Source: Phycisphaeraceae bacterium
GTDB lineage: Bacteria > Planctomycetota > Phycisphaerae > Phycisphaerales > Phycisphaeraceae
Length of the DNA: 64,000 nt
Assembly: GCA_029260595.1 (NCBI GenBank)
Contig: JAJDCY010000028.1
Location: 1 to 64,000, forward strand
Direction of reading: 5' to 3'
The first letter of the stretch is position 1. Each line of letters opens with the position of its first letter. The notes below the pieces were generated by a model, which saw nothing but the letters and a program-made list of their open reading frames with translations, was not told the DNA's origin and ran no database searches. Of this stretch, positions 1-64,000 are shown one piece after another. The position numbers and the translations under genes are program-made.

Positions 1-1167
1 GGCGACCAGACCCTGACGATCGACCCGGATGTGACTCAGAGCTTCACCAACGCCGCGACGCTGCGTGCCGAGGGCACGGGCGGGCTGGTGTTGACCGGGG
101 CGAACGGCGGCGGTTTCATCAACACCGGGCAGACGATCGAGATTCTCGACGGATCGAAGCTGGACCTAGTTACCAGCGCTGAGCTCGTCGGCGGGACGGT
201 GAGCATGGCCGGGACGGGCAAGATGCGGCTTTTGAGTGGGACACCCGTCCTCGATGGCGTGACACTCGCCGCGGGGAGTATGGTTGAGCATTCGAACAAC
301 TTGACCACTGTCGTTCAGACGAGCCTGACGAACAACGGTGTTTGGAACATGAACTCAACCGGGCATGCGACGCGGATCACGGTCGAGGGCGGGGCTACGT
401 TAGGCGGTACCGGCGAGATCGTGATGTCCAACACCACGGCGAATCAGATCCGGAACAATGCTGACGCGTTCGTGTTCGTCAATGGGCCCGATCACACGAT
501 CCGCGGCGCGGGTCAGCTGTTGGTTGGTTTTGGCGGGATGCTCAACAACGGGACGATCCTGGCGCAAGGCTCTGAGCTGCTGATCATCGACCCGGATGCC
601 TCGCAGAGTTTTACTAATGCCGCGACCCTACGAGCCGAGGGTGCGGGTGGTTTGGAGTTCACCGGGGCGAACGGTGGCGACTTCATCAACACCGGTCAGA
701 CGATCGAGATCCTCGACGGATCGAAGCTGGACCTGACTACCAGCGCTGAGCTCGTCGGCGGCACGGTGAGCATGGCCGGGACGGGCAAGATTCGGTTAAT
801 TAGTGGGACACCGGTTCTGGATGGCGTGACGCTGGCTGCGGGGAGCAAAGTAGAGCACCCCAACAACCTGACCGCGGAGGTTCAGACAAGCCTGGTCAAC
901 AACGGTGTTTGGAACATGAACTCAACCGGGCATGCGACGCGGATCACGGTCGCGGGCGGGGCTACGTTAGGCGGTACCGGTGAGATCGTGATGTCCAACA
1001 CCACGGCGAATCAGATCCGGAACAATTCTGACGCGTTCGTGTTCGTCAATGGGCCCGACCATACGATCCGCGGTGCGGGCCAGTTGTTGGTCGGTTTTGG
1101 CGGGATGCTCAACAACGGGACGATCCGCGCCGAGGGCAACCAGACCCTGACCATCGACCCTGACACG
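1..1167 (+). repeat. 567-bp tandem coding repeat, two full copies
   Basis: Matching words recur exactly 567 bp apart: gacccgga at 22 and 589 with a related copy at 1156, and aacaacggtgtttgg at 331 and 898. The period corresponds to 189 codons in frame. The first unit is probably incomplete at its 5' end because it meets the window edge. Confidence 0.85.
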
Positions 1168-1833
1168 AGCAAGAACTTCACCAACGCCGGGGCCCTGGAG
1201 GCCGTGGGGCTCGGGGGCGTCGTCCTGACGGGCGCGAGCGGCGGTGACTTTATCAACGCCTCGGGTGGTGAGATCGCGATTACATCGAAGGTGTCATTGA
1301 CCACGTCGGCTTCGCTGACGAATCAACCGGGTGGCGTCGTGTCGGGGACGGGATTGCTAGATATCGTGTCAGGTGTCTTTACAAACGGCGGGACGGTCGC
1401 CCCGGGCTTCTCGCCGGGGACGCTGACAGTCGATGGTGAGTACAACCAAACCGCCAGCGGGATACTAGCCATCGAGCTTGGGGGATCCCCGGGCAGCGGC
1501 CTCTTCGACGTGTTGGCTGTCACAGGCACCAGCGGCGACGCCAACCTCGACGGGAATATCGGTGTCAGCTTGATCAATGGATTCACACCCGATCTAGCGG
1601 ACATGTTCACCGTCTTGACCACGGCGGGCGGCGTCAACGGGTTCTTCGCCAACGCCGACCCCGGCGGTGGCAGCACCGCCACAGTGAACCTCGGCGGCGG
1701 CAGCTCCTTTGACGTGATCTACCACGCTGATTCGGTGGTGCTGACCAACGTCAACATCATCCCCGAGCCGGCATCGCTGGCCATCCTCGCGGTCGGCGGA
1801 GCCCTGCTCGCGCCGCGTCGGCGGACCCGGTAA
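1..1833 (+). CDS. Repetitive secreted PEP-CTERM protein, 5'-truncated by the window edge
   Basis: The reading frame is open from base 1, so the true start lies upstream; the GTG at 31 is only the first possible start inside the window. At least 610 residues are visible. The protein is built of Gly/Thr/Asn-rich units of about 189 residues with recurring phrases such as NNGTI, DHTIRGAG and GGTVSM, as expected for a beta-helix or autotransporter-like passenger. It then has a GGTVAPGFSPG segment and ends in a PEP-CTERM signal: IPEPASLAI, a hydrophobic stretch and a basic RRRTR tail. PEP-CTERM proteins are exported and processed by an exosortase in the envelope, so this is probably an extracellular or matrix protein. 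It is a paralogue of the next gene, and the last 60 residues of the two are nearly identical. Its specific function is unknown. Confidence 0.85.
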   Translation, partial: GDQTLTIDPDVTQSFTNAATLRAEGTGGLVLTGANGGGFINTGQTIEILDGSKLDLVTSAELVGGTVSMAGTGKMRLLSGTPVLDGVTLAAGSMVEHSNNLTTVVQTSLTNNGVWNMNSTGHATRITVEGGATLGGTGEIVMSNTTANQIRNNADAFVFVNGPDHTIRGAGQLLVGFGGMLNNGTILAQGSELLIIDPDASQSFTNAATLRAEGAGGLEFTGANGGDFINTGQTIEILDGSKLDLTTSAELVGGTVSMAGTGKIRLISGTPVLDGVTLAAGSKVEHPNNLTAEVQTSLVNNGVWNMNSTGHATRITVAGGATLGGTGEIVMSNTTANQIRNNSDAFVFVNGPDHTIRGAGQLLVGFGGMLNNGTIRAEGNQTLTIDPDTSKNFTNAGALEAVGLGGVVLTGASGGDFINASGGEIAITSKVSLTTSASLTNQPGGVVSGTGLLDIVSGVFTNGGTVAPGFSPGTLTVDGEYNQTASGILAIELGGSPGSGLFDVLAVTGTSGDANLDGNIGVSLINGFTPDLADMFTVLTTAGGVNGFFANADPGGGSTATVNLGGGSSFDVIYHADSVVLTNVNIIPEPASLAILAVGGALLAPRRRTR

Positions 1834-1864
1834 CTCGCCGGACGGCAACTATCTTCTCAATTAG

Positions 1865-1896
1865 ACAACCCCTCGGCCTAGCGGCTGGGGGGTTGT
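1865..1896 (+). terminator. Probable rho-independent terminator
   Basis: An inverted repeat with arms around acaacccctcggcc and ggctggggggttgt starts about 32 bp after the stop codon of the first gene. It has a 4-base loop and one or two mismatches. No long T run follows, so the termination role is inferred from position and stem strength. Confidence 0.55.
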
Positions 1897-2060
1897 ATCT
1901 TGCGCGGTGCGCCGAGATTTCAGTCCTTCGATCTGCGTGACCTGGGCCTTGTAGGGCCCCGGCGGCGGGGGTCTCATAGGACTCGCCCATTCCGTGACCC
2001 CGGTTTACCGCCTCCTAGGTGGCATTTCGCGACGTCCGGCGGTGAAACTGTCAAAAATGC

Positions 2061-2089
2061 TTGCGATTTCAAGTGGTTCGAGTTATATT
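2061..2089 (+). promoter_or_regulatory. Sigma70-type promoter for the second repeat protein
   Basis: TTGCGA at 2061-2066 and TATATT at 2084-2089 are separated by exactly 17 bp, in an AT-rich patch within the 372-bp gap between the two paralogues. The start codon at 2206 is about 110 bp downstream. The rest of the gap shows the terminator and nothing else I recognise. Confidence 0.55.
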
Positions 2090-2205
2090 ACTCATCTCTA
2101 TCATGGTGAGTGGGAGGCTGCCTGTCGTTCGAGAGCGCGAGCCACGCCACTTGGAAATGCCGGACCCGGCCACTCGGCTGGATGGCGAAGCTTGGAGGAA
2201 TTCCC

Positions 2206-5200
2206 ATGTCAGCAAACTCACCGAAGCAGGTTAGGAGTATCCGTCGGCGCCGTGTTGGCGCACGTGCCCGCAAGATCGTCGCGGGCGTCGCGTTGGCGTT
2301 GGCAGCCGGCTACACACCCGCAGCGATGGGTGTTGACGCGGTGTGGGTTGGTGGGACCGGTGATTGGAGCCTCGACACCAATTGGAGCCCGGTGGGTGTG
2401 CCCAATGGGTTGACGTTTGATGTCAAGATCGACAACGGTGACGGGGGGACGGGCTCGGTGGTCACGCTGGATACAACCGTCTCCATCAACTCGCTGGTGC
2501 TGGACCTGGGCGATGCGTTGAGCTTTACGAATGGTCGGGACCTGGCTGTGTCCGGAGTTGATGGAGACGTCACGAACAACGGGACGATTTCATTGAACTC
2601 AACGGGATCGCTGACACAGTTCACGGTGGGTGGAGACCTTCTCGGGTCGGGCGAGGTGGTGATTGGGACGAACTCGTTCAATGAGTTCCGCACAAGCGGC
2701 ATATTGACACATGGTGCGGATCACACGATCCGCGGTGCAGGCAAAGTGTTGGCCGGCTCCGGGGGGATGAACAACAACGGGACAATTATCGCGGATCAGA
2801 CCGTGATCATGACCGTAGACCCCAGCGCATTGGGCATCATTAACGCGGCAACGGGGACGTTCCGTGCCAGTGGTAGCGGTGGGATGGAGTTCCTTGGTGG
2901 GCTGTACGGGAATCAGTTCGGGACCATTGAGGTGCTGGCCGGATCGAAGCTCGAACTTGAGCAGAACGTCACGATCAACGGAGGAACGCTGGATACGTTC
3001 GGCGATGGCGTGGTGCTTCTAAATGGGTCGGGGACGGCCCAAAAGCTGATCAACGTGACGACGACCGGTGATGGAACAGACGATTTCGTTCAAACGAATG
3101 GCAAGGACGCGGCGATCCAGATCGGGCTGACGAACAATGCGTCGTGGCATTTGAACTCGACGAGTTCGTTAACTGATCTGACTTTCGCGGATGGAAACGC
3201 GAACCAGACACTCGACGGGACCGGGCGTATTGTGATGAACGGTCATGTCAATAACCGGATCCTGCTGGGCGATAGCACTCTCACGGTGACTCAGGGAGCC
3301 GACCACACGATTCACGGCGGTGGGTCGCTGTTGGCGGATACAGGCGGGATGATCAATAACGGGACGATCCTCGCGGATCTGGCGTCTGATCCGCTCACGG
3401 TCGATCCGGACGTGAACGGCTTTACGAACAACGGCACGATGGAGGCCACCGGCGCGGCTGGGTTAGTCCTCAACGGTGGTGATTACACGAACACGACGAC
3501 CATCGAGGCGAAGACCGGGTCGAAAGTGGATCTTCTAGGCGGCGTAACAATGACCGGCGGCACGCTGAAGTCTTCCGGGACGGGTGCGGTGAACTTGAAG
3601 GGGTCGGTGACGAACCTCGTGCTCGATAGTGTGACGCTCGAGGGCACGACCGTGCAGCCGAACGGCAACGATTCGGCGGTCATGACAACGGTCGTGAACG
3701 ACGGGACTTGGACCCTCAACTCAACCTCCGGCCAGACAGATGTGACGTTCCTGGATGGGGCCAGTCTTGATGGGACGGGCGAGTTGGTGCTGATGGATCA
3801 TGTCAACAATCGGATATTAACCAATGACACCGTGATGACACAGGCCGCCGATCATACGATCCGTGGGGGTGGGTCACTATTGGCTGACAGCGGTGGCATG
3901 ATCAACAACGGGACGATCACGGCTGACGGTGGGATCGCGATCACGGTTAATCCGAACGACAACGGTTTTACGAATAACGGGGTGATGGAGGCGACCAGCA
4001 CGGACGGGTTAATCCTCAGTGGTGGTGATTACACGAATACGACGACAATCGAGGCGAAGACCGGGTCGAAAGTGGATCTTCTGGGCGGCGTAACAATGGC
4101 CGGCGGCACGCTGAAGTCTTCCGGGACGGGTGTGGTGAACTTGAAGGGGTCGGTGACGAACCTCGTGCTCGATAGTGTGATGCTCGAGGGCAATACCGTG
4201 CAGCTGAACGCCAACGATTCGGCGGTCATGACGACGGTTGTGAACGACGGGACTTGGACTCTCAACTCAACCTCCGGCCAGACGGATGTGACGTTCCTGG
4301 ATGGGGCCAGTCTTGATGGGACGGGCGAGTTGCTGCTGATGGATCATCTCAACAATCGGATTATGACAAATGACACCGTCATGACGCAGGCCGTCGATCA
4401 CACGATCCGTGGTGGTGGGTCACTGTTGGTAAACTCAGGCGGGATGATCAACAACGGGACGATCACGGCCGACGGTGGGATGGCGATCACGGTTGATCCG
4501 AACGACAACGGTTTTACGAATAACGGGGTGATGGAGGCGACCAGCACGGACGGGTTAATCCTCAGTGGTGGTGATTACACGAATACGACGACAATCGAGG
4601 CGAAGACCGGATCGAAAGTGGATCTTCTAGGCGGCGTGACAATGACCGGCGGCACGCTGAAGTCTTCCGGGACCGGTGTGGTGAACTTGAAGGGGTCGGT
4701 GACGAACCTCGTGCTCGACGGCGTGACGCTTGAGGGCAATACCGTGCAGCCGAACGCCAACGATTCGGCGATCATGACGACGGTTCAGAACAACGGGGTG
4801 TGGGAGCTGAGTTCAAGTAGCAGTGTGACGACGGTGACATTTCAGGATGGCGCCATCCTTGACGGGACCGGCGAGCTGGTGCTGATGGATCACATCAACA
4901 ATCACGTCCTGACCAATGGCACGGTGATGACACAGGCCGCCGATCACACGATTCGTGGCGGGGGATCGCTGCTGGCTAACAGCGGGGGCATGCTTAACCA
5001 AGGGACCATCCGAGCGGACGAGGCTACACGCATCGAGATCGACCCCGACGCTCTGGGATTCACGAACGAAGGTTTGATGGAAGCGATCGGGGCCGGTGGG
5101 CTGGAGTTCCAGGGCGGTGCCTTTACCAACGCCGCCGGCGGGACGATCGCCGTCACCTCGAAGGTGACGCTGACGACATCCGGCACCACGCTCACCAACG

Positions 5201-5706
5201 AGCCCGGTGGGCTGGTCGAAGGGACCGGGACCCTCGATGCCGACGGGACGGGGGTTTCATTCATCAACGGCGGGACCGTCGCCCCGGGCTTCTCGCCGGG
5301 CGAGCTGACGATTGAAGGTGTTTACAACCAGACCGCGACCGGGTTGCTGGACCTTGAAATCGGCGGCACCCCGGCGAGCAACCTCTTCGACCTGTTGACC
5401 GTCTCCGACGTGGCGAACCTCGACGGGAACATCATCGTCAACCTGATCAACGGCTTCACGCCGCTGCTGACCGATCAGTACACCGTGTTGACGGCGACCA
5501 ATGGCGTAAGCGGCTTCTTCGCCAACGCCGACCCGGGTGTTGGCACTACGGCGACGGTGAACCTTGGCGGCGGTAGCTCGTTCGACGTGATCTACAACGC
5601 CAACTCGGTGGTGCTGACCAACGTCAACATCATCCCCGAGCCGGCATCGCTCGCGATCTTCACCGTCGGCGGAGCGCTGCTCCTGCCGCGTCGGCGGACC
5701 AGGTAG
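2206..5706 (+). CDS. Large repetitive secreted PEP-CTERM protein (1166 aa)
   Basis: I chose the ATG at 2206 over the upstream in-frame ATG at 2110 because GGAGG (2194-2198) lies at good spacing and the protein then begins with a normal signal peptide: an Arg/Lys-rich N-region and a hydrophobic core ending near AAMG. After a unique N-terminal region come three near-identical units of 182 residues with NNGT, DHTIRGGGSLL and GGDYTNTT phrases, then the same GGTVAPGFSPG module as its upstream paralogue. The C-terminus is a PEP-CTERM signal, IPEPASLAI plus hydrophobic stretch plus RRRTR. The composition suggests an exported beta-helical surface or matrix protein. The high DNA identity between repeats suggests recent duplication or gene conversion. 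Ligand or role cannot be read from sequence. Confidence 0.88.
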   Translation: MSANSPKQVRSIRRRRVGARARKIVAGVALALAAGYTPAAMGVDAVWVGGTGDWSLDTNWSPVGVPNGLTFDVKIDNGDGGTGSVVTLDTTVSINSLVLDLGDALSFTNGRDLAVSGVDGDVTNNGTISLNSTGSLTQFTVGGDLLGSGEVVIGTNSFNEFRTSGILTHGADHTIRGAGKVLAGSGGMNNNGTIIADQTVIMTVDPSALGIINAATGTFRASGSGGMEFLGGLYGNQFGTIEVLAGSKLELEQNVTINGGTLDTFGDGVVLLNGSGTAQKLINVTTTGDGTDDFVQTNGKDAAIQIGLTNNASWHLNSTSSLTDLTFADGNANQTLDGTGRIVMNGHVNNRILLGDSTLTVTQGADHTIHGGGSLLADTGGMINNGTILADLASDPLTVDPDVNGFTNNGTMEATGAAGLVLNGGDYTNTTTIEAKTGSKVDLLGGVTMTGGTLKSSGTGAVNLKGSVTNLVLDSVTLEGTTVQPNGNDSAVMTTVVNDGTWTLNSTSGQTDVTFLDGASLDGTGELVLMDHVNNRILTNDTVMTQAADHTIRGGGSLLADSGGMINNGTITADGGIAITVNPNDNGFTNNGVMEATSTDGLILSGGDYTNTTTIEAKTGSKVDLLGGVTMAGGTLKSSGTGVVNLKGSVTNLVLDSVMLEGNTVQLNANDSAVMTTVVNDGTWTLNSTSGQTDVTFLDGASLDGTGELLLMDHLNNRIMTNDTVMTQAVDHTIRGGGSLLVNSGGMINNGTITADGGMAITVDPNDNGFTNNGVMEATSTDGLILSGGDYTNTTTIEAKTGSKVDLLGGVTMTGGTLKSSGTGVVNLKGSVTNLVLDGVTLEGNTVQPNANDSAIMTTVQNNGVWELSSSSSVTTVTFQDGAILDGTGELVLMDHINNHVLTNGTVMTQAADHTIRGGGSLLANSGGMLNQGTIRADEATRIEIDPDALGFTNEGLMEAIGAGGLEFQGGAFTNAAGGTIAVTSKVTLTTSGTTLTNEPGGLVEGTGTLDADGTGVSFINGGTVAPGFSPGELTIEGVYNQTATGLLDLEIGGTPASNLFDLLTVSDVANLDGNIIVNLINGFTPLLTDQYTVLTATNGVSGFFANADPGVGTTATVNLGGGSSFDVIYNANSVVLTNVNIIPEPASLAIFTVGGALLLPRRRTR
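3481..5000 (+). repeat. 546-bp tandem coding repeat, three copies
   Basis: The phrase starting gattacacgaa begins at 3481, 4027 and 4573, exactly 546 bp (182 codons) apart. Copies one and two are nearly identical at the DNA level. The third copy is close for its first 220 bp and then diverges. Confidence 0.9.
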
Positions 5707-5747
5707 CGCCTGCAGCCGCAACACAGAACATCGTCCAAGATAGACGG

Positions 5748-5780
5748 CAACCCCGCGTCGCAACGCCCGGGGTTGTTGTT
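5748..5780. terminator. Bidirectional terminator between convergent genes
   Basis: The arms caaccccg (5748-5755) and cggggttg (5768-5775) form a GC-rich hairpin followed on the plus strand by ttgttattt. It lies between the end of the large repeat protein and the end of the convergent small gene at 5805, so it can serve both. Confidence 0.6.
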
Positions 5781-5804
5781 ATTTCCGCAGAGATCGGGCC
5801 GGTA

Positions 5805-6185
5805 TCAGTGGCGCAACGCCTCAAGCGTTTGATGGAAGGCGAGCGTGTCCTGCTCGGGGGGCAAGTCGGTCATGATCTGTTCGAGCATCGTGCGGGCGCG
5901 ATCGTGTTGCCCGATCCTGACCAGGCTCTCAACCCACGCGATCCTGTCGGCCACATCGCCGGTACCGGGTGACTCGGCCAACGCCAATGACAGCCGCGCG
6001 AGGTGATCTAGCGACGGGTGATCAACCGCGCCCCGCGGCGTCGATCGAACCTGCGGCGTCTGCGAGTAACCGGCCCGCGTTGTCTGCGGCTCGCCCGCCG
6101 CGATGAATGCGCCCCCGGCGAGCGCGACAGTCGCCGTTGCGAGCAGTGCGGCTTTGATCTTGTTGCGTTTCTTCATCGCGATCAT
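5805..6185 (-). CDS. Small exported protein of unknown function, TPR-like
   Basis: This 126-residue protein begins with Lys/Arg residues and a clean hydrophobic segment (KIKAALLATATVALAGGAF), a likely signal peptide. The rest is helical with a pattern such as ARLSLALAESPG and RIGQHDRARTMLEQ, which resembles one or two TPR-type helix pairs. The ATG at 6185 has a GGTG 5 nt upstream; the in-frame ATG at 6176 is an equally possible start. It is convergent with the large PEP-CTERM gene and shares its terminator hairpin. I do not recognise a named family. Confidence 0.6.
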   Translation of the reverse strand: MIAMKKRNKIKAALLATATVALAGGAFIAAGEPQTTRAGYSQTPQVRSTPRGAVDHPSLDHLARLSLALAESPGTGDVADRIAWVESLVRIGQHDRARTMLEQIMTDLPPEQDTLAFHQTLEALRH

Positions 6186-6650
6186 TTTTCACCAGCGACG
6201 ACGAATCCCGATCGGCCTGGCTGGCGGTTGGGCCGGTTGCGACACTCATATCATCGGTCCATCTCTGTGGGGACTGTGTTATCGGCGGTCGCTGCGGGCA
6301 AGAAATTGATCCCATTATAGCAGTCATCCGGTTGAAAAGGCCCGTTTTCGGGAACGCCGCGCGCCTCACGCCTGACATTACATATACGGGTGTGACGGTA
6401 GCAGTTGGGTTGGGACTGGGGAGTATCACCCGCGCTCCGTGGGAGAGTACCCATCCACTTCGTATGTGCGCTCTCATCGCGTGTCGATCATTAACAGCTA
6501 CGCCGATCGCGGCTTGCGCAGAGCCGGTTGACCGCGTTCCATCTCACCGCAGGGTGTGGCATTCGCTTTGCGTAGAACCATTCCAGAGGGCGAGTACATC
6601 GTGTTCTTCAACCCGATCACGGCCCATTTGGCCGGCACAGGAGCTGATGT
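6186..6650. other. Non-coding gap between divergent genes
   Basis: No convincing coding frame is present; the open frames here have no start signals or family features. The stretch should hold divergent promoters for the small exported protein and the GH16-like gene, but I found no well-spaced -35/-10 pair. Confidence 0.4.
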
Positions 6651-7460
6651 ATGTCGCGGCAACTCATTCGACTGGTTTTGGGGTTTGCAACGTTTGCTAC
6701 GGTGGCTCAGCAGGCGGACGGCCGCACGATCGAGTTCTCCGGCATGACGTGGGAAGTCAAGAGTGGTTGCGGGCTCGGACCCGGCCCGAGCTGCTGGTCC
6801 GAGGATACCGAGAGTGTTTGGGTGGACGGGCTGGGTAGGCTGCACATGAAAGTCCGCGAGTCGGACGGGGTGTGGTACAGCGCCGAGGTATCAACACAGG
6901 AATCGTTCGGGTACGGCGACTACCGATTCCAGATTGAAACCAATACCGAACTGTTTGACCCAAACGTTGTGCTCGGGATGTTCACGTACAAGGACCGCGG
7001 CTTCGAAGACCCCGACGAGATCGATATCGAGCTGACTCGATTCGGTAACGCCGCGTCGAGCGACACGGGCCACTACACGGTTCAGCCGTACACCACGCCC
7101 GGGAACGGCAGCGACTTCGCGCTGGGTTTGGGAGGTACATTCGCGACGCATCGTTTCATGTGGGATCCCGAAGCGATCTTTTTCCAAAGCATCCACGGGC
7201 ACCACGACCAGCCGCCGACACCGGGGCATGAGATCTCACAGTGGACCTACACCGGCCCGGATATCCCTACGGCGTCCGATGAAAAGCTGCACATCAACCT
7301 CTGGATGTTCCAGGGCATGGCACCGGCTGACGGGCTCGACGTCGAGTTGATCGTCAAGAGCGTCTCGGTCATGCAGAACCCCGAGCCGTCGAGCCTGGCT
7401 GCGAGCTTCATGATGGCGGTTGCCGGCATCGGGTGCTGGACGCGCCGCCGGCCGGTGTGA
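6651..7460 (+). CDS. GH16-like glycoside hydrolase with PEP-CTERM tail
   Basis: The 269-residue protein starts at an ATG with AGGAG (6639-6643) 7 nt upstream. It has a signal peptide of about 24 residues. Residues 30-230 look like the GH16 beta-jelly-roll: SFGYGDYRFQIET matches the family's conserved sandwich strand, and EIDIE at 123-127 fits the catalytic signature E-x-D-x-E with nucleophile E123, D125 and acid/base E127. GH16 enzymes cut beta-1,3/1,4-glucans and galactans such as laminarin, agar or carrageenan; the substrate cannot be told from this sequence. The C-terminus NPEPSSLAA plus hydrophobic stretch plus RRRPV is a PEP-CTERM signal, so the enzyme is probably exported and sorted to the envelope. 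Confidence 0.82.
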   Translation: MSRQLIRLVLGFATFATVAQQADGRTIEFSGMTWEVKSGCGLGPGPSCWSEDTESVWVDGLGRLHMKVRESDGVWYSAEVSTQESFGYGDYRFQIETNTELFDPNVVLGMFTYKDRGFEDPDEIDIELTRFGNAASSDTGHYTVQPYTTPGNGSDFALGLGGTFATHRFMWDPEAIFFQSIHGHHDQPPTPGHEISQWTYTGPDIPTASDEKLHINLWMFQGMAPADGLDVELIVKSVSVMQNPEPSSLAASFMMAVAGIGCWTRRRPV

Positions 7461-7485
7461 TCGCGTGCTGCGAACACCCTTGGGC

Positions 7486-8178
7486 CTAGTCAGACCCGGC
7501 GTCGGCTTCGCGGACCGCGCGGCAGAAGTCGCGGATCATCGTCACGTCTTTGACGCCGGGTGACGACTCGACTCCCGATGAAACATCGACTGCGAACGGG
7601 CGCAGCGTGGCGATCGCCTGCCCGACATTCGCCGGGGTCAGCCCGCCGGCGAGGATCGTGGGAGGGAGATCTTCGAACGGTTCATGCTTCTGCGCTTTGG
7701 CGAGCGCATCCCAATCAAACGTGCGGCCAGTCCCGCCGGTCAGCGCAGCGACCGCACCGCGCGGCGGCAGCGCATCCCAGAGCAACGCTGTGAGGTTGTC
7801 GTGGTGTGACGACCGCCACGGCTGAACGAGTTGCGCAGCCTGAGACAGGTCGTCTGGAAGGCTCACCGCTTTGATCACACGCAGTGGGGCGAGATGGTCG
7901 GCATACTCGCTGGACTCGTTCCCATGAAGTTGAACGGTGCGCAGGTCCAACGTCTCAGCGACTTGACCAACACGCTCGGGGGCGGCGTCAACGAACAGCC
8001 CGATCGGCTCGACGAACGGTGGCAGCACATCGATAATCTCGCGCGCCTGGTCAATGGTGACGCACCGCCGCGAGGCCGAGACGAATACCAACCCGACCGC
8101 GTCGGTGCCGGCATACACAGCAGCGAGCGCGGTCGCCGGGTCTTTAATTCCACAGATCTTGACTCGTGTGCGCGCCAT
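7486..8178 (-). CDS. trpF: Phosphoribosylanthranilate isomerase
   Basis: TrpF converts N-(5'-phosphoribosyl)anthranilate to CdRP in tryptophan synthesis. The protein has the family start RVKICGIKDPATA, the motif VQLHGNES with its conserved His, and the C-terminal phosphate-binding loop region FAVDVSSGVESSPGVKD. The ATG at 8178 puts KICGI at the usual distance from the N-terminus; an in-frame ATG at 8208 would add ten residues, and neither has a strong ribosome site. The length of 230 residues is slightly above the usual 200-220. It follows the helicase gene by about 40 bp and may be co-transcribed with it. No other trp gene is in the window. Confidence 0.92.
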   Translation of the reverse strand: MARTRVKICGIKDPATALAAVYAGTDAVGLVFVSASRRCVTIDQAREIIDVLPPFVEPIGLFVDAAPERVGQVAETLDLRTVQLHGNESSEYADHLAPLRVIKAVSLPDDLSQAAQLVQPWRSSHHDNLTALLWDALPPRGAVAALTGGTGRTFDWDALAKAQKHEPFEDLPPTILAGGLTPANVGQAIATLRPFAVDVSSGVESSPGVKDVTMIRDFCRAVREADAGSD

Positions 8179-8220
8179 CAGCGAATTGTAGCGGTCGGCG
8201 GCGGCCATCGGGCTGCGCCG

Positions 8221-10476
8221 TCAGGTGGGGATCTTTTCGAGTTGGGCGTACTGCAGAATCAGGGTCTTTACCCCAACTTCGCTGAACTCGACCTGTGCCC
8301 GCGTCTGTGCCGCGACGGGGCGGACATTGATCACGCGACCCAGCCCAAACGTCGGGTGGCGGACCAGCGTCCCGGGGGGCAGCCCGTCCGGGTCTGCGTT
8401 CTCATCGTCACCGTCGTGGTGGAAAGGCGCATCATCGCCCTCCGTATTGTCGAGTTTTTCGATGTGGTCGCCGGGAAGCTCTTCGAGGAAGCGGCTCGGT
8501 AGCGATGGCTTGATCTGGCCAAACACGGATCGGTAGCGCGTGTGGGTGATCGCCAGCCTCTGCTGGGTACGGGTAATCCCGACGAAACACAGGCGGCGCT
8601 CTTCCTCCATCTCGGGCAGGTCGGTGAACGCTCGGCTGTGCGGGAGCAGGCCGTCCTCAACCCCGAGCATAGCGACGGCCGGGAATTCCAGCCCCTTAGC
8701 CGCGTGCAGCGTCATCAGTGTGACCGCACCCTGGGTGTCGTCAACGGAATCGATATCACTGACGAGGCTGATCTGTTCGAGGTACCCCTGCAGCTTACGG
8801 GCGAGCGTCGGGACCTGGTCGGGTGCGAGCGGGTCGACGAACTGGTCTTCAAACTGCTGTGCAGAACTAACCAGCTCGCCGAGGTTCATCAGGCGCTCTT
8901 CATCGGGATCAGATTTGTCGTTGCGGTAATGGCCTTCGAGGCCGGACTCGCGGATAACGCGCTCGACCAGGCCGCGTAACGACGGGGCGTCGGCGTTGTC
9001 CGAATCGGCGGCTGCTTCGACATTTTCTGGCATCCAGCCGGTAAGTGCCTGGTGGAATTTCTTGATCGACGTCACCGCTCGGGTATTCAGCGCCGGCAAC
9101 TGCGTCGTATCCGCGAGCAGTGCGGCGATCGTTACGTCGTTGGCCACCGCGTGTGCCTGAAGGGCTTTGACGGACGTGATACTGATGCCGCGTGCCGGCG
9201 CATTGATGATGCGCAGCAGGCTGACCTCGTCGGCCGGGTTGGCGATCACACGCAGGTAACCGACGGTGTCTTTGATCTCCTTGCGGTCATAAAACGCCGT
9301 GCCGCGGGCAACCTGATAGGGGATGCTGTTCGAGCGGAGCGCGTCTTCAATCGATCGGCTAAGGCTGTTGACCCGGTAAAACACAGCCATCCCGCCCCAA
9401 GGCAGGTCTTGATCGTTATGCAGCTTGCTCAGCCAATCGACGATCCACTGCGCTTCGTTGGATTCATCCTGGCACGTAACGACGGTGACCGGTTCACCCG
9501 GGTCGTTTTCGGTCCAGAGGGCTTTGTGTTTGCGCTGGGTGTTGCACTGGATCAGTGCGTCGGCGACAGCGAGGATCGATTGGGTTGAACGGTAGTTTTG
9601 TTCGAGGCGGACGACCGCGGCGTTCGGGTAGTGGGTCTCAAATTCAAGAATGTTTCGGATATTCGCGCCGCGCCACCCGTAGATCGACTGGTCGGGGTCG
9701 CCGGTCGCACAGATGTTTTTGTGTTCGGCCGCCAGTGTGTTGGCGATGACAAACTGCGCGTGGTTGGTGTCCTGATACTCGTCGATCATCAGGTACTGGT
9801 ATCGCTCACGCAGCTCGGCCACCACATCGGGGTGTTGCCGCAGCAGATCGACGGTGCGCATCATCAGATCGTCAAAATCCAGCGCGTGGTTCTTAGCCAG
9901 TGTCTTCTGATATTGCTTGTAGATCCCGGCGACGGAGCGGGTGTAGAACTCGTTCGCGGATGCGGCGTAGGCATCGGCGTCGATCAACTCGTTCTTGGCG
10001 TTGCTGATCGACGCGAGAACCTTGCCCGGCGGGAAGTTGCTTGCGTTGATCTTGAGCGCTTCGAGCGACTGCTTCATCGCGCGTGTCTGATCGGAGCGGT
10101 CGTAGATCGAGTACCCCGGCGGCAGGTTTAGCCGGTCGGCGTACTGGCGGATCAGCCGGGCGCACAGGCTGTGGAACGTGCTGAGCGTTACAGCCGAGGC
10201 TTGACGCTCGGTGACGAGGCGCTCGACGCGTTGGCGCATCTCGGCGGCGGCCTTGTTGGTGAAGGTGATCCCGAGGATGTTCCACGGGGCAATCCCGACG
10301 CGCTGGATGAGGTACGCGATGCGGCGGGTGATGACCCGCGTCTTGCCCGACCCCGCTGCCGCGAGGACAAGCAACGGCCCCTCGACGTGAGTGACCGCTT
10401 GCCGCTGTGGCTCGGTCAGGTGCTCGAGCAGCGCATCGGTCGGTTCGGCGGTCGTGGCTTGGGTGTCGTCGCTCAT
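8221..10476 (-). CDS. pcrA: ATP-dependent DNA helicase, UvrD/PcrA family
   Basis: This is a 751-residue superfamily 1A 3'-5' helicase acting in nucleotide-excision repair, mismatch repair or removal of recombination intermediates. The motifs appear in order: Q-motif LTEPQRQAV, Walker A LAAAGSGKTRV, ITFTNKAAAEM, the DEYQDTN Walker B box, GDPDQSIYGWRGA, LEQNYRS, VTLMTLHAAKGLEF and the motif VI region EERRLCFVGITR. The C-terminal LVRHPTFGLGRVI segment is the Tudor-like tail typical of PcrA/UvrD. Length and motif order are normal. Whether it should be called uvrD or pcrA cannot be decided by eye. Confidence 0.93.
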   Translation of the reverse strand: MSDDTQATTAEPTDALLEHLTEPQRQAVTHVEGPLLVLAAAGSGKTRVITRRIAYLIQRVGIAPWNILGITFTNKAAAEMRQRVERLVTERQASAVTLSTFHSLCARLIRQYADRLNLPPGYSIYDRSDQTRAMKQSLEALKINASNFPPGKVLASISNAKNELIDADAYAASANEFYTRSVAGIYKQYQKTLAKNHALDFDDLMMRTVDLLRQHPDVVAELRERYQYLMIDEYQDTNHAQFVIANTLAAEHKNICATGDPDQSIYGWRGANIRNILEFETHYPNAAVVRLEQNYRSTQSILAVADALIQCNTQRKHKALWTENDPGEPVTVVTCQDESNEAQWIVDWLSKLHNDQDLPWGGMAVFYRVNSLSRSIEDALRSNSIPYQVARGTAFYDRKEIKDTVGYLRVIANPADEVSLLRIINAPARGISITSVKALQAHAVANDVTIAALLADTTQLPALNTRAVTSIKKFHQALTGWMPENVEAAADSDNADAPSLRGLVERVIRESGLEGHYRNDKSDPDEERLMNLGELVSSAQQFEDQFVDPLAPDQVPTLARKLQGYLEQISLVSDIDSVDDTQGAVTLMTLHAAKGLEFPAVAMLGVEDGLLPHSRAFTDLPEMEEERRLCFVGITRTQQRLAITHTRYRSVFGQIKPSLPSRFLEELPGDHIEKLDNTEGDDAPFHHDGDDENADPDGLPPGTLVRHPTFGLGRVINVRPVAAQTRAQVEFSEVGVKTLILQYAQLEKIPT

Positions 10477-10545
10477 ATCAATGCAAGTTTAGCAGATACC
10501 GTTGGGCGGATCGGGTTGCTTCATGGCACGGACGCTATGCGCTGG

Positions 10546-11625
10546 TCAAGGGAACATTTGCGGTGTCGGCTCGGCCGCGGGTAGATCGAGTTCGAGGTGT
10601 TCGGCCCCGTTGCGGGTGAGTTGGCGACCCTTGCGGGTGCGCGCGAGGAAGCCGATCTGCAGGAGGTAGGGTTCGACCATCTCTTCGAGTGTCCCGGAGT
10701 CCTCGCCCATCGTCGCAGCGACGGCTTCGAGGCCGACCGGACCACCCTGGTACACACGGCCGATGACCGCGAGGTACTTGCGGTCAATCTCGTCGAGGCC
10801 GAGGTCATCGATCCCCTCTAGTTGGAGCGATCGATCGACAATATCAATGCTGACGCGGCAGTTGGCTTTGACCTGTGCGAAATCGCGGACGCGGCGCAAC
10901 AGTCGGTTGGCGACGCGCGGCGTGCCGCGGCAGCGCGTGGCGATCGATCGCAACCCGTTCAATGCGTCTGAGCTTGTCGAAGATCGGGTTGGCGCCTGGT
11001 CGGCCTGACTCAGGTCGGCCATGTTCATGAGCGAAGCGCTGCGGCGCAATATTGAAAGCAGGTCTTTCTGGCTATAGAAATCAAGGCTGTGGGTGATCCC
11101 GAACCGCGACCGCATCGGGCCGGACAGCAACCCTGCACGCGTCGTTGCGCCGATCAGGCAAAACGGTTCGAGCGGGAGGGTGATCGTTTTCGCGTGCATC
11201 CCCGAATCGACTGTAACGTCGATCTTAAAGTCCTCCATCGCCGGGTAGATGTATTCCTCGACGACGGGGTTGAGCCGGTGGATCTCGTCGATAAACAGCA
11301 CATCACCGGCTTTGAGCTTGGTGAGTGTGCCAACCAGGTCTGTTGGTCGCGTCAGCGCCGGGCCGGAAGTCACGACAACGTGCGTGCCCATCTCGTTGGC
11401 GATGACGTGGGCGAGGGTGGTCTTGCCAAGCCCGGGTGGCCCGTGCAACAGCACGTGCTCCATCGCCTCGCCGCGCTGCTTGACCGCATCGATTGTGATC
11501 CGCAACTTCTCGATTAGTTTGGGTTGGCCAACGTACTCGTCGAGGCGTTGCGGGCGCAGGGTGTAGTTGAACTGCTCCTCCTGTGGGTCGCGTGCCGTCG
11601 CCGAGATGATGCGTTCTGTGGCCAT
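10546..11625 (-). CDS. ruvB: Holliday junction branch migration ATPase RuvB
   Basis: RuvB is the AAA+ motor that drives branch migration of Holliday junctions with RuvA. The 359-residue protein shows LRPQRLDEYVGQ, the Walker A region GPPGLGKTTLAHV, Walker B LFIDEIHRL, sensor 1 IGATTRAGLLS, and the winged-helix tail with RTRKGR near the C-terminus. Between the lid helix and RCRGTPRVANRLLRR there are roughly 15 extra residues rich in Ser, Thr and Asp compared with the usual sequence. ruvA and ruvC are not adjacent. It lies about 70 bp upstream of the helicase gene on the same strand. Confidence 0.94.
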   Translation of the reverse strand: MATERIISATARDPQEEQFNYTLRPQRLDEYVGQPKLIEKLRITIDAVKQRGEAMEHVLLHGPPGLGKTTLAHVIANEMGTHVVVTSGPALTRPTDLVGTLTKLKAGDVLFIDEIHRLNPVVEEYIYPAMEDFKIDVTVDSGMHAKTITLPLEPFCLIGATTRAGLLSGPMRSRFGITHSLDFYSQKDLLSILRRSASLMNMADLSQADQAPTRSSTSSDALNGLRSIATRCRGTPRVANRLLRRVRDFAQVKANCRVSIDIVDRSLQLEGIDDLGLDEIDRKYLAVIGRVYQGGPVGLEAVAATMGEDSGTLEEMVEPYLLQIGFLARTRKGRQLTRNGAEHLELDLPAAEPTPQMFP

Positions 11626-11734
11626 GGTGTTCGGGCGATGTCGGGGTTGATTGTACCGATAGACCGGCCCGAGGTGGGATTCAGGCGGGATCGCGAATCG
11701 TGTTAGCGTACGGAGCGGTCGGGCCGAGCCTTGG

Positions 11735-13036
11735 CTAGAGTGCTGTCGCTTCGGCCTCGGGGGCGACGAGGTCTTCGTAGGTCTCGGCGCGGCGGATAAG
11801 GGTGGCTTTGGAGCCTTCGATCAGGACCTCGGCCGGGCGGGGCATCGCGTTGTAGTTGCTTGCCATCACCATTCCGTACGCCCCAGCCGAGAAGACGCAC
11901 AGCAGGTCGCCCCGGGTCACCGGCGGCAGCGAGCGCTCCTTGGCCAGGTAGTCGCCGGTCTCACAGATCGGCCCGACGATGTCGCAGGTCTCCAGGCCGG
12001 GCATGTCGAGCTTGGGTGCGCGCGTCGCCGGTTGGTGCATCGGCGCGACGCTGGTCGGCCAGATGAAGTGGAACGCGTCGTAGAGCGTCGGCCGAACCAG
12101 GTGGTGCATCCCGGTATCGACGATCACAAATTTCTTGCGCCCGCCGAGCTTGATGTACTGCACGCGGGTGAGCAGAGCGCCGGCGTTTGCCGCGATCGAT
12201 CGCCCGGGTTCGAGGATGATACGACCGCCCGCGTCGTGGAACGGCTTGAGCAGCGGGACAAGCTGGGCTGCGTAGTCCGCGGCGAGCGGCGACTGGGCGG
12301 ACTCGTAGTCGGCACCAAACCCGCCACCGATGTCGAGAGTGTCAACGCGGTGGCCTTGCTCGGCGAGGTCGTCGATGAGCGCGAGGGCGCGCGTGATGGC
12401 TTCGACATACGGCTCGACGGTGTAGACCGGCGAGCCGATGTGCAGGTGGATCCCGCGTAGCTTCAGGTGAGGGTCACGGCCGTAGCGCTCGAAGAACCGG
12501 CGGGCACGCTCGATATCGACGCCGAACTTGGATTCTTTTTTCCCGGTCGTAGTTTTATCGTGGGTCTTGGGGTCGACATCGGGGTTGACCCGCAACGCGG
12601 CCGATGCCGTAGCCCCCATGCGCCGGGCGATCGAAGCGGTGTTCTCAAACTCGGCTTCAGATTCGATATTGAACCAGCCGATGCGAGCTTCGATGGCGTC
12701 GCAGATCTCGCGGTCGGTCTTGCCCACGCCGGCGTAGACAACCTTGTTCATCACGGCACCGGCGCGTTGGGCGCGGTAGAGCTCACCACCGCTGACCACA
12801 TCCATCCCGGCACCGCGGTTGGCCAGCAGCTTGCACAGGTGGACGTTGCCACAACTCTTGATCGAGTAGCAGATGATTGGATCGAGGTCGACGAAAGCGC
12901 GGGCGATGCGGTCGTAGTGGTCTTCGAAGGTTCGTCGCGAGTAGACGTACAGCGGCGTCCCGGTCTGGCGGGTCAGGTCGTCGAGGTTGACCTGCTCGCA
13001 GTAGAGTTGCCCGTCGCGGTATTCGAATGCGTCCAT
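11735..13036 (-). CDS. lysA: Diaminopimelate decarboxylase
   Basis: LysA decarboxylates meso-diaminopimelate to L-lysine, the last step of the DAP pathway. This fold-type III PLP enzyme has 433 residues. The PLP lysine sits in ICYSIKSCGNVHL near residue 58, the glycine-rich phosphate loop is DIGGGFGADY, and the motifs EPGRSI and CETGDYLA (catalytic Cys from the partner subunit) are present. The N-terminus reads FEYRDGQLYCEQVNLDDL, as is usual in this family. It is about 80 bp downstream of atpD on the same strand, so co-transcription is possible although the functions are unrelated. Confidence 0.94.
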   Translation of the reverse strand: MDAFEYRDGQLYCEQVNLDDLTRQTGTPLYVYSRRTFEDHYDRIARAFVDLDPIICYSIKSCGNVHLCKLLANRGAGMDVVSGGELYRAQRAGAVMNKVVYAGVGKTDREICDAIEARIGWFNIESEAEFENTASIARRMGATASAALRVNPDVDPKTHDKTTTGKKESKFGVDIERARRFFERYGRDPHLKLRGIHLHIGSPVYTVEPYVEAITRALALIDDLAEQGHRVDTLDIGGGFGADYESAQSPLAADYAAQLVPLLKPFHDAGGRIILEPGRSIAANAGALLTRVQYIKLGGRKKFVIVDTGMHHLVRPTLYDAFHFIWPTSVAPMHQPATRAPKLDMPGLETCDIVGPICETGDYLAKERSLPPVTRGDLLCVFSAGAYGMVMASNYNAMPRPAEVLIEGSKATLIRRAETYEDLVAPEAEATAL

Positions 13037-13116
13037 GTCACCCGTCCAGTTCGCGCGTGTGGCCCACCATGATCACTGGGTGTAGGTCGGTGCGACGCGA
13101 GGCGTTGTCGTGGCAT

Positions 13117-15202
<2,086 letters not shown>

Positions 15203-15526
15203 CTTCGTCACTCCTTAGCGGCGTTGTTAGGTCGGTCAGATCAGTTAGCTGCCTGGATGATACTCGATCCTATCAAGATCGTTTGCGAGTCTCGGGGAAT
15301 CTACTTCACCTGTTCATCTGACCCGTCTCAACGGGTCGCCCTGGAAGCGTGCCACGGTCCGACTATCAGTCGGGGGCTGATTCTCATGACACAATGCTAT
15401 TTATAACAAACTACCTACGGTCCCGCAATGCCCGAGGCGAATAGCGGCGAATATTCGAGCATTTCCTGATATTCAATGCCGGATCAAGATCGACATGCAC
15501 TCGGCGACAACGGCCATCACAGGCTA
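15203..15526. other. Intergenic region with a small hairpin
   Basis: About 320 bp with lower GC than its surroundings and no gene. A short perfect hairpin, gacccg (15320-15325) and cgggtc (15332-15337), lies in the middle without a T run. It could terminate transcription leaving nuoN, but the evidence is weak. Confidence 0.3.
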
Positions 15527-17143
15527 CTAGTCATGCGCCGGGGCCGACTCCAGCAGCGAGACGGTGGTCTCTAGCGGGGGTGGGGCGGTTATGACGGGGT
15601 TGGGGTAGAGAGTCGCGTAGCCGCGGGCGAGCGACTCGATCCTGTTTGGCAGCAGGCCGGTCGCAAGCAATACACTCACGCAAATAACCAGCATTGCCAA
15701 GCCGCCGCCGGCAGGCAGGAACGCGGGGCGCTCATCCTCATCGGGTACGAAATACATGTAGTAGACAGGCTTGAGGTAGTAATAGAGGCTGATCAGTGTG
15801 TTGAACAGCAGCACGGCGATCAGGGCGAACCCCGCGCCGCCGGCCAACGCCATGGACTTCATCAAGAACACCTTCCCCCAGAACCCACCGAGGCCGGGCA
15901 TCCCGAACAGGCTGAGCAGGCATGCTGTCATTAGGGCCGCTAACCACGGCGAGCGGCGAGATAGCCCGGCGTAGCCTCGGATGTCCTCTGTGCCGGTATG
16001 CATGGCGAGCAGGGTGGCGGCTGTGAATGCACCGAGATTCATAAACGCGTAGACAACGATGTAGAACAGCACGGCGCCGACGACGACCTGGATCGCACCC
16101 GTCTGGTGCTGCCCGCCCTCCCATGACCGTCCGGCGATCACCGCGACACTTGCCGCCATGAGCATGTAACCGGCATGTGAGATCGAGCTGTACGCGAGCA
16201 GACGCTTGATGTTGGTTTGGTGCAGCGCGACGAGATTGCCCCACGTCGCGGTGACCGCGCCGAGGATGCCGACCGCAACGCCGATGCCGACGAACAGGTA
16301 ACCGTTAGCCGGTGCGGCCGCGGCAAAGGCGGCGAGCGCCCTTAGGAGCATGCACATGGCCGCCCCCTTTGATGCGACCGAGAGGAACGTCGTGACCTCG
16401 ATCGGTGCCCCTTGGAATACGTCGGGGCACCAGAAGTGCATCGGGACGGCGGAGAGTTTGAACGCGAACCCGGCCAGCATGGCCGCCAGGCCGATGGCCA
16501 TCAGAGGCGAGATGCCCGCGGCCGCCTGTGCGGCGATGCCGTAGATGCTCAGCGTCCCGGCGGCGCCATATACCAGCGACATCCCGTACAGCATGATTGC
16601 GCTGGAGACCGAACCGAACAGCACATACTTGAGCGATCCCTCGGACCCTTCGCGCCGGCGCTTGCGGAAACCGGCGAGCGCGTAGCTGGGCATCGACGCC
16701 GTCTCGGTCGCGATGAAAATCACCAGCAAATTCGTCGCCGACACCATCAACGACATCCCGACTGCGGCACCGAGTAGCAGGCAGAGAAAGTCGGGCGCAT
16801 CGGCCGGGTCGGTCTGGCTACGCGAGTGCAGGATCCACAGCCCGAGGATCATCAGGGTGAATAGCGTGAGTAGGACCTTGAAGAACTGGCTGAACGGGTC
16901 GATCACCAGTGAACCAGTGAAGACCGTGCCCATGGCGTCCGCGCTGGCGAAGCTCGACAGCGCCGCCATCACCGCAAGCATGAGCCCCGCCGACGCAACG
17001 CCCAGCGGCAGCGCGACGCTGCGGCGCTTGATGAACGGGGCGAGCACGACCGCGCACATGGCAACGACCAGCCAGACCTCGGGCATGACCATCCACAGGT
17101 CGCCCCAGAGATCTTCCCAACGGGTTTCGCTAGCCAGGTTCAA
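15527..17143 (-). CDS. nuoN: NADH-quinone oxidoreductase subunit N
   Basis: NuoN is one of the three antiporter-like subunits of the complex I membrane arm. The 538-residue polytopic protein belongs to the proton-conducting membrane transporter family. Typical stretches are LMVSATNLLVIFIATE, SYALAGFRKR, AVPMHFWCPDVFQGAP with the family H-x-W-x-PD pattern, and KRLLAYSSISHAGYML. It is the last gene of nuoJKLMN and lies 87 bp after nuoM. Confidence 0.95.
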   Translation of the reverse strand: MNLASETRWEDLWGDLWMVMPEVWLVVAMCAVVLAPFIKRRSVALPLGVASAGLMLAVMAALSSFASADAMGTVFTGSLVIDPFSQFFKVLLTLFTLMILGLWILHSRSQTDPADAPDFLCLLLGAAVGMSLMVSATNLLVIFIATETASMPSYALAGFRKRRREGSEGSLKYVLFGSVSSAIMLYGMSLVYGAAGTLSIYGIAAQAAAGISPLMAIGLAAMLAGFAFKLSAVPMHFWCPDVFQGAPIEVTTFLSVASKGAAMCMLLRALAAFAAAAPANGYLFVGIGVAVGILGAVTATWGNLVALHQTNIKRLLAYSSISHAGYMLMAASVAVIAGRSWEGGQHQTGAIQVVVGAVLFYIVVYAFMNLGAFTAATLLAMHTGTEDIRGYAGLSRRSPWLAALMTACLLSLFGMPGLGGFWGKVFLMKSMALAGGAGFALIAVLLFNTLISLYYYLKPVYYMYFVPDEDERPAFLPAGGGLAMLVICVSVLLATGLLPNRIESLARGYATLYPNPVITAPPPLETTVSLLESAPAHD

Positions 17144-17230
17144 TGCCTAAGCCCCTATTCGCGGCGCGTGCCGCTGTGCGAGTGTGTGGCCGGTCGATTC
17201 GTATCGCCGCGATCGGATCGCTTCGCTTCG

Positions 17231-18805
17231 CTACCCACCGATGCCGAGGATCGCCATGATCGAGGTAAACGTCGGATCGGTCAGATTGAAAACCAGGATC
17301 GGGAGGATACCGAAGACCAACGCGGCGATCCCGAGTGTTCCCATAATGAAATACTCGCGGCCGGTCAGCGCGGCGAACTCGCCGTACTCCGGCTTTTCAT
17401 TACCCATATAGACGCGTTGGAACATCCACAGGATGTACCCAGCCGTGAGCACCACCGCGGACGCGGCGAGAATGCCCAGCGTGTACACCGTGGCCTGGCT
17501 GGTCGCGCCGACATTGCCGATCGCGGCCGCCTCGAACGTCCCCAGCAACACCATGATCTCGCCGATGAACCCGCACAGCCCGGGCAGGCCCATGCCCGCG
17601 AAGAAGCCGATCAGCGACCACCCGCCGTACCCCGGCCACTTGAGCCACAGTCCACCGAAGCGGTCCAGGTCGCGGTGATGCGCACGCTCGTACACCACGC
17701 CGACCAGGAAGAACATCATCGCGCTGGAGATCCCGTGGCCGATCATCTGGTAATACGCCCCGTCAAACCCGGTGCGTGTCATCACCGCGATCCCAAGCGT
17801 GACATATCCCATGTGGCTGACGGATGAGTACGCGACCAGCTTCTTCCAATCGGTCTGGGCCATCGCACACATCGCGCCATAAAGGATCCCGAATACCGCC
17901 AGCACCGCGACGGCGACCCAGAAGTACCGTGCGGCATCGGGGAAGAACGGGTACGTGATCCGCATCAATGCGTACCCGCCCATCTTCAGCAGCACGCCGG
18001 CGAGGATCATCGAGATCGGCGTCGGCGCCTCGACGTGTGCATCCGGCAGCCAGGTATGGAGCGGCGCCATCGGCAGCTTGATGGCGAACGCGATCAGCGT
18101 CAGCCAGAAGGCCCACTGCGCGAACCCCCAATAGGCGCCGTCGTCCATGGCGAACAGGGCGCGCACAGCCTCCGACTGTAATGTCAGCGTGCCCGGGTCA
18201 GAGCTGACCATGACCCAGGTGTTCCCGCTTGCGCCAACCGCTTTACCTGTGAGGAAAAATAGCCCGAGCATCACGATCAGCAGGCAGATCGACCCGGCGA
18301 GCGTGAACAGGAAAAACTTGATCGCGGCGTACTCTTTTCGCGGCCCACCCCAGATCCCGATCAGGAAGTACATCGGCAGCAGTGAGATCTCGAAGAACAC
18401 ATAGAAAAGGAACATGTCCAGCGACAGGAATACCCCAAGCATCCCGGTCAGCAGCAACAAATACAACGCCATGAACGCCTTGGTCGCCTTCTCAATCCTC
18501 CACGATGCGAGCACAATCAGGATGCTCAGCGCCGTGCTCAGCAGCACCAGCGGCATCGACAGCCCGTCCACCCCGGTGCGGTAAAACGCGTTGATCCCGG
18601 CGATCCACGGCACAGCCGTCTCGAACTGCACACCGCCCGCGCTCAGCCCGTAGTAGGCGATGACCAACTCGACGCTGAACAGGAACGTGACGATCGAGGA
18701 GATCAGCGCGACCCACCGGGCCTGTTGCTTGCCCGGCACGATCAGGCAAAGCAATGCCCCTATCGTGGGCGTGAAGATCATCCAGTTGAGGAGGGACGCT
18801 TCCAT
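17231..18805 (-). CDS. nuoM: NADH-quinone oxidoreductase subunit M
   Basis: This is the second antiporter-like membrane subunit of complex I. It has about 14 predicted helices; motifs include FYVFFEISLLPMYFLIG with the channel glutamate, MAPLHTWLPDAHVEAPTP and KKLVAYSSVSHMGYV. I chose the ATG at 18805 because the product then starts with the usual first helix (LLNWMIFTPTIGALLCL); the frame extends 21 codons upstream and overlaps nuoL. That gives 524 residues, a normal length. It sits 49 bp after the nuoL stop. Confidence 0.95.
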   Translation of the reverse strand: MEASLLNWMIFTPTIGALLCLIVPGKQQARWVALISSIVTFLFSVELVIAYYGLSAGGVQFETAVPWIAGINAFYRTGVDGLSMPLVLLSTALSILIVLASWRIEKATKAFMALYLLLLTGMLGVFLSLDMFLFYVFFEISLLPMYFLIGIWGGPRKEYAAIKFFLFTLAGSICLLIVMLGLFFLTGKAVGASGNTWVMVSSDPGTLTLQSEAVRALFAMDDGAYWGFAQWAFWLTLIAFAIKLPMAPLHTWLPDAHVEAPTPISMILAGVLLKMGGYALMRITYPFFPDAARYFWVAVAVLAVFGILYGAMCAMAQTDWKKLVAYSSVSHMGYVTLGIAVMTRTGFDGAYYQMIGHGISSAMMFFLVGVVYERAHHRDLDRFGGLWLKWPGYGGWSLIGFFAGMGLPGLCGFIGEIMVLLGTFEAAAIGNVGATSQATVYTLGILAASAVVLTAGYILWMFQRVYMGNEKPEYGEFAALTGREYFIMGTLGIAALVFGILPILVFNLTDPTFTSIMAILGIGG

Positions 18806-18854
18806 AATCGTTGTTACCTCGCGGGCGGAGCTTTCCAGGCAGTGGTCGGCCGAC

Positions 18855-20960
18855 TCATGGGCTGACAAGCACGACAGTCACGACCACCAAAGTAACGACC
18901 GTGGCGGACGCGAACAAAAACAGCACGTAGGCCCGCACCCGGCCGGTCTGGGTCGAACGCAGTATCTGCCCGCCGCTGGTCGCCATCGCGGCCGCACCGT
19001 TGACCGCCCCATCCACCACGCGCTGGTCAAACAGCCCGACAGCATCGGCCAACTGCCGCGTCACCCACCCGGCCAGGTTTACCATCCCGTCGACCAGGTA
19101 CTTATCAATCAACGCGATGATCGTCGCAGCGAGTTTGCAAACACCGACGGCGATCGTGTCGTAAAGTTCGTCGAAGAAAAACTTGTTGTGCGCCCAGTGG
19201 TACAGCAGGTTGATCCCCGGGATCGCGGCGATCTTCTCGGCGTACTTCATCCCAGGCCGATACATCACCACGCCGAGCACGAGCATGATGATCCAGCCGA
19301 GCCCGTGCAGGAGGTACGCGTGCGTCGCGTGCATCCCCGGGTTGTGGGCGTCGCCTAGAGCTTCTGTGGGCTGCATCCACGCGACGGCCTCGCCGCCGAT
19401 AGCCGGTTCGGATACCTCGATCAGTTTCAGGAATGGCAGCGTTGCTGCGATCACAGCCATGATCGCCAGGCAGACCTGCGGCAGTGTCATGGTCCAGGGC
19501 ACCTCGTGTGCGTGCTCGTGCAGGTGCTTGTCGCGCGGCTCGCCGAGGAACGTGAGCGCGAAGCTACGGGCCATATAAAAGACCGTGATATACGCGACCA
19601 CGGTCGGGCCGATCCAGAACAGGTTGCCCCAACTACCGAGGCTCTGCATCGCGACGCCGTAATTCACCGTCCCCGCGATGATCCCGTCCTTTGAATAGAA
19701 GCCGCTGATCCCGATCGAGGTGAACGGCAGCGAGGCTCCGGCGATCGCGAGGGTGCAGATTCCGTAACAGATCATGGTGATCGGCATCTTCCTGCCCAGC
19801 CCGCCGTAGTAGCGCATGTCCTGCTGGTGGTGCGCGGCGTGGATCACCGAGCCGGAGCACTGGAACAGGCAGCACTTGAAAAACGCGTGGGTGATCAGGT
19901 GGAACAGCGCGAAGCTGTATGCCCCGGCGCCCAGGCCCAGGACCATGTACCCAAGTTGCGACAGCGTCGAGTACGCCAGTACCCGTTTAATGTCCGTCAT
20001 CACCAACGCCATGCACGCGGCCATGACGAGTGTGATCAGACCAATCGTCGCGATGAACAGGTGAGCGCCGGGCGTAAGGATCGGGTAGATCCGGGCCGTG
20101 AGATACACCCCCGCGGCGACCATCGTGGCCGAGTGGACGATCGAGGACACCGGCGTCGGGCCTTCCATCGCGTCGGGCAGCCAGGTGTGCAGCGGGAACT
20201 GAGCGCTCTTGCCGATCGCACCAAAAAACACCCCGATCCCCGCCATCGTCAGCCACATCGGCGGGTTGGCCATCGAGTAGCCCTCCGCCTCGACGGCCGC
20301 GCGGATCGCATCAAACATCCCCCCGTGCACAGCCGGCAGCAGGATGTTTCCGCCGAGCTTGGCGAACAGGATCCCGAACCCGACCAGGAACCCCATGTCC
20401 CCGATCCGGTTCATGACGAAGGCTTTTTTGCACGCAAGCTGCGGCCCGCGCTTCTCGAACCAGAAGCCGATCAAGAGGTAGCTGGTCAGCCCGACCAACT
20501 CCCAGAACACAAACAGCATCAGCAGCGAGTTGGCCAGCACGATCCCGAGCATCGAGAACGTGAACAGCGAGAGGTAACCGAAAAAGCGGTTGTACCGCGG
20601 GTCGCCGTCCATGTACCCGATGCTGTACAGGTGCACGAGCATCGAGATCCCGGTCACCATCGCCAGGATCGCGACGGTCAGGCTGTCGATCAACACACCC
20701 AGATACAGCCAACCGGCTTCGGACCCGGGGATCGGGATCCACCCAATGTTCGTCACAATCGGGCTGGTGTCGTCCAGGCCCAGCCATGTGACCAGGGCGA
20801 CGACGGAGCAGACAAACCCCCCGGCCATCACACCCGTTGCCAGCACCCCGGCGCTTTTAAACATCACCCGCCGCGTCGCCAGGATGATGCACGCGGCGCT
20901 GAACAGCGGCGCGAACAGCGCGGCGACGGCCAGGGTCTCGATGAGCTGCCTTGGTTCCAT
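18855..20960 (-). CDS. nuoL: NADH-quinone oxidoreductase subunit L
   Basis: This is the distal and largest antiporter-like subunit of complex I. Its 701 residues include FWELVGLTSYLLIGFW, KSAQFPLHTWLPDAMEGPTP, HSATMVAAGVYL and KRVLAYSTLSQLGYMVLG, plus the long C-terminal region that bears the lateral helix. Length is in the upper normal range. It follows nuoK by 50 bp. Confidence 0.96.
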   Translation of the reverse strand: MEPRQLIETLAVAALFAPLFSAACIILATRRVMFKSAGVLATGVMAGGFVCSVVALVTWLGLDDTSPIVTNIGWIPIPGSEAGWLYLGVLIDSLTVAILAMVTGISMLVHLYSIGYMDGDPRYNRFFGYLSLFTFSMLGIVLANSLLMLFVFWELVGLTSYLLIGFWFEKRGPQLACKKAFVMNRIGDMGFLVGFGILFAKLGGNILLPAVHGGMFDAIRAAVEAEGYSMANPPMWLTMAGIGVFFGAIGKSAQFPLHTWLPDAMEGPTPVSSIVHSATMVAAGVYLTARIYPILTPGAHLFIATIGLITLVMAACMALVMTDIKRVLAYSTLSQLGYMVLGLGAGAYSFALFHLITHAFFKCCLFQCSGSVIHAAHHQQDMRYYGGLGRKMPITMICYGICTLAIAGASLPFTSIGISGFYSKDGIIAGTVNYGVAMQSLGSWGNLFWIGPTVVAYITVFYMARSFALTFLGEPRDKHLHEHAHEVPWTMTLPQVCLAIMAVIAATLPFLKLIEVSEPAIGGEAVAWMQPTEALGDAHNPGMHATHAYLLHGLGWIIMLVLGVVMYRPGMKYAEKIAAIPGINLLYHWAHNKFFFDELYDTIAVGVCKLAATIIALIDKYLVDGMVNLAGWVTRQLADAVGLFDQRVVDGAVNGAAAMATSGGQILRSTQTGRVRAYVLFLFASATVVTLVVVTVVLVSP

Positions 20961-21010
20961 AATTGGGTTGCGACGGGCCTGCGGCCGCCGACCGGATCAC
21001 CGGCTCGCGG

Positions 21011-21352
21011 TCACCCGCTTAGCGAGTCCGCCTGGTCGACATCGACCGAGCTGAAGTTGTTGTAATAATTGAGCACAATCGCCAGCGCCACAGCCGCCTC
21101 GGCCGCGGCGAGCACGATGATAAACGCGGTGAACATGACCCCCTCGATCGCCGGGCCGCCTTTGCCCGCGGACCAGGCAAAGTGGTTGTAGGCCACCAGG
21201 TTGATCGCGGCTGCGTTGAGCACCAGCTCGACACCGATCAGGATCCCGATCGCGTTGCGCTTGGTCAGGATCGTGGCGATACCGGCCGCGACCAGCGTGG
21301 TGGTCACCAGCAGGTAGTGGGTCAATCCGATATCGAGTGCGGGATGCGTCAA
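21011..21352 (-). CDS. nuoK: NADH-quinone oxidoreductase subunit K, TTG start
   Basis: This is a small three-helix subunit of complex I (113 residues). Family features are GIATILTKRNAIGILIGVELVLNAAAINLV with the membrane glutamate, and AEAAVALAIVLNYY. The first codon is TTG at 21352, supported by AGGCGG about 9 nt upstream; no ATG is available before the first helix. It lies 52 bp after nuoJ. Confidence 0.93.
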   Translation of the reverse strand: MTHPALDIGLTHYLLVTTTLVAAGIATILTKRNAIGILIGVELVLNAAAINLVAYNHFAWSAGKGGPAIEGVMFTAFIIVLAAAEAAVALAIVLNYYNNFSSVDVDQADSLSG

Positions 21353-21404
21353 GCTGAATTTCCGCCTGCGAATAGCGTGTTTCGTGGTCCGGCTGCGACG
21401 GCGA

Positions 21405-21929
21405 CTAGCCCGCGCGGCGTCGGGCCATGTACGCGGCTCCGACCATCACGACCAGCAGCAACACGGCTGCGAGTTCAAACGGGACCAGGTTTTCCGACAG
21501 TAGCGAGCGGCCGATGGCGCGAACCTGTTGGTAGTCCGCCGGCACCGCGGTGAAACCCTGCCCCGGCGTCGGTGTATGCACGAGCGCCAAGATCAACAGC
21601 GCCGCCAAGCCCACGCCGACCAGCGCGCCCAAGCCGAGTTCCATCGGCGTGGCGCGGAGCTGCATCTCGGGGTTTTTATTCGTCAGCATGATCCCGAACA
21701 CGATCAGAATCAGTGTCCCGCCGGCGTAGACGATCAGTTGCACCGCGGCGAGGAATTCGGCCTGCAGCATCAAGTAGAACCCGGCCGCACCCATGAGTGT
21801 CAGCAACAGGTAGACACTCATCCGGACGATATTTTGGCTAAAAACAATGGCCCAGGCGCTCAAGCAGGTAAGCGTCGCACAGGCGTAGAACAGCAAGGGG
21901 GCGCCCTGCTGGGCCGGGTCGGCTGTCAT
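21405..21929 (-). CDS. nuoJ: NADH-quinone oxidoreductase subunit J
   Basis: This five-helix membrane subunit of complex I is the first gene of the nuoJKLMN operon. The product from the ATG at 21929 is 174 residues, normal for NuoJ, with SQNIVRMSVYLLLTLMGAAGFYLMLQAEFLA and VYAGGTLILIVFGIML. The frame is open much further upstream, but a well-formed promoter (22033-22005) lies between 21929 and the earlier ATGs, which makes the short form the likely one. The ribosome site is weak. nuoA-I, which normally precede nuoJ, are absent here. Confidence 0.92.
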   Translation of the reverse strand: MTADPAQQGAPLLFYACATLTCLSAWAIVFSQNIVRMSVYLLLTLMGAAGFYLMLQAEFLAAVQLIVYAGGTLILIVFGIMLTNKNPEMQLRATPMELGLGALVGVGLAALLILALVHTPTPGQGFTAVPADYQQVRAIGRSLLSENLVPFELAAVLLLVVMVGAAYMARRRAG

Positions 21930-22004
21930 CAGTTGTGCGAGGGTCGGCACCGGCGCGGCCTTGTGTTGGAGCGGGTGGATCGGGTCCAAACCAATCAGGG
22001 CCAA

Positions 22005-22033
22005 AGAATAGTGGCGCTCGCGCGAAGGGTCAA
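22005..22033 (-). promoter_or_regulatory. Sigma70-type promoter of the nuoJKLMN operon
   Basis: On the minus strand TTGACC (22033-22028) and TATTCT (22010-22005) are 17 bp apart. The expected transcript start near 21998 leaves a leader of about 70 nt before the nuoJ ATG. Confidence 0.6.
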
Positions 22034-22161
22034 GAAAACCGATCGGCGATCGCGCAGACCACCATGGCTGCGTGCATGAGATTGCCATCGCCAGGTGTTG
22101 GCAGTAAGATTCTTCGCGTCTGGATCGTGGCAGACTAGACAGTATTCTCAATCGAGAACGC

Positions 22162-23508
22162 GTGCACGATCCCAAGCCGACGACCCCTTTGACGGTAACC
22201 GAGCGCCACCGTGGTCCCTGGAGGCTGGTGATGGTGGCGTTGTTGGCCGCACTGGCGGGCAACGTGATCAGCGTGGCGTGTTGGGGTGGCTGGAACGAGC
22301 CGCCTCGCAAGGGCGACGGGCAGGACTACGACAACATCGCCTACAACATCGCCTTCGGGCCGGGTTTCGGGCGGGATTGGAGCGACCCGGGGTTTCGCAG
22401 GCCCTACGAGGAGCACAACGCGGATGGCCGGTACGACGAAGTGCTGGCATTCGGGGGCGAGTTCGAGCTGACCGCGTTCCGCCCGCCGGTGCTCCCATAC
22501 ACCCTGGCGGCGATTTACCGGGTGTTTGGGCGGCAATTCCTGATCTGGCGGTTGCTCAACGCGACGATTCTCGCCGTGGCGGTTGGGTTCGCGGTGCTGC
22601 TCGCCTGGCGGATCGCCGGCCGCACACCGGCTGTGGTGGTCGCCTGGCTGGGGGTGTGCGACCCGCTGACCAAGAAGTACGCCGGGTATTTTTTGACCGA
22701 AGGCCTGTCGTGCCTGCTACTTGTGGCGATTGCGTGGTCGATGGTGATGATGTTCGAGCGGCGGCGGGTGCGGTACGCGGCGTTGGCGGGGCTGGTGATG
22801 GGGGTGGCGATCCTCTCGCGGTCGATTTTCGTGATGTGGCTACCGTTCTTGCTAGTTCTGATGGTATGGCTCTGGACGCGATCGATCGCCCAATCCCGCC
22901 GATCCGTGGTGTTGGCTGTTGCCGCATTCTCGGTGGTGGTGGTGGCGGTTCCGGCCCCCTGGGCGATTCGTAACTGCATGGTTTTAGAAAGTGTTATGCC
23001 GATGGGGACGCAGGGAGGCATCGGGTTGCCCGGCGGGTATTGCGATCGGTCCTACGAAAAGGGCGGGGTGTGGATCAACGTCGCGCCGATGCTGGAGCAG
23101 CAACTCCGCCGGCGGCATGACGACTATGACCACTGGGCACCAATCATTCAGGAGCGAGAGCAGTCCAAGCTGGGGCTCACGCTGGCCCGCGAGTGGATTA
23201 CGGCCAACCCAGGCAAGCTGCCCGTGCTTGCCGGCCTGCGGCTGTGGCGGCTTTGGGCCAAGCCGAAGGTGTACAGCCTGGCTCTGCTGGGGCTGTCTTG
23301 TGTGGGATTTTGGTGGGGGCGGGCACGTCCAGGTGTGGTGGTACTATGGTCGCTGGTCGTGATGAACTGTTTGGTGGTCATGGCGACCTACGCGACCCGG
23401 GGCGGGCGGTTCCTCATGCCGGTCCTTCCTATGCTCCATATCCTCGCGGCGATCGGGGTCTGGCGGATCATCCAATGGCAAGCACAATCCAAAGCAGCGA
23501 GATCGTGA
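22162..23508 (+). CDS. Membrane glycosyltransferase, GT-C/ArnT-PMT-like
   Basis: This is a 448-residue polytopic protein with a large loop after the first helix carrying DGQDYDNIAYNIAFG, the position of the catalytic Asp loop of GT-C enzymes that use polyprenyl-phosphate sugars. The phrases FRPPVLPYTLAAIYRVFG, ILSRSIFVMWLPFLLVL and GGRFLMPVLPMLHILAAIGV are typical of the PMT_2/DUF2029 type. The first start is GTG at 22162; an ATG at 22231 has a better ribosome site (GGAGG at 22220-22224, 6 nt spacing) but would start directly in the first helix. It overlaps the next gene by four bases, so the two are coupled. A role in cell-surface glycan or lipid glycosylation is inferred; donor and acceptor are unknown. 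Confidence 0.72.
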   Translation: MHDPKPTTPLTVTERHRGPWRLVMVALLAALAGNVISVACWGGWNEPPRKGDGQDYDNIAYNIAFGPGFGRDWSDPGFRRPYEEHNADGRYDEVLAFGGEFELTAFRPPVLPYTLAAIYRVFGRQFLIWRLLNATILAVAVGFAVLLAWRIAGRTPAVVVAWLGVCDPLTKKYAGYFLTEGLSCLLLVAIAWSMVMMFERRRVRYAALAGLVMGVAILSRSIFVMWLPFLLVLMVWLWTRSIAQSRRSVVLAVAAFSVVVVAVPAPWAIRNCMVLESVMPMGTQGGIGLPGGYCDRSYEKGGVWINVAPMLEQQLRRRHDDYDHWAPIIQEREQSKLGLTLAREWITANPGKLPVLAGLRLWRLWAKPKVYSLALLGLSCVGFWWGRARPGVVVLWSLVVMNCLVVMATYATRGGRFLMPVLPMLHILAAIGVWRIIQWQAQSKAARS

Positions 23509-24995
23509 CCGCACAGGGTCGCCTGTCGGGCGATTTGGTCGGCGGTGGCGATCCAATGGTTGATGCGGCCGAGGCCGCCCACCAGCAGGCGCGAGCCGCC
23601 CACTGGGACTCGTTCGCCGAACGTTTAGGAAGCAACAACTGGCACGGCTGGGGCTCGTACTACCACCACCGGATGCGGCAGGTGTACCGGCTGCTGATCC
23701 CCCCGCACCGCCGGGTGCTTGAGATCGGCTGCGGCCGCGGGTCGTTGCTCGGTGCGGTTGAGCCGGCACTCGGTGTAGGCGTGGACCTGTCCGGGCGGAT
23801 GCTCGATCTTGCCCGCGAGCGCTTCCCACAGATGCGCTTCGTCGAAGCGGACGCCCACGAGCTCGATCTTGGCGAGCAGTTCGACTACGTGATCATCAGC
23901 GACCTGGTAAACGAACTGTGGGACGTGCAGCGGGTGTTCGAGCGCGTCGCGCAGCATTGCACGCCGCGCACACGCCTGATCATCAACACCTACAGCCGCC
24001 TGTGGGAGCTGCCACTGGCCGTGGCGAAACGCTTCAAGCTGGCCAAGCCCGAACTCCGCCAGAACTGGCTGACCGTGCACGACGTCCAGAACCTGCTCAC
24101 GCTGACCGGGTTTGAGACAATCCGTTCGTGGCAGGAAGTCATCTGGCCGGTCCGCACCCCGCTGCTCAACCCACTGTTCAACAAGCTGCTGGTCCGGCTA
24201 CCAGTGTTTCGACACCTGGCGTTGTCGAACTTTGTGATGGCCAGGCCGGTCGCGCTGCACCCGCCGATGGAGCGCGAACCGGTTGTGTCCGTGATCGTCC
24301 CGGCGCGCAACGAAGCGGGCAACGTCGAGCAGATTTTTGATCGCGTCCCCGAGATGGGCGCCGGCACCGAGATCGTGTTCGTCGAGGGCCACTCGAAAGA
24401 CAACACCTACGAGACGATCGAGCACGCGATCGAGGCCCACCCCGAGCGGCGGTGTCGCCTGATGCGGCAGACCGGCAAGGGAAAGGGCGACGCCGTGCGG
24501 CTGGGCTATGCCGAGGCGGCCGGCGACGTGCTGATGATCCTCGACGCCGACCTGACCGTGCCGCCCGAAGACCTGCCGCGTTTTTACGAAGCGATCCGTG
24601 GCAACCGCGGCGAGTTCATCAACGGCGTGCGGCTGGTCTACCCCATGCAGGACGAATCGATGAGGTTCCTGAACCTGCTTGGCAACAAGTTTTTCTCCCT
24701 GGTGTTCTCCTGGCTGCTCAGCCAACCGATCAAGGACTCGCTGTGCGGGACGAAGGTGCTGTGGAAGCAGGACTACCAGTTGATCGCCGACAATCGCGCG
24801 TACTTCGGCAACTTCGACCCGTTCGGCGATTTCGATTTACTGTTCGGTGCGGCCAAACAAAACCTCAAGATCGTCGACTTGCCGATCCGCTACCGCGAGC
24901 GCACCTACGGGACGACGCAGATCGACCGTTGGCGGCACGGGTGGATGCTGCTGAAGATGGCCGGGTTCGCCGCGACGCGGGTCAAGTTTGTGTGA
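23505..24995 (+). CDS. Methyltransferase-glycosyltransferase fusion protein
   Basis: Two enzyme domains are joined. Roughly residues 30-210 are a class I SAM methyltransferase: motif I VLEIGCGRGSLLGAV, acidic VGVDLSGRML, and EADAHEL, then DYVIISDLVNEL. From about residue 255 a family 2 (GT-A) glycosyltransferase follows: VVSVIVPARNEAGNVEQIF, VEGHSKDNTYE, LILDADL-like MILDADLTVPPED and the DPFGDFDLLFGA acceptor region, as in dolichyl-phosphate-mannose-type enzymes. I set the start at GTG 23505 because it forms a GTGA overlap with the upstream stop; an ATG at 23475 in the same frame is possible. It likely works with the preceding GT-C protein: a polyprenyl-phosphate-sugar synthase feeding a membrane glycosyltransferase is a common pairing (inference). 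Confidence 0.8.
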   Translation: MTAQGRLSGDLVGGGDPMVDAAEAAHQQARAAHWDSFAERLGSNNWHGWGSYYHHRMRQVYRLLIPPHRRVLEIGCGRGSLLGAVEPALGVGVDLSGRMLDLARERFPQMRFVEADAHELDLGEQFDYVIISDLVNELWDVQRVFERVAQHCTPRTRLIINTYSRLWELPLAVAKRFKLAKPELRQNWLTVHDVQNLLTLTGFETIRSWQEVIWPVRTPLLNPLFNKLLVRLPVFRHLALSNFVMARPVALHPPMEREPVVSVIVPARNEAGNVEQIFDRVPEMGAGTEIVFVEGHSKDNTYETIEHAIEAHPERRCRLMRQTGKGKGDAVRLGYAEAAGDVLMILDADLTVPPEDLPRFYEAIRGNRGEFINGVRLVYPMQDESMRFLNLLGNKFFSLVFSWLLSQPIKDSLCGTKVLWKQDYQLIADNRAYFGNFDPFGDFDLLFGAAKQNLKIVDLPIRYRERTYGTTQIDRWRHGWMLLKMAGFAATRVKFV

Positions 24996-25055
24996 GCGGC
25001 CGCGCGGGTGCTGCGTCGATGCAAGATTGATCCGCGCTGATAAAGTCACGCGACC

Positions 25056-25823
25056 ATGCTCAAACGGTTGCTCGCCCACCCCCTGACCCGCGGCTTAGCC
25101 ATCGACGACCCGGACACCACGGCGTTGCGCCGCCAGATCATCCGTTCCAAGCCTTTTCTCAAGAAGATCTACGACCAGTGGTACGCGATGCTCGAGCGAT
25201 CGTTGCCGCATGGCGATGGCGCGGTGCTCGAACTCGGCTCGGGCGCGGGGTACTTCGACGAGTATGTCCCGGGGTTGATCACTTCCGACCTGATGCCCTG
25301 CCCGAACATCCGGCTGGTTGCCGACGGGCAGGCGCTGCCGTTGGCCGACGCCTCGCTGCGGGCGGTTGTCATGGTCGACGTGCTGCACCACATCCCCCAG
25401 CCGAGACGGTTCTTCGCCGAGGCTGCCCGCTGCGTCCGCCCCGGCGGTGTCGTCGCGATGATCGAGCCGTGGGTGAGCGCCTGGTCCCGCGTGATTTACC
25501 GCCACCTGCACCATGAACCGTTCGAGCCGGACTCGGCCGAGTGGGAGTTCGCCACGTCCGGCCCGCTGTCGGGCGCGAATGGGGCGATGCCGTGGATCAT
25601 CTTCGAACGCGACCGCAAGCAGTTCGAGCGTGAGTTTCCCGAGTGGCGCGTACGATCGGTGCTGCCGTTTATGCCACTGCGGTACCTATTGTCGGGCGGT
25701 GTATCGATGCGCAGCCTGCAGCCGGGTTGGAGTCACGGCGCGTGGCGGTGCGTCGAGGGAGCGCTGTCGCCGCTTCGCCGATCGCTCGCCATGTTCGCGC
25801 ATGTGGTTGTCGAGAGGGTGTGA
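25056..25823 (+). CDS. SAM-dependent class I methyltransferase
   Basis: The 255-residue protein has motif I AVLELGSGAGYFDEY, LVADGQALPLADASLRAVVMVDVLHHI (motifs II to IV of the Methyltransf_11 type) and the post-motif FFAEAARCVRPGGVVAMIEPW. The substrate is not evident. It lies 60 bp downstream of the methyltransferase-glycosyltransferase gene on the same strand and may belong to the same surface-glycan or lipid pathway. It is convergent with the fabZ-like gene, with only 15 bp between them. Confidence 0.85.
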   Translation: MLKRLLAHPLTRGLAIDDPDTTALRRQIIRSKPFLKKIYDQWYAMLERSLPHGDGAVLELGSGAGYFDEYVPGLITSDLMPCPNIRLVADGQALPLADASLRAVVMVDVLHHIPQPRRFFAEAARCVRPGGVVAMIEPWVSAWSRVIYRHLHHEPFEPDSAEWEFATSGPLSGANGAMPWIIFERDRKQFEREFPEWRVRSVLPFMPLRYLLSGGVSMRSLQPGWSHGAWRCVEGALSPLRRSLAMFAHVVVERV

Positions 25824-25838
25824 CGAGCGAGTTGGCCG

Positions 25839-26312
25839 CTACATCGGCATGCCGGTGATCTTGGCTTCGAACACGAGGTTGCCGTCGACCAACCCCTGCG
25901 TGTCCCAGATCGCCCGGCGGCGGCGCATCTCGGCCAGCTTGCCGAGCACCAGGAACCGGCTGCCCGGGCCGACCTGCCCGCGGAATTTGACCCCGTCCGC
26001 CGCGACGAACCCCAGAAAGCATTCGTCTTTGAGTTTACGCAGGGTCTGGTAGCTGGCTAGCTGGGCGGCCGCCTCGATCATCAGCACACCGGGGAAGATC
26101 GGCCGGTCGGGGATGTGTCCGGCGACCCAGAACTCATCGCTACCAATATCTTTGTAAGCCACGACCCGCGTGGAGTCCTCGCTCTCGTAGAGGATCCCGT
26201 CCAGCAGGCGCATCACGCCCCGGTGCGGGTTGATGCGCTCGATTTCGTCCGGCCCCTGGATCACCCGGTCCAGACCGATCCCGGCCAGATCAAAAAGCAG
26301 CTGTGGCGCCAT
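25839..26312 (-). CDS. fabZ: FabZ/FabA-like 3-hydroxyacyl-ACP dehydratase
   Basis: The 157-residue hotdog-fold protein carries the signature GHIPDRPIFPGVLMIEAAA, in which the His and the Glu are the catalytic pair of the FabZ family. It ends in a normal hotdog strand (NLVFEAKITGMPM). FabZ dehydrates 3-hydroxyacyl-ACP in fatty acid elongation. No other fab gene is nearby, so a paralogous role in lipid or polyketide synthesis is possible. The gene symbol is a family-level assignment. Confidence 0.78.
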   Translation of the reverse strand: MAPQLLFDLAGIGLDRVIQGPDEIERINPHRGVMRLLDGILYESEDSTRVVAYKDIGSDEFWVAGHIPDRPIFPGVLMIEAAAQLASYQTLRKLKDECFLGFVAADGVKFRGQVGPGSRFLVLGKLAEMRRRRAIWDTQGLVDGNLVFEAKITGMPM

Positions 26313-26415
26313 CGCGGAGGGTCCGATGCGGCGGATTGGGAGCGCTCATTAAACAGCCTGACGGCACGGACGCCGCTCGACCAGCCGCGCTGGCTGCAAT
26401 CGCGTGGGATTCGTT

Positions 26416-26598
26416 CTACGAAGACGAGTCGTTACGGTTCTCAAGCACCTTGGCCCGCATGGTCTGGGCGGCGCCCTTTAGGTCTTGCATCAGCCGACGA
26501 ACGCGTGTCCCGGCGGCTTTGTTGCCACCGGCGGCTTTGCGGACGTCTTCCTCAGCCGAGGCGAGCAGGTCTTTCATCTGTTGGTACGTCTCAAGCAT
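26416..26598 (-). CDS. Histone H1-like Hc1-type small protein
   Basis: The product is 60 residues from the ATG at 26598, which has GGAG 9 nt upstream; a TTG five codons earlier is a poorer start. The sequence QMKDLLASAEEDVRKAAGGNKAAGTRVRRLMQDLKGAAQTMR matches the pattern of chlamydial Hc1 and related bacterial histone H1-like proteins, in particular the GNKAAGTRVR centre. Such proteins bind DNA and compact the nucleoid. This one lacks the long Lys/Ala-rich tail of chlamydial Hc1, as short environmental versions do. Confidence 0.75.
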   Translation of the reverse strand: MLETYQQMKDLLASAEEDVRKAAGGNKAAGTRVRRLMQDLKGAAQTMRAKVLENRNDSSS

Positions 26599-26807
26599 CC
26601 CAGGGCACTCCAATCGGCGGAAAAAAGTAACGGATCACCCATTAAATCGATTGCAGGGTAGCCTACTGTCGCCCTCGGGCCTCGGCAACTGGCGTGGTGA
26701 ATCCTGCTCATGCCCCTGTGGAGCGTTGATCGGCGATCTGCAGCCTGTGATCAGGCCAATTGGCAGGTATGCTACGGATTCCGGGCGCCAAATTATCTTG
26801 CAAGCAT

Positions 26808-27359
26808 TTATTTAACAATAGGTAACAGAGATTTAAAGCCTTCGCCGGCGGCCTCGTATGCGATCTCGAACAAGGCTGACTCCACTGTCGTGGGGATAAC
26901 CCCGGCTTGGATCATCCGCGATACCGCTGCCTGCTGGTCGGTTTCGCGCCGCGACCCGATCGCGTCCACGACCACTGCCGCGATGAGCCCGGCGTCAGCG
27001 AGGTCGAGGCATGTTTGAAGGACGCAGACGTGTGCCTCATTCCCGCAGACCAGCACGGACCGCGCTCCGTGCTGGGCCAGCTCGGCCCGGATCGGCTCGA
27101 TGAGCGCGGAGAACTTGAGCTTGTCGTGGGCGGTGGTCTCGGGGCCGAGTTTGTCGCGGATCGTGCGCACAATCGGGCCCAGGCCTTTGGGGTATTGCTC
27201 GGTCGCGAGCACCGGCAGGCCCAACGCGTGGGCGCCGTCGATCAACCGCCTGATCTGCATCTCAAGCGCTTCGGCGTTGTGCATTCTTGGGAGGAGTTTT
27301 TCTTGCGGGTCGACGACCAGCACCGCGGTGTGTTTGGCGGTCAGCCTCAGCGTAGCCAT
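26808..27359 (-). CDS. Isochorismatase-like cysteine hydrolase
   Basis: The 183-residue protein has the family catalytic triad: D in VLVVDPQEKLLPR, K in DKLKFSAL, and the nucleophilic C in GNEAHVCVLQTCLDL, with a preceding cis-peptide region. Members hydrolyse isochorismate, nicotinamide or other small amides and ethers; the substrate cannot be read here. The ATG at 27359 lies one base after the stop of cobA-hemD, with GAGGGA inside the end of that gene, so translation is probably coupled. Confidence 0.82.
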   Translation of the reverse strand: MATLRLTAKHTAVLVVDPQEKLLPRMHNAEALEMQIRRLIDGAHALGLPVLATEQYPKGLGPIVRTIRDKLGPETTAHDKLKFSALIEPIRAELAQHGARSVLVCGNEAHVCVLQTCLDLADAGLIAAVVVDAIGSRRETDQQAAVSRMIQAGVIPTTVESALFEIAYEAAGEGFKSLLPIVK

Positions 27360-27360
27360 G

Positions 27361-28938
27361 TTAGGTCCCTCGTTTTGATTCCCACTGTGCGATCGTGTCA
27401 ACGAGCCCGGCCATGTTGGAGGTGGTTGCTTCGACGGTCGGGGTAATGTTCAGCTCGCCCAGCGTCTTGCTGGTGATCGGGCCGATTGATGCGATGTTCA
27501 CGTTTTCGAGCCAGTGTCGGTTATCGCCGAGCATCGTGATCAGATTGGTCGCTGTCGATGAGCTGGTGAACGTAATCCAATCAACACTTCCATCCTTGAG
27601 CGCATCGATCACAGTCGTGGGCAGTTCGCCGGCAATGCGCGTCTGGTAGGCGGTGACTTCGGTGACCTCGGCGCCGGCTGCGGTAAGCCGTTGCGGCAGG
27701 GCGGGGCGCGCGATGTCCGCACGCAGCAGCAGGAAACGCTTTCCGGCGATGTTGTGTTGGGCGATCAGTTCGTCGCTGAGCGACTCGGCGACGAACTGGG
27801 TTGGCACGAGGTCGGCCGTGATGGCTAGGCGGTCGCGCAGCGCAGCCGCCGTCGCGTCACCGATCGCGGCGACCTTGACGGGTTGGCCCTGCGGGCCGTG
27901 CCCGAGATGGCGCGCGTCGAGTTTGAGGTGCGTGAGTCGGTCGGCCAGCGCGTCGACGCCGTTGGTGCTGGTCAGGGCTAACCAGTCAAAACTCGGTAAA
28001 TCGCGGATCGCCTGGTCCGCCTGCTCCCAGCTTGTTGGCGGGACTAGATCGATCGTTGGCGCTTCGAGCGTTTCCGCGCCGAGGTCATCGAGCATCTGCC
28101 GCAGACGCGACGACTGGTGGCGCGTGCGTGTGATCACGATCCGCCTGCCGAACAGCGGGCGGCGGGTGAAGTAATCCAACCCCGCTTCGTCGATCGCGGC
28201 GACCTCTCCAATCACAATGATCGCTGGTGCCGCCAACCCAGCATCGGCGACGGATTTCGCCGCGGTGGCAAGATCGCACCGGACGTGGCGTTGTCGTGGC
28301 AACGTCCCCCATTGGATCACAGCGACCGGGGTGGTTTCGTCCAATCCATAGCGGGTGAGTTCTTGACGGATGTTTTCGAGTGTGCGCACAGCCATATAGA
28401 GACATGCCGTTCCGCCGGTGCGGATCAGTTGAGCAACCGCGTGGTAGTCCACACTGGACTCGGTTTTGGTTGGGTCTTCGTGGCCCGTGATGAAGGTCAC
28501 GGTGCTTGCGATTCCGCGGTGAGTCACGGGGATGCCAGCCGCCGCGGGCGCTGCGATCCCGGCCGTGATCCCGGGAACGACCTCGCAGGCGATGCCTTGT
28601 TGGGCGAGGTAGGCCGCCTCCTCAGCGCCACGTCCGAACAGGTAGGGGTCGCCGCCTTTGAGTCGAACAACCAAGCCACCTAGGCGCGCCTTCTGGGCCA
28701 ACAGCGCGTTGGTTTGGTCTTGCGAGAGCTTGTGTACGCCTGCTCGTTTCCCAACGTCAATACGCTCGGCATTATCGGGTGCTTGGTCGAGGAGCGACGG
28801 GTTGGCCAGCGCGTCGTACACGACCACCGCGGCACAGCGCAACCGCTCAAGCCCGCGCGCCGTGATCAGCCCGGGGTCACCGGGACCGGCACCGACAAGG
28901 CTGACCGAGCCTAGGATTTTTTCAGCATCTTGCGTCAT
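27361..28938 (-). CDS. cobA-hemD: Uroporphyrinogen-III C-methyltransferase / uroporphyrinogen-III synthase fusion
   Basis: The 525-residue bifunctional protein has residues 10-250 as SUMT (CobA): LVGAGPGDPGLIT, KGGDPYLFGRGAEEA, and GIPVTHRGIASTVTFITGH, which methylates uroporphyrinogen III twice to precorrin-2. Residues 265-520 are HemD, which cyclises hydroxymethylbilane to uroporphyrinogen III: VITRTRHQSSRLRQML, WLALTSTNGVDAL, and the late DWITFTSSSTATNL. This fusion is known from several bacterial phyla and places the siroheme/cobalamin branch point and its substrate supply in one chain. It starts divergently from the PilZ gene with about 85 bp between them. Confidence 0.93.
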   Translation of the reverse strand: MTQDAEKILGSVSLVGAGPGDPGLITARGLERLRCAAVVVYDALANPSLLDQAPDNAERIDVGKRAGVHKLSQDQTNALLAQKARLGGLVVRLKGGDPYLFGRGAEEAAYLAQQGIACEVVPGITAGIAAPAAAGIPVTHRGIASTVTFITGHEDPTKTESSVDYHAVAQLIRTGGTACLYMAVRTLENIRQELTRYGLDETTPVAVIQWGTLPRQRHVRCDLATAAKSVADAGLAAPAIIVIGEVAAIDEAGLDYFTRRPLFGRRIVITRTRHQSSRLRQMLDDLGAETLEAPTIDLVPPTSWEQADQAIRDLPSFDWLALTSTNGVDALADRLTHLKLDARHLGHGPQGQPVKVAAIGDATAAALRDRLAITADLVPTQFVAESLSDELIAQHNIAGKRFLLLRADIARPALPQRLTAAGAEVTEVTAYQTRIAGELPTTVIDALKDGSVDWITFTSSSTATNLITMLGDNRHWLENVNIASIGPITSKTLGELNITPTVEATTSNMAGLVDTIAQWESKRGT

Positions 28939-29022
28939 GCATCTTCGCCCGTGTTAACCCCGAAGGGTATCAGGCCGATCGGTGCAGAAGAGGAGGGGGA
29001 GCTTACGCACAAGGAGCCGATC

Positions 29023-29397
29023 ATGCCAGAGCCCGCAACAGCGCCCGCACTAAAGCTAGTAGACCCCGAAGCGGAAGCGAGAGAGCAAGGCGTCCTTTCC
29101 TTCGAGCGGCGAGTTGGATCACGCCACGTCATCGCCGGCCGAGTCACAGCCATCCAGGTTTCGACCGACGACGATCACCCCAGCCGCATCTGCTCGCTCC
29201 AACTGCTGAACATCTCGGACAACGGGGTCGGCACGATGTCGCAGGAGCCGATCGCTCCGGGGCAGGTGGTCACGATGTTCTTCCCGCCGCACGGCCCGGA
29301 GCGCGGTTTTGACCTGACCGGTCGGGTGATCCGTTGTACACGGCGCGGGTACGGTCACGAGATCGGAATCACGTTTGCTGCTCGCCAGGCGGCGTAG
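29023..29397 (+). CDS. PilZ-domain protein, probable c-di-GMP receptor
   Basis: The 124-residue protein starts at an ATG with AAGGAG (29011-29016) 6 nt upstream. It has the two c-di-GMP-binding motifs of PilZ domains: R-x-x-x-R in RRVGSRH and N-x-S-x-x-G in NISDNGVG, followed by the barrel strands GQVVTMFFPP and LTGRVIRCTRRGYGHEIGITF. PilZ proteins relay the second messenger to motility, polysaccharide or secretion systems. No partner gene is adjacent. Confidence 0.78.
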   Translation: MPEPATAPALKLVDPEAEAREQGVLSFERRVGSRHVIAGRVTAIQVSTDDDHPSRICSLQLLNISDNGVGTMSQEPIAPGQVVTMFFPPHGPERGFDLTGRVIRCTRRGYGHEIGITFAARQAA

Positions 29398-29471
29398 CAA
29401 CCGCGCCGGTCAAACAAGTATTTCATGAGGCCGGGCCTATCGCGGTTGGCCGACGCACCCGTGACCGCCTA

Positions 29472-30029
29472 TCAATCCTTGATCTTCTCAAGGGTTTCCA
29501 ACAGACAGTCGTAGCTCGCTTCGAGCGCTTGCGGGATCACCCGCACGCCGCCGATCGCTTGCATGAAATTCGTGTCGCCACTCCAACGCGGTACGATGTG
29601 CACGTGCAGGTGCCCCGGAAGACCGGCACCGGCGCAGCGCCCGAGGTTCATCCCGATGTTGATCCCCTGCGCGTGGATCGCGGTGCGCAGCAGGCGCTCA
29701 CCGACGGCTGTGATCTCCATCAGGTCCGCACGCGCACTCGCGGGCAGGTCACCCAGTTCGCCCAGGTGTTCGAGCGGTGCGGCGAGCAGGTGACCGTTGG
29801 TGTAGGGGTACTTGTTCAGCAGCAGCACGGCTGAATCATTCTTAGTCAGTACAGTGAGGTCGCGGGCGAGATCGGTGTTCGGCGCACATCCCGCCGCGTC
29901 GCAGAGAAAACAGGGTAAATCAGCTTGCGGATCGCCGGCGCGGCTGCCTTGCGGTGAGGGTGCCGTCGCGGGGTCGAGCTGCTGGATGTACTGCATCCGC
30001 CACGGTGCCCAGAGGTTGTCGTGATGCAT
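29472..30029 (-). CDS. HIT-family hydrolase/nucleotidyltransferase
   Basis: The 185-residue protein carries the histidine triad GHLHVHIVPRW (H-x-H-x-H), the LLNKYPYTNGHLLAAP strand typical of the Ap4A phosphorylase/FHIT-like branch, and two cysteines in CFLCDAAG near residue 40 that may bind zinc. HIT enzymes split dinucleoside polyphosphates or nucleotide adducts. The gene is read towards the PilZ gene and away from the mrp operon. Confidence 0.85.
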   Translation of the reverse strand: MHHDNLWAPWRMQYIQQLDPATAPSPQGSRAGDPQADLPCFLCDAAGCAPNTDLARDLTVLTKNDSAVLLLNKYPYTNGHLLAAPLEHLGELGDLPASARADLMEITAVGERLLRTAIHAQGINIGMNLGRCAGAGLPGHLHVHIVPRWSGDTNFMQAIGGVRVIPQALEASYDCLLETLEKIKD

Positions 30030-30196
30030 GGTGGGCCACCCGTCAATTGTCCAGCCGCGCGTTATCCAGACACAAAATGATAATATAGGTAATTACTCTC
30101 CGTTTTGGACTTCAGTCGGGTTCTCGACGCAGCCGATGGAGGGGAAGGAAACCCGACAACCGTCATTACCCGCTTTATCGGCGTAATCAGATCTCC

Positions 30197-32884
30197 ATGA
30201 ACCCCATCTGGCTAGTGACGTTGGCTGTGTTCGCTCCGGTCGCCTCCGGTGCGATCGGGCTGTGCATGCCACGTTCGTGGGTTGGGACTCGCGTCGCGCT
30301 GTCAGTCCTCGGGCCGGTGGCGGCTGTCCTGTTGTTGGCCGAGTTGGCGATCACGCACGGCGTCGATCACACCGGTGCCGGCGGCGTGCTCGCAGCCGAG
30401 TGGATGCCCGAGCTGAAACTCAACTGGCAGTGGCACCCGGACCGATTCGGCGTGTTCTTCGCGCTCCTGGTCAGTGGGATCGGGGTGTTGATCACGCTCT
30501 ACGCCCGCGCATACTTCGGGCCCGATCGCGACAGCCTGTATCGCTTCTACCCGAGCCTCCTGCTGTTTATGACCGCGATGCTCGGGGTGGTGTTGGCTGA
30601 CAGCTTTATGCTGCTGCTGCTCTTCTGGGAGATGACGTCAATCAGCTCGTTCCTGCTGATTGGGTGGGAACGCGACGACCCCGCCGCAGTCAAAAAAGCG
30701 ATGCAAGCATTCATCGTCACCGGCGCCGGCGGGCTGGTGCTCATGGGCGGGTTGATCCTGATCGGAGTCCATACCGATGTGTGGTCGTTTAGCGCACTCG
30801 CCGGGCTCGCAGCCGACGGCCGATTGTCGCCGGGCCCACTGCTGACGACGGGTTTCCTGATGGTGTTCGCCGGGGCCGCCGCGAAGAGCGCACAGTTCCC
30901 ACTGCACTTTTGGCTACCCGGTGCGATGGCGGCGCCAACTCCGGTGTCAGCGTACCTTCACTCGGCGACGATGGTCAAGGCCGGCGTTTACCTGGTCGGT
31001 CGCCTCTGGCCGATCCTCGCCGCCGTACTGCCCGTATGGCCGAGCCTCATCGTCCCACTCGGTGCAGTGACGATGGTCTATGGCGCGTTCATCGCTCTGC
31101 AAAAGACCGATCTCAAACAGATCTTCGCCTATACCACGATCAGCCAACTCGGGCTGCTAATGGCGATGTATGGGTTGGCCGCGTTCCAGTACGGCGGACA
31201 TGGCGAACACACCCAACCCAACATGATCTGGGAAGTCGCCCAGATCCTGAATCACGCTCTGTACAAGGCTCCGCTGTTCATCCTCGCCGGTGCGATCGGG
31301 CACATCGCATCGCGCGAGCTGCCCAAGCTCAAAGGCTTGTTCTACCGCGACGGTACCTCGCGCATCATGACCGTGGTCGTGCTGGCGGCCGCGTACTGCC
31401 TGGCGGCCGGGCCGCTGACGGTCAGCTTCACCGCCAAAGAGTTTTTCTTCTATCAGATCTGGCACGCATACGAAGCGACGCATCAGCCGGTGATGGGCTT
31501 GCTGATCCTAGCCGGTGTTCTGACCGGGATGTTCAATGTCGCGATCTTTATCCGCCTCGCCCGGACGCTGCTCAGCCGCCAGCAACCGGAAGCGGACCCA
31601 CACGAACACCACGACGCACACGGGCACGACCACGAGCATGAAAAAGGCATCTGGCCGGCGTTTCTGTGGATCCCCGGTGCGGTGATCGTCTCCGTGCAGT
31701 TCATCGGCGGGATCATCCCCGGTGCGTACGAAGCCATGTTCGGCTGGCTCGAGGCATCGCCGTACTACTTTGAGGCCGGTCACTTCCCGCTGCTGTGGAA
31801 CGTGCACCCCGGCGTACCTCTTTACATGAGTCTGTGCGCGATCGGGCTCGGTGTCGGCCTGGGCTTCGCCCCGCTGATGCGCGGTAAGTACAACGACCCG
31901 TTCGATCATGCCTACCCAAGTTTTTATTTGTTAGCGACCAAGGGCGGCGGCCGCGTCTTCCGCATCCTGCAGGGCGGGCACGTCACCGGGTACATCGCCT
32001 TTGTCGCGATCGCGTTGGTTGGATTCTTCGCCTGGTCGATCCGATTCGATTTCGCGTCGTTGCCCGGCCAGTGGCCTGGTGGTGCCGGGCTCGAACTCGA
32101 TCAACTCGGTGAGTTGCTCCCGGGCATATTGCTGACGTTCATGGTTTGTCTCACCGCGCTGCTCATGCCGTTTGTGCGCGACCGCGCCAGCCGCGTGCTG
32201 ATCCTCGGCGCGTGCGGCTTCAGCGTGACCGGCGTGTACTACCAGTACCGTGCCCCGGATCTTGCGTTGACGCAGATCAGCATCGAGATCGTCTCGTTGA
32301 TTCTGTTTTTGCTTGTGCTGAGCATGCTGCCCAAGCAGGCGCCTGGCCCGCGATTGTGGGTGGTTCCACGGGTCGTATTAGGTGCGGCCGTCGGGTTGAT
32401 TATGTTCTGGCTGACACTTACCAGTTCGGTCGGGCCACAGCCGACGATTCATTATTTGGGCCGCCAGTACGCGAACCTCGGCGAGTTCTTCCTGCGCAAC
32501 AGCCACCACGGCGAGGACAGCGCGCTCGCGGCCACCGACCACGGGACTCTCGAACACTCGGAACTCGAGCGCCGCCCGACGACGAAGACGCGGCTGTATC
32601 ACGGCGGTGGCGGCAAGAACGTGGTGAACGTAATCCTGGTGGACTTCCGTGGGTTTGACACGCTTGGCGAGATCACGGTTCTTGGGATCGCGGCGATGGG
32701 TGTGTGGACGTTGGTCCGTCGCCGTCACGGGTTCAAGTCCCCGCGTGAGCGCGTCATGGATGAGGAGCAGGCGGCTGAGACCGGCAGCCGGGGTCTGTCT
32801 CTGGACATCCCCGAGCCGACCGGGGGGCATGATCCGGAAGACGACGTGGTTAACAGGATGATCCGACCGAGTACGGAATCATGA
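30197..32884 (+). CDS. mrpA: Mrp Na+/H+ antiporter subunit A
   Basis: MrpA is the largest subunit of the multisubunit cation/proton antiporter and is related to NuoL. The 895-residue protein shows FWEMTSISSFLLIGW, KSAQFPLHFWLPGAMAAPTP, HSATMVKAGVYLVGR, KTDLKQIFAYTTISQLG, then a MrpB-like C-terminal extension with NVVNVILVDFRGFDTLGEI. A His/Asp-rich cytoplasmic or periplasmic loop (HEHHDAHGHDHEHEKG) is unusual and could bind metal. The stop overlaps the mrpB start as ATGA. The 167-bp upstream region is AT-rich around 30080 and should contain the operon promoter, though I saw no well-spaced pair. Confidence 0.94.
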   Translation: MNPIWLVTLAVFAPVASGAIGLCMPRSWVGTRVALSVLGPVAAVLLLAELAITHGVDHTGAGGVLAAEWMPELKLNWQWHPDRFGVFFALLVSGIGVLITLYARAYFGPDRDSLYRFYPSLLLFMTAMLGVVLADSFMLLLLFWEMTSISSFLLIGWERDDPAAVKKAMQAFIVTGAGGLVLMGGLILIGVHTDVWSFSALAGLAADGRLSPGPLLTTGFLMVFAGAAAKSAQFPLHFWLPGAMAAPTPVSAYLHSATMVKAGVYLVGRLWPILAAVLPVWPSLIVPLGAVTMVYGAFIALQKTDLKQIFAYTTISQLGLLMAMYGLAAFQYGGHGEHTQPNMIWEVAQILNHALYKAPLFILAGAIGHIASRELPKLKGLFYRDGTSRIMTVVVLAAAYCLAAGPLTVSFTAKEFFFYQIWHAYEATHQPVMGLLILAGVLTGMFNVAIFIRLARTLLSRQQPEADPHEHHDAHGHDHEHEKGIWPAFLWIPGAVIVSVQFIGGIIPGAYEAMFGWLEASPYYFEAGHFPLLWNVHPGVPLYMSLCAIGLGVGLGFAPLMRGKYNDPFDHAYPSFYLLATKGGGRVFRILQGGHVTGYIAFVAIALVGFFAWSIRFDFASLPGQWPGGAGLELDQLGELLPGILLTFMVCLTALLMPFVRDRASRVLILGACGFSVTGVYYQYRAPDLALTQISIEIVSLILFLLVLSMLPKQAPGPRLWVVPRVVLGAAVGLIMFWLTLTSSVGPQPTIHYLGRQYANLGEFFLRNSHHGEDSALAATDHGTLEHSELERRPTTKTRLYHGGGGKNVVNVILVDFRGFDTLGEITVLGIAAMGVWTLVRRRHGFKSPRERVMDEEQAAETGSRGLSLDIPEPTGGHDPEDDVVNRMIRPSTES

Positions 32885-33342
32885 TGAGCACGCTGATATT
32901 TCGTAACGCGGCAAAGGTCTTAGTCCCGCTAAGCCTGCTGTTCGCGATGTTCATCTACTTCAAGGGCCACCAATCCCCCGGCGGCGGGTTCGTCGCCGGA
33001 TTAGTCGCGGCCGTCGCGCTGATCGTGCACCGCATGAGCTACGGCGCTCGGAGCATGAACCGCATGCTCCCGTTCCCCGAGCGTTCGTTTATCGCGATTG
33101 GTTTGTTCCTGGCGCTCTCGACGGCTGTCGTGCCGCTGCTGTTTGATCAGCCGTTCCTGACTTCGTACCACGGCAGCATCGCGCTTCCGGGTAACAACGG
33201 TCGGGCGTACACGATCGAGTGGGCATCGGTGATGGTTTTTGATCTCGGTGTGTTCATGGTGGTGACGGGCGTGGTGGTCGGGATGATCAACACGCTGTCT
33301 GAAGAACTGGAGTTCTGTCACCTCCCGGAGCAGGAATCATGA
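32881..33342 (+). CDS. mrpB: Mrp antiporter subunit B
   Basis: The 153-residue membrane protein has KVLVPLSLLFAMFIYFKGHQSPGGGFVAGLV, the MnhB/MrpB family hallmark. It overlaps mrpA by four bases and mrpC by four bases (ATGA), so the chain is translationally coupled. A second ATG directly follows the first. Confidence 0.93.
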   Translation: MMSTLIFRNAAKVLVPLSLLFAMFIYFKGHQSPGGGFVAGLVAAVALIVHRMSYGARSMNRMLPFPERSFIAIGLFLALSTAVVPLLFDQPFLTSYHGSIALPGNNGRAYTIEWASVMVFDLGVFMVVTGVVVGMINTLSEELEFCHLPEQES

Positions 33343-33683
33343 CGCTACTGACCTGCATCATGGTGGGGGTGATCTTTGCCGCGGCGACGTACATGATGCT
33401 CGGCCGTGAGCTCAAGGGTGTCTGCATGGGTGTGTTCCTGATGGGGCACGGCGCGAACCTGGCGATCATTGCAACCAGCCGATCCCCGATCGGCCGCGAG
33501 CCGCCGGTGCTCGGGCTAGCCAGAATCTCGGAGCTGGCCGATCCGCTGCCGCAGGCGTTGATCCTGACCGCGATCGTGATCGGGTTCGCCGTCCAAGCCT
33601 TCCTGCTGACGCTGCTAGTGATCACCTGGCGGCGCTCGCGGACGCTGCAACTGGCCGAGTTGGCCGTCGAGGAGGGCGCGTAG
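33339..33683 (+). CDS. mrpC: Mrp antiporter subunit C
   Basis: The 114-residue NuoK-like subunit has TYMMLGRELKGVCMGVFLMGHGANLAII and PLPQALILTAIVIGFAVQAFLL, both typical of MnhC/MrpC. It has three membrane helices. It starts inside the end of mrpB. Confidence 0.93.
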   Translation: MTLLTCIMVGVIFAAATYMMLGRELKGVCMGVFLMGHGANLAIIATSRSPIGREPPVLGLARISELADPLPQALILTAIVIGFAVQAFLLTLLVITWRRSRTLQLAELAVEEGA

Positions 33684-33686
33684 CCG

Positions 33687-35378
33687 ATGCCTGAGAGACT
33701 GATTGTCTACATGCTGGTGGTGCCGATGGCGGCCGCGATCGTCGCGATGTGCCTGCACGGGTTCCGCAGCATCCAGCGGCCGGTCGGCAGCGCGTTTCTT
33801 GTCGCAAATTTCCTGGTCTGCGCGCGCTTTCTCTACACCGTCTGCACCGCCACCGACCCGCAGGGCCGCGTGCTGGTTTCGCAGATGGGCAGTTGGCCGG
33901 CGCCGTTCGGGATCACGATCGTTGTTGACCCGTTGGCCGCGCTGATGCTCACCGTATCGTCGCTGGTCTGTCTGGCGGTGTTCGTCTACAGCCTGACGCA
34001 ACTCGACGATCGCTTCGCAGGCGGGTTCTTCCACCCCATGTTTCACCTGTTGGTGCTCGGGGTTCAGTGGAGCTTCGTCGCCGGTGACCTGTTCAACTTG
34101 TTCGTCGCGTTTGAGATCATGCTCATGGCCTCGTACGCGATCTTCGTGCTTGGGACGACGCGCGCACAGATGCGCCAAGCGTACAAGTATGTCCTGCTGA
34201 ACCTGATCGGGTCGACGCTGTTCGTGACGTGTTGTGGGCTGGTCTATGGGCAGCTTGGAACTCTGAACATGGCGCACATCACGCAGATCGTCCAGGACGG
34301 GCGGCTGCCGGCGTCGTCGATCCCGGTGATCACGATGTTGCTGCTGGTATTCGGTGCGAAGACGGCGATCTTCCCGCTGTGGTATTGGCTGCCGGATACC
34401 TACCACACGCTCCCCGCCGCAATCGGCGGCTTGTTCGCGGGTCTGCTGACCAAGGTCGGTGCGTACGTGATGATCCGTGTGTTCGTCATGATGTTCGGCG
34501 GCTCACCGCAGGTGACGGCTGTGCTCACGCCGCTGATCCTGATCTCGGCCGGGGTGACGATGTTTCTGGGTGTGCTCGGCGCGGTGTCGATGCACTCGGT
34601 TAGGCGGATCCTTTCGATCCACATCATCAGCCAGGTTGGTTACATGCTGATGGGGGTTGGCCTGGGGATGTCAGCCGTGTCGGGATTATCCGGCGGCGCC
34701 GCGCTTGCCAGCCGCGAGTTGGCCATCGCCGGCGCGATTTTCTTTATCGTGCACAACATGGTCGTGAAGTGTTGCCTGTTCCTGTGCGGCGGGTTGATGA
34801 TTGAGCACGCCGGCAGCGACGACCTGAACAAAATCGGCGGGTTGCTCCGCCGGGCGCCCTGGTTGGCGACGCTTTTTTTGATCGCGGCACTTTCATTGGC
34901 CGGGTTGCCGCCGCTGTCCGGATTCTTCGGCAAGTGGGTGTTGATCCGCGAAGGTTTCACGCAGCAGCAGTACTGGCTGACCGGCTTCGCGATCGCGACG
35001 AGCCTCCTGACTTTGTTGTCGATGCTCAAGATCTGGAGCTACGGATTCTGGTCGCCGCCGCAGGGCCAACACGTGACCCGCCCTCACTACCGTGTACGCA
35101 CGGTCGGCGGCATTGCATCGATTGCGCTGCTGGTGGTTGTCGCGCTAAGCATGGGGTTTGGCGCATCGTCGTATATGAAGGTTGCACGCCTGGCTGCTAG
35201 CACGGTGGTCTACCCGCGGCTATATGTTGACGCGGTCCTTGGCAAGGCTGCTGCGCCGAGGTTGGCGCCCATGCGACCAAGCCATGCATCGATTGACGGG
35301 CCCGAGACGTCGGGGCACGCGAATGGTCTAAGAGGTGAAACGCGACTTGCCGCGGTCGACAGCGTGGAGACACGATGA
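33687..35378 (+). CDS. mrpD: Mrp antiporter subunit D
   Basis: The 563-residue NuoM/N-like transporter has LFNLFVAFEIMLMASYAIFVLG, KTAIFPLWYWLPDTYHTLPAA, LLTKVGAYVMIR and LAGLPPLSGFFGKW. It begins three bases after mrpC and its stop overlaps the mrpE start. MrpA and MrpD together are thought to form the ion-translocating core of the complex. Confidence 0.95.
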   Translation: MPERLIVYMLVVPMAAAIVAMCLHGFRSIQRPVGSAFLVANFLVCARFLYTVCTATDPQGRVLVSQMGSWPAPFGITIVVDPLAALMLTVSSLVCLAVFVYSLTQLDDRFAGGFFHPMFHLLVLGVQWSFVAGDLFNLFVAFEIMLMASYAIFVLGTTRAQMRQAYKYVLLNLIGSTLFVTCCGLVYGQLGTLNMAHITQIVQDGRLPASSIPVITMLLLVFGAKTAIFPLWYWLPDTYHTLPAAIGGLFAGLLTKVGAYVMIRVFVMMFGGSPQVTAVLTPLILISAGVTMFLGVLGAVSMHSVRRILSIHIISQVGYMLMGVGLGMSAVSGLSGGAALASRELAIAGAIFFIVHNMVVKCCLFLCGGLMIEHAGSDDLNKIGGLLRRAPWLATLFLIAALSLAGLPPLSGFFGKWVLIREGFTQQQYWLTGFAIATSLLTLLSMLKIWSYGFWSPPQGQHVTRPHYRVRTVGGIASIALLVVVALSMGFGASSYMKVARLAASTVVYPRLYVDAVLGKAAAPRLAPMRPSHASIDGPETSGHANGLRGETRLAAVDSVETR

Positions 35379-35863
35379 GGCATTTTTTATTCAACATCCT
35401 GTTGGCCATGCTGTGGATGCTCATGTGGGGGCAGTTCGACAGCTACACGATGATCGCCGGGTTCGGGCTCGGCTATCTGTTGCTCGGCGTGGTCAGCCGC
35501 ATCCACACCGATCCGCGGCAGGGATACGGGTCGCGTGGTTGGCGGTTGTTATCGTTCACCGCGTACTTCGTCCGTATCCTCATCAAAGCGAACCTCGTCG
35601 TCGCGTGGGAGATCATCACGCCGGGGTACGGCATGACGCCGCGGTTCATCCGCTACTGTGTTGACGGGCTGACACCGATGCAGATCACATCGTTGGCCAA
35701 TGCGATTACCCTGACACCCGGAACGTTGTCGGCTGACATCTCGGAGGACGCCCGGCACCTGTATATCCACTGCATGTACGCCAAGGATACGGGCGAGGCC
35801 GTGCGCGAGATCGACGAGCTGCGCGACCGCTTGCTCAAGGAGATATTCGCATGCAAAGTGTGA
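35375..35863 (+). CDS. mrpE: Mrp antiporter subunit E
   Basis: The 162-residue MnhE-family protein has two N-terminal helices (LFNILLAMLWMLMWG, YTMIAGFGLGYLLLGVV), YFVRILIKANLVVAWEI, and the soluble tail ANAITLTPGTLSADISED characteristic of MrpE. It starts within the mrpD stop and overlaps mrpF by 13 bases. Confidence 0.93.
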   Translation: MRHFLFNILLAMLWMLMWGQFDSYTMIAGFGLGYLLLGVVSRIHTDPRQGYGSRGWRLLSFTAYFVRILIKANLVVAWEIITPGYGMTPRFIRYCVDGLTPMQITSLANAITLTPGTLSADISEDARHLYIHCMYAKDTGEAVREIDELRDRLLKEIFACKV

Positions 35864-36270
35864 TGACAGTCATGCTCGCGGCAGCGTCAGCCGTCGGGAC
35901 GAACGTGACCGAGCCGGCAGCGGCTCAAGCGTGGCATCAAACCTTGGTATTGTGGACGGTGGACGTGTCCGTCGCCGTCGTCATGGGCGGGATGCTGTTC
36001 GGAATCTACCGGCTTCTGCGCGGCCCGCACCTGGCGGATCGTGCCTTAGCGGTGGATGTGATCGGTATTCAACTGATCGGGCTGGTGATCTTGCTGACGA
36101 TGCGGTTCCGAACGCTGGTGTTCTTCGACGGGATCCTGGTGCTCTCGCTGTTGGGCTTCGCCGGGACAGTCGCGATGGCGCAGTACATCGGTCGACCACA
36201 CGGGCACGCAACGGTTAGCGGCCCTGAAGACAGCGAACCCCAGCAGACCCCGGCGCCCATAGGTCGGTGA
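35851..36270 (+). CDS. mrpF: Mrp antiporter subunit F
   Basis: The 139-residue protein with three helices has YRLLRGPHLADRALAVDVIG, the MrpF/PhaF signature with its conserved Asp. The C-terminal tail after residue 115 is hydrophilic and has no family match that I know. It ends 6 bp before mrpG. Confidence 0.9.
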   Translation: MQSVMTVMLAAASAVGTNVTEPAAAQAWHQTLVLWTVDVSVAVVMGGMLFGIYRLLRGPHLADRALAVDVIGIQLIGLVILLTMRFRTLVFFDGILVLSLLGFAGTVAMAQYIGRPHGHATVSGPEDSEPQQTPAPIGR

Positions 36271-36276
36271 GGAAAA

Positions 36277-36651
36277 GTGATGCATGAGAATCAGCTACAG
36301 CTCGTGTCGGACCTGATCATCGTCGCCGCGCTGATTGCCGGCATGTTTTTTATGACCGTCGGTGCCGTAGGGCTGTGGCGCATGCCGGACCTCTACCACC
36401 GGATGCACGCGGCGACAAAGGGCGTCACACTCGGCATCACCGGGCTGATGTTGGCCGCGATGTTCAGCCTCACCACGCTCGAAGACGCCACACCGGTCAA
36501 TATCGTGACCAAGGTGGTGTTGGTTGTGATGTTCCAGTTTGTCGCGAACCCGGTCGGCGCGCACCTCCTCGCCAAAGCCGCGCACGTTGACGGATGCCCG
36601 AAATGGTCGGGCACACTCAGTGACGATCTGGAAGAAGACACGCGGGCGTGA
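36277..36651 (+). CDS. mrpG: Mrp antiporter subunit G
   Basis: The 124-residue protein has FFMTVGAVGLWRMPDLYHRMHAATKGVTLG and NPVGAHLLAKAAH, as in MnhG/PhaG proteins. It is the last gene of the complete mrpABCDEFG operon, which expels Na+ (or Li+/K+) in exchange for protons and supports pH and salt tolerance. Confidence 0.93.
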   Translation: MMHENQLQLVSDLIIVAALIAGMFFMTVGAVGLWRMPDLYHRMHAATKGVTLGITGLMLAAMFSLTTLEDATPVNIVTKVVLVVMFQFVANPVGAHLLAKAAHVDGCPKWSGTLSDDLEEDTRA

Positions 36652-36717
36652 GTCTGAGCTCGTTGCCGCGCCCGGGCAGACGGTTTCTGCAGTCCTGTTG
36701 TGCAGCGTCAATCCGAT

Positions 36718-37566
36718 TCATCCCGGCACACGCACCAGGAAACTGGCCTGCTCGCCCGCGTCCTGCCCGCCAATTTTCTGAATGAGCGTCCGCCCATTGC
36801 CTAGGTTGTAGGGATAGGTTTCCTGCAACGCGCGGATGCGCGGACCATAGACGCGCTGCACACCCTCTTGCACGAAATCACCGTCGGTAAATAGCCCTAC
36901 CGTCACCATCGAACGGTGTGGGCCGTGGTAGTAATACGCCTCGACCCCGTCGCCGCGCAGCGTCGTGACGGCTTGCTCGGCCGCGTCACGGAAGTCCTTC
37001 CCGAACTCGTCGTCGTAGTAGGCGATCTGCAGCGAGTACATGCCCGCAAACGGCCTCAGGTCGTAACCGGTCGACGGCGTCAACGGCTGCGATGTGTCGG
37101 CCGGCTGGTCCAGCGAGATCAGCCTCGCCTGCTCAAACAGCCGCCCGCCGTTGATGACCGCTGACTGAGCCAGCAACAAGTCCTGCGCCGCGATCGGATC
37201 GGTCGGCGAGTGGTACCGTCCCTGATAGACCGCTGTTCCGCCGTCGCCCACGTGCGCCCAGAGATCGGACAACCCCGGTGTCGCTCGCAGTTGATTGATC
37301 AACTCGGCCGCCTCGGCCTGATGGTGTTCGCCGCCCAGTGTGTACAAATGGATCGCCCACGCGGGAGGGGTTTGGGTTGGCATGCTGGGCCTGGCCACCT
37401 GGGGTGCATCGCCCTTGGGGTCGGCCAGCCGCCCAAAATCCGCCCACCCGTCGTACACGACCCGTTCGTACGTACACCCCCACACAGCCGCCACCGCGAA
37501 GACCAGCACACAGACGGCGATGTTGTGCGCGCGGCATTGCACTCGGACCACCCGCCAGATGCTCAC
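36718..37566 (-). CDS. Predicted lipoprotein with SPOR-like C-terminal half
   Basis: I chose the GTG at 37566 because AAGGAG (37574-37579) lies 7 nt upstream; the frame extends to 37638 but then gives an overlong N-region. The 282-residue product has a basic start, a hydrophobic run (IAVCVLVFAVAAVWGC) and a Cys near residue 31 in an imperfect lipobox (V-W-G-C). The C-terminal half contains YSLQIAYYDDEFGKDFRDAA and EAYYYHGPHRSMVTVGLF, which has the rhythm of a SPOR peptidoglycan-binding domain. It is divergent from ahcY. The function is unknown; envelope location is inferred. Confidence 0.6.
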   Translation of the reverse strand: MSIWRVVRVQCRAHNIAVCVLVFAVAAVWGCTYERVVYDGWADFGRLADPKGDAPQVARPSMPTQTPPAWAIHLYTLGGEHHQAEAAELINQLRATPGLSDLWAHVGDGGTAVYQGRYHSPTDPIAAQDLLLAQSAVINGGRLFEQARLISLDQPADTSQPLTPSTGYDLRPFAGMYSLQIAYYDDEFGKDFRDAAEQAVTTLRGDGVEAYYYHGPHRSMVTVGLFTDGDFVQEGVQRVYGPRIRALQETYPYNLGNGRTLIQKIGGQDAGEQASFLVRVPG

Positions 37567-37734
37567 GGGCCGGCTCCTTCGCCCCCCTCTCAGCGATTCT
37601 TGTCGCGGGCCGGGAATGGGCCTCATGAAACGCACCATTGACGCAATAAATGCGGGCCTTTACAGTTTGTCCGGTTTCGGGGTGCCCCCGGTCGATTGCC
37701 CGGCGGTCGCCGCTCGCATCACCACATGCTGAAC

Positions 37735-37747
37735 CTATACAGTATAG
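37735..37747. promoter_or_regulatory. Perfect palindrome upstream of ahcY
   Basis: CTATAC-A-GTATAG is a perfect inverted repeat about 135 bp upstream of the ahcY start, in the divergent region shared with the lipoprotein gene. It could be an operator, or part of a -10 region on either strand. I saw no matching -35 at normal spacing. Confidence 0.35.
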
Positions 37748-37880
37748 TGGCCCCGGAGTGCCGGCTGCCTGCAGTTTGATCGAGCGCCCACAGGGCTCAA
37801 CCCGGTCTGATTCGCGCCCCGGTAAAACTACAGGCGGCGATAACACCTTTATCAATCACCCTTTGGGAGATATTCACGCA

Positions 37881-39371
37881 ATGAGTGCCACCACCACCGC
37901 CCCCGCCGGGCAAAAGCTCGAATTCAAAGTCGCTGACCTCTCGCTCGCCGCTTGGGGTCGCAAGGAGCTCGACCTGGCTGAGCAGGAAATGCCCGGGCTG
38001 ATGGCTGTCCGCGAGGAGTTCGCTGGGCAGAAGCCGCTGGCCGGGCTGCGGATCATGGGCTCTTTGCACATGACCATCCAGACGGGGGTGTTGATCGAGA
38101 CGCTCACGGCGCTCGGTGCTGATGTGCGGTGGTGCTCGTGCAACATATTCTCGACGCAGGACCACGCGGCCGCCGCGATCGCCGTCGGGCCGCCTTCGGC
38201 CGGCGGCACTGCGGACAACCCCAAGGGCGTACCGGTTTTCGCTTGGAAGGGCGAGACGCTTGAGGAGTATTGGGACTGCACTGAGCGTGCGCTGGACTTC
38301 GGCGACGGGCTCGGCCCACAACAGATTGTTGACGACGGTGGCGACGCGACGCTTTTGATTCACAAAGGCGCTGATTTCGAAACAGCAGGCTCGGTTCCGG
38401 ACCCCTCCACCGCGGACAACGAGGAGTTCGCGGTCGTGCTCGGGCTGCTCGGGCGCACCATCGGGCAGAACCCAACACGATGGGGCAAGGTCGCGGCGGA
38501 TTGCCGCGGTGTGAGCGAGGAGACGACCACCGGCGTGCATCGTCTGTATCAGATGGAACGCGACGGGACGCTGCGATTCCCCGCGATCAACGTCAACGAC
38601 AGCGTGACCAAGAGCAAGTTCGACAACCTCTATGGCTGTCGCCACTCGCTGGTCGATGGGCTGATGCGCGCGACGGACGTGATGCTCAGCGGGAAGGTGT
38701 GTGTCGTCTGCGGGTACGGCGATGTCGGGAAGGGGTGTGCCCAGTCGCTGCGCGGGCAGGGCGCGCGGGTGATCGTGACTGAGATCGACCCCATCTGTGC
38801 ACTGCAGGCCGCGATGGAGGGATACGAGGTCAAGACTATCGAGCAGGTGCTCGATATCGCTGACGTGTTCGTCACCACCACAGGGAACTACCACATCATC
38901 ACCGCCAAGCACATGGCCGGGATGAAGGACAAAGCGATTATTGGCAACATCGGCCACTTCGATAATGAGATCGACATGGCCGGGCTGGGCAAGACCCCGG
39001 GGATCAAGCACACGAATATCAAGCCCCAGTACGACATGTGGACCTTCCCCGCGTCGGGCGGGCGCGAGAGCCACTCCGTGCTCATACTCGCTGAGGGGCG
39101 GCTGCTGAACCTCGGCTGTGCGACCGGGCACCCGAGCTTTGTGATGTCCAACAGCTTCGCGAACCAGACGCTCGCACAGATCGAATTGGCCACGAATCGC
39201 GATCAGTACGAAAACAAGGTCTACGTGCTGCCCAAGCACCTCGATGAGAAGGTCGCACGCCTGCACCTGGGCAAGCTCGGCGTCGAGTTGACCACGCTGA
39301 CCAAAGAGCAGGCCGACTACATCGGCGTGCCGGTCGACGGGCCGTACAAGCCAGACCACTACCGGTACTAG
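37881..39371 (+). CDS. ahcY: Adenosylhomocysteinase
   Basis: This enzyme hydrolyses S-adenosylhomocysteine to adenosine and homocysteine, clearing the product of methylation reactions. The 496-residue protein has [40 protein letters not shown] with the substrate-binding Lys/Asp/Asn, [20 protein letters not shown] as the NAD loop, and the C-terminal PDHYRY that ends nearly all members. GGGAG lies 11 nt before the ATG. The insert around residues 95-130 is of the longer bacterial type. Confidence 0.96.
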
Positions 39372-39458
39372 CCGGTCGGTGATCCGCGGATTGCCGGGGT
39401 GGGGGTTCAGTGGCTGTGGCACGGATTCCCACGGATCGGCTGAGATTGTGGCCCGACA

Positions 39459-39812
39459 ATGTCACTCAATCTGAAGATCAACTACGTCGAGTTTCCGGCT
39501 GGCGACCTTGCGCTCGTCAAGGCGTTTTATTCGGGTGCGTTTGGGTGGCGGTTCACGGATTACGGGCCCGACTACACCGCGTTCAACGACGGGCAACTGG
39601 ATGGGGGGTTCTTTAAGTCGGATAAGAAGTCTTCTGCGTCGCAGGGCGCCGCGTTGGTCGTGCTCTACGCGGAGAGGTTGGACGAAGCGCTGGACACGGT
39701 CGTCAAAAACGGCGGGACGGTCGTTCGCGAGATATTTTCGTTTCCCGGTGGCAGGCGGTTTCACTTCGCCGACCCGAACGGCAACGAGTTGGCGGTGTGG
39801 TCGGACAAGTAG
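39459..39812 (+). CDS. VOC/glyoxalase-like protein
   Basis: The 117-residue protein has the paired beta-alpha-beta-beta-beta units of the vicinal oxygen chelate superfamily: VEFPAGDLALVKAFYSGAFGW at the start and RRFHFADPNGNELAVWSDK at the end. The subgroup is that of small predicted enzymes related to glyoxalase I or bleomycin-binding proteins. The substrate is unknown. It stands alone between ahcY and corC. Confidence 0.8.
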   Translation: MSLNLKINYVEFPAGDLALVKAFYSGAFGWRFTDYGPDYTAFNDGQLDGGFFKSDKKSSASQGAALVVLYAERLDEALDTVVKNGGTVVREIFSFPGGRRFHFADPNGNELAVWSDK

Positions 39813-39867
39813 CACACCCCTCGGACGCCACGCTACGCAATCAATTAGTCAAGAATGACCGCTCGGA

Positions 39868-41163
39868 TCATGCGGCCCCGTCGTGCGGCATCGGCGCGCT
39901 GGTCTCGGGGATGGTCTCGAGCTTCACGCGCATGACCTTAGTCCGCTCCGCAGCCGTGACCGTGATGCGTGTGCCCTGGAACTCGAACTGCTCGCCGACC
40001 TGCGGGATGTGGCCAAGCGTTGAGAATACGAACCCGCCGACGGTGTCGTAATCGGTGTCTTCGGGCAGGTCTAGGTCCAACTCGTCGTTGAGGTCGTCGA
40101 TGTGGACACGTGCGTCGACCTCGATCGCCCCGTCGTCGGCACGTTGGATCGGCTCGGGCTCTTCCGCCGGTTCGTACTCGTCGCGGATCTCGCCCATGAC
40201 TTCTTCGATGATGTCCTCGATGGTGACCAGCCCGGCTGTGCCGCCGTACTCGTCGAGCACGATGGCGATATGCACTTTTCGGGTCTTGAATTCGTCGAGC
40301 AGGTCACGGACGGACTTGGACTCCGGCACCATCAGCGCCTCGCGCAGCTGCATCTTCAAATCAAACGGTTCATCAGACCCGATCAGGCGGATCAGGTCCT
40401 TCACGTAGAGCATGCCCAGCACGTGGTCAATGTTCTCGTCGTACACCGGGATGCGGCTGTGCCCGTAGCGCAGAATCAGTTCCTTGACCTTGTCGATATC
40501 CGCGTCGGCCGGGATCCCCTGGACGTCGGTGCGCGGCGTCATGATCTCGTCGACGGTGGTCGCGGGAAACTCGACGACGGCTTCGATCATGTCCTTCTGG
40601 TCTTCGTCGACGGTGCCCTCGGGCTGATGGTCCTGCATGACGGAGATGATTTCATCGCTCACATCAGCTTCATGGGTGTCTGTTGGCTGGCCACCGGAAA
40701 CACGCCGCACCACGGGGTCGAGCAGGCCGAGAAAGTCTGCGACCGGGCCGAACGCGAGCAGGCATACCTGCAACACCCCGGCCGACCTAGCGACCAGAGC
40801 CTCGCGGTGATACCTGGCCAGGCTGGCGGGTACGGCGATCCCGAAGACGGTCACCAACACGCCGGCCGCGGTGAACGCGATCAGGTCCTGTGCCCACGCC
40901 TCGACGCCGCCGTAGTGGCGCTCGACATAGTTGAGCAGCGCGAGCAGCACGACCAGACTCAGACAGGCGCGGACCGTGCCCGTCATCAACAACAACCGCG
41001 CCCGCTGATCGATGAACAGCGCCGCGTGCTTCTCAACGCCGCGGTCCTGCAGCATCTCGGTCAGGCGCGCCCGGCTAAACGTCTTGAGAACGGTGTTGCA
41101 CGCCGCGAAGTAGCAGCCGAGCAACGAGGCGGCGAGGGTGATCCATATCGCAGGGTCGCTCAC
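39868..41163 (-). CDS. CNNM/CorC-HlyC family membrane protein with CBS pair
   Basis: The 431-residue protein has an N-terminal CNNM (DUF21) membrane region with about four helices, then two CBS domains (VDEIMTPRTDVQGIPADADI, GHSRIPVYDENIDHVLGMLYVKDLI) with the usual EYGGTAGLVTIEDIIEEVMGEI strand, and a CorC_HlyC domain at the C-terminus. Members are linked to Mg2+/Co2+ efflux or homeostasis. It starts at a GTG that overlaps the ybeY stop (GTGA), a pairing of ybeY with a corC-like gene found in many bacteria. Confidence 0.88.
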   Translation of the reverse strand: MSDPAIWITLAASLLGCYFAACNTVLKTFSRARLTEMLQDRGVEKHAALFIDQRARLLLMTGTVRACLSLVVLLALLNYVERHYGGVEAWAQDLIAFTAAGVLVTVFGIAVPASLARYHREALVARSAGVLQVCLLAFGPVADFLGLLDPVVRRVSGGQPTDTHEADVSDEIISVMQDHQPEGTVDEDQKDMIEAVVEFPATTVDEIMTPRTDVQGIPADADIDKVKELILRYGHSRIPVYDENIDHVLGMLYVKDLIRLIGSDEPFDLKMQLREALMVPESKSVRDLLDEFKTRKVHIAIVLDEYGGTAGLVTIEDIIEEVMGEIRDEYEPAEEPEPIQRADDGAIEVDARVHIDDLNDELDLDLPEDTDYDTVGGFVFSTLGHIPQVGEQFEFQGTRITVTAAERTKVMRVKLETIPETSAPMPHDGAA

Positions 41164-41867
41164 GGGTCGGGTTCCGGCCTCCTTGTGTCCGGGCGGGGGC
41201 CCGGTTCGTTTGTGCGTTGGGTGGCGCCGTCAAATCCGCCGTCCGCCGACGAGCCATCCGCGCGGTCTTGGTCCGCGTCATTCCTATAGATCGGGCCGAT
41301 CCCCACAGCTCTCAAGAGTTCGTCTTCCCGCTCGTGCATCCTGATCGCGGTTTCGGGAGTGGTATCGTCGTACCCGATCAGGTGGAGCATGCCGTGCAGG
41401 GCGTAAAGTAAGACCTCCTGCCGGACCACATGGCCGCGTTGGGTCGCTTGTCGCCTGGCGACGCCCAGCCCGATAACCACATCGCCGTCGACCGGGTCAG
41501 CCGGGTCGTCACGAAGGTCGAATGTCAGGACATCGGTTGGCCCGGCTACTTGCAGGTGATGTTCATGCAGCTCAGCCATGCGTTCGTCGCCGACAACGCC
41601 GATGCTGATCGACCCATTGATGATGTCCGCGGCCTCGGCGAGGAGGCGCATCTGCTCTTCGACCCAGCCAGCCATCGGTGGGTCGGTGTCGTCTGTCTCC
41701 AGCGATAGCTCGATGCTCAATGCGGGCATGTCGGTGCGGTGGTCGCGTTCGTCAGGGTCCGCTGACTCGGACTCCGCCCAGCCAAGCTCCGACGCGGTGG
41801 CGTCCACGCGATCCGAGCCGGTTTGCCCAGCGGTGAGAGTGTCGGGTGATGTGAGCTTGCTGTTCAT
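41160..41867 (-). CDS. ybeY: Endoribonuclease YbeY with long extra termini
   Basis: YbeY is a metal-dependent RNase for 16S rRNA maturation and ribosome quality control. The core runs from about residue 47 to 195, with PTDVLTFDLRDD and the metal motif LHGMLHLIGYDD (H158, H162). The third ligand, normally His in H-G-x-L-H-L-x-G-Y-D-H, is Asp here (D168). The protein carries about 45 extra residues at the N-terminus and an acidic Asp/Arg/Pro tail. The ATG at 41867 has GAGGG 7 nt upstream; a shorter form from the ATG at 41729 lacks a ribosome site. Confidence 0.88.
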   Translation of the reverse strand: MNSKLTSPDTLTAGQTGSDRVDATASELGWAESESADPDERDHRTDMPALSIELSLETDDTDPPMAGWVEEQMRLLAEAADIINGSISIGVVGDERMAELHEHHLQVAGPTDVLTFDLRDDPADPVDGDVVIGLGVARRQATQRGHVVRQEVLLYALHGMLHLIGYDDTTPETAIRMHEREDELLRAVGIGPIYRNDADQDRADGSSADGGFDGATQRTNEPGPRPDTRRPEPDP

Positions 41868-41979
41868 GGGTTGGCCCTCGCGCCCGTGGGCGGAGAGCGA
41901 CGGTCACTAATACTCTAGCCGAACGCCCACCGGTTTCCAAGAGTTGTGACGCAAGCCGTACTGTGTTTGCGGAATCCGG

Positions 41980-42438
41980 CTAACACCCGGGCGACTCCTG
42001 TTTCTTGCTCGGCAGCGGGCATCGGCTGTGTTTGACCAGCGTGACGCAGTTGCCGTGCTCGTTGAAACGTACCTCCGTCATGTAGGCCCTCATCAGCATG
42101 ACCCCACGGCCGCTGGGGCGCTCGAGATTCTCATCGAGGGTCGGATCGGGGACGTCACATGGCGCGAACCCGTGACCCTCGTCGGTGATCTTCGCGTGGA
42201 AGATATCGGGATCGACGCTGTATTCGAGTGTGACATTCTTATCGCGATCATTGTCGTTGCCGTGGCGGACCGCGTTGGTCAGTGCTTCGTCAAGTGAGAG
42301 TCTGATCGCGAAGTAAGCATCGCGGTTGTAGCCCTGCGCTTTGACTTCATCCAGGACGGCCCGCAGCACGGCGCGGATCTCCTGGAGATCGCTGGGGAAT
42401 ATGACTGTCTTGCTCGCTACGCGCGTCATGGGCGGCAC
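41980..42438 (-). CDS. RsbW/SpoIIAB-like anti-sigma factor kinase
   Basis: The 152-residue protein is a single HATPase_c_2 domain: N-box SLDEALTNAVRHGND, G1 box ITDEGHGFAP and the glycine-rich lid GRGVMLMRAYMTEV. In the partner-switching system such kinases bind a sigma factor and phosphorylate a STAS antagonist. Its neighbour 19 bp upstream encodes exactly such a STAS protein. No sigma factor or PP2C phosphatase is adjacent, so the target is unknown. Confidence 0.85.
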   Translation of the reverse strand: MPPMTRVASKTVIFPSDLQEIRAVLRAVLDEVKAQGYNRDAYFAIRLSLDEALTNAVRHGNDNDRDKNVTLEYSVDPDIFHAKITDEGHGFAPCDVPDPTLDENLERPSGRGVMLMRAYMTEVRFNEHGNCVTLVKHSRCPLPSKKQESPGC

Positions 42439-42457
42439 ACACGCCGGTGGGGCGGGT

Positions 42458-42823
42458 TTACGATGGGTCGAAGCTTGCTGCGGCTTGAACGGCGTCGTCG
42501 AAGATACGGAAGAGTTTGTCCAGCCGCGTCATCGTGAAGACCTCGTAGATCTGCGGGTCGATATTCGACAGCCGCAGCTGCCCGCCCTGGCTGTGGGTCT
42601 TGCTGTTGAGGTTGATCAGCGTCCCCAGCGCCGACGACGACAGGTGCTGGACCTTATCGAAGCTGATCAGGACTTTGGGGTTGACCTCGGCATCGATGAG
42701 TCCGCCGATCTCGTTGCCGATCTGCTGGATGCTGCCCTCATCGAGGATGTGGCGCTCGCGGAACTCGATGCGGATAATGTCGCCCTCGCGGCTAACGACG
42801 AGGGGTGAGTCGATTGTAGCCAT
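42458..42823 (-). CDS. STAS-domain anti-sigma factor antagonist
   Basis: The 121-residue protein reads as an SpoIIAA/RsbV-like STAS domain: strand DIIRIEFRERHILDEGSIQQIG, then PKVLISFDKVQHLSSSALGTLINLN, where the SSSALG serine is the expected phosphorylation site, and GGQLRLSNIDPQIYEVFTMTRLDKLFRIF. It is the upstream partner of the RsbW-like kinase. It is the last chromosomal gene before the genomic island. Confidence 0.88.
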   Translation of the reverse strand: MATIDSPLVVSREGDIIRIEFRERHILDEGSIQQIGNEIGGLIDAEVNPKVLISFDKVQHLSSSALGTLINLNSKTHSQGGQLRLSNIDPQIYEVFTMTRLDKLFRIFDDAVQAAASFDPS

Positions 42824-42981
42824 CCATAGTCCTCCAAAGAACCTATGACGATATTATTAGGCCGCTGGTCACCCGGTGTCAACAAGGATCAGCCATTCAA
42901 GTCCTTCATCATAGCAGGCCACACCCTGGTAGACGGGGATTGGTCAAGAATCTCGACTTGGGCCCACTATACGTATTGACA

Positions 42982-42998
42982 CACAGAGATTGTCTGTG
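42982..42998. terminator. Hairpin next to the tRNA-Met 3' remnant
   Basis: CACAGA (42982-42987) and TCTGTG (42993-42998) form a perfect stem with a 5-base loop. Read on the minus strand, the tRNA 3' end at 43008 is followed by TTTTT (43007-43003) and then this hairpin. It may be the old downstream end of the tRNA-Met transcript, or a binding site for recombination proteins at the island's left end. Confidence 0.4.
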
Positions 42999-43007
42999 AC
43001 AGAAAAA

Positions 43008-43056
43008 TGGGAGCAGCAGGATTCGAACCCGCGACCGAGGGATTATGAGTCCCCTG
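43008..43056 (-). repeat. Left attachment site (attL): 3' part of tRNA-Met(CAT)
   Basis: This 49-bp sequence reads on the minus strand as anticodon stem-loop (GGGGA, CTCATAA, TCCCT), variable loop, T arm (GCGGG TTCGAAT CCTGC) and acceptor 3' strand TGCTCCC plus A. The loop CTCATAA with anticodon CAT is that of elongator tRNA-Met. The D arm and the 5' acceptor strand are missing to the right, so it is not a working tRNA gene. It matches 61387-61435 with a single difference (43030 C versus 61409 T). Confidence 0.88.
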
Positions 43057-43238
43057 TAGCGAATCGCCAAACTGACACGTCGCAACAAGTTGCGCCAATC
43101 GAAAATCTAGACGGGTCAGATCTGGGGCAACTCGACCCTGATCTAGTAGAGATTGCCAACGCTTGGCCGGAGTTGTCCGAAGCCGCTAAGGCCGCCGTGC
43201 TCGCAACCTTCAACGCAGTGAAACTAGCTCACAGGTAG
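43057..43238 (+). pseudogene. Detached C-terminal part of a tyrosine recombinase gene
   Basis: Directly right of the left attachment site, 60 codons remain open in the frame that reads the repeat as WEQQDSNPRPRDYESP. They end in DPDLVEIANAWPELSEAAKAAVLATFNAVKLAHR (two overlapping blocks). A related segment, AWP/TWP plus AAKAAVLAT, follows the right repeat. I read this as the P' arm of attP that encodes the true C-terminus of the island's integrase, separated from its gene body 18.4 kb away by integration. There is no ribosome site of its own, so it is probably not expressed as a separate gene. Confidence 0.6.
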
Positions 43239-43416
43239 TGGCTAAGGCAGCGGCTACGGCGACCGCTCGTACCGAACCGAAATTGCTGGTCGGGCCCGGG
43301 TGTGATGTTGGTCAGCACCCTACGGGCTTATCAAAAAGGTTCTTTCTCGCAAGATCTAGATTTCTGGTCACGGTGTCCATCTGGTGCCCAACGTTCAGGT
43401 TGGTTTCGTGCCCTTG

Positions 43417-44121
43417 TCACGAGTCCCGCAGCAGGTCACCGAGGTCATCCTGTTTCTTGGAGCGACGCGGGCGGACGAACAGCTTGTCGAGCGTCTCCAG
43501 CTGGCTGATCTGGCTTAGCCTCAGTTTGCACTGACCCGTCTTGCCTGCGAGCTTTCCAATGACGTACCACGACCTATCTCCGAAGTGAAGCGCATAGGGG
43601 TTAAGGATGTCGCTGACGACACCCGATCCGGGCCCATCCCTATAGGTGATGCTGCATGACCTGCGTTCGTCAATGCACCGGTGCAGCGTGGTGTAGTGTT
43701 GGGTTTGCTTCGCGTCGATCGGCTCGGCATCGGGGTCGATCGAAACGTTGGCCAGAAGACCGTGACAGACTGATCGAATCGACTCAGGCACCGTTGCCGT
43801 GAGCTTGTCGATCGCAGCGAGTGCGTCAGCACGCATCGGCCAATCGCTGCGGACACTTGTTTCCTTGGCCAGGAGCATGATCGCCAAGGCTTCGGTCGCG
43901 GTTAGCTGCATCGGTGGGAGGAACAGGCCAACTGAGATCCGGTAACCGACCCCCGGCTCGTGAGTGCAGGGCAGTCCGGCATCCTCAAGCAGTTTGAGAT
44001 CGCGGAACAGTGTGCGACGGCTGACCCCAAGTTCCGAAGTGATGCTCGCGACGGACTCCGCGCGCCCAGAGTGGATCAGGGTGATCAATCGGAGCAGCCG
44101 GTGGATACGGGGTGCACTCAA
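43417..44121 (-). CDS. HTH-WYL transcriptional regulator
   Basis: The 234-residue protein has an N-terminal DeoR-type winged helix (RLLRLITLIHSGRAESVASI, then ELGVSRRTLFRDLKLLEDAG) and a WYL domain (CSITYRDGPGSGVVSDILNPYALHFGD and RSWYVIGKL). It ends soon after the WYL strand with RPRRSKKQDDLGDLL, so the WCX extension found in most YafY-type proteins is missing. WYL regulators often control defence genes. It is read away from the rest of the cargo, with a 430-bp divergent region. Confidence 0.82.
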   Translation of the reverse strand: MSAPRIHRLLRLITLIHSGRAESVASITSELGVSRRTLFRDLKLLEDAGLPCTHEPGVGYRISVGLFLPPMQLTATEALAIMLLAKETSVRSDWPMRADALAAIDKLTATVPESIRSVCHGLLANVSIDPDAEPIDAKQTQHYTTLHRCIDERRSCSITYRDGPGSGVVSDILNPYALHFGDRSWYVIGKLAGKTGQCKLRLSQISQLETLDKLFVRPRRSKKQDDLGDLLRDS

Positions 44122-44552
44122 TCTCCCAGAGCCTCCAAAGATCGACGCTCTTGCGCGTAGGGCATGGTCAAGACCTCCGATGACTAAGATCTGAGCCGGT
44201 GAGCGTCAGCGCCACCGGCACGTCGAAATGACAGCTTCAGATAATACGGAAGGGCGTGGCGGATTATACAGCCAAGGGTGCCACCATTATGGCACTGCCC
44301 AGCGTTTTTTATGACATCGCAAGCTTCGATCAAAGGCTCCGCCCGGATAGTCTGGGGTTTGACGTCGGCCTCGACGGTGTTGGGCCTGGCACGGCGAAGC
44401 CCTTGTTAGGGCGTCACCTATCGCGATCGTGAGTAAACGGGCGAGCTTTCAGTAAGTGCTAGCTGTCGACGTTTCGCTCACCGAAGAGAACCTGTGATCA
44501 CCCGCTAGCGGCGACGGAGTTGAGCGGCCCACATGCCCTATAATCTGCATAT
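44122..44552. other. Divergent regulatory region inside the island
   Basis: No gene is seen between the WYL regulator and the next plus-strand gene. A perfect TATAAT at 44539-44544 lies only 8 bp before the ATG at 44553, which would make the transcript leaderless or nearly so; TTGAGC at 44520-44525 is only 13 bp upstream, short for a -35. The region is the natural place for WYL binding. Confidence 0.4.
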
Positions 44553-45221
44553 ATGGAGAAGCGAGTTTCCACCCCGAAGCGTGTGCTGGCCAAGAAGCGG
44601 ATCACGACGCAGCCGGTTGCAATTGATCGGACAGGTGAGAATCCGCCGAGCGACGTCACGGGTGCGCTTCTGAAGTCCTTAGGGCCAGAAAAACTTCGGA
44701 GCAACACGAGACGGCAACTTCGCGACAGTGACATCCTCAAGACGAACGCCGAGAACTCGGCTCGCCGCCTGTTTTGGGCTGGCCTCACAGATCTGTCGGA
44801 CGATCACAAGCGGGCACGAGACTTACTTACAGAGGTGAACGGCGTGTTTGACTCGCCGATCTACACGTTGGTATCGCGGATGCGGCAGATTTCACCCGGG
44901 CTCAGAGGCACGGCGAGTTTGTTGACGCTTAGCATAACTGACATGATCGAGTCGAAAACGAGGGCGTCTCTTCCCGCCCTTAGGACGACGAAGGATCTCG
45001 GCAAGGTGATCTGGACGAATAGCGAGCCTGTTTATTCACAGGAAGTAGGCACGGTGATGTATTACTGGAGCATCGCATTTGCCCGCGTTCGCTTCCGTCA
45101 GAACATCACCTCACTCTCAGAGGCAGAGAGAAAACTCGCATGCCGCACGCTCTCAAATCTGATATGGGTACCCGCGCCAGTGAGGTGGATCCTCGCACAA
45201 AGCTGCAAGAGCCCCTACTAA
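44553..45221 (+). CDS. Unrecognised 222-aa protein upstream of the kinase
   Basis: The N-terminal 65 residues are basic and low in order (MEKRVSTPKRVLAKKR), and the rest is mainly helical, with phrases such as RDLLTEVNGVFDSPIYTLVSRMRQ and LSEAERKLACRTLSNL. I see no signal peptide, membrane helix or known motif. The gene ends 7 bp before the kinase start, so they form a likely operon and the protein could be its substrate or partner. GC and codon use are less extreme than in the flanking chromosome. The function is unknown. Confidence 0.6.
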   Translation: MEKRVSTPKRVLAKKRITTQPVAIDRTGENPPSDVTGALLKSLGPEKLRSNTRRQLRDSDILKTNAENSARRLFWAGLTDLSDDHKRARDLLTEVNGVFDSPIYTLVSRMRQISPGLRGTASLLTLSITDMIESKTRASLPALRTTKDLGKVIWTNSEPVYSQEVGTVMYYWSIAFARVRFRQNITSLSEAERKLACRTLSNLIWVPAPVRWILAQSCKSPY

Positions 45222-45228
45222 CCACCGT

Positions 45229-48200
45229 ATGGTTTCAAAGATGATGTCAAGCCACGATCTCATCGCTGGCGGACCGGACACGCCACGCCCCGGACTCGTT
45301 CTCCCTTGCAGCGGCGAGGCTGAGGGACGGGCGGAGTTGGCCACGTCGATCACGAACCGTGACATCATTCCTGGCTACAAGCTCCTTTCGCTGGCGGGTA
45401 TCGGAGGATCGGCAGCGGTCTGGAAAGCCCGGTGGCTAGAGACTGATCAGGTCGTTGCGGTCAAGCTCGTCACTTTGGAAGGCGGTAGCGCAACGCACCG
45501 CCGACGTTTTCTAGAAGAGATCAAGGTCGCGACAGCACTAGACCACCCCCACCTCGTCAGCGTGATCGAGAGCGGCTCGACAGACAACTTCCTGTTTTAC
45601 TCCATGGAGTTCATCGACGGACGGACGCTGACCGAGTACGTGCAGGAAAACTCGCTGACGCACACGGAGATCGTTGAGCTGTTCAAGACAATCTGTGAGG
45701 CCGTGTCGCACGCTCACGGAAGCGGAATAATCCACCGCGATCTGAAACCGGCGAACGTATTGATCGACAACGATGGCAGCCCACACATCTTGGACTTTGG
45801 GCTTGCGCGGCGAGATCTGCGCGAGTCCACTCAGATGACGGCGACGGCAGAGCTAGTCGGGACCGTCGCCTATATGTCACCAGAGCAGGCTCGTGGCGAC
45901 TGTCGCGCCGCAGCCGCAACGGACATATATGCCCTCGGTGTAATGCTGTACGAGGCCGTGACCGGGCGCCTTCCATACGACACCTCTGGAATGCTTGTAG
46001 ACGTGCTGACTCAGATCATCGACGGACGGCTGCTTCCGTTCGGCCGAGATCACAGCGAGATGATTGACGGCCTGGCACCGATCATCCTCAAGTGCCTGTC
46101 CTACGATCCCAGGTGCCGCTATCACACCGTTGCAGAGTTGAGAGCCGACCTGAACCGCGTTGCGCACCGACAGCCTATCCGGTTTAAACCCACCCCAATC
46201 CTGATCCGTTTAAGCGGAAGGCTCCAGGCGATTAAACGTCGGCGCCTCTCAGTGTCGGCTGCCGGGGTTGCAATTCTGATCGTCCTGGCCTGCAGCCTCA
46301 TACTGATTCAGCGACATCGTTTGCTAGAGTCAGCAGAGCGATCTCGTGCTGCGGACGCAATGGACACGGTGCACCTCACGCTGGCGAGCCAAGCGGTAAG
46401 AGACGGTAGTTCAGAAGATTCTCGAAGGCACCTGAGCGACTTGACCGAGCAGTCGCGAGGTTGGTACTGGCGGCACCTGGCTGCTCAGAGTCACTCGCTT
46501 CAGTTGACAGGCAGCGTTCCGGCACCGTTCCGCGCGATCGGGCTGACTGGCGACGGTTCCGAGTTGCTCGTCCATCAGTCAGGCGAAGCTCTAACGGCTT
46601 GGAACCTTCTCACAGGTCGCCGAACAGACCGTTGGCCTGATCTCGTCGGGTACACACGCAGCCTGAGTGTCACGCCTCGCCAGAGCGAAGTAATGGGGAC
46701 TACCGATGATGGTCGCCTGGTGCGATGGCGGTTCCGAGCCGGAACAACCCAGACCCTCGGGCCGGTTGGCGAGAAATGGCCAAGCGATTTGATCTGCAAT
46801 CCGCATAACGACCAACTGGTTGCCTATCAGCAGAGCCCTCAAACGGTAGTGACGGCCGAACTGACCGGGGGCTCGGTTCAACGTACAACGCTTCAATCAG
46901 CGAGCGTGATCAGTACCGCGGCGTGGTACGACCAGAACATCCTGATCACAGGTGGCGTCCGCTTGGGTGTCTGGGATGCGCGAACCGGCCAGTTGTTGGC
47001 TGAAACACCGGACCTGAGCGAGCAGATAACCCGCATCGCCGTGAACCACCCATCTGGTTCAATCGCTGCCGGGTCGACGAAAGGCTTGGTCCACATCTGG
47101 CACGACGGCCTGCTCCTCGGGCATCGTGAAATACGCCGCCACACCAGCCGGATCGCCCAAATTGCTTGGATGGGAGGGCACCTGTTGTCTGTTGACATGG
47201 AGGGCATCGCCTACCGCTGGGACGGTGAGACGGGAAAGCTACTTGAAAAGCCACGGCCCCATCATGGGCCAGTGCACTTTCTCGCATCGAGCAACAAGAT
47301 CAAGTGCTTCGTTGCTACGGATTCTGGTGGCGGGGTGGCTCTCTGGCCGGTGCCCGGGCCTGCATCATTGGAGCTGCTCGATCAGGGGACGCCTATCACG
47401 GCTTCACTCCGCACGTTCGGGGCCGATGCGTCCGTAGCGTGGGTTACCGCGCAAGGCGATATTACGGTGATATCACTTGGCGAAGACCTGACGATCCTTG
47501 ATCAACTTTCCGAAAGCCCGGTCGCTCTGGTTGATCATGAAATTCTCCCGAATCGCGAGCCGCGGGTAGCTGTGTCGGATGCAAGAACTTCGGTAACTGT
47601 TTACGGACCTGATCAGGCGTACGTGCTTTCGCTTCCCAAGGAGCCCGAAGTTCGCCTAGTTGCGATCCAGCTAAATCGCTACGGAGATCAAATCGCAGCA
47701 TCCACGACAGATGACCGGATTCTCGTCAGTGATATGACGAAGAGAGCGTTTACGACAGCACTCGCTGCAACCGGGCCATATCTCTGGACACCGAACGCTC
47801 AAGCACTCGTTACAACTTCCGCTGAGGAACCGGGCGTTCTGAGCAAAGTCAAAATCGACGACGGGAGCATCTCCGAGATCCTGAGGCTGCCTGACGGCGA
47901 GATCAGCGCGCTCACTTGGTCACCAGACAAGGCAGTGCTTTTGATCGGAACCGATCAGGGTGATCTCTATCGCTGGTCGGGCCAAGACAGTGATGATCCC
48001 CAACTACTGACCCACCTGGACGGCGGGGGAATCTTCGCCATCGCGATCAATCGCCATGGGGATCTGGCGGTTCTAAATGAAACATCGCTCCAGGTGGGTG
48101 ACCACTCTGGAGCGATGCCGTTCAGGAAGCTTGACGGCCTTGTTTCGACCGCCAGGCCCGAGATCACCTTCGGGCACGACGGAGCACATTTACACGCGAT

Positions 48201-48267
48201 CACCCTTGAAGGGGTCTTCACATGGTGTGCCCATCCATCCCGAGAATGCACTCTTAGAACTCAGTGA
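45229..48267 (+). CDS. Membrane Ser/Thr protein kinase with WD40-like C-terminal domain
   Basis: This is a 1012-residue Hanks-type kinase. Residues 50-310 are the catalytic domain: glycine loop LAGIGGSAAVWKA, K79 in VAVKL, E97, catalytic HRDLKPANVL (D171) and DFGLA (189-191), then GTVAYMSPEQARGD. A single membrane helix is predicted at about 342-360 (VSAAGVAILIVLACSLILI). The remaining 640 residues form repeats with WDARTGQLLAE and LVHIWHDG phrases, a beta-propeller of the WD40 type on the other side of the membrane. This layout is common in Planctomycetes. A sensor role is inferred. Its 3' end overlaps the convergent small gene by 14 bp. Confidence 0.88.
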   Translation: MVSKMMSSHDLIAGGPDTPRPGLVLPCSGEAEGRAELATSITNRDIIPGYKLLSLAGIGGSAAVWKARWLETDQVVAVKLVTLEGGSATHRRRFLEEIKVATALDHPHLVSVIESGSTDNFLFYSMEFIDGRTLTEYVQENSLTHTEIVELFKTICEAVSHAHGSGIIHRDLKPANVLIDNDGSPHILDFGLARRDLRESTQMTATAELVGTVAYMSPEQARGDCRAAAATDIYALGVMLYEAVTGRLPYDTSGMLVDVLTQIIDGRLLPFGRDHSEMIDGLAPIILKCLSYDPRCRYHTVAELRADLNRVAHRQPIRFKPTPILIRLSGRLQAIKRRRLSVSAAGVAILIVLACSLILIQRHRLLESAERSRAADAMDTVHLTLASQAVRDGSSEDSRRHLSDLTEQSRGWYWRHLAAQSHSLQLTGSVPAPFRAIGLTGDGSELLVHQSGEALTAWNLLTGRRTDRWPDLVGYTRSLSVTPRQSEVMGTTDDGRLVRWRFRAGTTQTLGPVGEKWPSDLICNPHNDQLVAYQQSPQTVVTAELTGGSVQRTTLQSASVISTAAWYDQNILITGGVRLGVWDARTGQLLAETPDLSEQITRIAVNHPSGSIAAGSTKGLVHIWHDGLLLGHREIRRHTSRIAQIAWMGGHLLSVDMEGIAYRWDGETGKLLEKPRPHHGPVHFLASSNKIKCFVATDSGGGVALWPVPGPASLELLDQGTPITASLRTFGADASVAWVTAQGDITVISLGEDLTILDQLSESPVALVDHEILPNREPRVAVSDARTSVTVYGPDQAYVLSLPKEPEVRLVAIQLNRYGDQIAASTTDDRILVSDMTKRAFTTALAATGPYLWTPNAQALVTTSAEEPGVLSKVKIDDGSISEILRLPDGEISALTWSPDKAVLLIGTDQGDLYRWSGQDSDDPQLLTHLDGGGIFAIAINRHGDLAVLNETSLQVGDHSGAMPFRKLDGLVSTARPEITFGHDGAHLHAITLEGVFTWCAHPSRECTLRTQ

Positions 48268-48547
48268 CAACCGCCGCGGCAGGGCCGGCACCAACTTCCT
48301 TATAAGTGCCAATCGGATTATTGGCCGCTGGCTCACGACGAAGGATCAGCGGCGACGCACAGTCCCCAGGGCCGTTGACCGTCCGCATCTCCCATGTCGT
48401 AACTCCACCGATGGTTACGACGAATAGATAGATAGCCTGAAAGTCACCCGTTCCGCCCGCGTATAGAGACGGGTTAATTTCATCGACGACCTGCTGCCCG
48501 ATACACGGGTTCTGGACCGAAATGTGAACAGTTGCTGGATTAGCCAT
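48254..48547 (-). CDS. Small protein of unknown function convergent with the kinase
   Basis: The ATG at 48547 is preceded by AAGGAAG. The 97-residue product (MANPATVHISVQNPCIGQQ at the start) looks like a compact beta-rich domain with NPSLYAGGTGDFQAIYLFVV and ends GAGPAAAVVTEF. No signal peptide is evident and I do not recognise a family. The 3' ends of this gene and the kinase gene overlap by 14 bp on opposite strands. Confidence 0.55.
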   Translation of the reverse strand: MANPATVHISVQNPCIGQQVVDEINPSLYAGGTGDFQAIYLFVVTIGGVTTWEMRTVNGPGDCASPLILRREPAANNPIGTYKEVGAGPAAAVVTEF

Positions 48548-48972
48548 TGTAGTCTTCCTTAGGTTAAAGAAACAGATATCGCGCACAGGCCTTCAGCAAC
48601 ACACGACGGGCCGTCACCCGCGATTGCTTCTTAGGCTTCCACGCCCACAAACAACGATGAGATCCAGGATCCTGTGGTCTCTACTACTGGATACGCAGTA
48701 ACTAGGTCGATCTTGCGCGCCTGAGAATAAATTATACAAGTTTCTCATGTCACGCCAGCCTCAGGGCTTGCAATCACGGATTTGTGCTTCGATCTTGTAG
48801 ATGTTAGGAGGCGGTGGGGAAAGGGTCTTGTTGGCATCGTCGTTTGTGATAAAATCAGCATTGAAGGTGAGGGGAGTCTTCTCACCGGGTGTTTTTGGCG
48901 GGAGCTCCCCGGCTAGAGATCCTCAGCATTTCGAGGGGGGACCGCAGTCAGTGCTATAAGAAGGCCCACTCG
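48548..48972. other. Intergenic region upstream of a PEP-CTERM gene
   Basis: This AT-richer stretch has no gene. It holds the promoter candidate at 48828-48855 and, after it, a hairpin ggtgag (48866-48871) / ctcacc (48881-48886) followed by gggtgttttt, which could act as a leader hairpin or attenuator. Confidence 0.4.
48828..48855 (+). promoter_or_regulatory. Candidate promoter of the PEP-CTERM gene
   Basis: TTGTTG (48828-48833) and TAAAAT (48850-48855) are 16 bp apart, about 120 bp before the ATG at 48973. Confidence 0.4.
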
Positions 48973-49647
48973 ATGCGTCGAAGAACGTTTGCAATATTGG
49001 TAGGCCTAATCGCTGCTACCGCTCCCTCGCTACATGCCGGATACCTGCAAAGCCCGATTACGACTGTGGAGCGTGATGGCGCTTCCTCGGTGTTCCTGTC
49101 AGCCACACCACCGGGGCCGAGTTCGACGAACATGGGCGTTAGTGGATCAGTCGACTATGCGATCCTGTCGCCTATTGAATTTCACTCGATGGACCCGCTG
49201 GAGCTAGTGTTTGTGATTACTAATCCAGTCCAGCAGAGTTCCGAAACCTACACTGAGCACAAGATCTTCGGGTTGACGTCGAATGTCAGCGGTGACGCAT
49301 GGGGCGGATTCCGTGTGGAGATCGGCCTAATCGGACAGACAGGCGGTTTTGAAGTCGTTGGCGGTAGTCAGCCAGGTCTTGTGATCGATCCTTTCGACCT
49401 CTCCAACTCGATGGGCTTTAACACGACGATGACTCGTCAGGAACAGTTCACCGTTGAATGGACTGGTGATGTACCCGCGGGCTTCAACTTCATGACGCTG
49501 GCTGTCCACGTCCCAGACAGCCCCCTGATCTTTGACCAAGCTGAGTTTCGCCTTAGGATGACGCCGATCCCGATACCCGAGCCAGCGGCGGCGGCAATGC
49601 TTGGTGTGGGCATGTTGGGCACGATTGCGTTCCGGATGCGTCGGTAG
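48973..49647 (+). CDS. Secreted PEP-CTERM protein of unknown function
   Basis: The ATG at 48973 gives 224 residues beginning MRRRTFAILVGLIAATAPSLHA, a standard signal peptide; AAGAAGG lies upstream at about 8 nt. The mature part is beta-rich (HSMDPLELVFVITNPVQQ; FTVEWTGDVPAGFNFMTLAVHV). The C-terminus IPEPAAAAMLGVGMLGTIAF plus RMRR is a PEP-CTERM sorting signal. It is island cargo but depends on the host exosortase for processing. No enzymatic motif is visible. Confidence 0.8.
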   Translation: MRRRTFAILVGLIAATAPSLHAGYLQSPITTVERDGASSVFLSATPPGPSSTNMGVSGSVDYAILSPIEFHSMDPLELVFVITNPVQQSSETYTEHKIFGLTSNVSGDAWGGFRVEIGLIGQTGGFEVVGGSQPGLVIDPFDLSNSMGFNTTMTRQEQFTVEWTGDVPAGFNFMTLAVHVPDSPLIFDQAEFRLRMTPIPIPEPAAAAMLGVGMLGTIAFRMRR

Positions 49648-49733
49648 GCTCCACTGACGACTTGGCAAGGGCGCATCGGTTGCTCGACCAAGTCCAGTCA
49701 ACTCAATCTATGACACGGCAAGGTGATCGAGTG

Positions 49734-50537
49734 ATGGCGTTCGAGAGCCCGGGGCCGCGAGAGCCGGGTCAGACGATACGTTGCAGTAGTGAGCGCCGCG
49801 TCGACCTGCGGTTCGAACCGCGGGGGCGCTGCCGTCAACGACGACACCCCAACGGGTTCTCTCTTATAGAGATACTGGTCGTGCTCGGGATCATCGGCAC
49901 ACTTCTTTCCATGATATTGCCGGTCCTCGCGCGGGCCCGCGAGTCTGCGGAGAGCATTGCCTGTCAGAGCAACCTCCATCAGATCCATGTTGGCTGGGTA
50001 TCGGGCCTGTCGGGCCGTGACCATCGGATGCCCTATACCTCATCTGTGACGTTCTTCGAGTTGCCTAGGTGGCACCACGTTCTCGATGCTGAGTTTCCGG
50101 GCGCACCAGTCATTTCCGACAACGGCCACACGTCCTTCAATGCTTGTCCGACCATCCAGCGCGTCTACCGACAGCCTGTCTACTCCTTCGCCCGCTGGGG
50201 ATATGCGATCAACATGGTCGCAGACAGCTCGCAAACGGACAGCGCCAAGAGGTTCAATGATCGGATGTCCTGGGACATGATCCGCAACCCGAGCCAGTAC
50301 CCAATCTTTATGGACCCTGAGGTGTATGAGATCTCGGACGGCACATTCATCGCCGCGCGGTCCGCCCCCAACACGACGGCGAGTCAACTGCAACATTGGG
50401 GCGTCGGAGCGCCTCATGGCGGCGGGGAAGTAACCAACGCGGTATTCGCAGACGGCTCTGTTTCGTCGACTCCACATAATCAGATCATGGAGCAGTGCCC
50501 GGACGAGCTGCACCTCGCTTGGTTCGACAATGACTAG
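49734..50537 (+). CDS. Prepilin-like protein with H-X9-DG C-terminal motif
   Basis: The 267-residue protein has the type IV pilin/pseudopilin N-methylation motif NGFSLIEILVVLGIIGTLL, cut after the Gly and with E5 in place, followed by the helix continuing RARESAESIACQSNLHQIH. The C-terminal HGGGEVTNAVFADGSV is the motif shared by the very numerous DUF1559-like prepilin proteins of Planctomycetes. The ATG at 49734 has AAGGTG upstream; it leaves a long, Arg-rich leader, and earlier in-frame starts exist. It lies just after the PEP-CTERM gene and may be co-transcribed. Confidence 0.75.
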   Translation: MAFESPGPREPGQTIRCSSERRVDLRFEPRGRCRQRRHPNGFSLIEILVVLGIIGTLLSMILPVLARARESAESIACQSNLHQIHVGWVSGLSGRDHRMPYTSSVTFFELPRWHHVLDAEFPGAPVISDNGHTSFNACPTIQRVYRQPVYSFARWGYAINMVADSSQTDSAKRFNDRMSWDMIRNPSQYPIFMDPEVYEISDGTFIAARSAPNTTASQLQHWGVGAPHGGGEVTNAVFADGSVSSTPHNQIMEQCPDELHLAWFDND

Positions 50538-51032
50538 GTCGTGTTTCGTACGGGGACATAAAATACTGCCTGATCATGGCAGTCATGGCATGGCTAGGAC
50601 GTTGAGAGCGGCCTTTTCATCGCGAGTACCGATCCGGGAGGCGTGCCTGAGCGAGCCGATGTCACCCTCGATAACGTCGCATCAGCATCGGGGGTGGCGG
50701 TTGACACGGGGGCAGAGCCGCCCAGCCTGCGGCCGTGGGGCTTGGTCTGCTCGGAGGTAACATGGGGGGTACGATGACCGTATAACCACAACGCCACACA
50801 CGCCGACCGGGGTATTGGCCTGGTGTGACACCGCGCGATTCGACTCATTGAGGCAGGCCTTTCCCGCCACTAGCATTAGGTGAGTCTGGGGCTCTCGAAA
50901 TAGAGTCGGCGCCGCAGTGACCGCCGCGCGACGAGACCGGCGGAAAGTATGACGCCCCACCTGTGGGTAGAGCCCGCGTCGCCCCGGGGGGGGTCGCTTC
51001 GCCGACCCCGTAGCTCCGATCAAGCATCCGGC
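50538..51032. other. Gap upstream of the restriction-modification operon
   Basis: There is no convincing gene. A tiny seven-codon frame (ATG 50762, stop 50785) follows GGAGGT at 50753-50758, but the spacing is short. A run of eight G lies at 50986-50993, about 40 bp before hsdR. The operon promoter should be here; I found no well-formed pair. Confidence 0.35.
50986..50993 (+). repeat. G8 homopolymer upstream of hsdR
   Basis: Eight consecutive G residues follow gcccc, 39 bp before the hsdR ATG, in the presumed leader or promoter region. Confidence 0.8.
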
Positions 51033-53399
51033 ATGGACAAAAAAGCCCTTACCGAAACAGATATCCGCACCAAGTTCATCACTCCTGCGATTGCCGGCGA
51101 GGGCGGAGCTGGTTGGGATGTGATGACCCAAATGCTGGAGGAGCACTACTTCACCAAGGGTCGGGTCATCGTGCGCGGGAAGACGGTGAAGCGGGGTGAC
51201 GCGAAGAAGGCCGACTACATCCTGCGATATAGGCCCAACCTCCCCATTGCGATCGTCGAAGCCAAGGACAACAACCACGCCGTGGGTGCCGGCATGCAAC
51301 AGGCGCTCGAGTACGCCGAGATCCTGGACGTACCCTTCGCCTACAGCTCGAATGGTGACGCGTTCCTAGAGCACGACAGGACCGGCGCCTCGGACCCCGT
51401 CGAGAGAGAGATCCCCCTGGATCAGTTCCCGTCCCCGCAGGACCTCTGGGCACGCTACCGTGCCTCGAAGGGTCTCACCGACACCCAGGAGGCCGTCACC
51501 ACACAGGACTACTTCGACGATCTATCCGGCAAGAAACCGCGTTACTACCAACACATCGCGATCAACCGAGCCGTTGAAGCCATCGCGCGCGGCGAGAACC
51601 GCATCCTGCTGGTCATGGCCACGGGCACCGGCAAGACCTACACCGCCTTCCAGATCATCTGGCGCCTCTGGAAGTCGGCTGCCAAGAAGCGGATCCTCTT
51701 CCTCGTAGATCGCAACATCCTCGCCGACCAAACAAAGACAAACGACTTCAAGCCCTTCGGTAAAGCGATGACGAAGATCACGAACCGAACGGCAGACAAG
51801 GCGTTTGAGATCTACCTGTCCCTATACCAGGCCGTGACGGGCGCCGAGGAAGAGCAGAACATCTACAAGCAGTTCTCGCCTGACTTCTTTGATCTGGTCG
51901 TCGTGGATGAATGCCACCGCGGAAGCGCGGCTGTAGACGCCGCGTGGCGCAAGGTGCTGGAGTACTTCTCGTCGGCGACACAGATCGGCATGACCGCCAC
52001 GCCCAAGGAGACAAAGGACGTCTCGAACATCGAATACTTCGGCGACCCGATCTACACCTACTCGCTCAAGCAGGGTATCTCGGACGGCTTCCTCGCACCG
52101 TACAAGGTGGTGCGGTACGGCCTCGACAAAGACCTCGACGGGTGGCGCCCAGAGCAGGGACAGACAGACAAGTACGGCGAGCTGATCGAAGATCGCGAGT
52201 ACAACACACTGGACTACGACAAGACGCTTATCCTCGAGAAGCGCACAAAGCTCGTCGCAGCCAAGGTCACCGAGTTCCTCAAGGCCACCGACCGCTTCGC
52301 CAAGACCATTATCTTCTGCGAGAACATCGACCATGCCCGGAGGATGCGGGAGGCCATGGTCAACGCCAACCCAGACCTCGCCTCAGCCAACCGGCGCTAC
52401 GTCATGCAGATCACCGGCGATAACGACGAGGGCAAGGCCCAGCTCGACAACTTCATCGACCCGGAATCGACCTTCCCCGTGATCGCGACAACGTCTCAGC
52501 TGATGTCCACGGGTGTCGACGCCCAGACCTGCCACCTGATCGTGCTCGACAAACGCATCAACTCCATGACCGAGTTCAAGCAGATCATCGGACGCGGTAC
52601 GCGCATCAACGAGGACTACAATAAGTTCTTCTTCACGATCATCGATTTCAGGCAGGCCACGGCTCTGTTCGCCGACCCCGACTTCGACGGCGACCCCGTT
52701 CAGATCTATGAGCCCGGCCCGAATGACCCGCCCGTCCCGCCTGAGGGGCCGCCGGAAGGAGGCGAGCAGGATCCCGACGGGCCAGTCATCGTGGACCCGC
52801 CGATCGGCCCCGGTCCGGACGGTGGAGGATCGCCGGTTAAGTACTACGTCGACAACGTCGAGGTCGCCGTCGCCACCGAGCGCGTCCAATACCTCGATGA
52901 GAACGGCAAGCTCATCACCGAGTCGCTCAAGGACTACTCGCGCAAAGCCGTGCTCAAGGGTTACGCCTCCCTTGATCAGTTCCTCACCGCCTGGAACCAG
53001 GCCGATCGCAAGCAGGCCATCATCGAAGAGCTCACCGCTAAGGGCGTCTTCCTCGAAGAGCTCGCCGAGCAGGTTGGCCTCGACTATGACGCCTTCGACC
53101 TGGTCTGCCACATCGCCTACGACCAGCCGCCGCTGACACGCCGCGAGCGCGCCGACCGGGTCAAGAAACGCAACGTCTTCGGCCAATACGGCGAGCGGGC
53201 CCGCGCCGTTCTCCAGGCCCTGCTCGATAAGTACACCGATGGGGGGATCAAGAGCCTCGAATCGCTCGACATCCTCAAGGTCGACCCGCTCACCACCCTC
53301 GGCACACCGATCGAGATCGTCGAGATCTTCGGGGGCAAGGCGAATTATCTCGCCGCCATCCACGAACTAGAAGCCCAGCTCTATCAAGAAGCCGCCTAG
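51033..53399 (+). CDS. hsdR: Type I restriction enzyme, R subunit
   Basis: The 788-residue motor and nuclease subunit has the HSDR_N nuclease domain (residues 1-150) with D61 in KADYILRY and the EAK triad (76-78) in IAIVEAKDN. The helicase part has Walker A MATGTGKT (195-202), DECH box (292-295), GMTATP and the late IIGRGTRINEDYNKFFFTIIDF. The C-terminal third, starting at about residue 620 after a Pro/Gly-rich linker (PGPNDPPVPPEGPPEGG), resembles the EcoEI R C-terminal domain that docks to the methylase. The ATG at 51033 gives a normal N-terminus but has no strong ribosome site. Confidence 0.93.
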   Translation: MDKKALTETDIRTKFITPAIAGEGGAGWDVMTQMLEEHYFTKGRVIVRGKTVKRGDAKKADYILRYRPNLPIAIVEAKDNNHAVGAGMQQALEYAEILDVPFAYSSNGDAFLEHDRTGASDPVEREIPLDQFPSPQDLWARYRASKGLTDTQEAVTTQDYFDDLSGKKPRYYQHIAINRAVEAIARGENRILLVMATGTGKTYTAFQIIWRLWKSAAKKRILFLVDRNILADQTKTNDFKPFGKAMTKITNRTADKAFEIYLSLYQAVTGAEEEQNIYKQFSPDFFDLVVVDECHRGSAAVDAAWRKVLEYFSSATQIGMTATPKETKDVSNIEYFGDPIYTYSLKQGISDGFLAPYKVVRYGLDKDLDGWRPEQGQTDKYGELIEDREYNTLDYDKTLILEKRTKLVAAKVTEFLKATDRFAKTIIFCENIDHARRMREAMVNANPDLASANRRYVMQITGDNDEGKAQLDNFIDPESTFPVIATTSQLMSTGVDAQTCHLIVLDKRINSMTEFKQIIGRGTRINEDYNKFFFTIIDFRQATALFADPDFDGDPVQIYEPGPNDPPVPPEGPPEGGEQDPDGPVIVDPPIGPGPDGGGSPVKYYVDNVEVAVATERVQYLDENGKLITESLKDYSRKAVLKGYASLDQFLTAWNQADRKQAIIEELTAKGVFLEELAEQVGLDYDAFDLVCHIAYDQPPLTRRERADRVKKRNVFGQYGERARAVLQALLDKYTDGGIKSLESLDILKVDPLTTLGTPIEIVEIFGGKANYLAAIHELEAQLYQEAA

Positions 53400-53402
53400 C
53401 CG

Positions 53403-54890
53403 ATGCCCAACGTCTCCAACATCGTCAAGACCATCCAGGACATCATGCGCAAGGACGCCGGCACCTACGGCGATGCGCAGCGGCTGGAACAGCTCGGCTG
53501 GATGTTCTTCCTGAAGATCTTCGACGACCGCGAGAAGGAGATGGCGCTCGTCCGCGACAAATACAGGTCGCCCCTGCCCAAACACCTCCGCTGGTCCAAC
53601 TGGGCTTCGGATGACGAAGGCATCACCGGCGAGGCCCTTCTCGACTTCGTCAACAACACCCTCCTGCCCAAGCTCAAGGGGCTGACCGGCGGCGGCGACA
53701 AGATCGCCGGGCTGATCCGCACGGCCTTCGAGGACGCCAACAACTACATGAAGAACGGCACGTTGATGCGGCAGGTCATCAACAAGATCAACGGGATCGA
53801 CTTCAACGCCACCGACGACCGCCACATGTTCGGCGACATCTACGAGAAGCTGCTCAAGGATCTCCAGTCCGCAGGCAACGCCGGCGAGTTCTACACCCCC
53901 CGCGCCATCACCCGGTTCATCGTCGAGCAGGTCAACCCACGCCTCGGCGAGACCCTGCTCGACCCCGCCTGCGGCACCGGCGGCTTCCTCGTCTGCGCGA
54001 TCGAGCACCTGCGCAAGCAGGCCAAGACCGAGGCCGATGAGCGCACCATTCAGGATTGCTTCGCCGGCATCGAAAAAAAGCACCTCCCGCACATCCTGTG
54101 CATGACCAACCTCCTCCTGCACGGCATCGATGTCCCTTCCAACGTCCGCCACGACAACACCCTCGCCCGCCCCCTGCGCGACTGGGGCCCGAAGACGCGT
54201 GTGGACGTCATCGTGACGAACCCGCCCTTCGGCGGGATGGAAGAGGACGGGATCGAGGCCAACTTCCCCGCCGACTTTCGCACACGCGAGACGGCCGACC
54301 TCTTCCTCGTGCTCCTCATGAAGGTCCTCAAGCCCGGTGGCCGGGCCGGCCTTGTTTTACCGGACGGGACCCTCTTCGGCGAGGGGGTCAAGACCCGCAT
54401 CAAAGAGAAGCTGCTCACCGAGTGCAACCTGCACACGATCGTCCGCCTGCCCAACGGTGTCTTCAACCCCTACACCAGCATCCGCACCAACCTCCTTTTC
54501 TTCACCAAGGGTGCGCCCACCCGGGAAGTCTGGTTCTATGAGCACCCGTACCCACCCGGCGCCAAGAGCTACAACAAGTCCAAGCCCATCCGCATCGAAG
54601 AGTTCCAAGCCGAGCGAAAATGGTGGGGCAAGCCCGACAAAAAGGGCCTCTACAGCAAACGCGTTGAGAACGAGCAAGCCTGGCGAGTCTCCATCGACCA
54701 GATCAAAGCCGGCAACTTCAACCTCGACCTGAAAAACCCGCACAACCCCGACACCGGCCCCGGCGACGTGGACCAACTCCTGCCCGAATACGAAAACCTC
54801 CTCACCCAGATCGCCAAGACGCGGTCAAAGCTGAAACAGGAACTCCACCACGCACTGACCGCGACGTCCGATGGCGGGACCGCTGAATGA
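53403..54890 (+). CDS. hsdM: Type I DNA methyltransferase, M subunit
   Basis: The 495-residue N6-adenine methyltransferase has a helical HsdM_N domain (VKTIQDIMRKDAGTYGDAQR), SAM motif I DPACGTGGFLV (187-197) and catalytic motif IV NPPF (273-276), preceded by AGEFYTPRAIT, the usual type I signature. It starts 3 bp after hsdR and overlaps hsdS by four bases (ATGA). It methylates the bipartite site chosen by HsdS and protects host DNA. Strongly C-ending codons distinguish hsdR and hsdM from the kinase part of the island. Confidence 0.95.
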   Translation: MPNVSNIVKTIQDIMRKDAGTYGDAQRLEQLGWMFFLKIFDDREKEMALVRDKYRSPLPKHLRWSNWASDDEGITGEALLDFVNNTLLPKLKGLTGGGDKIAGLIRTAFEDANNYMKNGTLMRQVINKINGIDFNATDDRHMFGDIYEKLLKDLQSAGNAGEFYTPRAITRFIVEQVNPRLGETLLDPACGTGGFLVCAIEHLRKQAKTEADERTIQDCFAGIEKKHLPHILCMTNLLLHGIDVPSNVRHDNTLARPLRDWGPKTRVDVIVTNPPFGGMEEDGIEANFPADFRTRETADLFLVLLMKVLKPGGRAGLVLPDGTLFGEGVKTRIKEKLLTECNLHTIVRLPNGVFNPYTSIRTNLLFFTKGAPTREVWFYEHPYPPGAKSYNKSKPIRIEEFQAERKWWGKPDKKGLYSKRVENEQAWRVSIDQIKAGNFNLDLKNPHNPDTGPGDVDQLLPEYENLLTQIAKTRSKLKQELHHALTATSDGGTAE

Positions 54891-56410
54891 AGCTGGCAAC
54901 CTTCTTCGAAAAGTTCGACCAGCTCGCCGACGCGCCCGATGCGGTAGCGCGAATGCGTCGGTTCATTCTTGACATAGCGGTGCGGGGTAAACTCGTAGTG
55001 CAGGATGCCACAGATGAATCCGCTGAGGAGCTTCTAGAACGTGTCAAAGCCGAGAAGGCGCGTCTTGTGAAGTCCGGTGAGATCAAGAAGCAGAAACCAC
55101 TGCCACCAGTGGCCGAAGATGTTGTTTCGTTCTCGCTCCCTGCCGGTTGGGCCGCTTCGCAGCTTGGCGATGTTGCCGTGTGTCTCGATTACAAGCGCGA
55201 GCCCATCAACAGTACGGTGCGTGACCTGCGTATCGCAGGAAGAACGCAGTCTGAATTGTTTCCGTACTACGGCGCGACAAAGCAACAAGGCTGGATTGAC
55301 GACTACATTTTCGATGCGGAACTCGTGCTACTCGGAGAGGATGGCGTTCCGTTCTTCGATGATCTTAGACCGAAGGCCTATCTCGTTTCAGGGAAGACTT
55401 GGGTGAACAACCACGCCCATGTCCTACGGGGGATTCTCATCTCGAACTCGTTCGTGATGCACTGGCTCAATACGTTCGACTATACGGGTCGAGTCGCAGG
55501 CTCAACTCGCTCAAAATTAAATCAGACGAAGGCGATGGACATCCCAATCCCCCTCCCCCCCCTCGCCGAGCAGAGGCGGATTGTGGCGAAGGTAGATGAG
55601 TTGATGGGGTTGTGTGATCAGCTCGAGGCCCAGCAGCAGGAACGCCACACCCGGCACGCCGCGCTCGCCCGCGCCTCGCTGGCCCGCTTCGCCGAAACGC
55701 CCACCCCGGCCAACCTCGATTACCTCTTCCACAAGTCCTACACCATCACCCCCGCCGACCTACGCAAATCCATCCTAACCCTCGCCGTCCAAGGCAAACT
55801 CGTCCCCCAAGACACGCATGGGGCGGAGCAAACTGTCGGCGACCACATTGAATTTCTGAACGGCTACGCATTCAAGAGCGAGTGGTTTAAGCCCTCCGGG
55901 ATGCGCCTGTGTAGAAACGCAAATGTCAGTCACGGCATGCTTGATTGGCGCGAATCCGCGTTTGTCGATGACAAAGTCGCAAAGGAGTTCGAGCGTTTCG
56001 AACTCAGCGAAGGCGACATCGTTCTCTCGCTTGATCGTCCGCTTATCACAACCGGCTTGAAGGTTGCGCGAGTGAGAAAGGCTGATCTTCCATGCCTTCT
56101 ACTCCAGCGAGTTGCGAAGCCAGTGCCTAAGCACGATCAACTAGACCTCTCATATTTCCTTTTGTGGCTCAACTCGTCGGAATTTGTGGATTCGATCGAT
56201 CCGGGTCGGAGCAATGGCGTGCCGCACATCTCGACGCGGCAGGTTCAACGCCTTCCGTTCGTCCTTCCACTCCTCGATGAACAGCGGCAAATTGTGGCCA
56301 AAGTCGACCAACTGATGGCCTTGGTGGACGCGTTGGAAACGCAGCTCGCCGCCTCCCACGCTACAGCCGAAAAACTCCTGGAAGCCATCGTCGCCGAACT
56401 GGCGGCATAG
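54887..56410 (+). CDS. hsdS: Type I restriction-modification specificity subunit
   Basis: The 507-residue protein has two target-recognition domains separated by conserved helical spacers. The central one reads IPIPLPPLAEQRRIVAKV followed by DQLEAQQQERHTR, the C-terminal one LLDEQRQIVAKVDQLMALVD. Each recognition domain reads half of a bipartite target. The codons for the central IPLPPL contain a run of eight C (55555-55562) exactly at the junction of the first recognition domain and the spacer; a slip there would leave a half-length S protein. Confidence 0.92.
   Translation: MKLATFFEKFDQLADAPDAVARMRRFILDIAVRGKLVVQDATDESAEELLERVKAEKARLVKSGEIKKQKPLPPVAEDVVSFSLPAGWAASQLGDVAVCLDYKREPINSTVRDLRIAGRTQSELFPYYGATKQQGWIDDYIFDAELVLLGEDGVPFFDDLRPKAYLVSGKTWVNNHAHVLRGILISNSFVMHWLNTFDYTGRVAGSTRSKLNQTKAMDIPIPLPPLAEQRRIVAKVDELMGLCDQLEAQQQERHTRHAALARASLARFAETPTPANLDYLFHKSYTITPADLRKSILTLAVQGKLVPQDTHGAEQTVGDHIEFLNGYAFKSEWFKPSGMRLCRNANVSHGMLDWRESAFVDDKVAKEFERFELSEGDIVLSLDRPLITTGLKVARVRKADLPCLLLQRVAKPVPKHDQLDLSYFLLWLNSSEFVDSIDPGRSNGVPHISTRQVQRLPFVLPLLDEQRQIVAKVDQLMALVDALETQLAASHATAEKLLEAIVAELAA
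55555..55562 (+). repeat. C8 homopolymer inside hsdS
   Basis: Eight consecutive C residues in the Pro-Pro-Leu codons at the border between recognition domain one and the central spacer, preceded by five C and one T. Confidence 0.85.
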
Positions 56411-56419
56411 GACTGAGCG

Positions 56420-56428
56420 CCCCCCCCC
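56420..56428 (+). repeat. C9 homopolymer between hsdS and the nuclease gene
   Basis: Nine consecutive C residues followed by GGGG, 10 bp after the hsdS stop and 14 bp before the next ATG, where the ribosome-binding site would be expected. Confidence 0.85.
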
Positions 56429-56442
56429 GGGGAATTAACCAC

Positions 56443-57534
56443 ATGCCCATCCAACACGCCATCTGGAAAGTCGGGGATCAACCCGCACCGCTCTTGACAG
56501 GTCGTCTCGCCAGCGAGCAACAGCTTGAGGACATGATCGTCCGCGACTCGGACATCCTCTCGAGCGAGTGGATGCTGATCGGACGGCAGGAGGTGACCAG
56601 CCACGGGGGGCGAATCGATCTGCTGGCCATCGCGCCGGATGGGTCGTTGGTGCTGATCGAACTCAAGCGCGACCGCACCCCGCGCGAGATCATCGCCCAG
56701 GCTCTCGACTACGCGTCGTGGGTGGAACAGCTCGGCACTGAGAAGATCGCGCAGATTTACCAGCGCTACTCCAACGGGGGCAATCTGGCCGAAGCCTTCC
56801 AGGAGCGCTTCGACGAAAAGCTGGATGAAGATGCCCTCAACCAATCACATCAGATCATCATCGTGGCGTCCGAGCTCGATGACTCGACCGAGCGCATCAT
56901 CGGATACCTCGATGCTCGCGACATTGCGATCAACGTGGTCTTCTTCCAGGTTTTCCAACACGGCGGCGAGCAACTGCTTAGCCGTGCCTGGCTGATCGAT
57001 CCCGGTGAGACGCAGGCGAACGTAGCCAGCTCAGCCAAAGGCAAGGGCGAGAAGGAGCCGTGGAACGGGGAGTACTACGCTTCCTATGGACCAACCACTT
57101 CGCGTTCGTGGGACGATGCTCGTCGGTACGGATACATCAGCGCGGGCAATGGGAGCTGGTACAGCCAGACATTGAAGCTCCTGTCGCCGGGAGACCGTGT
57201 GTGGGTCAAGATTCCGAAGACCGGGTACGTCGGCGTCGGCAGGGTAACGGCGGGGGTGTGCCCGGTAAGCGAGTTCATGGTGGCGACGCCGACGGGCGAG
57301 CAGCCGGCCCTGGAGGTGCTCAAGCATGCCGACCGCTACAGGCTAAACGCCGATGACCCGGACAAGGCCGAGTACTTCGTAAAGGTGCAGTGGCTCGACA
57401 CGGTGCCCGAAGCCGAGGCCGTGAATGAGGTGGGCCTCTTCGGCAATCAGAACACCGTGTGCCAGCCCACAGCGCCGAAGTGGCGACACACCGTCGAGCG
57501 CCTCAAGACCTACTTCTCGAAGTGGCAGGGCTGA
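56443..57534 (+). CDS. PD-(D/E)XK nuclease with PUA/EVE-like C-terminal region
   Basis: Residues 1-180 of this 363-residue protein form a NucS/RecB-like nuclease core: D59 in HGGRIDLLAIAPDG, E73-L-K75 in LVLIELKRD, and Q86-x-x-x-Y90 in AQALDY (the QxxxY motif). After a linker (SSAKGKGEKEP), residues 206-300 read WNGEYYASYG, YGYISAGNGSWYSQT and LLSPGDRVWVKIPKTGYVGVGRV, which resembles a PUA-like (EVE/YTH-type) fold that binds modified bases. The gene follows hsdS by 32 bp and probably belongs to the same operon. A restriction activity on modified DNA, or help to HsdRMS, is an inference. No good ribosome site is visible. Confidence 0.75.
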   Translation: MPIQHAIWKVGDQPAPLLTGRLASEQQLEDMIVRDSDILSSEWMLIGRQEVTSHGGRIDLLAIAPDGSLVLIELKRDRTPREIIAQALDYASWVEQLGTEKIAQIYQRYSNGGNLAEAFQERFDEKLDEDALNQSHQIIIVASELDDSTERIIGYLDARDIAINVVFFQVFQHGGEQLLSRAWLIDPGETQANVASSAKGKGEKEPWNGEYYASYGPTTSRSWDDARRYGYISAGNGSWYSQTLKLLSPGDRVWVKIPKTGYVGVGRVTAGVCPVSEFMVATPTGEQPALEVLKHADRYRLNADDPDKAEYFVKVQWLDTVPEAEAVNEVGLFGNQNTVCQPTAPKWRHTVERLKTYFSKWQG

Positions 57535-57641
57535 AGAAGGTCACTCAGAACGTGCTGCTACCAGCCGCGGGTGATGTGCGGGGGCGTTGCAACGTGATTG
57601 GGCCACGCCCCGGTGATCGGGCAAAGGGGTGTCCAGTCCCC

Positions 57642-58493
57642 TTAATTGTTACAAGCCTGAAGTAGAGTGTTTCCCCGTTGCTTCTGCTGGGCATACGCCC
57701 TGGGGCTGATGCCGTCGAGTGCCTGGTGTGGCCGTATGGTGTTGTAAGTGTGCATCCAGTCTTCGGTGATCTGCCGCACATCGTCGAGGTCTTCGAAGGC
57801 GTAGCAATCAAGCACCTCACGGCGGTACGTCCCGTTGAGCCGTTCGATGAACGCGTTTTGCGTCGGCTTACCGGGCTGGATGTACGCCACCTCGACGCCG
57901 TTAGATTGCGCCCACTGAATGAACCGGCCTGACCGGAACTCCGGGCCGTTGTCTACGCGGATCCGCTTGGGCAGCCCGTGGCACTGCTTGAGCTGATCCA
58001 GCGATCGAGTCACCCGGCCTGCCGACAGCGAGGTGTCGACCTCCACCGCTAGCACCTGGCGGTTAAAGTCATCCATCACATTGAAGGTCCGGAACCGTCG
58101 GCCACAACCAAGCTGGTCAGACATGAAGTCCGCCGACCAACTCTCGTGCGGGCCCGCGGGCACCACCAACGGTTGCTTGACCCGAGCCGGCAGGCGCCTC
58201 TTGCGCCTTTGCTTGAGATTCAAGCCTAATTCACGGTAGACACGCCGCACACGCTTGTGGTTCCACCGGTGCTTCATCCGGCGGATGAGCTTGAACAGCA
58301 TCGCGCATCCGTAGCGCGGGAACCGCTGGCTCAACTGTTTCAAAACACGCCTGATCAACGAATCGTCCTTGGGCTTGCGGCGGTAGAGGTAACACACCCG
58401 GCTGACCCGCGCGGCCCGGCACGCCCGACGGATACTCAACCCGTGCCGAGCGACCATCTGCTGAGCCAGCGCCTTGCGACCCGCCGGGTTCAC
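57642..58493 (-). CDS. IS3-family transposase OrfB
   Basis: This is the 283-residue catalytic part with an rve integrase core: first Asp in ESWSADFMSD, second in RIRVDNGPEF, and Glu in NAFIERLNGTYRREVL, giving the DDE triad with the D(35)E spacing type. An HTH_21-like N-terminal part (RYGCAMLFKLIRRMKHRWN) precedes it. The GTG at 58493 overlaps the orfA stop. A -1 slip at the A7 run (minus strand, 58502-58496) would yield the OrfAB transposase. Confidence 0.93.
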   Translation of the reverse strand: MNPAGRKALAQQMVARHGLSIRRACRAARVSRVCYLYRRKPKDDSLIRRVLKQLSQRFPRYGCAMLFKLIRRMKHRWNHKRVRRVYRELGLNLKQRRKRRLPARVKQPLVVPAGPHESWSADFMSDQLGCGRRFRTFNVMDDFNRQVLAVEVDTSLSAGRVTRSLDQLKQCHGLPKRIRVDNGPEFRSGRFIQWAQSNGVEVAYIQPGKPTQNAFIERLNGTYRREVLDCYAFEDLDDVRQITEDWMHTYNTIRPHQALDGISPRAYAQQKQRGNTLLQACNN

Positions 58494-58756
58494 GGTTTTT
58501 TTGACATCACGTCCTTGAGCGCGTGGTGCTCCAGGCTCAGGTCCGCGAACATCCGCTTGAGACGGCGGTTCTCCTCTTCGAGTTGTTTGATCCGACGCAA
58601 CTCACTGACCTCCAAGCCGCCGTACTTGGACTTCCACTTGAAGAAGGTGGACGGGCTCATCCCGTGCCCGCGGCACAGGTCCGCCACCTTCACGCCCGAT
58701 TCCGCTTCCTTGAGGATCGTGATGATCTGCTGCTCAATAAACCGCGTCCGCTTCAT
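58490..58756 (-). CDS. IS3-family transposase OrfA
   Basis: This 88-residue helix-turn-helix protein (QQIITILKEAESGVKVADLC, GMSPSTFFKWKSKYGG) is followed by a leucine zipper region (LEEENRRLKRMFADLSLEH). It ends MSKKP directly at the A7 run that serves as the frameshift site for the OrfAB fusion. The sequence pattern is that of the IS407 group. Confidence 0.93.
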   Translation of the reverse strand: MKRTRFIEQQIITILKEAESGVKVADLCRGHGMSPSTFFKWKSKYGGLEVSELRRIKQLEEENRRLKRMFADLSLEHHALKDVMSKKP

Positions 58757-58831
58757 CGAGTTCTCCTTGATTCAATTAATGGATCCGGAAAACTCTACTC
58801 AAAACGGGTCTCAATTTAGGGGAGCAGGACA

Positions 58832-59089
58832 ATCGAGTTGGAGCAACAACCGCTGAAGAATCCGGTCGACCAGCCCGTCACGCGCCCACCGGCGGTAGCG
58901 GTGGTAGACGCTGGGCCACTTGCCATAACGGTCGGGCATGTCGCGCCACGGGGCGCCGCTGTTGAGCACCCAGAAGATGCCGTTGAGCGTCGTGCGGTGG
59001 TCGTTCCAACGGCCGCCGGGCTGGTTGGCCGGTGGCATCAAGCCCTCGAGGCGTGCCCACGCCTCGTCGGTCAGTTCGTATCGTCGCAT
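58832..59089 (-). pseudogene. Truncated IS5-family transposase
   Basis: Eighty-five codons of an IS5-type (IS427/IS1031-like) transposase N-terminus remain: RRYELTDEAWARLEGLMPP, RWNDHRTTLNGIFWVLNSG and APWRDMPDRYGKWPSVYHRY. The frame is cut by the right end of the IS3 element at 58831, and no matching 3' part is found left of that element, so the rest has been lost. Confidence 0.85.
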
Positions 59090-59186
59090 CCGTGCGCCTC
59101 CATGTTGGGAGGCATCGTGACCGATCAAGACCCATCGCGCAACCCGATCATCCGCCAAACATCACAGCCGTCAAACAGAACCTAGC

Positions 59187-59756
59187 GTGGCCGACCAAAC
59201 AGAAGAACAGAATGAACAGACAGAACAGCCTGCTGCTGGTGAATGCGTTTCGGAACTGGAACCCGGACCGGAGCCCGCGATTGTGGCGTTACTGGCGGCA
59301 GCGGAGATAGGCCCACCCGTCGATAACCAACTGGCAATCGAGGCCCAGGCGGCGGGGCTGACGCCGAACCTGCTGCAGGCGGCTATTGGAGAAGCGACGA
59401 ATGGGCTGGCTGTCGTCAAGGTGCGCGGCGCTATCGCCTCGGCCGTGGCACGCCGCGAACAGTTGGCCGAAGTGACGGGCAAGCTCGAACGCGAGGCCAA
59501 ACTGGAAGCACAGCGGCAGGCCGAACGCGAAGTCGAGGTGAAAGCTGTCACGGACAGCTGGGCCGAGGTCCGGGAGGTGTTCAAGTCACTGTCTGCTGAC
59601 CGGGTCGCCGAACTGCAGCAGCAGGTATTCGCCGAAGCCGGCGAATTCCACCGCCGGCACTGGGCGACGGCCGACCCGGCGACTGACCGGACGCTACAGG
59701 CGGCGATTGTCGAACAGCATCGGGCAGACGTGCAGAAGGCTGAGGTGGAGGCGTGA
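59187..59756 (+). CDS. Conserved-looking protein of the xis-int module, unknown function
   Basis: The 189-residue protein starts with GTG at 59187 and has an acidic, Gln/Glu-rich N-terminus (TEEQNEQTEQPAAGECVSE), then a long charged helical region (LAEVTGKLEREAKLEAQRQA) likely to form a coiled coil. It ends in GTGA overlap with the excisionase gene, so it is translationally tied to the recombination module. No known motif is seen; an accessory role in excision or replication of the element is only a guess from position. Confidence 0.6.
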   Translation: MADQTEEQNEQTEQPAAGECVSELEPGPEPAIVALLAAAEIGPPVDNQLAIEAQAAGLTPNLLQAAIGEATNGLAVVKVRGAIASAVARREQLAEVTGKLEREAKLEAQRQAEREVEVKAVTDSWAEVREVFKSLSADRVAELQQQVFAEAGEFHRRHWATADPATDRTLQAAIVEQHRADVQKAEVEA

Positions 59757-60001
59757 GCAGGGTCAGCCCGACCACCCTCGCACCGTTGGAACTGCTCGCC
59801 GTGTCGGCCGAGCAGGCGGCGGCGCTGCTGGGGCTATCGCGGTCGGCATTTTTCAAACAAGCTGACGCCGGCCGGATAGGACCGCTGCCAATCCGGTTCG
59901 GGAAATCGGTTCGTTACAGCCTGGCTGAGCTAAAATCGTGGGCGGCGGCAGGCTGCCCGACACGGGATCGCTGGCAGATTATGCGAAAGGGCGAGTCATG
60001 A
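59753..60001 (+). CDS. Excisionase-like helix-turn-helix protein
   Basis: The 82-residue AlpA/MerR-type winged helix protein has LLAVSAEQAAALLGLSRSAFFKQADAG, followed by LPIRFGKSVRYSLAELKSWAA, the typical wing and second helix of Xis/AlpA proteins. It starts at a GTG and ends in an ATGA overlap with the integrase gene. Such proteins bend attachment-site DNA to favour excision or regulate integrase transcription. Confidence 0.85.
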   Translation: MSRVSPTTLAPLELLAVSAEQAAALLGLSRSAFFKQADAGRIGPLPIRFGKSVRYSLAELKSWAAAGCPTRDRWQIMRKGES

Positions 60002-61500
60002 GCTGGTCAACATTCAAAAAATCACCGAGGGCGACAAAGTGGTCGGTGCGCGGTCGCGACCACCTTGCGATCGTGCGGCAGTTGCCGGCGTTCCGTGACA
60101 AGGCGCTAAGCCTGGAACTCTGCCGCTACCTGGACACGATCACCGAATGCCGGGCCGCTGGCGCCGCTGTTGGCCGCGTGGTGCGTTTCGTTGTCGCCGG
60201 CCATCACAAGTCCCGCCTTGCAAGTTGGGGGCTGCTAGGTGCAGCCACGCGGCCGTTAAGCGAGCACTTGGACGATTACCGAGTAAGCCTGACAGCAAAG
60301 GGTAACACGGCCGCGTACGTCGCGAAGACCGTCGGTCGCATTAGCCGAGTGCTCGCTGCCATCAGGACGATTTATTGGGCCGACGTCAGGGCGAGTGATG
60401 TCCAGCGATTCATAGCCGAGCTACAGACGGTTCAAGGTGAGCCGATGTCAGCAGCGACACGGAATTATCACACTCGCGACATGCGGAGTTTTGCTCGCTG
60501 GTGCGTTCGCGACGGCCGGCTTTCGGCGAGCCCGATCGAGCACCTTCAGCCTGTGCCCAAGGCGAAGGTCCAAGCGTATGGATCTCCCGTTCGTCGCGAG
60601 TTCACACTTGAAGAGCTAACGCGGTTAATCGGCGCGGCCGAATGTAGTCCAACGGTCATGGGTATAACCGGAACCGACCGAGCGATGGCGTACAAGGTGG
60701 CGGCAGGCACGGGCTTCCGGGCCGGCGAAATCAAGAGCCTGACGCCTGAGAGCTTCGACCTGGACACAGACCTGCCAACGGTGACGGTGGCCGCTGGTTA
60801 TAGCAAGCGCCGCCGTGACGATACCCAACCGATACGCGCGGACCTCGCCGACACGCTGCGCCAATGGTTGATTGGCAAGCCTCGCGGCGTTCCGGTGCTG
60901 CTACTGCCGGATCGGACGGCACAAATGCTGCGTGTGGACTTGGCCGCTGCCGGGATAGACCACACAGACGGTGCAGGTCGCGTGCTGGATTTTCACAGCC
61001 TGCGTCACACCTACATCAGCCTTGTTGTCCAGAGCGGAGCGTCGGTGAAGGTTTGCCAAGAGCTTGCACGCCACAGCACGCCGACGTTGACGATTGGCCG
61101 TTACAGCCATACCCGTCTGCACGACCTGACCGGCGCGCTGGAAGTGCTGCCCAGCGATACCGAGCCGCAGCAACTGAACCGGCTGCGCGCGACTGGGACT
61201 ACCCACGCGGTACCCGCTCCGTTTGGCGGGGCAGATATGGGGCAAGGTGCACGGAAAACTATGGACTTACATGCGCCGCCTGTGGATTCCAGCGCGATAA
61301 CATCGTGCGTTGGCGACGATTTGGAATCGCCAGAAAACACCGAGAAAACACTTGTTCTTTCAGGGGAAAGCTATCGCGAAAATGAATGGGAGCAGCAGGA
61401 TTCGAACCTGCGACCGAGGGATTATGAGTCCCCTGCCCGATTCTGTAAGGCTAAAAGAGGAAGGCGCTTACGCCGATGTCAAATTGACGCACAGCAGTAG
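59998..61500 (+). CDS. Tyrosine recombinase (integrase), C-terminus altered by integration
   Basis: The core-binding SAM-like domain spans about residues 85-180 and the catalytic domain about 200-380, with R241 (GTGFRAGEIKSL), K270, H333-x-x-R336 (HSLRHTYIS), H359 (ARHST) and nucleophile Y369 (IGRYSH). From residue 464 the frame enters the tRNA-Met repeat and reads WEQQDSNLRPRDYESP, then stops after 21 further residues rich in Arg and Cys that look random. The start ATG overlaps the excisionase stop. I infer that the native C-terminus is the segment now at 43057-43238, in the same frame, giving 539 residues when excised instead of 500. Confidence 0.9.
   Translation: MSWSTFKKSPRATKWSVRGRDHLAIVRQLPAFRDKALSLELCRYLDTITECRAAGAAVGRVVRFVVAGHHKSRLASWGLLGAATRPLSEHLDDYRVSLTAKGNTAAYVAKTVGRISRVLAAIRTIYWADVRASDVQRFIAELQTVQGEPMSAATRNYHTRDMRSFARWCVRDGRLSASPIEHLQPVPKAKVQAYGSPVRREFTLEELTRLIGAAECSPTVMGITGTDRAMAYKVAAGTGFRAGEIKSLTPESFDLDTDLPTVTVAAGYSKRRRDDTQPIRADLADTLRQWLIGKPRGVPVLLLPDRTAQMLRVDLAAAGIDHTDGAGRVLDFHSLRHTYISLVVQSGASVKVCQELARHSTPTLTIGRYSHTRLHDLTGALEVLPSDTEPQQLNRLRATGTTHAVPAPFGGADMGQGARKTMDLHAPPVDSSAITSCVGDDLESPENTEKTLVLSGESYRENEWEQQDSNLRPRDYESPARFCKAKRGRRLRRCQIDAQQ
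61387..61435 (-). repeat. Right attachment site: tRNA-Met(CAT) 3' part, second copy
   Basis: This 49-bp direct repeat of 43008-43056 has one mismatch in the T stem. It also lacks a D arm and 5' acceptor strand to its right, so it too is not a complete tRNA gene, unlike an ordinary attR. Confidence 0.88.
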
Positions 61501-61627
61501 AGACAGCAGTAGCGAGCAGCAACCACTCCTCGACCCCGACCTACAGCGCCTCATCGACACTTGGCCAACCCTGCCCCCAGCCGCCAAGGCCGCCGTGCTG
61601 GCGACCCTCAAGGCAGTGAAGCCATGA
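61436..61627 (+). pseudogene. Second detached integrase C-terminal segment
   Basis: After the right repeat an open frame continues that reads the repeat as GSSRIRTCDRGIMSPL and ends LLDPDLQRLIDTWPTLPPA plus AKAAVLATLKAVKP. The last 30 residues resemble the tail at 43057-43238 (DPDL, W-P, AAKAAVLAT, AVK), but the frame through the tRNA segment differs by one base. I read it as the C-terminal piece of the integrase of a second island that starts here and continues beyond the window. Confidence 0.55.
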
Positions 61628-62140
61628 CCTGGGTGCAGGTCCCATGACAGCGACTACAAAGCCACAGTGGGAACTACAGGGCCACGGGCAGGGCTGAGGA
61701 TTACATGGATACCCATCAACCCAAGAGGCTAAGCCGCCTACAGCAGCACCAAAGCGCGCCAAGATCATGCGCATAATGATCGGTGTTCGATGGGTGACGG
61801 ACATCGAGAGCAGCCCGGCATGTCGGCTGGGTGAGGGTGCGGGGCACAGCCTGCTTGACGATGATGCGCACCCCTTGCGAGTGAGGCGTGGAGGCTGCGA
61901 ATGGGTCCCATGAAACAATCCATTATTGAGATATGACCATGCAAACACCAACCGCCTGATGATTAGCTTGACGGTGCCGCGTCGTTTTTTCCAGCAGACC
62001 CTCAACGGGGTCAGCCGCCAAGGCATGCCACCGCCGGTAATGATGACCGGATGAGTTAACGCAAACCGTTTGCCGGATTCAGGGGGTGAAACAACGGATG
62101 ACGACCCACTGACCGCACTCAACAAGGCCAAAGATGGCAC
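61628..62140. other. Non-coding start of the second island
   Basis: There is no credible gene; a 199-codon minus-strand frame runs across the integrase tail and has no family features. No clear repeats or hairpins were recognised. Confidence 0.35.
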
Positions 62141-63025
62141 TTAATGTGTGATAGGACGACTACGAATCGACAAGATAGCTGTAAGAGCACCCATCAGATG
62201 AATCATCGATGCGGGTTCCGGCACAACTGCAAGAGACATCATGTCCACAATACGTTGCCCTACGGCGAACTCGCTGATGTAATTTCTGTTTAAGTCGTAT
62301 TGCTCAACGACACCGGTCGATATGTCAAGGCCTACCCACGCCTCATTGCCGACCTGAACGATCTCTGTGACAAGACCGCCTACATCAAATCGCCCTAAGT
62401 CGTTTCCGCTGAAATCAAATCGCAAGATGTGGCTGTGGTTTTGAGTCCCGATCCATACCTCATCCTCTATCCGCGAAATTTCGGTAAGGCTGGCCCCAGC
62501 CGCAAATGACCCTAGGAATTGGCCGCTGCTGTCGTAGCGATGAACCATGCCTAGGTCGGTCTCAAGACCAACCCATATCTCACTGCCGACTACAGCGACC
62601 TCAGCGGCCCGAGGGTTACCAGTTGAAATCTCGCTTTGGATACTTCCACTCGCGTCGTATCGCTTCACCATGCCGGGGGCAAAGGTAGTTGCAACCCAAG
62701 CCTCATCGTTAACCTGCACGAGTTCACTCACGTGCACATCTAATGCGAAGTGCTCGTTGAGAAGATTGCCTTCCGAATCATGCCGGTCGATGCGCCCGGT
62801 ATTAAGAAGATTGATCAGAACCACATCATCAAGCTGAGCCATATCGGACAGCGACGCTAGAAGTGAAAAGGTGCTGATGAGTGAGCCGTCAGGGGCATGC
62901 CGTCGTACGATGCCGAGGTCGGCTTCAAGGCCTATCCAAACTTCAGAGATGTCAGACGCCATTAGGCGAGATTGCCCGACAGCGACAGACAACACCAGGA
63001 TGAGAACACATAGCTTGTGGAACAT
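62141..63025 (-). CDS. Secreted beta-propeller-like PEP-CTERM protein
   Basis: The 294-residue protein has a signal peptide (MFHKLCVLILVLSVAVGQS). The mature part consists of about seven repeats of roughly 38 residues with the pattern E-V/A-W-I/V-G-L-E/D ... V-x-R/Q-Y/H-D-x-x-G (for example SEIWVGLETDLGMVHRYDS and EAWVGLDISTGVVEQYDL), as expected for a propeller or YVTN-like repeat. It ends VVPEPASMIHLMGALTAIL plus SIRSR, a PEP-CTERM signal. It appears to be cargo of the second island. Confidence 0.78.
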   Translation of the reverse strand: MFHKLCVLILVLSVAVGQSRLMASDISEVWIGLEADLGIVRRHAPDGSLISTFSLLASLSDMAQLDDVVLINLLNTGRIDRHDSEGNLLNEHFALDVHVSELVQVNDEAWVATTFAPGMVKRYDASGSIQSEISTGNPRAAEVAVVGSEIWVGLETDLGMVHRYDSSGQFLGSFAAGASLTEISRIEDEVWIGTQNHSHILRFDFSGNDLGRFDVGGLVTEIVQVGNEAWVGLDISTGVVEQYDLNRNYISEFAVGQRIVDMMSLAVVPEPASMIHLMGALTAILSIRSRPITH

Positions 63026-63126
63026 AGGGCGTACCGCGGCTCAGAAGGTCCGGCTCGTCATGATTGTAGGTACTGGATTCCGCCATATCCGTGGCGACGC
63101 AGCTACAGGCTTACCGGCGAGGTACA

Positions 63127-63654
63127 ATGGCCAACATGGATCGCGCTGTAATCCAAGCAACGAGGCCAGTTAAAAGTCGATCGATGAGCACCGAAGCCAA
63201 GGTGGGCAGGCCTACCAAATATCGGCCGTGGATGTGCGATCGTGTGATCGCGTTGATGGCGCAGGGGGCGAGCAAGCATGAAGCGTTGGCCGATCTGGGG
63301 ATTTGGGAAGACACTTTCTGGAGGTGGCGCAAGATTCATCCCGAGTTTTCGGAAGCCGTAAAAATAGGGACGGAGCTAAGCCGGATGTGGTGGGAACGCG
63401 AGGGCAGGACAGCGCTGCGGGACAAGAGTTTCAACCACGGGCTGTGGTACATGAACATGAAGAACCGATTCGGCTGGACAGACCGGGTCGAGAACACCAA
63501 CAACGCCCCGACGTCGATCAGTGTTCACTTCGTGCAGGCTTCCGTACCAACACCGACGACCCGAGCGGTCACGGGGATGGATCCGACGGTTCGCGCGCTG
63601 GTTGAAGCGATCGGACCGCCAACTGACGATGATGGTCATGATGCTGGCGGCTGA
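63127..63654 (+). CDS. Phage terminase small subunit-like protein
   Basis: From the ATG at 63127 (GAGG just upstream) the product is 175 residues. The centre GRPTKYRPWMCDRVIALMAQ, GASKHEALADLGIWEDTFWRW and HPEFSEAVKIGTEL is the helix-turn-helix region seen in small terminase subunits and related phage DNA-packaging proteins, followed by NMKNRFGWTDR, also common in them. An ATG at 63184 is an alternative start. No large subunit is within the window. The protein may therefore come from a prophage remnant or a satellite. Confidence 0.65.
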   Translation: MANMDRAVIQATRPVKSRSMSTEAKVGRPTKYRPWMCDRVIALMAQGASKHEALADLGIWEDTFWRWRKIHPEFSEAVKIGTELSRMWWEREGRTALRDKSFNHGLWYMNMKNRFGWTDRVENTNNAPTSISVHFVQASVPTPTTRAVTGMDPTVRALVEAIGPPTDDDGHDAGG

Positions 63655-63958
63655 GAGGCGGCGCGGGGTTGATCGGTTCGCAATGGGTCCCATCTAGGGA
63701 AGTTTTTTCAGATTTATCCGTGTGCGTCAGTCTCACTGCCATGCTGTGGGGCGCGCGGTCATCGTCGATAACGGGCGTTCGGCAATGCCCTGGCACCCTG
63801 CGGTTTTTTGTCGCCGACTACTCACTAGGTCTAAACCGGTCGCCCTGCGACACGAGTCGTTCCTGAGCGGTTGATGGGTGCGATCGGGCTCGGCGGGTAA
63901 TATCGGGTGGTTCGGCCGTTTGTCTTCGGTCGGGCGGAACTGACCCGAGGGACCTTTC
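63655..63958. other. Gap before the last partial gene
   Basis: About 300 bp without a supported gene. The start of the stretch is AT-rich (agttttttcagattt), but no defined promoter pair or terminator was found. Confidence 0.3.
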
Positions 63959-64000
63959 ATGCCGCGACTGACCGAACAGGAACAGCAGGAGATCGTCCGG
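63959..64000 (+). CDS. 5' end of an unidentified gene, cut by the window edge
   Basis: The ATG at 63959 opens a frame reading MPRLTEQEQQEIVR to the edge. Thirteen or fourteen residues are too few for identification. The wording resembles the N-terminus of some DNA-methyltransferase-linked proteins as I remember them, which is a weak hint only. Confidence 0.35.
   Translation, partial: MPRLTEQEQQEIVR

Follow-up and report, generated by a model that had tools for sequence, protein, structure and literature searches.

Two tRNA-targeting islands very probably lie in tandem at a single tRNA-Met(CAT) gene, beginning in the stretch of DNA analysed here (the window, 64,000 nucleotides) and ending to the right of it. 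Both appear to come from an integrase clade in which the 3' part of the integrase gene (int) contains attP, and we give this reading a probability of about 0.85. Tandem islands as such are ordinary; the interesting part is a conserved integrase tail that is severed by integration across a bacterial clade. At the level of sequence comparison, the tandem arrangement, the splitting of the integrase and the conservation of the tail all appear firmly established. We tentatively propose, at slightly under even odds, that these integrases represent a phylum-wide bacterial counterpart of self-splitting integrases: the protein would carry its tail only while the element is free and would thereby report the integration state, and in stacked islands it would take its C-terminus from the neighbour.

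Two islands at one tRNA-Met gene

The source genome is a 2.88-Mb draft in 40 contigs (88% complete), and the window corresponds to bases 1-64000 of an 88,277-bp contig, C28; positions on this contig to the right of the window carry that prefix. Two 51-bp repeats in the window (43006-43056 and 61385-61435), 98% identical, match the 3' half of a tRNA-Met(CAT) gene on the minus strand. The tRNA 5' half follows neither of them, and ARAGORN found no tRNA genes in the 64-kb window. The original prediction held that the right repeat is not an outer end and that a second island is stacked at the same tRNA-Met and extends past 64 kb, with an intact tRNA-Met and a second integrase in the GSSRIRT frame to be expected further right. 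All of this was borne out. A whole-genome pattern search allowing up to 3 mismatches found a 48-bp core in exactly three copies, all on C28 and in one orientation (43009, 61388 and 76499), with 0 matches for the reversed pattern across the whole genome. The third copy, to the right of the window, is located within an intact tRNA-Met(CAT) gene (C28:76498-76570, minus strand), 12.5 kb past the window edge. Here the 3' end of a tyrosine recombinase meets both the third repeat and the complete minus-strand tRNA-Met: an ORF in the GSSRIRT frame (C28:75335-76552) ends inside the tRNA gene with ENGSSRIRTRDRGIMSPLL and a stop. The variants GSSRIRTC and GSSRIRTR reflect a single C/T difference between repeat copies.

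43009-43056, plus strand: core copy 1 (tRNA-Met 3' half, antisense), left end of island 1, identified by the repeat and the pattern search
43057-61387, plus strand: island 1, about 18.4 kb, delimited by the flanking core copies and by composition
61388-61435, plus strand: core copy 2, where islands 1 and 2 meet, with one C/T difference from copies 1 and 3
61436-64000, plus strand, continuing to C28:76498: island 2, about 15.1 kb, of which the window holds the first part, delimited by the cores and the intact tRNA-Met

This arrangement has the features of a tRNA-island array: displaced 3' fragments accompany an intact tRNA gene, the three cores share one orientation, and each member has one integrase and a tRNA fragment (int1 with copies 1 and 2, int2 with copies 2 and 3). 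Composition shifts along with it. GC content drops from 62.7% in the chromosome on the left to 59.7% (island 1) and 58.3% (island 2) and is back at 62.2% to the right of the tRNA, while tetranucleotide distance goes up across both islands and drops at the tRNA. The genes to the left of 43009 encode YbeY, HATPase and STAS proteins; those to the right of tRNA-Met include an AEP-TOTE/DnaB-like ORF, an aminotransferase-like and a YebC-like gene (both names assigned by eye) and tRNA-Ile. The core copies, tRNA-Met, int2, the flanking genes and the composition shifts therefore support a tandem of islands at 43057-61387 and 61436-76498. The order would be chromosome, core, tail 1, the rest of island 1, int1, core, tail 2, the rest of island 2, int2, core within the intact tRNA-Met, and chromosome. 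A search for an empty site through the STAS neighbour in 51 genomes of the family returned none, and in 24 relatives the loci fetched around that neighbour contained no tRNA.

The island order is only as secure as the assembler's handling of a 51-bp repeat in a 40-contig draft. An assembly artefact at the core, with the islands in reverse order or one of them free or located elsewhere, is improbable but deserves consideration: the core is present three times, and the set of left chromosome, int1 and int2 could be joined in other ways to the set of tail 1, tail 2 and the tRNA 5' half. However, ordinary reads are longer than 51 bp, the C/T difference sets copy 2 apart, and the family-wide pattern described below is independent of this contig.

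Each integrase matches its own severed tail

The integrase genes and tails of the two islands are as follows.

59753-60001, plus strand: small HTH_17 protein, candidate excisionase, overlapping the start of int1
59998-61500, plus strand: int1, tyrosine integrase (Phage_integrase, E 8e-13), passing core copy 2 in the WEQQDSN frame
43008-43238, plus strand: tail 1, severed C-terminus of the island 1 integrase, reading across the core in frame with int1, 76 aa to the stop, with the tail motif
61385-61627, plus strand: tail 2, severed C-terminus of the island 2 integrase, in the GSSRIRT frame, 80 aa to the stop, with the tail motif
C28:75145-76552: int2, tyrosine integrase, ending in the intact tRNA-Met

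Both integrases have the catalytic set (R, K, H, R, H, Y) and the fold of tyrosine recombinases, and a single ORF carries their N-terminal, core-binding and catalytic domains as far as the core. Only PF00589 was found in int1, int2 and the unsplit phage integrase L130 discussed below; Phage_integr_3 (PF16795) was absent from all three. From its ATG at 59998, int1 looks intact. In the assembly, the reading frame of int2 is interrupted at a 7-bp tandem repeat (C28:75370), which cuts off the N-terminal stretch, and int2 may be broken. The HTH_17 protein next to int1 could be an excisionase; a Cro/C1-type HTH is encoded upstream of int2, and an HTH-like ORF also lies upstream of the L130 integrase.

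The DNA past the right repeat is open in a single frame (GSSRIRTCDRGIMSPLPDSV...LDPDLQRLIDTWPTLPPAAKAAVLATLKAVKP), and that past the left repeat in a different one (WEQQDSNPRPRDYESPVANR...LDPDLVEIANAWPELSEAAKAAVLATFNAVKLAHR). Over their conserved parts the two segments share 63% identity, in agreement with the earlier description of the right segment as related to the left one but different and in another frame. When int1 was joined in silico, as in a circle, to the DNA after repeat 1, the result was one ORF (...WEQQDSNLRPRDYESPVANR...LDPDLVEIANAWPELSEAAKAAVLATFNAVKLAHR, then a stop); int2 joined to the DNA after repeat 2 likewise gave one ORF (...GSSRIRTRDRGIMSPLPDSV...LDPDLQRLIDTWPTLPPAAKAAVLATLKAVKP, then a stop). 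The two integrases traverse the same tRNA sequence in different frames, and each fits, in frame, only the tail of its own island, so the segment after the right repeat is the severed tail of island 2's integrase. Joined to tail 1, int2 is out of frame and runs into a stop immediately past the core (NGSSRIRTRDRGIMSPL). In the tandem, int1 terminates within the DNA of island 2, at RFCKAKRGRRLRRCQIDAQQ. We also considered 61436-61627 as a piece of a third or degraded integrase and rejected this in favour of the C-terminal tail of the island 2 integrase, parted from it by insertion.

The same frames bear on whether repeats 1 to 3 delimit a single composite island with an internal core copy, moved as a whole by one integrase. 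All three cores are direct repeats, and outer recombination between copies 1 and 3 would be possible. Yet each segment has a separate integrase, tail and core, int1 fits tail 1, and int2 is in frame with tail 2 but not with tail 1. Because the in-frame pairing of an integrase with a tail is confined to its own segment, we rejected the composite island, which we consider very improbable.

Structural models place the severed part outside the catalytic body. AlphaFold2, run on 42 sequences (mean pLDDT 80, pTM 0.65), predicted an integrase ordered to about residue 420, followed by a largely disordered region (425-535), within which the tRNA-derived part lies, and by a tail of two helices (536-545 and 552-566, pLDDT about 80). 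The attP position thus falls in the predicted disordered linker ahead of the two-helix tail. Foldseek matched the model to lambda Int, Tn1549 Int, Xer and Cre. A disordered linker attached to an ordered body thus suggests that insertion would trim a tethered module, removing the tail and leaving the catalytic body whole.

The split tail is conserved across Planctomycetota

Relatives of int2 (E <= 1e-10) are present in 81 of 151 related genomes, and in many of them the C-terminal end of the integrase extends into an intact tRNA gene. To look for the distal fragments, up to 40 kb was fetched upstream of 36 such tRNA-entering integrases. The first set comprised 19 islands, including those studied here, for which both ends were located and the integrase overlapped the tRNA; their targets are tRNAs for Arg, Thr, Ser, Lys, Ala, SeC and Met. 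Past the distal tRNA fragment, the integrase frame stayed open for at least 70 aa in 15 of the 19, whereas the two alternative frames did so in 2 and 1; in 15 of 19 it was also the longest of the three (binomial p 6e-5). The tail was recognised by leave-one-out HMMs in all 15 open islands and in that frame only (E 5e-6 to 5e-22), with a common motif, AWPxLP..(R/K)AG(I/V)xAM. The 4 islands of this set in which no tail was found all come from two genomes of one genus.

A second set was drawn from a scan of named genomes (the 80 best loci) together with 47 viral loci. The 80 best loci are labelled as Planctomycetota groups, save one labelled 'bacterium' and one labelled 'PVC group bacterium'. Fifty-seven integrases of this set enter an intact tRNA gene, and for 5 of the 57 the distal fragment lay within the fetched flank. 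The integrase frame was the longest and open in all 5, and 4 of them carried the tail by HMM and motif (E 1e-11 to 4e-18), the fifth tail being of another type. The two sets are not fully independent, because some genomes are in both collections.

Could the overlap between integrase and tRNA be due to chance? The antisense strand of tRNA 3' halves is often open, here in all three frames (giving RIRT, GFEP and DSNP types of peptides), and any adjacent integrase might run into it. Chance, however, explains neither the same-frame continuation at the far end with its conserved motif (15/19 with leave-one-out HMMs, and 5/5 in the second set) nor the unsplit phage genes described below. The frame test and the leave-one-out HMMs led us to reject this explanation, which we regard as extremely improbable.

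Tails were also detected on their own, the tail HMM matching in 86 of the 151 genomes (orphan tails). Among 50 tail loci inspected closely, only one (L108) has a recognisable catalytic domain in the tail's own ORF; at the L040/L081 tail locus, an integrase remnant adjoins the core. The GC content of the tails at the three codon positions (0.72/0.55/0.76) is codon-like, and dN is below dS in all 11 comparable pairs, although some pairs share a member and are not independent tests. Selection on the protein of the free element would be expected to give both observations. The arrangement is met repeatedly across Planctomycetota, so the integration-split gene looks like a conserved design rather than an accident. 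The split tail also explains short ORFs with RIRT, GFEP or DSNP peptides beside tRNA genes. A tail joined to a tRNA fragment is a marker of an island's far end and would be of help in setting island boundaries in draft planctomycete genomes.

Unsplit genes in viral contigs

A 43.2-kb IMG/VR contig (L130) has a 573-aa integrase ORF in which the catalytic domain is followed by an antisense 3' half resembling tRNA-Arg(TCT) and by an in-frame tail (E 7e-17), and no tRNA gene was found next to it. Its residues 453-573 occur identically in a contig from another sample. The gene is flanked by terminase, portal, head protease and tape-measure genes on one side and by helicase, methyltransferase and tail-fibre genes on the other. 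The presence of phage genes on both sides argues for an unintegrated phage genome. A second one-piece integrase gene is present in a 49-kb viral contig (L161), which, like L130, is classed as linear in IMG/VR, and a third, with its 5' part disrupted, in L108.

Several further candidates were set aside. L176 seemed unsplit on a first look by tblastn and was rejected, as its tail is in another frame; it fits a second tandem junction or a frameshift. L144, L148, L169, L174 and L200 were not counted as unsplit integrases, their tail matches (E about 0.01) being at chance level. A plasmid collection gave one weak match and a phage collection, searched by tblastn with int2 (tail omitted), gave no match, so the free forms come only from IMG/VR. 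Taken together, the gene sequences appear to establish that these elements insert at tRNA 3' ends, that attP lies in int, that the tail is lost on insertion and that it is present in the free form.

A model of tail loss and its possible role

In the free element, the int gene would encode the catalytic domain, the disordered linker, the antisense tRNA 3' half and the conserved two-helix tail. A crossover at the core would swap everything downstream of it. The inserted integrase would keep its catalytic domain whole and acquire a new C-terminus encoded by the tRNA gene or, where islands are stacked, by the island next to it, while the tail would be stranded alone at the far end of the element. 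Excision would rebuild the full-length gene.

What might the tail do? It could favour integration, restrain excision or merely stabilise the protein. By analogy with phage Mx8, the tail may perhaps tell the integrase whether its element is free or inserted and so set the efficiency or direction of recombination, an idea that we put forward with some reserve. Somewhat doubtful, yet well worth weighing, is the view that the tails are a by-product: attP would just happen to overlap the int 3' end, and the tail would help the protein to fold or remain stable, its loss having no regulatory role. The predicted structure, in which a long disordered linker carries the tail as a small helical module, agrees with this, as does the fact that the catalytic and core-binding domains are whole after insertion. 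On the other hand, attP recurs within int in many hosts and with many tRNA targets, which suggests that selection maintains it there, and in Mx8 a similar change affects how the integrase behaves (PMC6070905).

Myxococcus phages Mx8 and Mx9 are the closest precedent. A review describes attP of Mx8 as lying within the int coding sequence, and insertion as creating a new 3' end that modifies the behaviour of the integrase without inactivating it (PMC6070905). The shared traits are attP in int, a new C-terminus and a whole catalytic domain. Mx8 and Mx9 are single phages, whereas the integrases likened to them here form a clade across Planctomycetota, found in islands and phages, with many tRNA types as targets and a conserved tail module. 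A further parallel is integration-dependent immunity in actinobacteriophages, where attP lies in a gene of the element, so that insertion gives the encoded protein a different C-terminus; the protein changed in that way is the repressor, whereas in the present case it is the integrase. The term itself is used in PMC4929511.

Archaeal suicidal integrases (SSV, pTN3, pT26-2) also have attP in int and a gene divided by insertion. That insertion parts the catalytic from the N-terminal portion, and such integrases have been described as exclusive to archaea (PMC8371274). In contrast, here all three domains remain together and the C-terminal tail alone is lost, which falls outside that definition. 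Tandem arrays, for their part, are known from the Islander collection (125 arrays of two or more among 3919 islands), as are integrases that extend across attP, in Mx8 and SSV (PMC4383910). The islands described here resemble Islander tRNA islands and arrays in having an intact tRNA, cognate fragments in the same orientation and one integrase per island (PMC4383910). They differ in that the far end also bears an integrase tail and that the tandem joins int1 to DNA of the adjacent island. Less familiar is a large bacterial integrase clade with attP in int and a conserved C-terminal module lost at every insertion. Our literature search, with most subscription journals outside its scope, found no paper on this trait in Planctomycetota. 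If the tail sets direction, directionality would be written into the junction itself, which would be useful for one-way integration tools. If the model is true, an island arriving in a stacked array could alter the behaviour of the resident one.

Cargo of the islands

The remaining genes identified in the two islands are listed below.

43417-44121, minus strand: WYL regulator (island 1)
45229-48267: Ser/Thr kinase-propeller protein (island 1), its kinase part matched by PD-T4-6 models
50949-56410: type I restriction-modification R, M and S genes (island 1)
56443-57534: PDC-S11 protein (island 1)
57642-58493, minus strand: IS3-like transposase (island 1)
62141-63025, minus strand: PEP-CTERM propeller-like protein (island 2), an ORF call under the label given in the original prediction
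63091-63654, plus strand: terminase small subunit-like protein (island 2), phrog_309, E 9e-22
C28:63959-68967: type III Mod and Res genes (island 2), mostly beyond the window
Beyond the window: primase-like genes and a small HTH gene (island 2)

The propeller-like ORF at 62141-63025 had no Pfam family match. The phrog_309 match upholds the earlier assignment of a terminase-like gene to island 2, and the pairing of this gene with primase-like genes invites comparison with phage satellites. Given the restriction-modification genes and related cargo, both islands therefore look like defence-bearing islands.

Further islands of the split-integrase type

The source genome (G000) contains at least one additional island of the split-integrase type. 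A third severed tail, the conserved integrase C-terminus left behind on insertion, is present in contig C12 (L255:1050-1130) with a tRNA-Ser-like core, and in C13 (L008) an integrase C-terminal fragment enters an intact tRNA-Ser(CGA) gene in a different frame. Both lie at contig ends.

In other genomes, a Pirellulales locus (DAOWNK010000017.1, L176:10930-11420) has a tail and an integrase joined at a single tRNA-Ser-like core in differing frames, and in this inequality of frames its core resembles window position 61388, the junction of islands 1 and 2. It is a candidate second tandem junction, or else a frameshifted form of the unsplit gene. At L260:9490-10800 (G072:C16), an integrase is followed directly, on the same strand, by a tRNA-Gly(CCC) that looks intact and then by a tail, an order representing either a tandem junction or an attP that contains a complete tRNA. 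At L040:6700-6900 (G066:C1), where a tRNA-Thr island has its distal tRNA fragment and tail, these are adjoined by an integrase-like remnant, perhaps from a tandem neighbour that has decayed. Three orphan tails lie within 1.5 kb at L257:3978-5480 (G011:C14), a stretch that holds neither an integrase nor a tRNA gene; islands may have inserted here and been lost several times, leaving the tails as scars.

Additional features of the locus

Window 13-5710: large coding repeats (units of ~546-582 bp) within two long ORFs
Window 57642-58493: island 1 transposase, IS3-like, with rve core domains
C28:77023-79500 (L004:17023-19500): 825-aa ORF matching AEP-TOTE primase and DnaB/AAA

Judged by eye, the two repeat-bearing ORFs are adhesin- or autotransporter-like. 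The AEP-TOTE/DnaB ORF, which adjoins tRNA-Met on its chromosomal side, may be an older mobile remnant. As assembled, the frame of the island 2 integrase is broken at a 7-bp tandem repeat (C28:75370-75389; L004:15370-15389), between the N-terminal stretch and the remainder of the gene, and the break may be either an assembly error or a real mutation.
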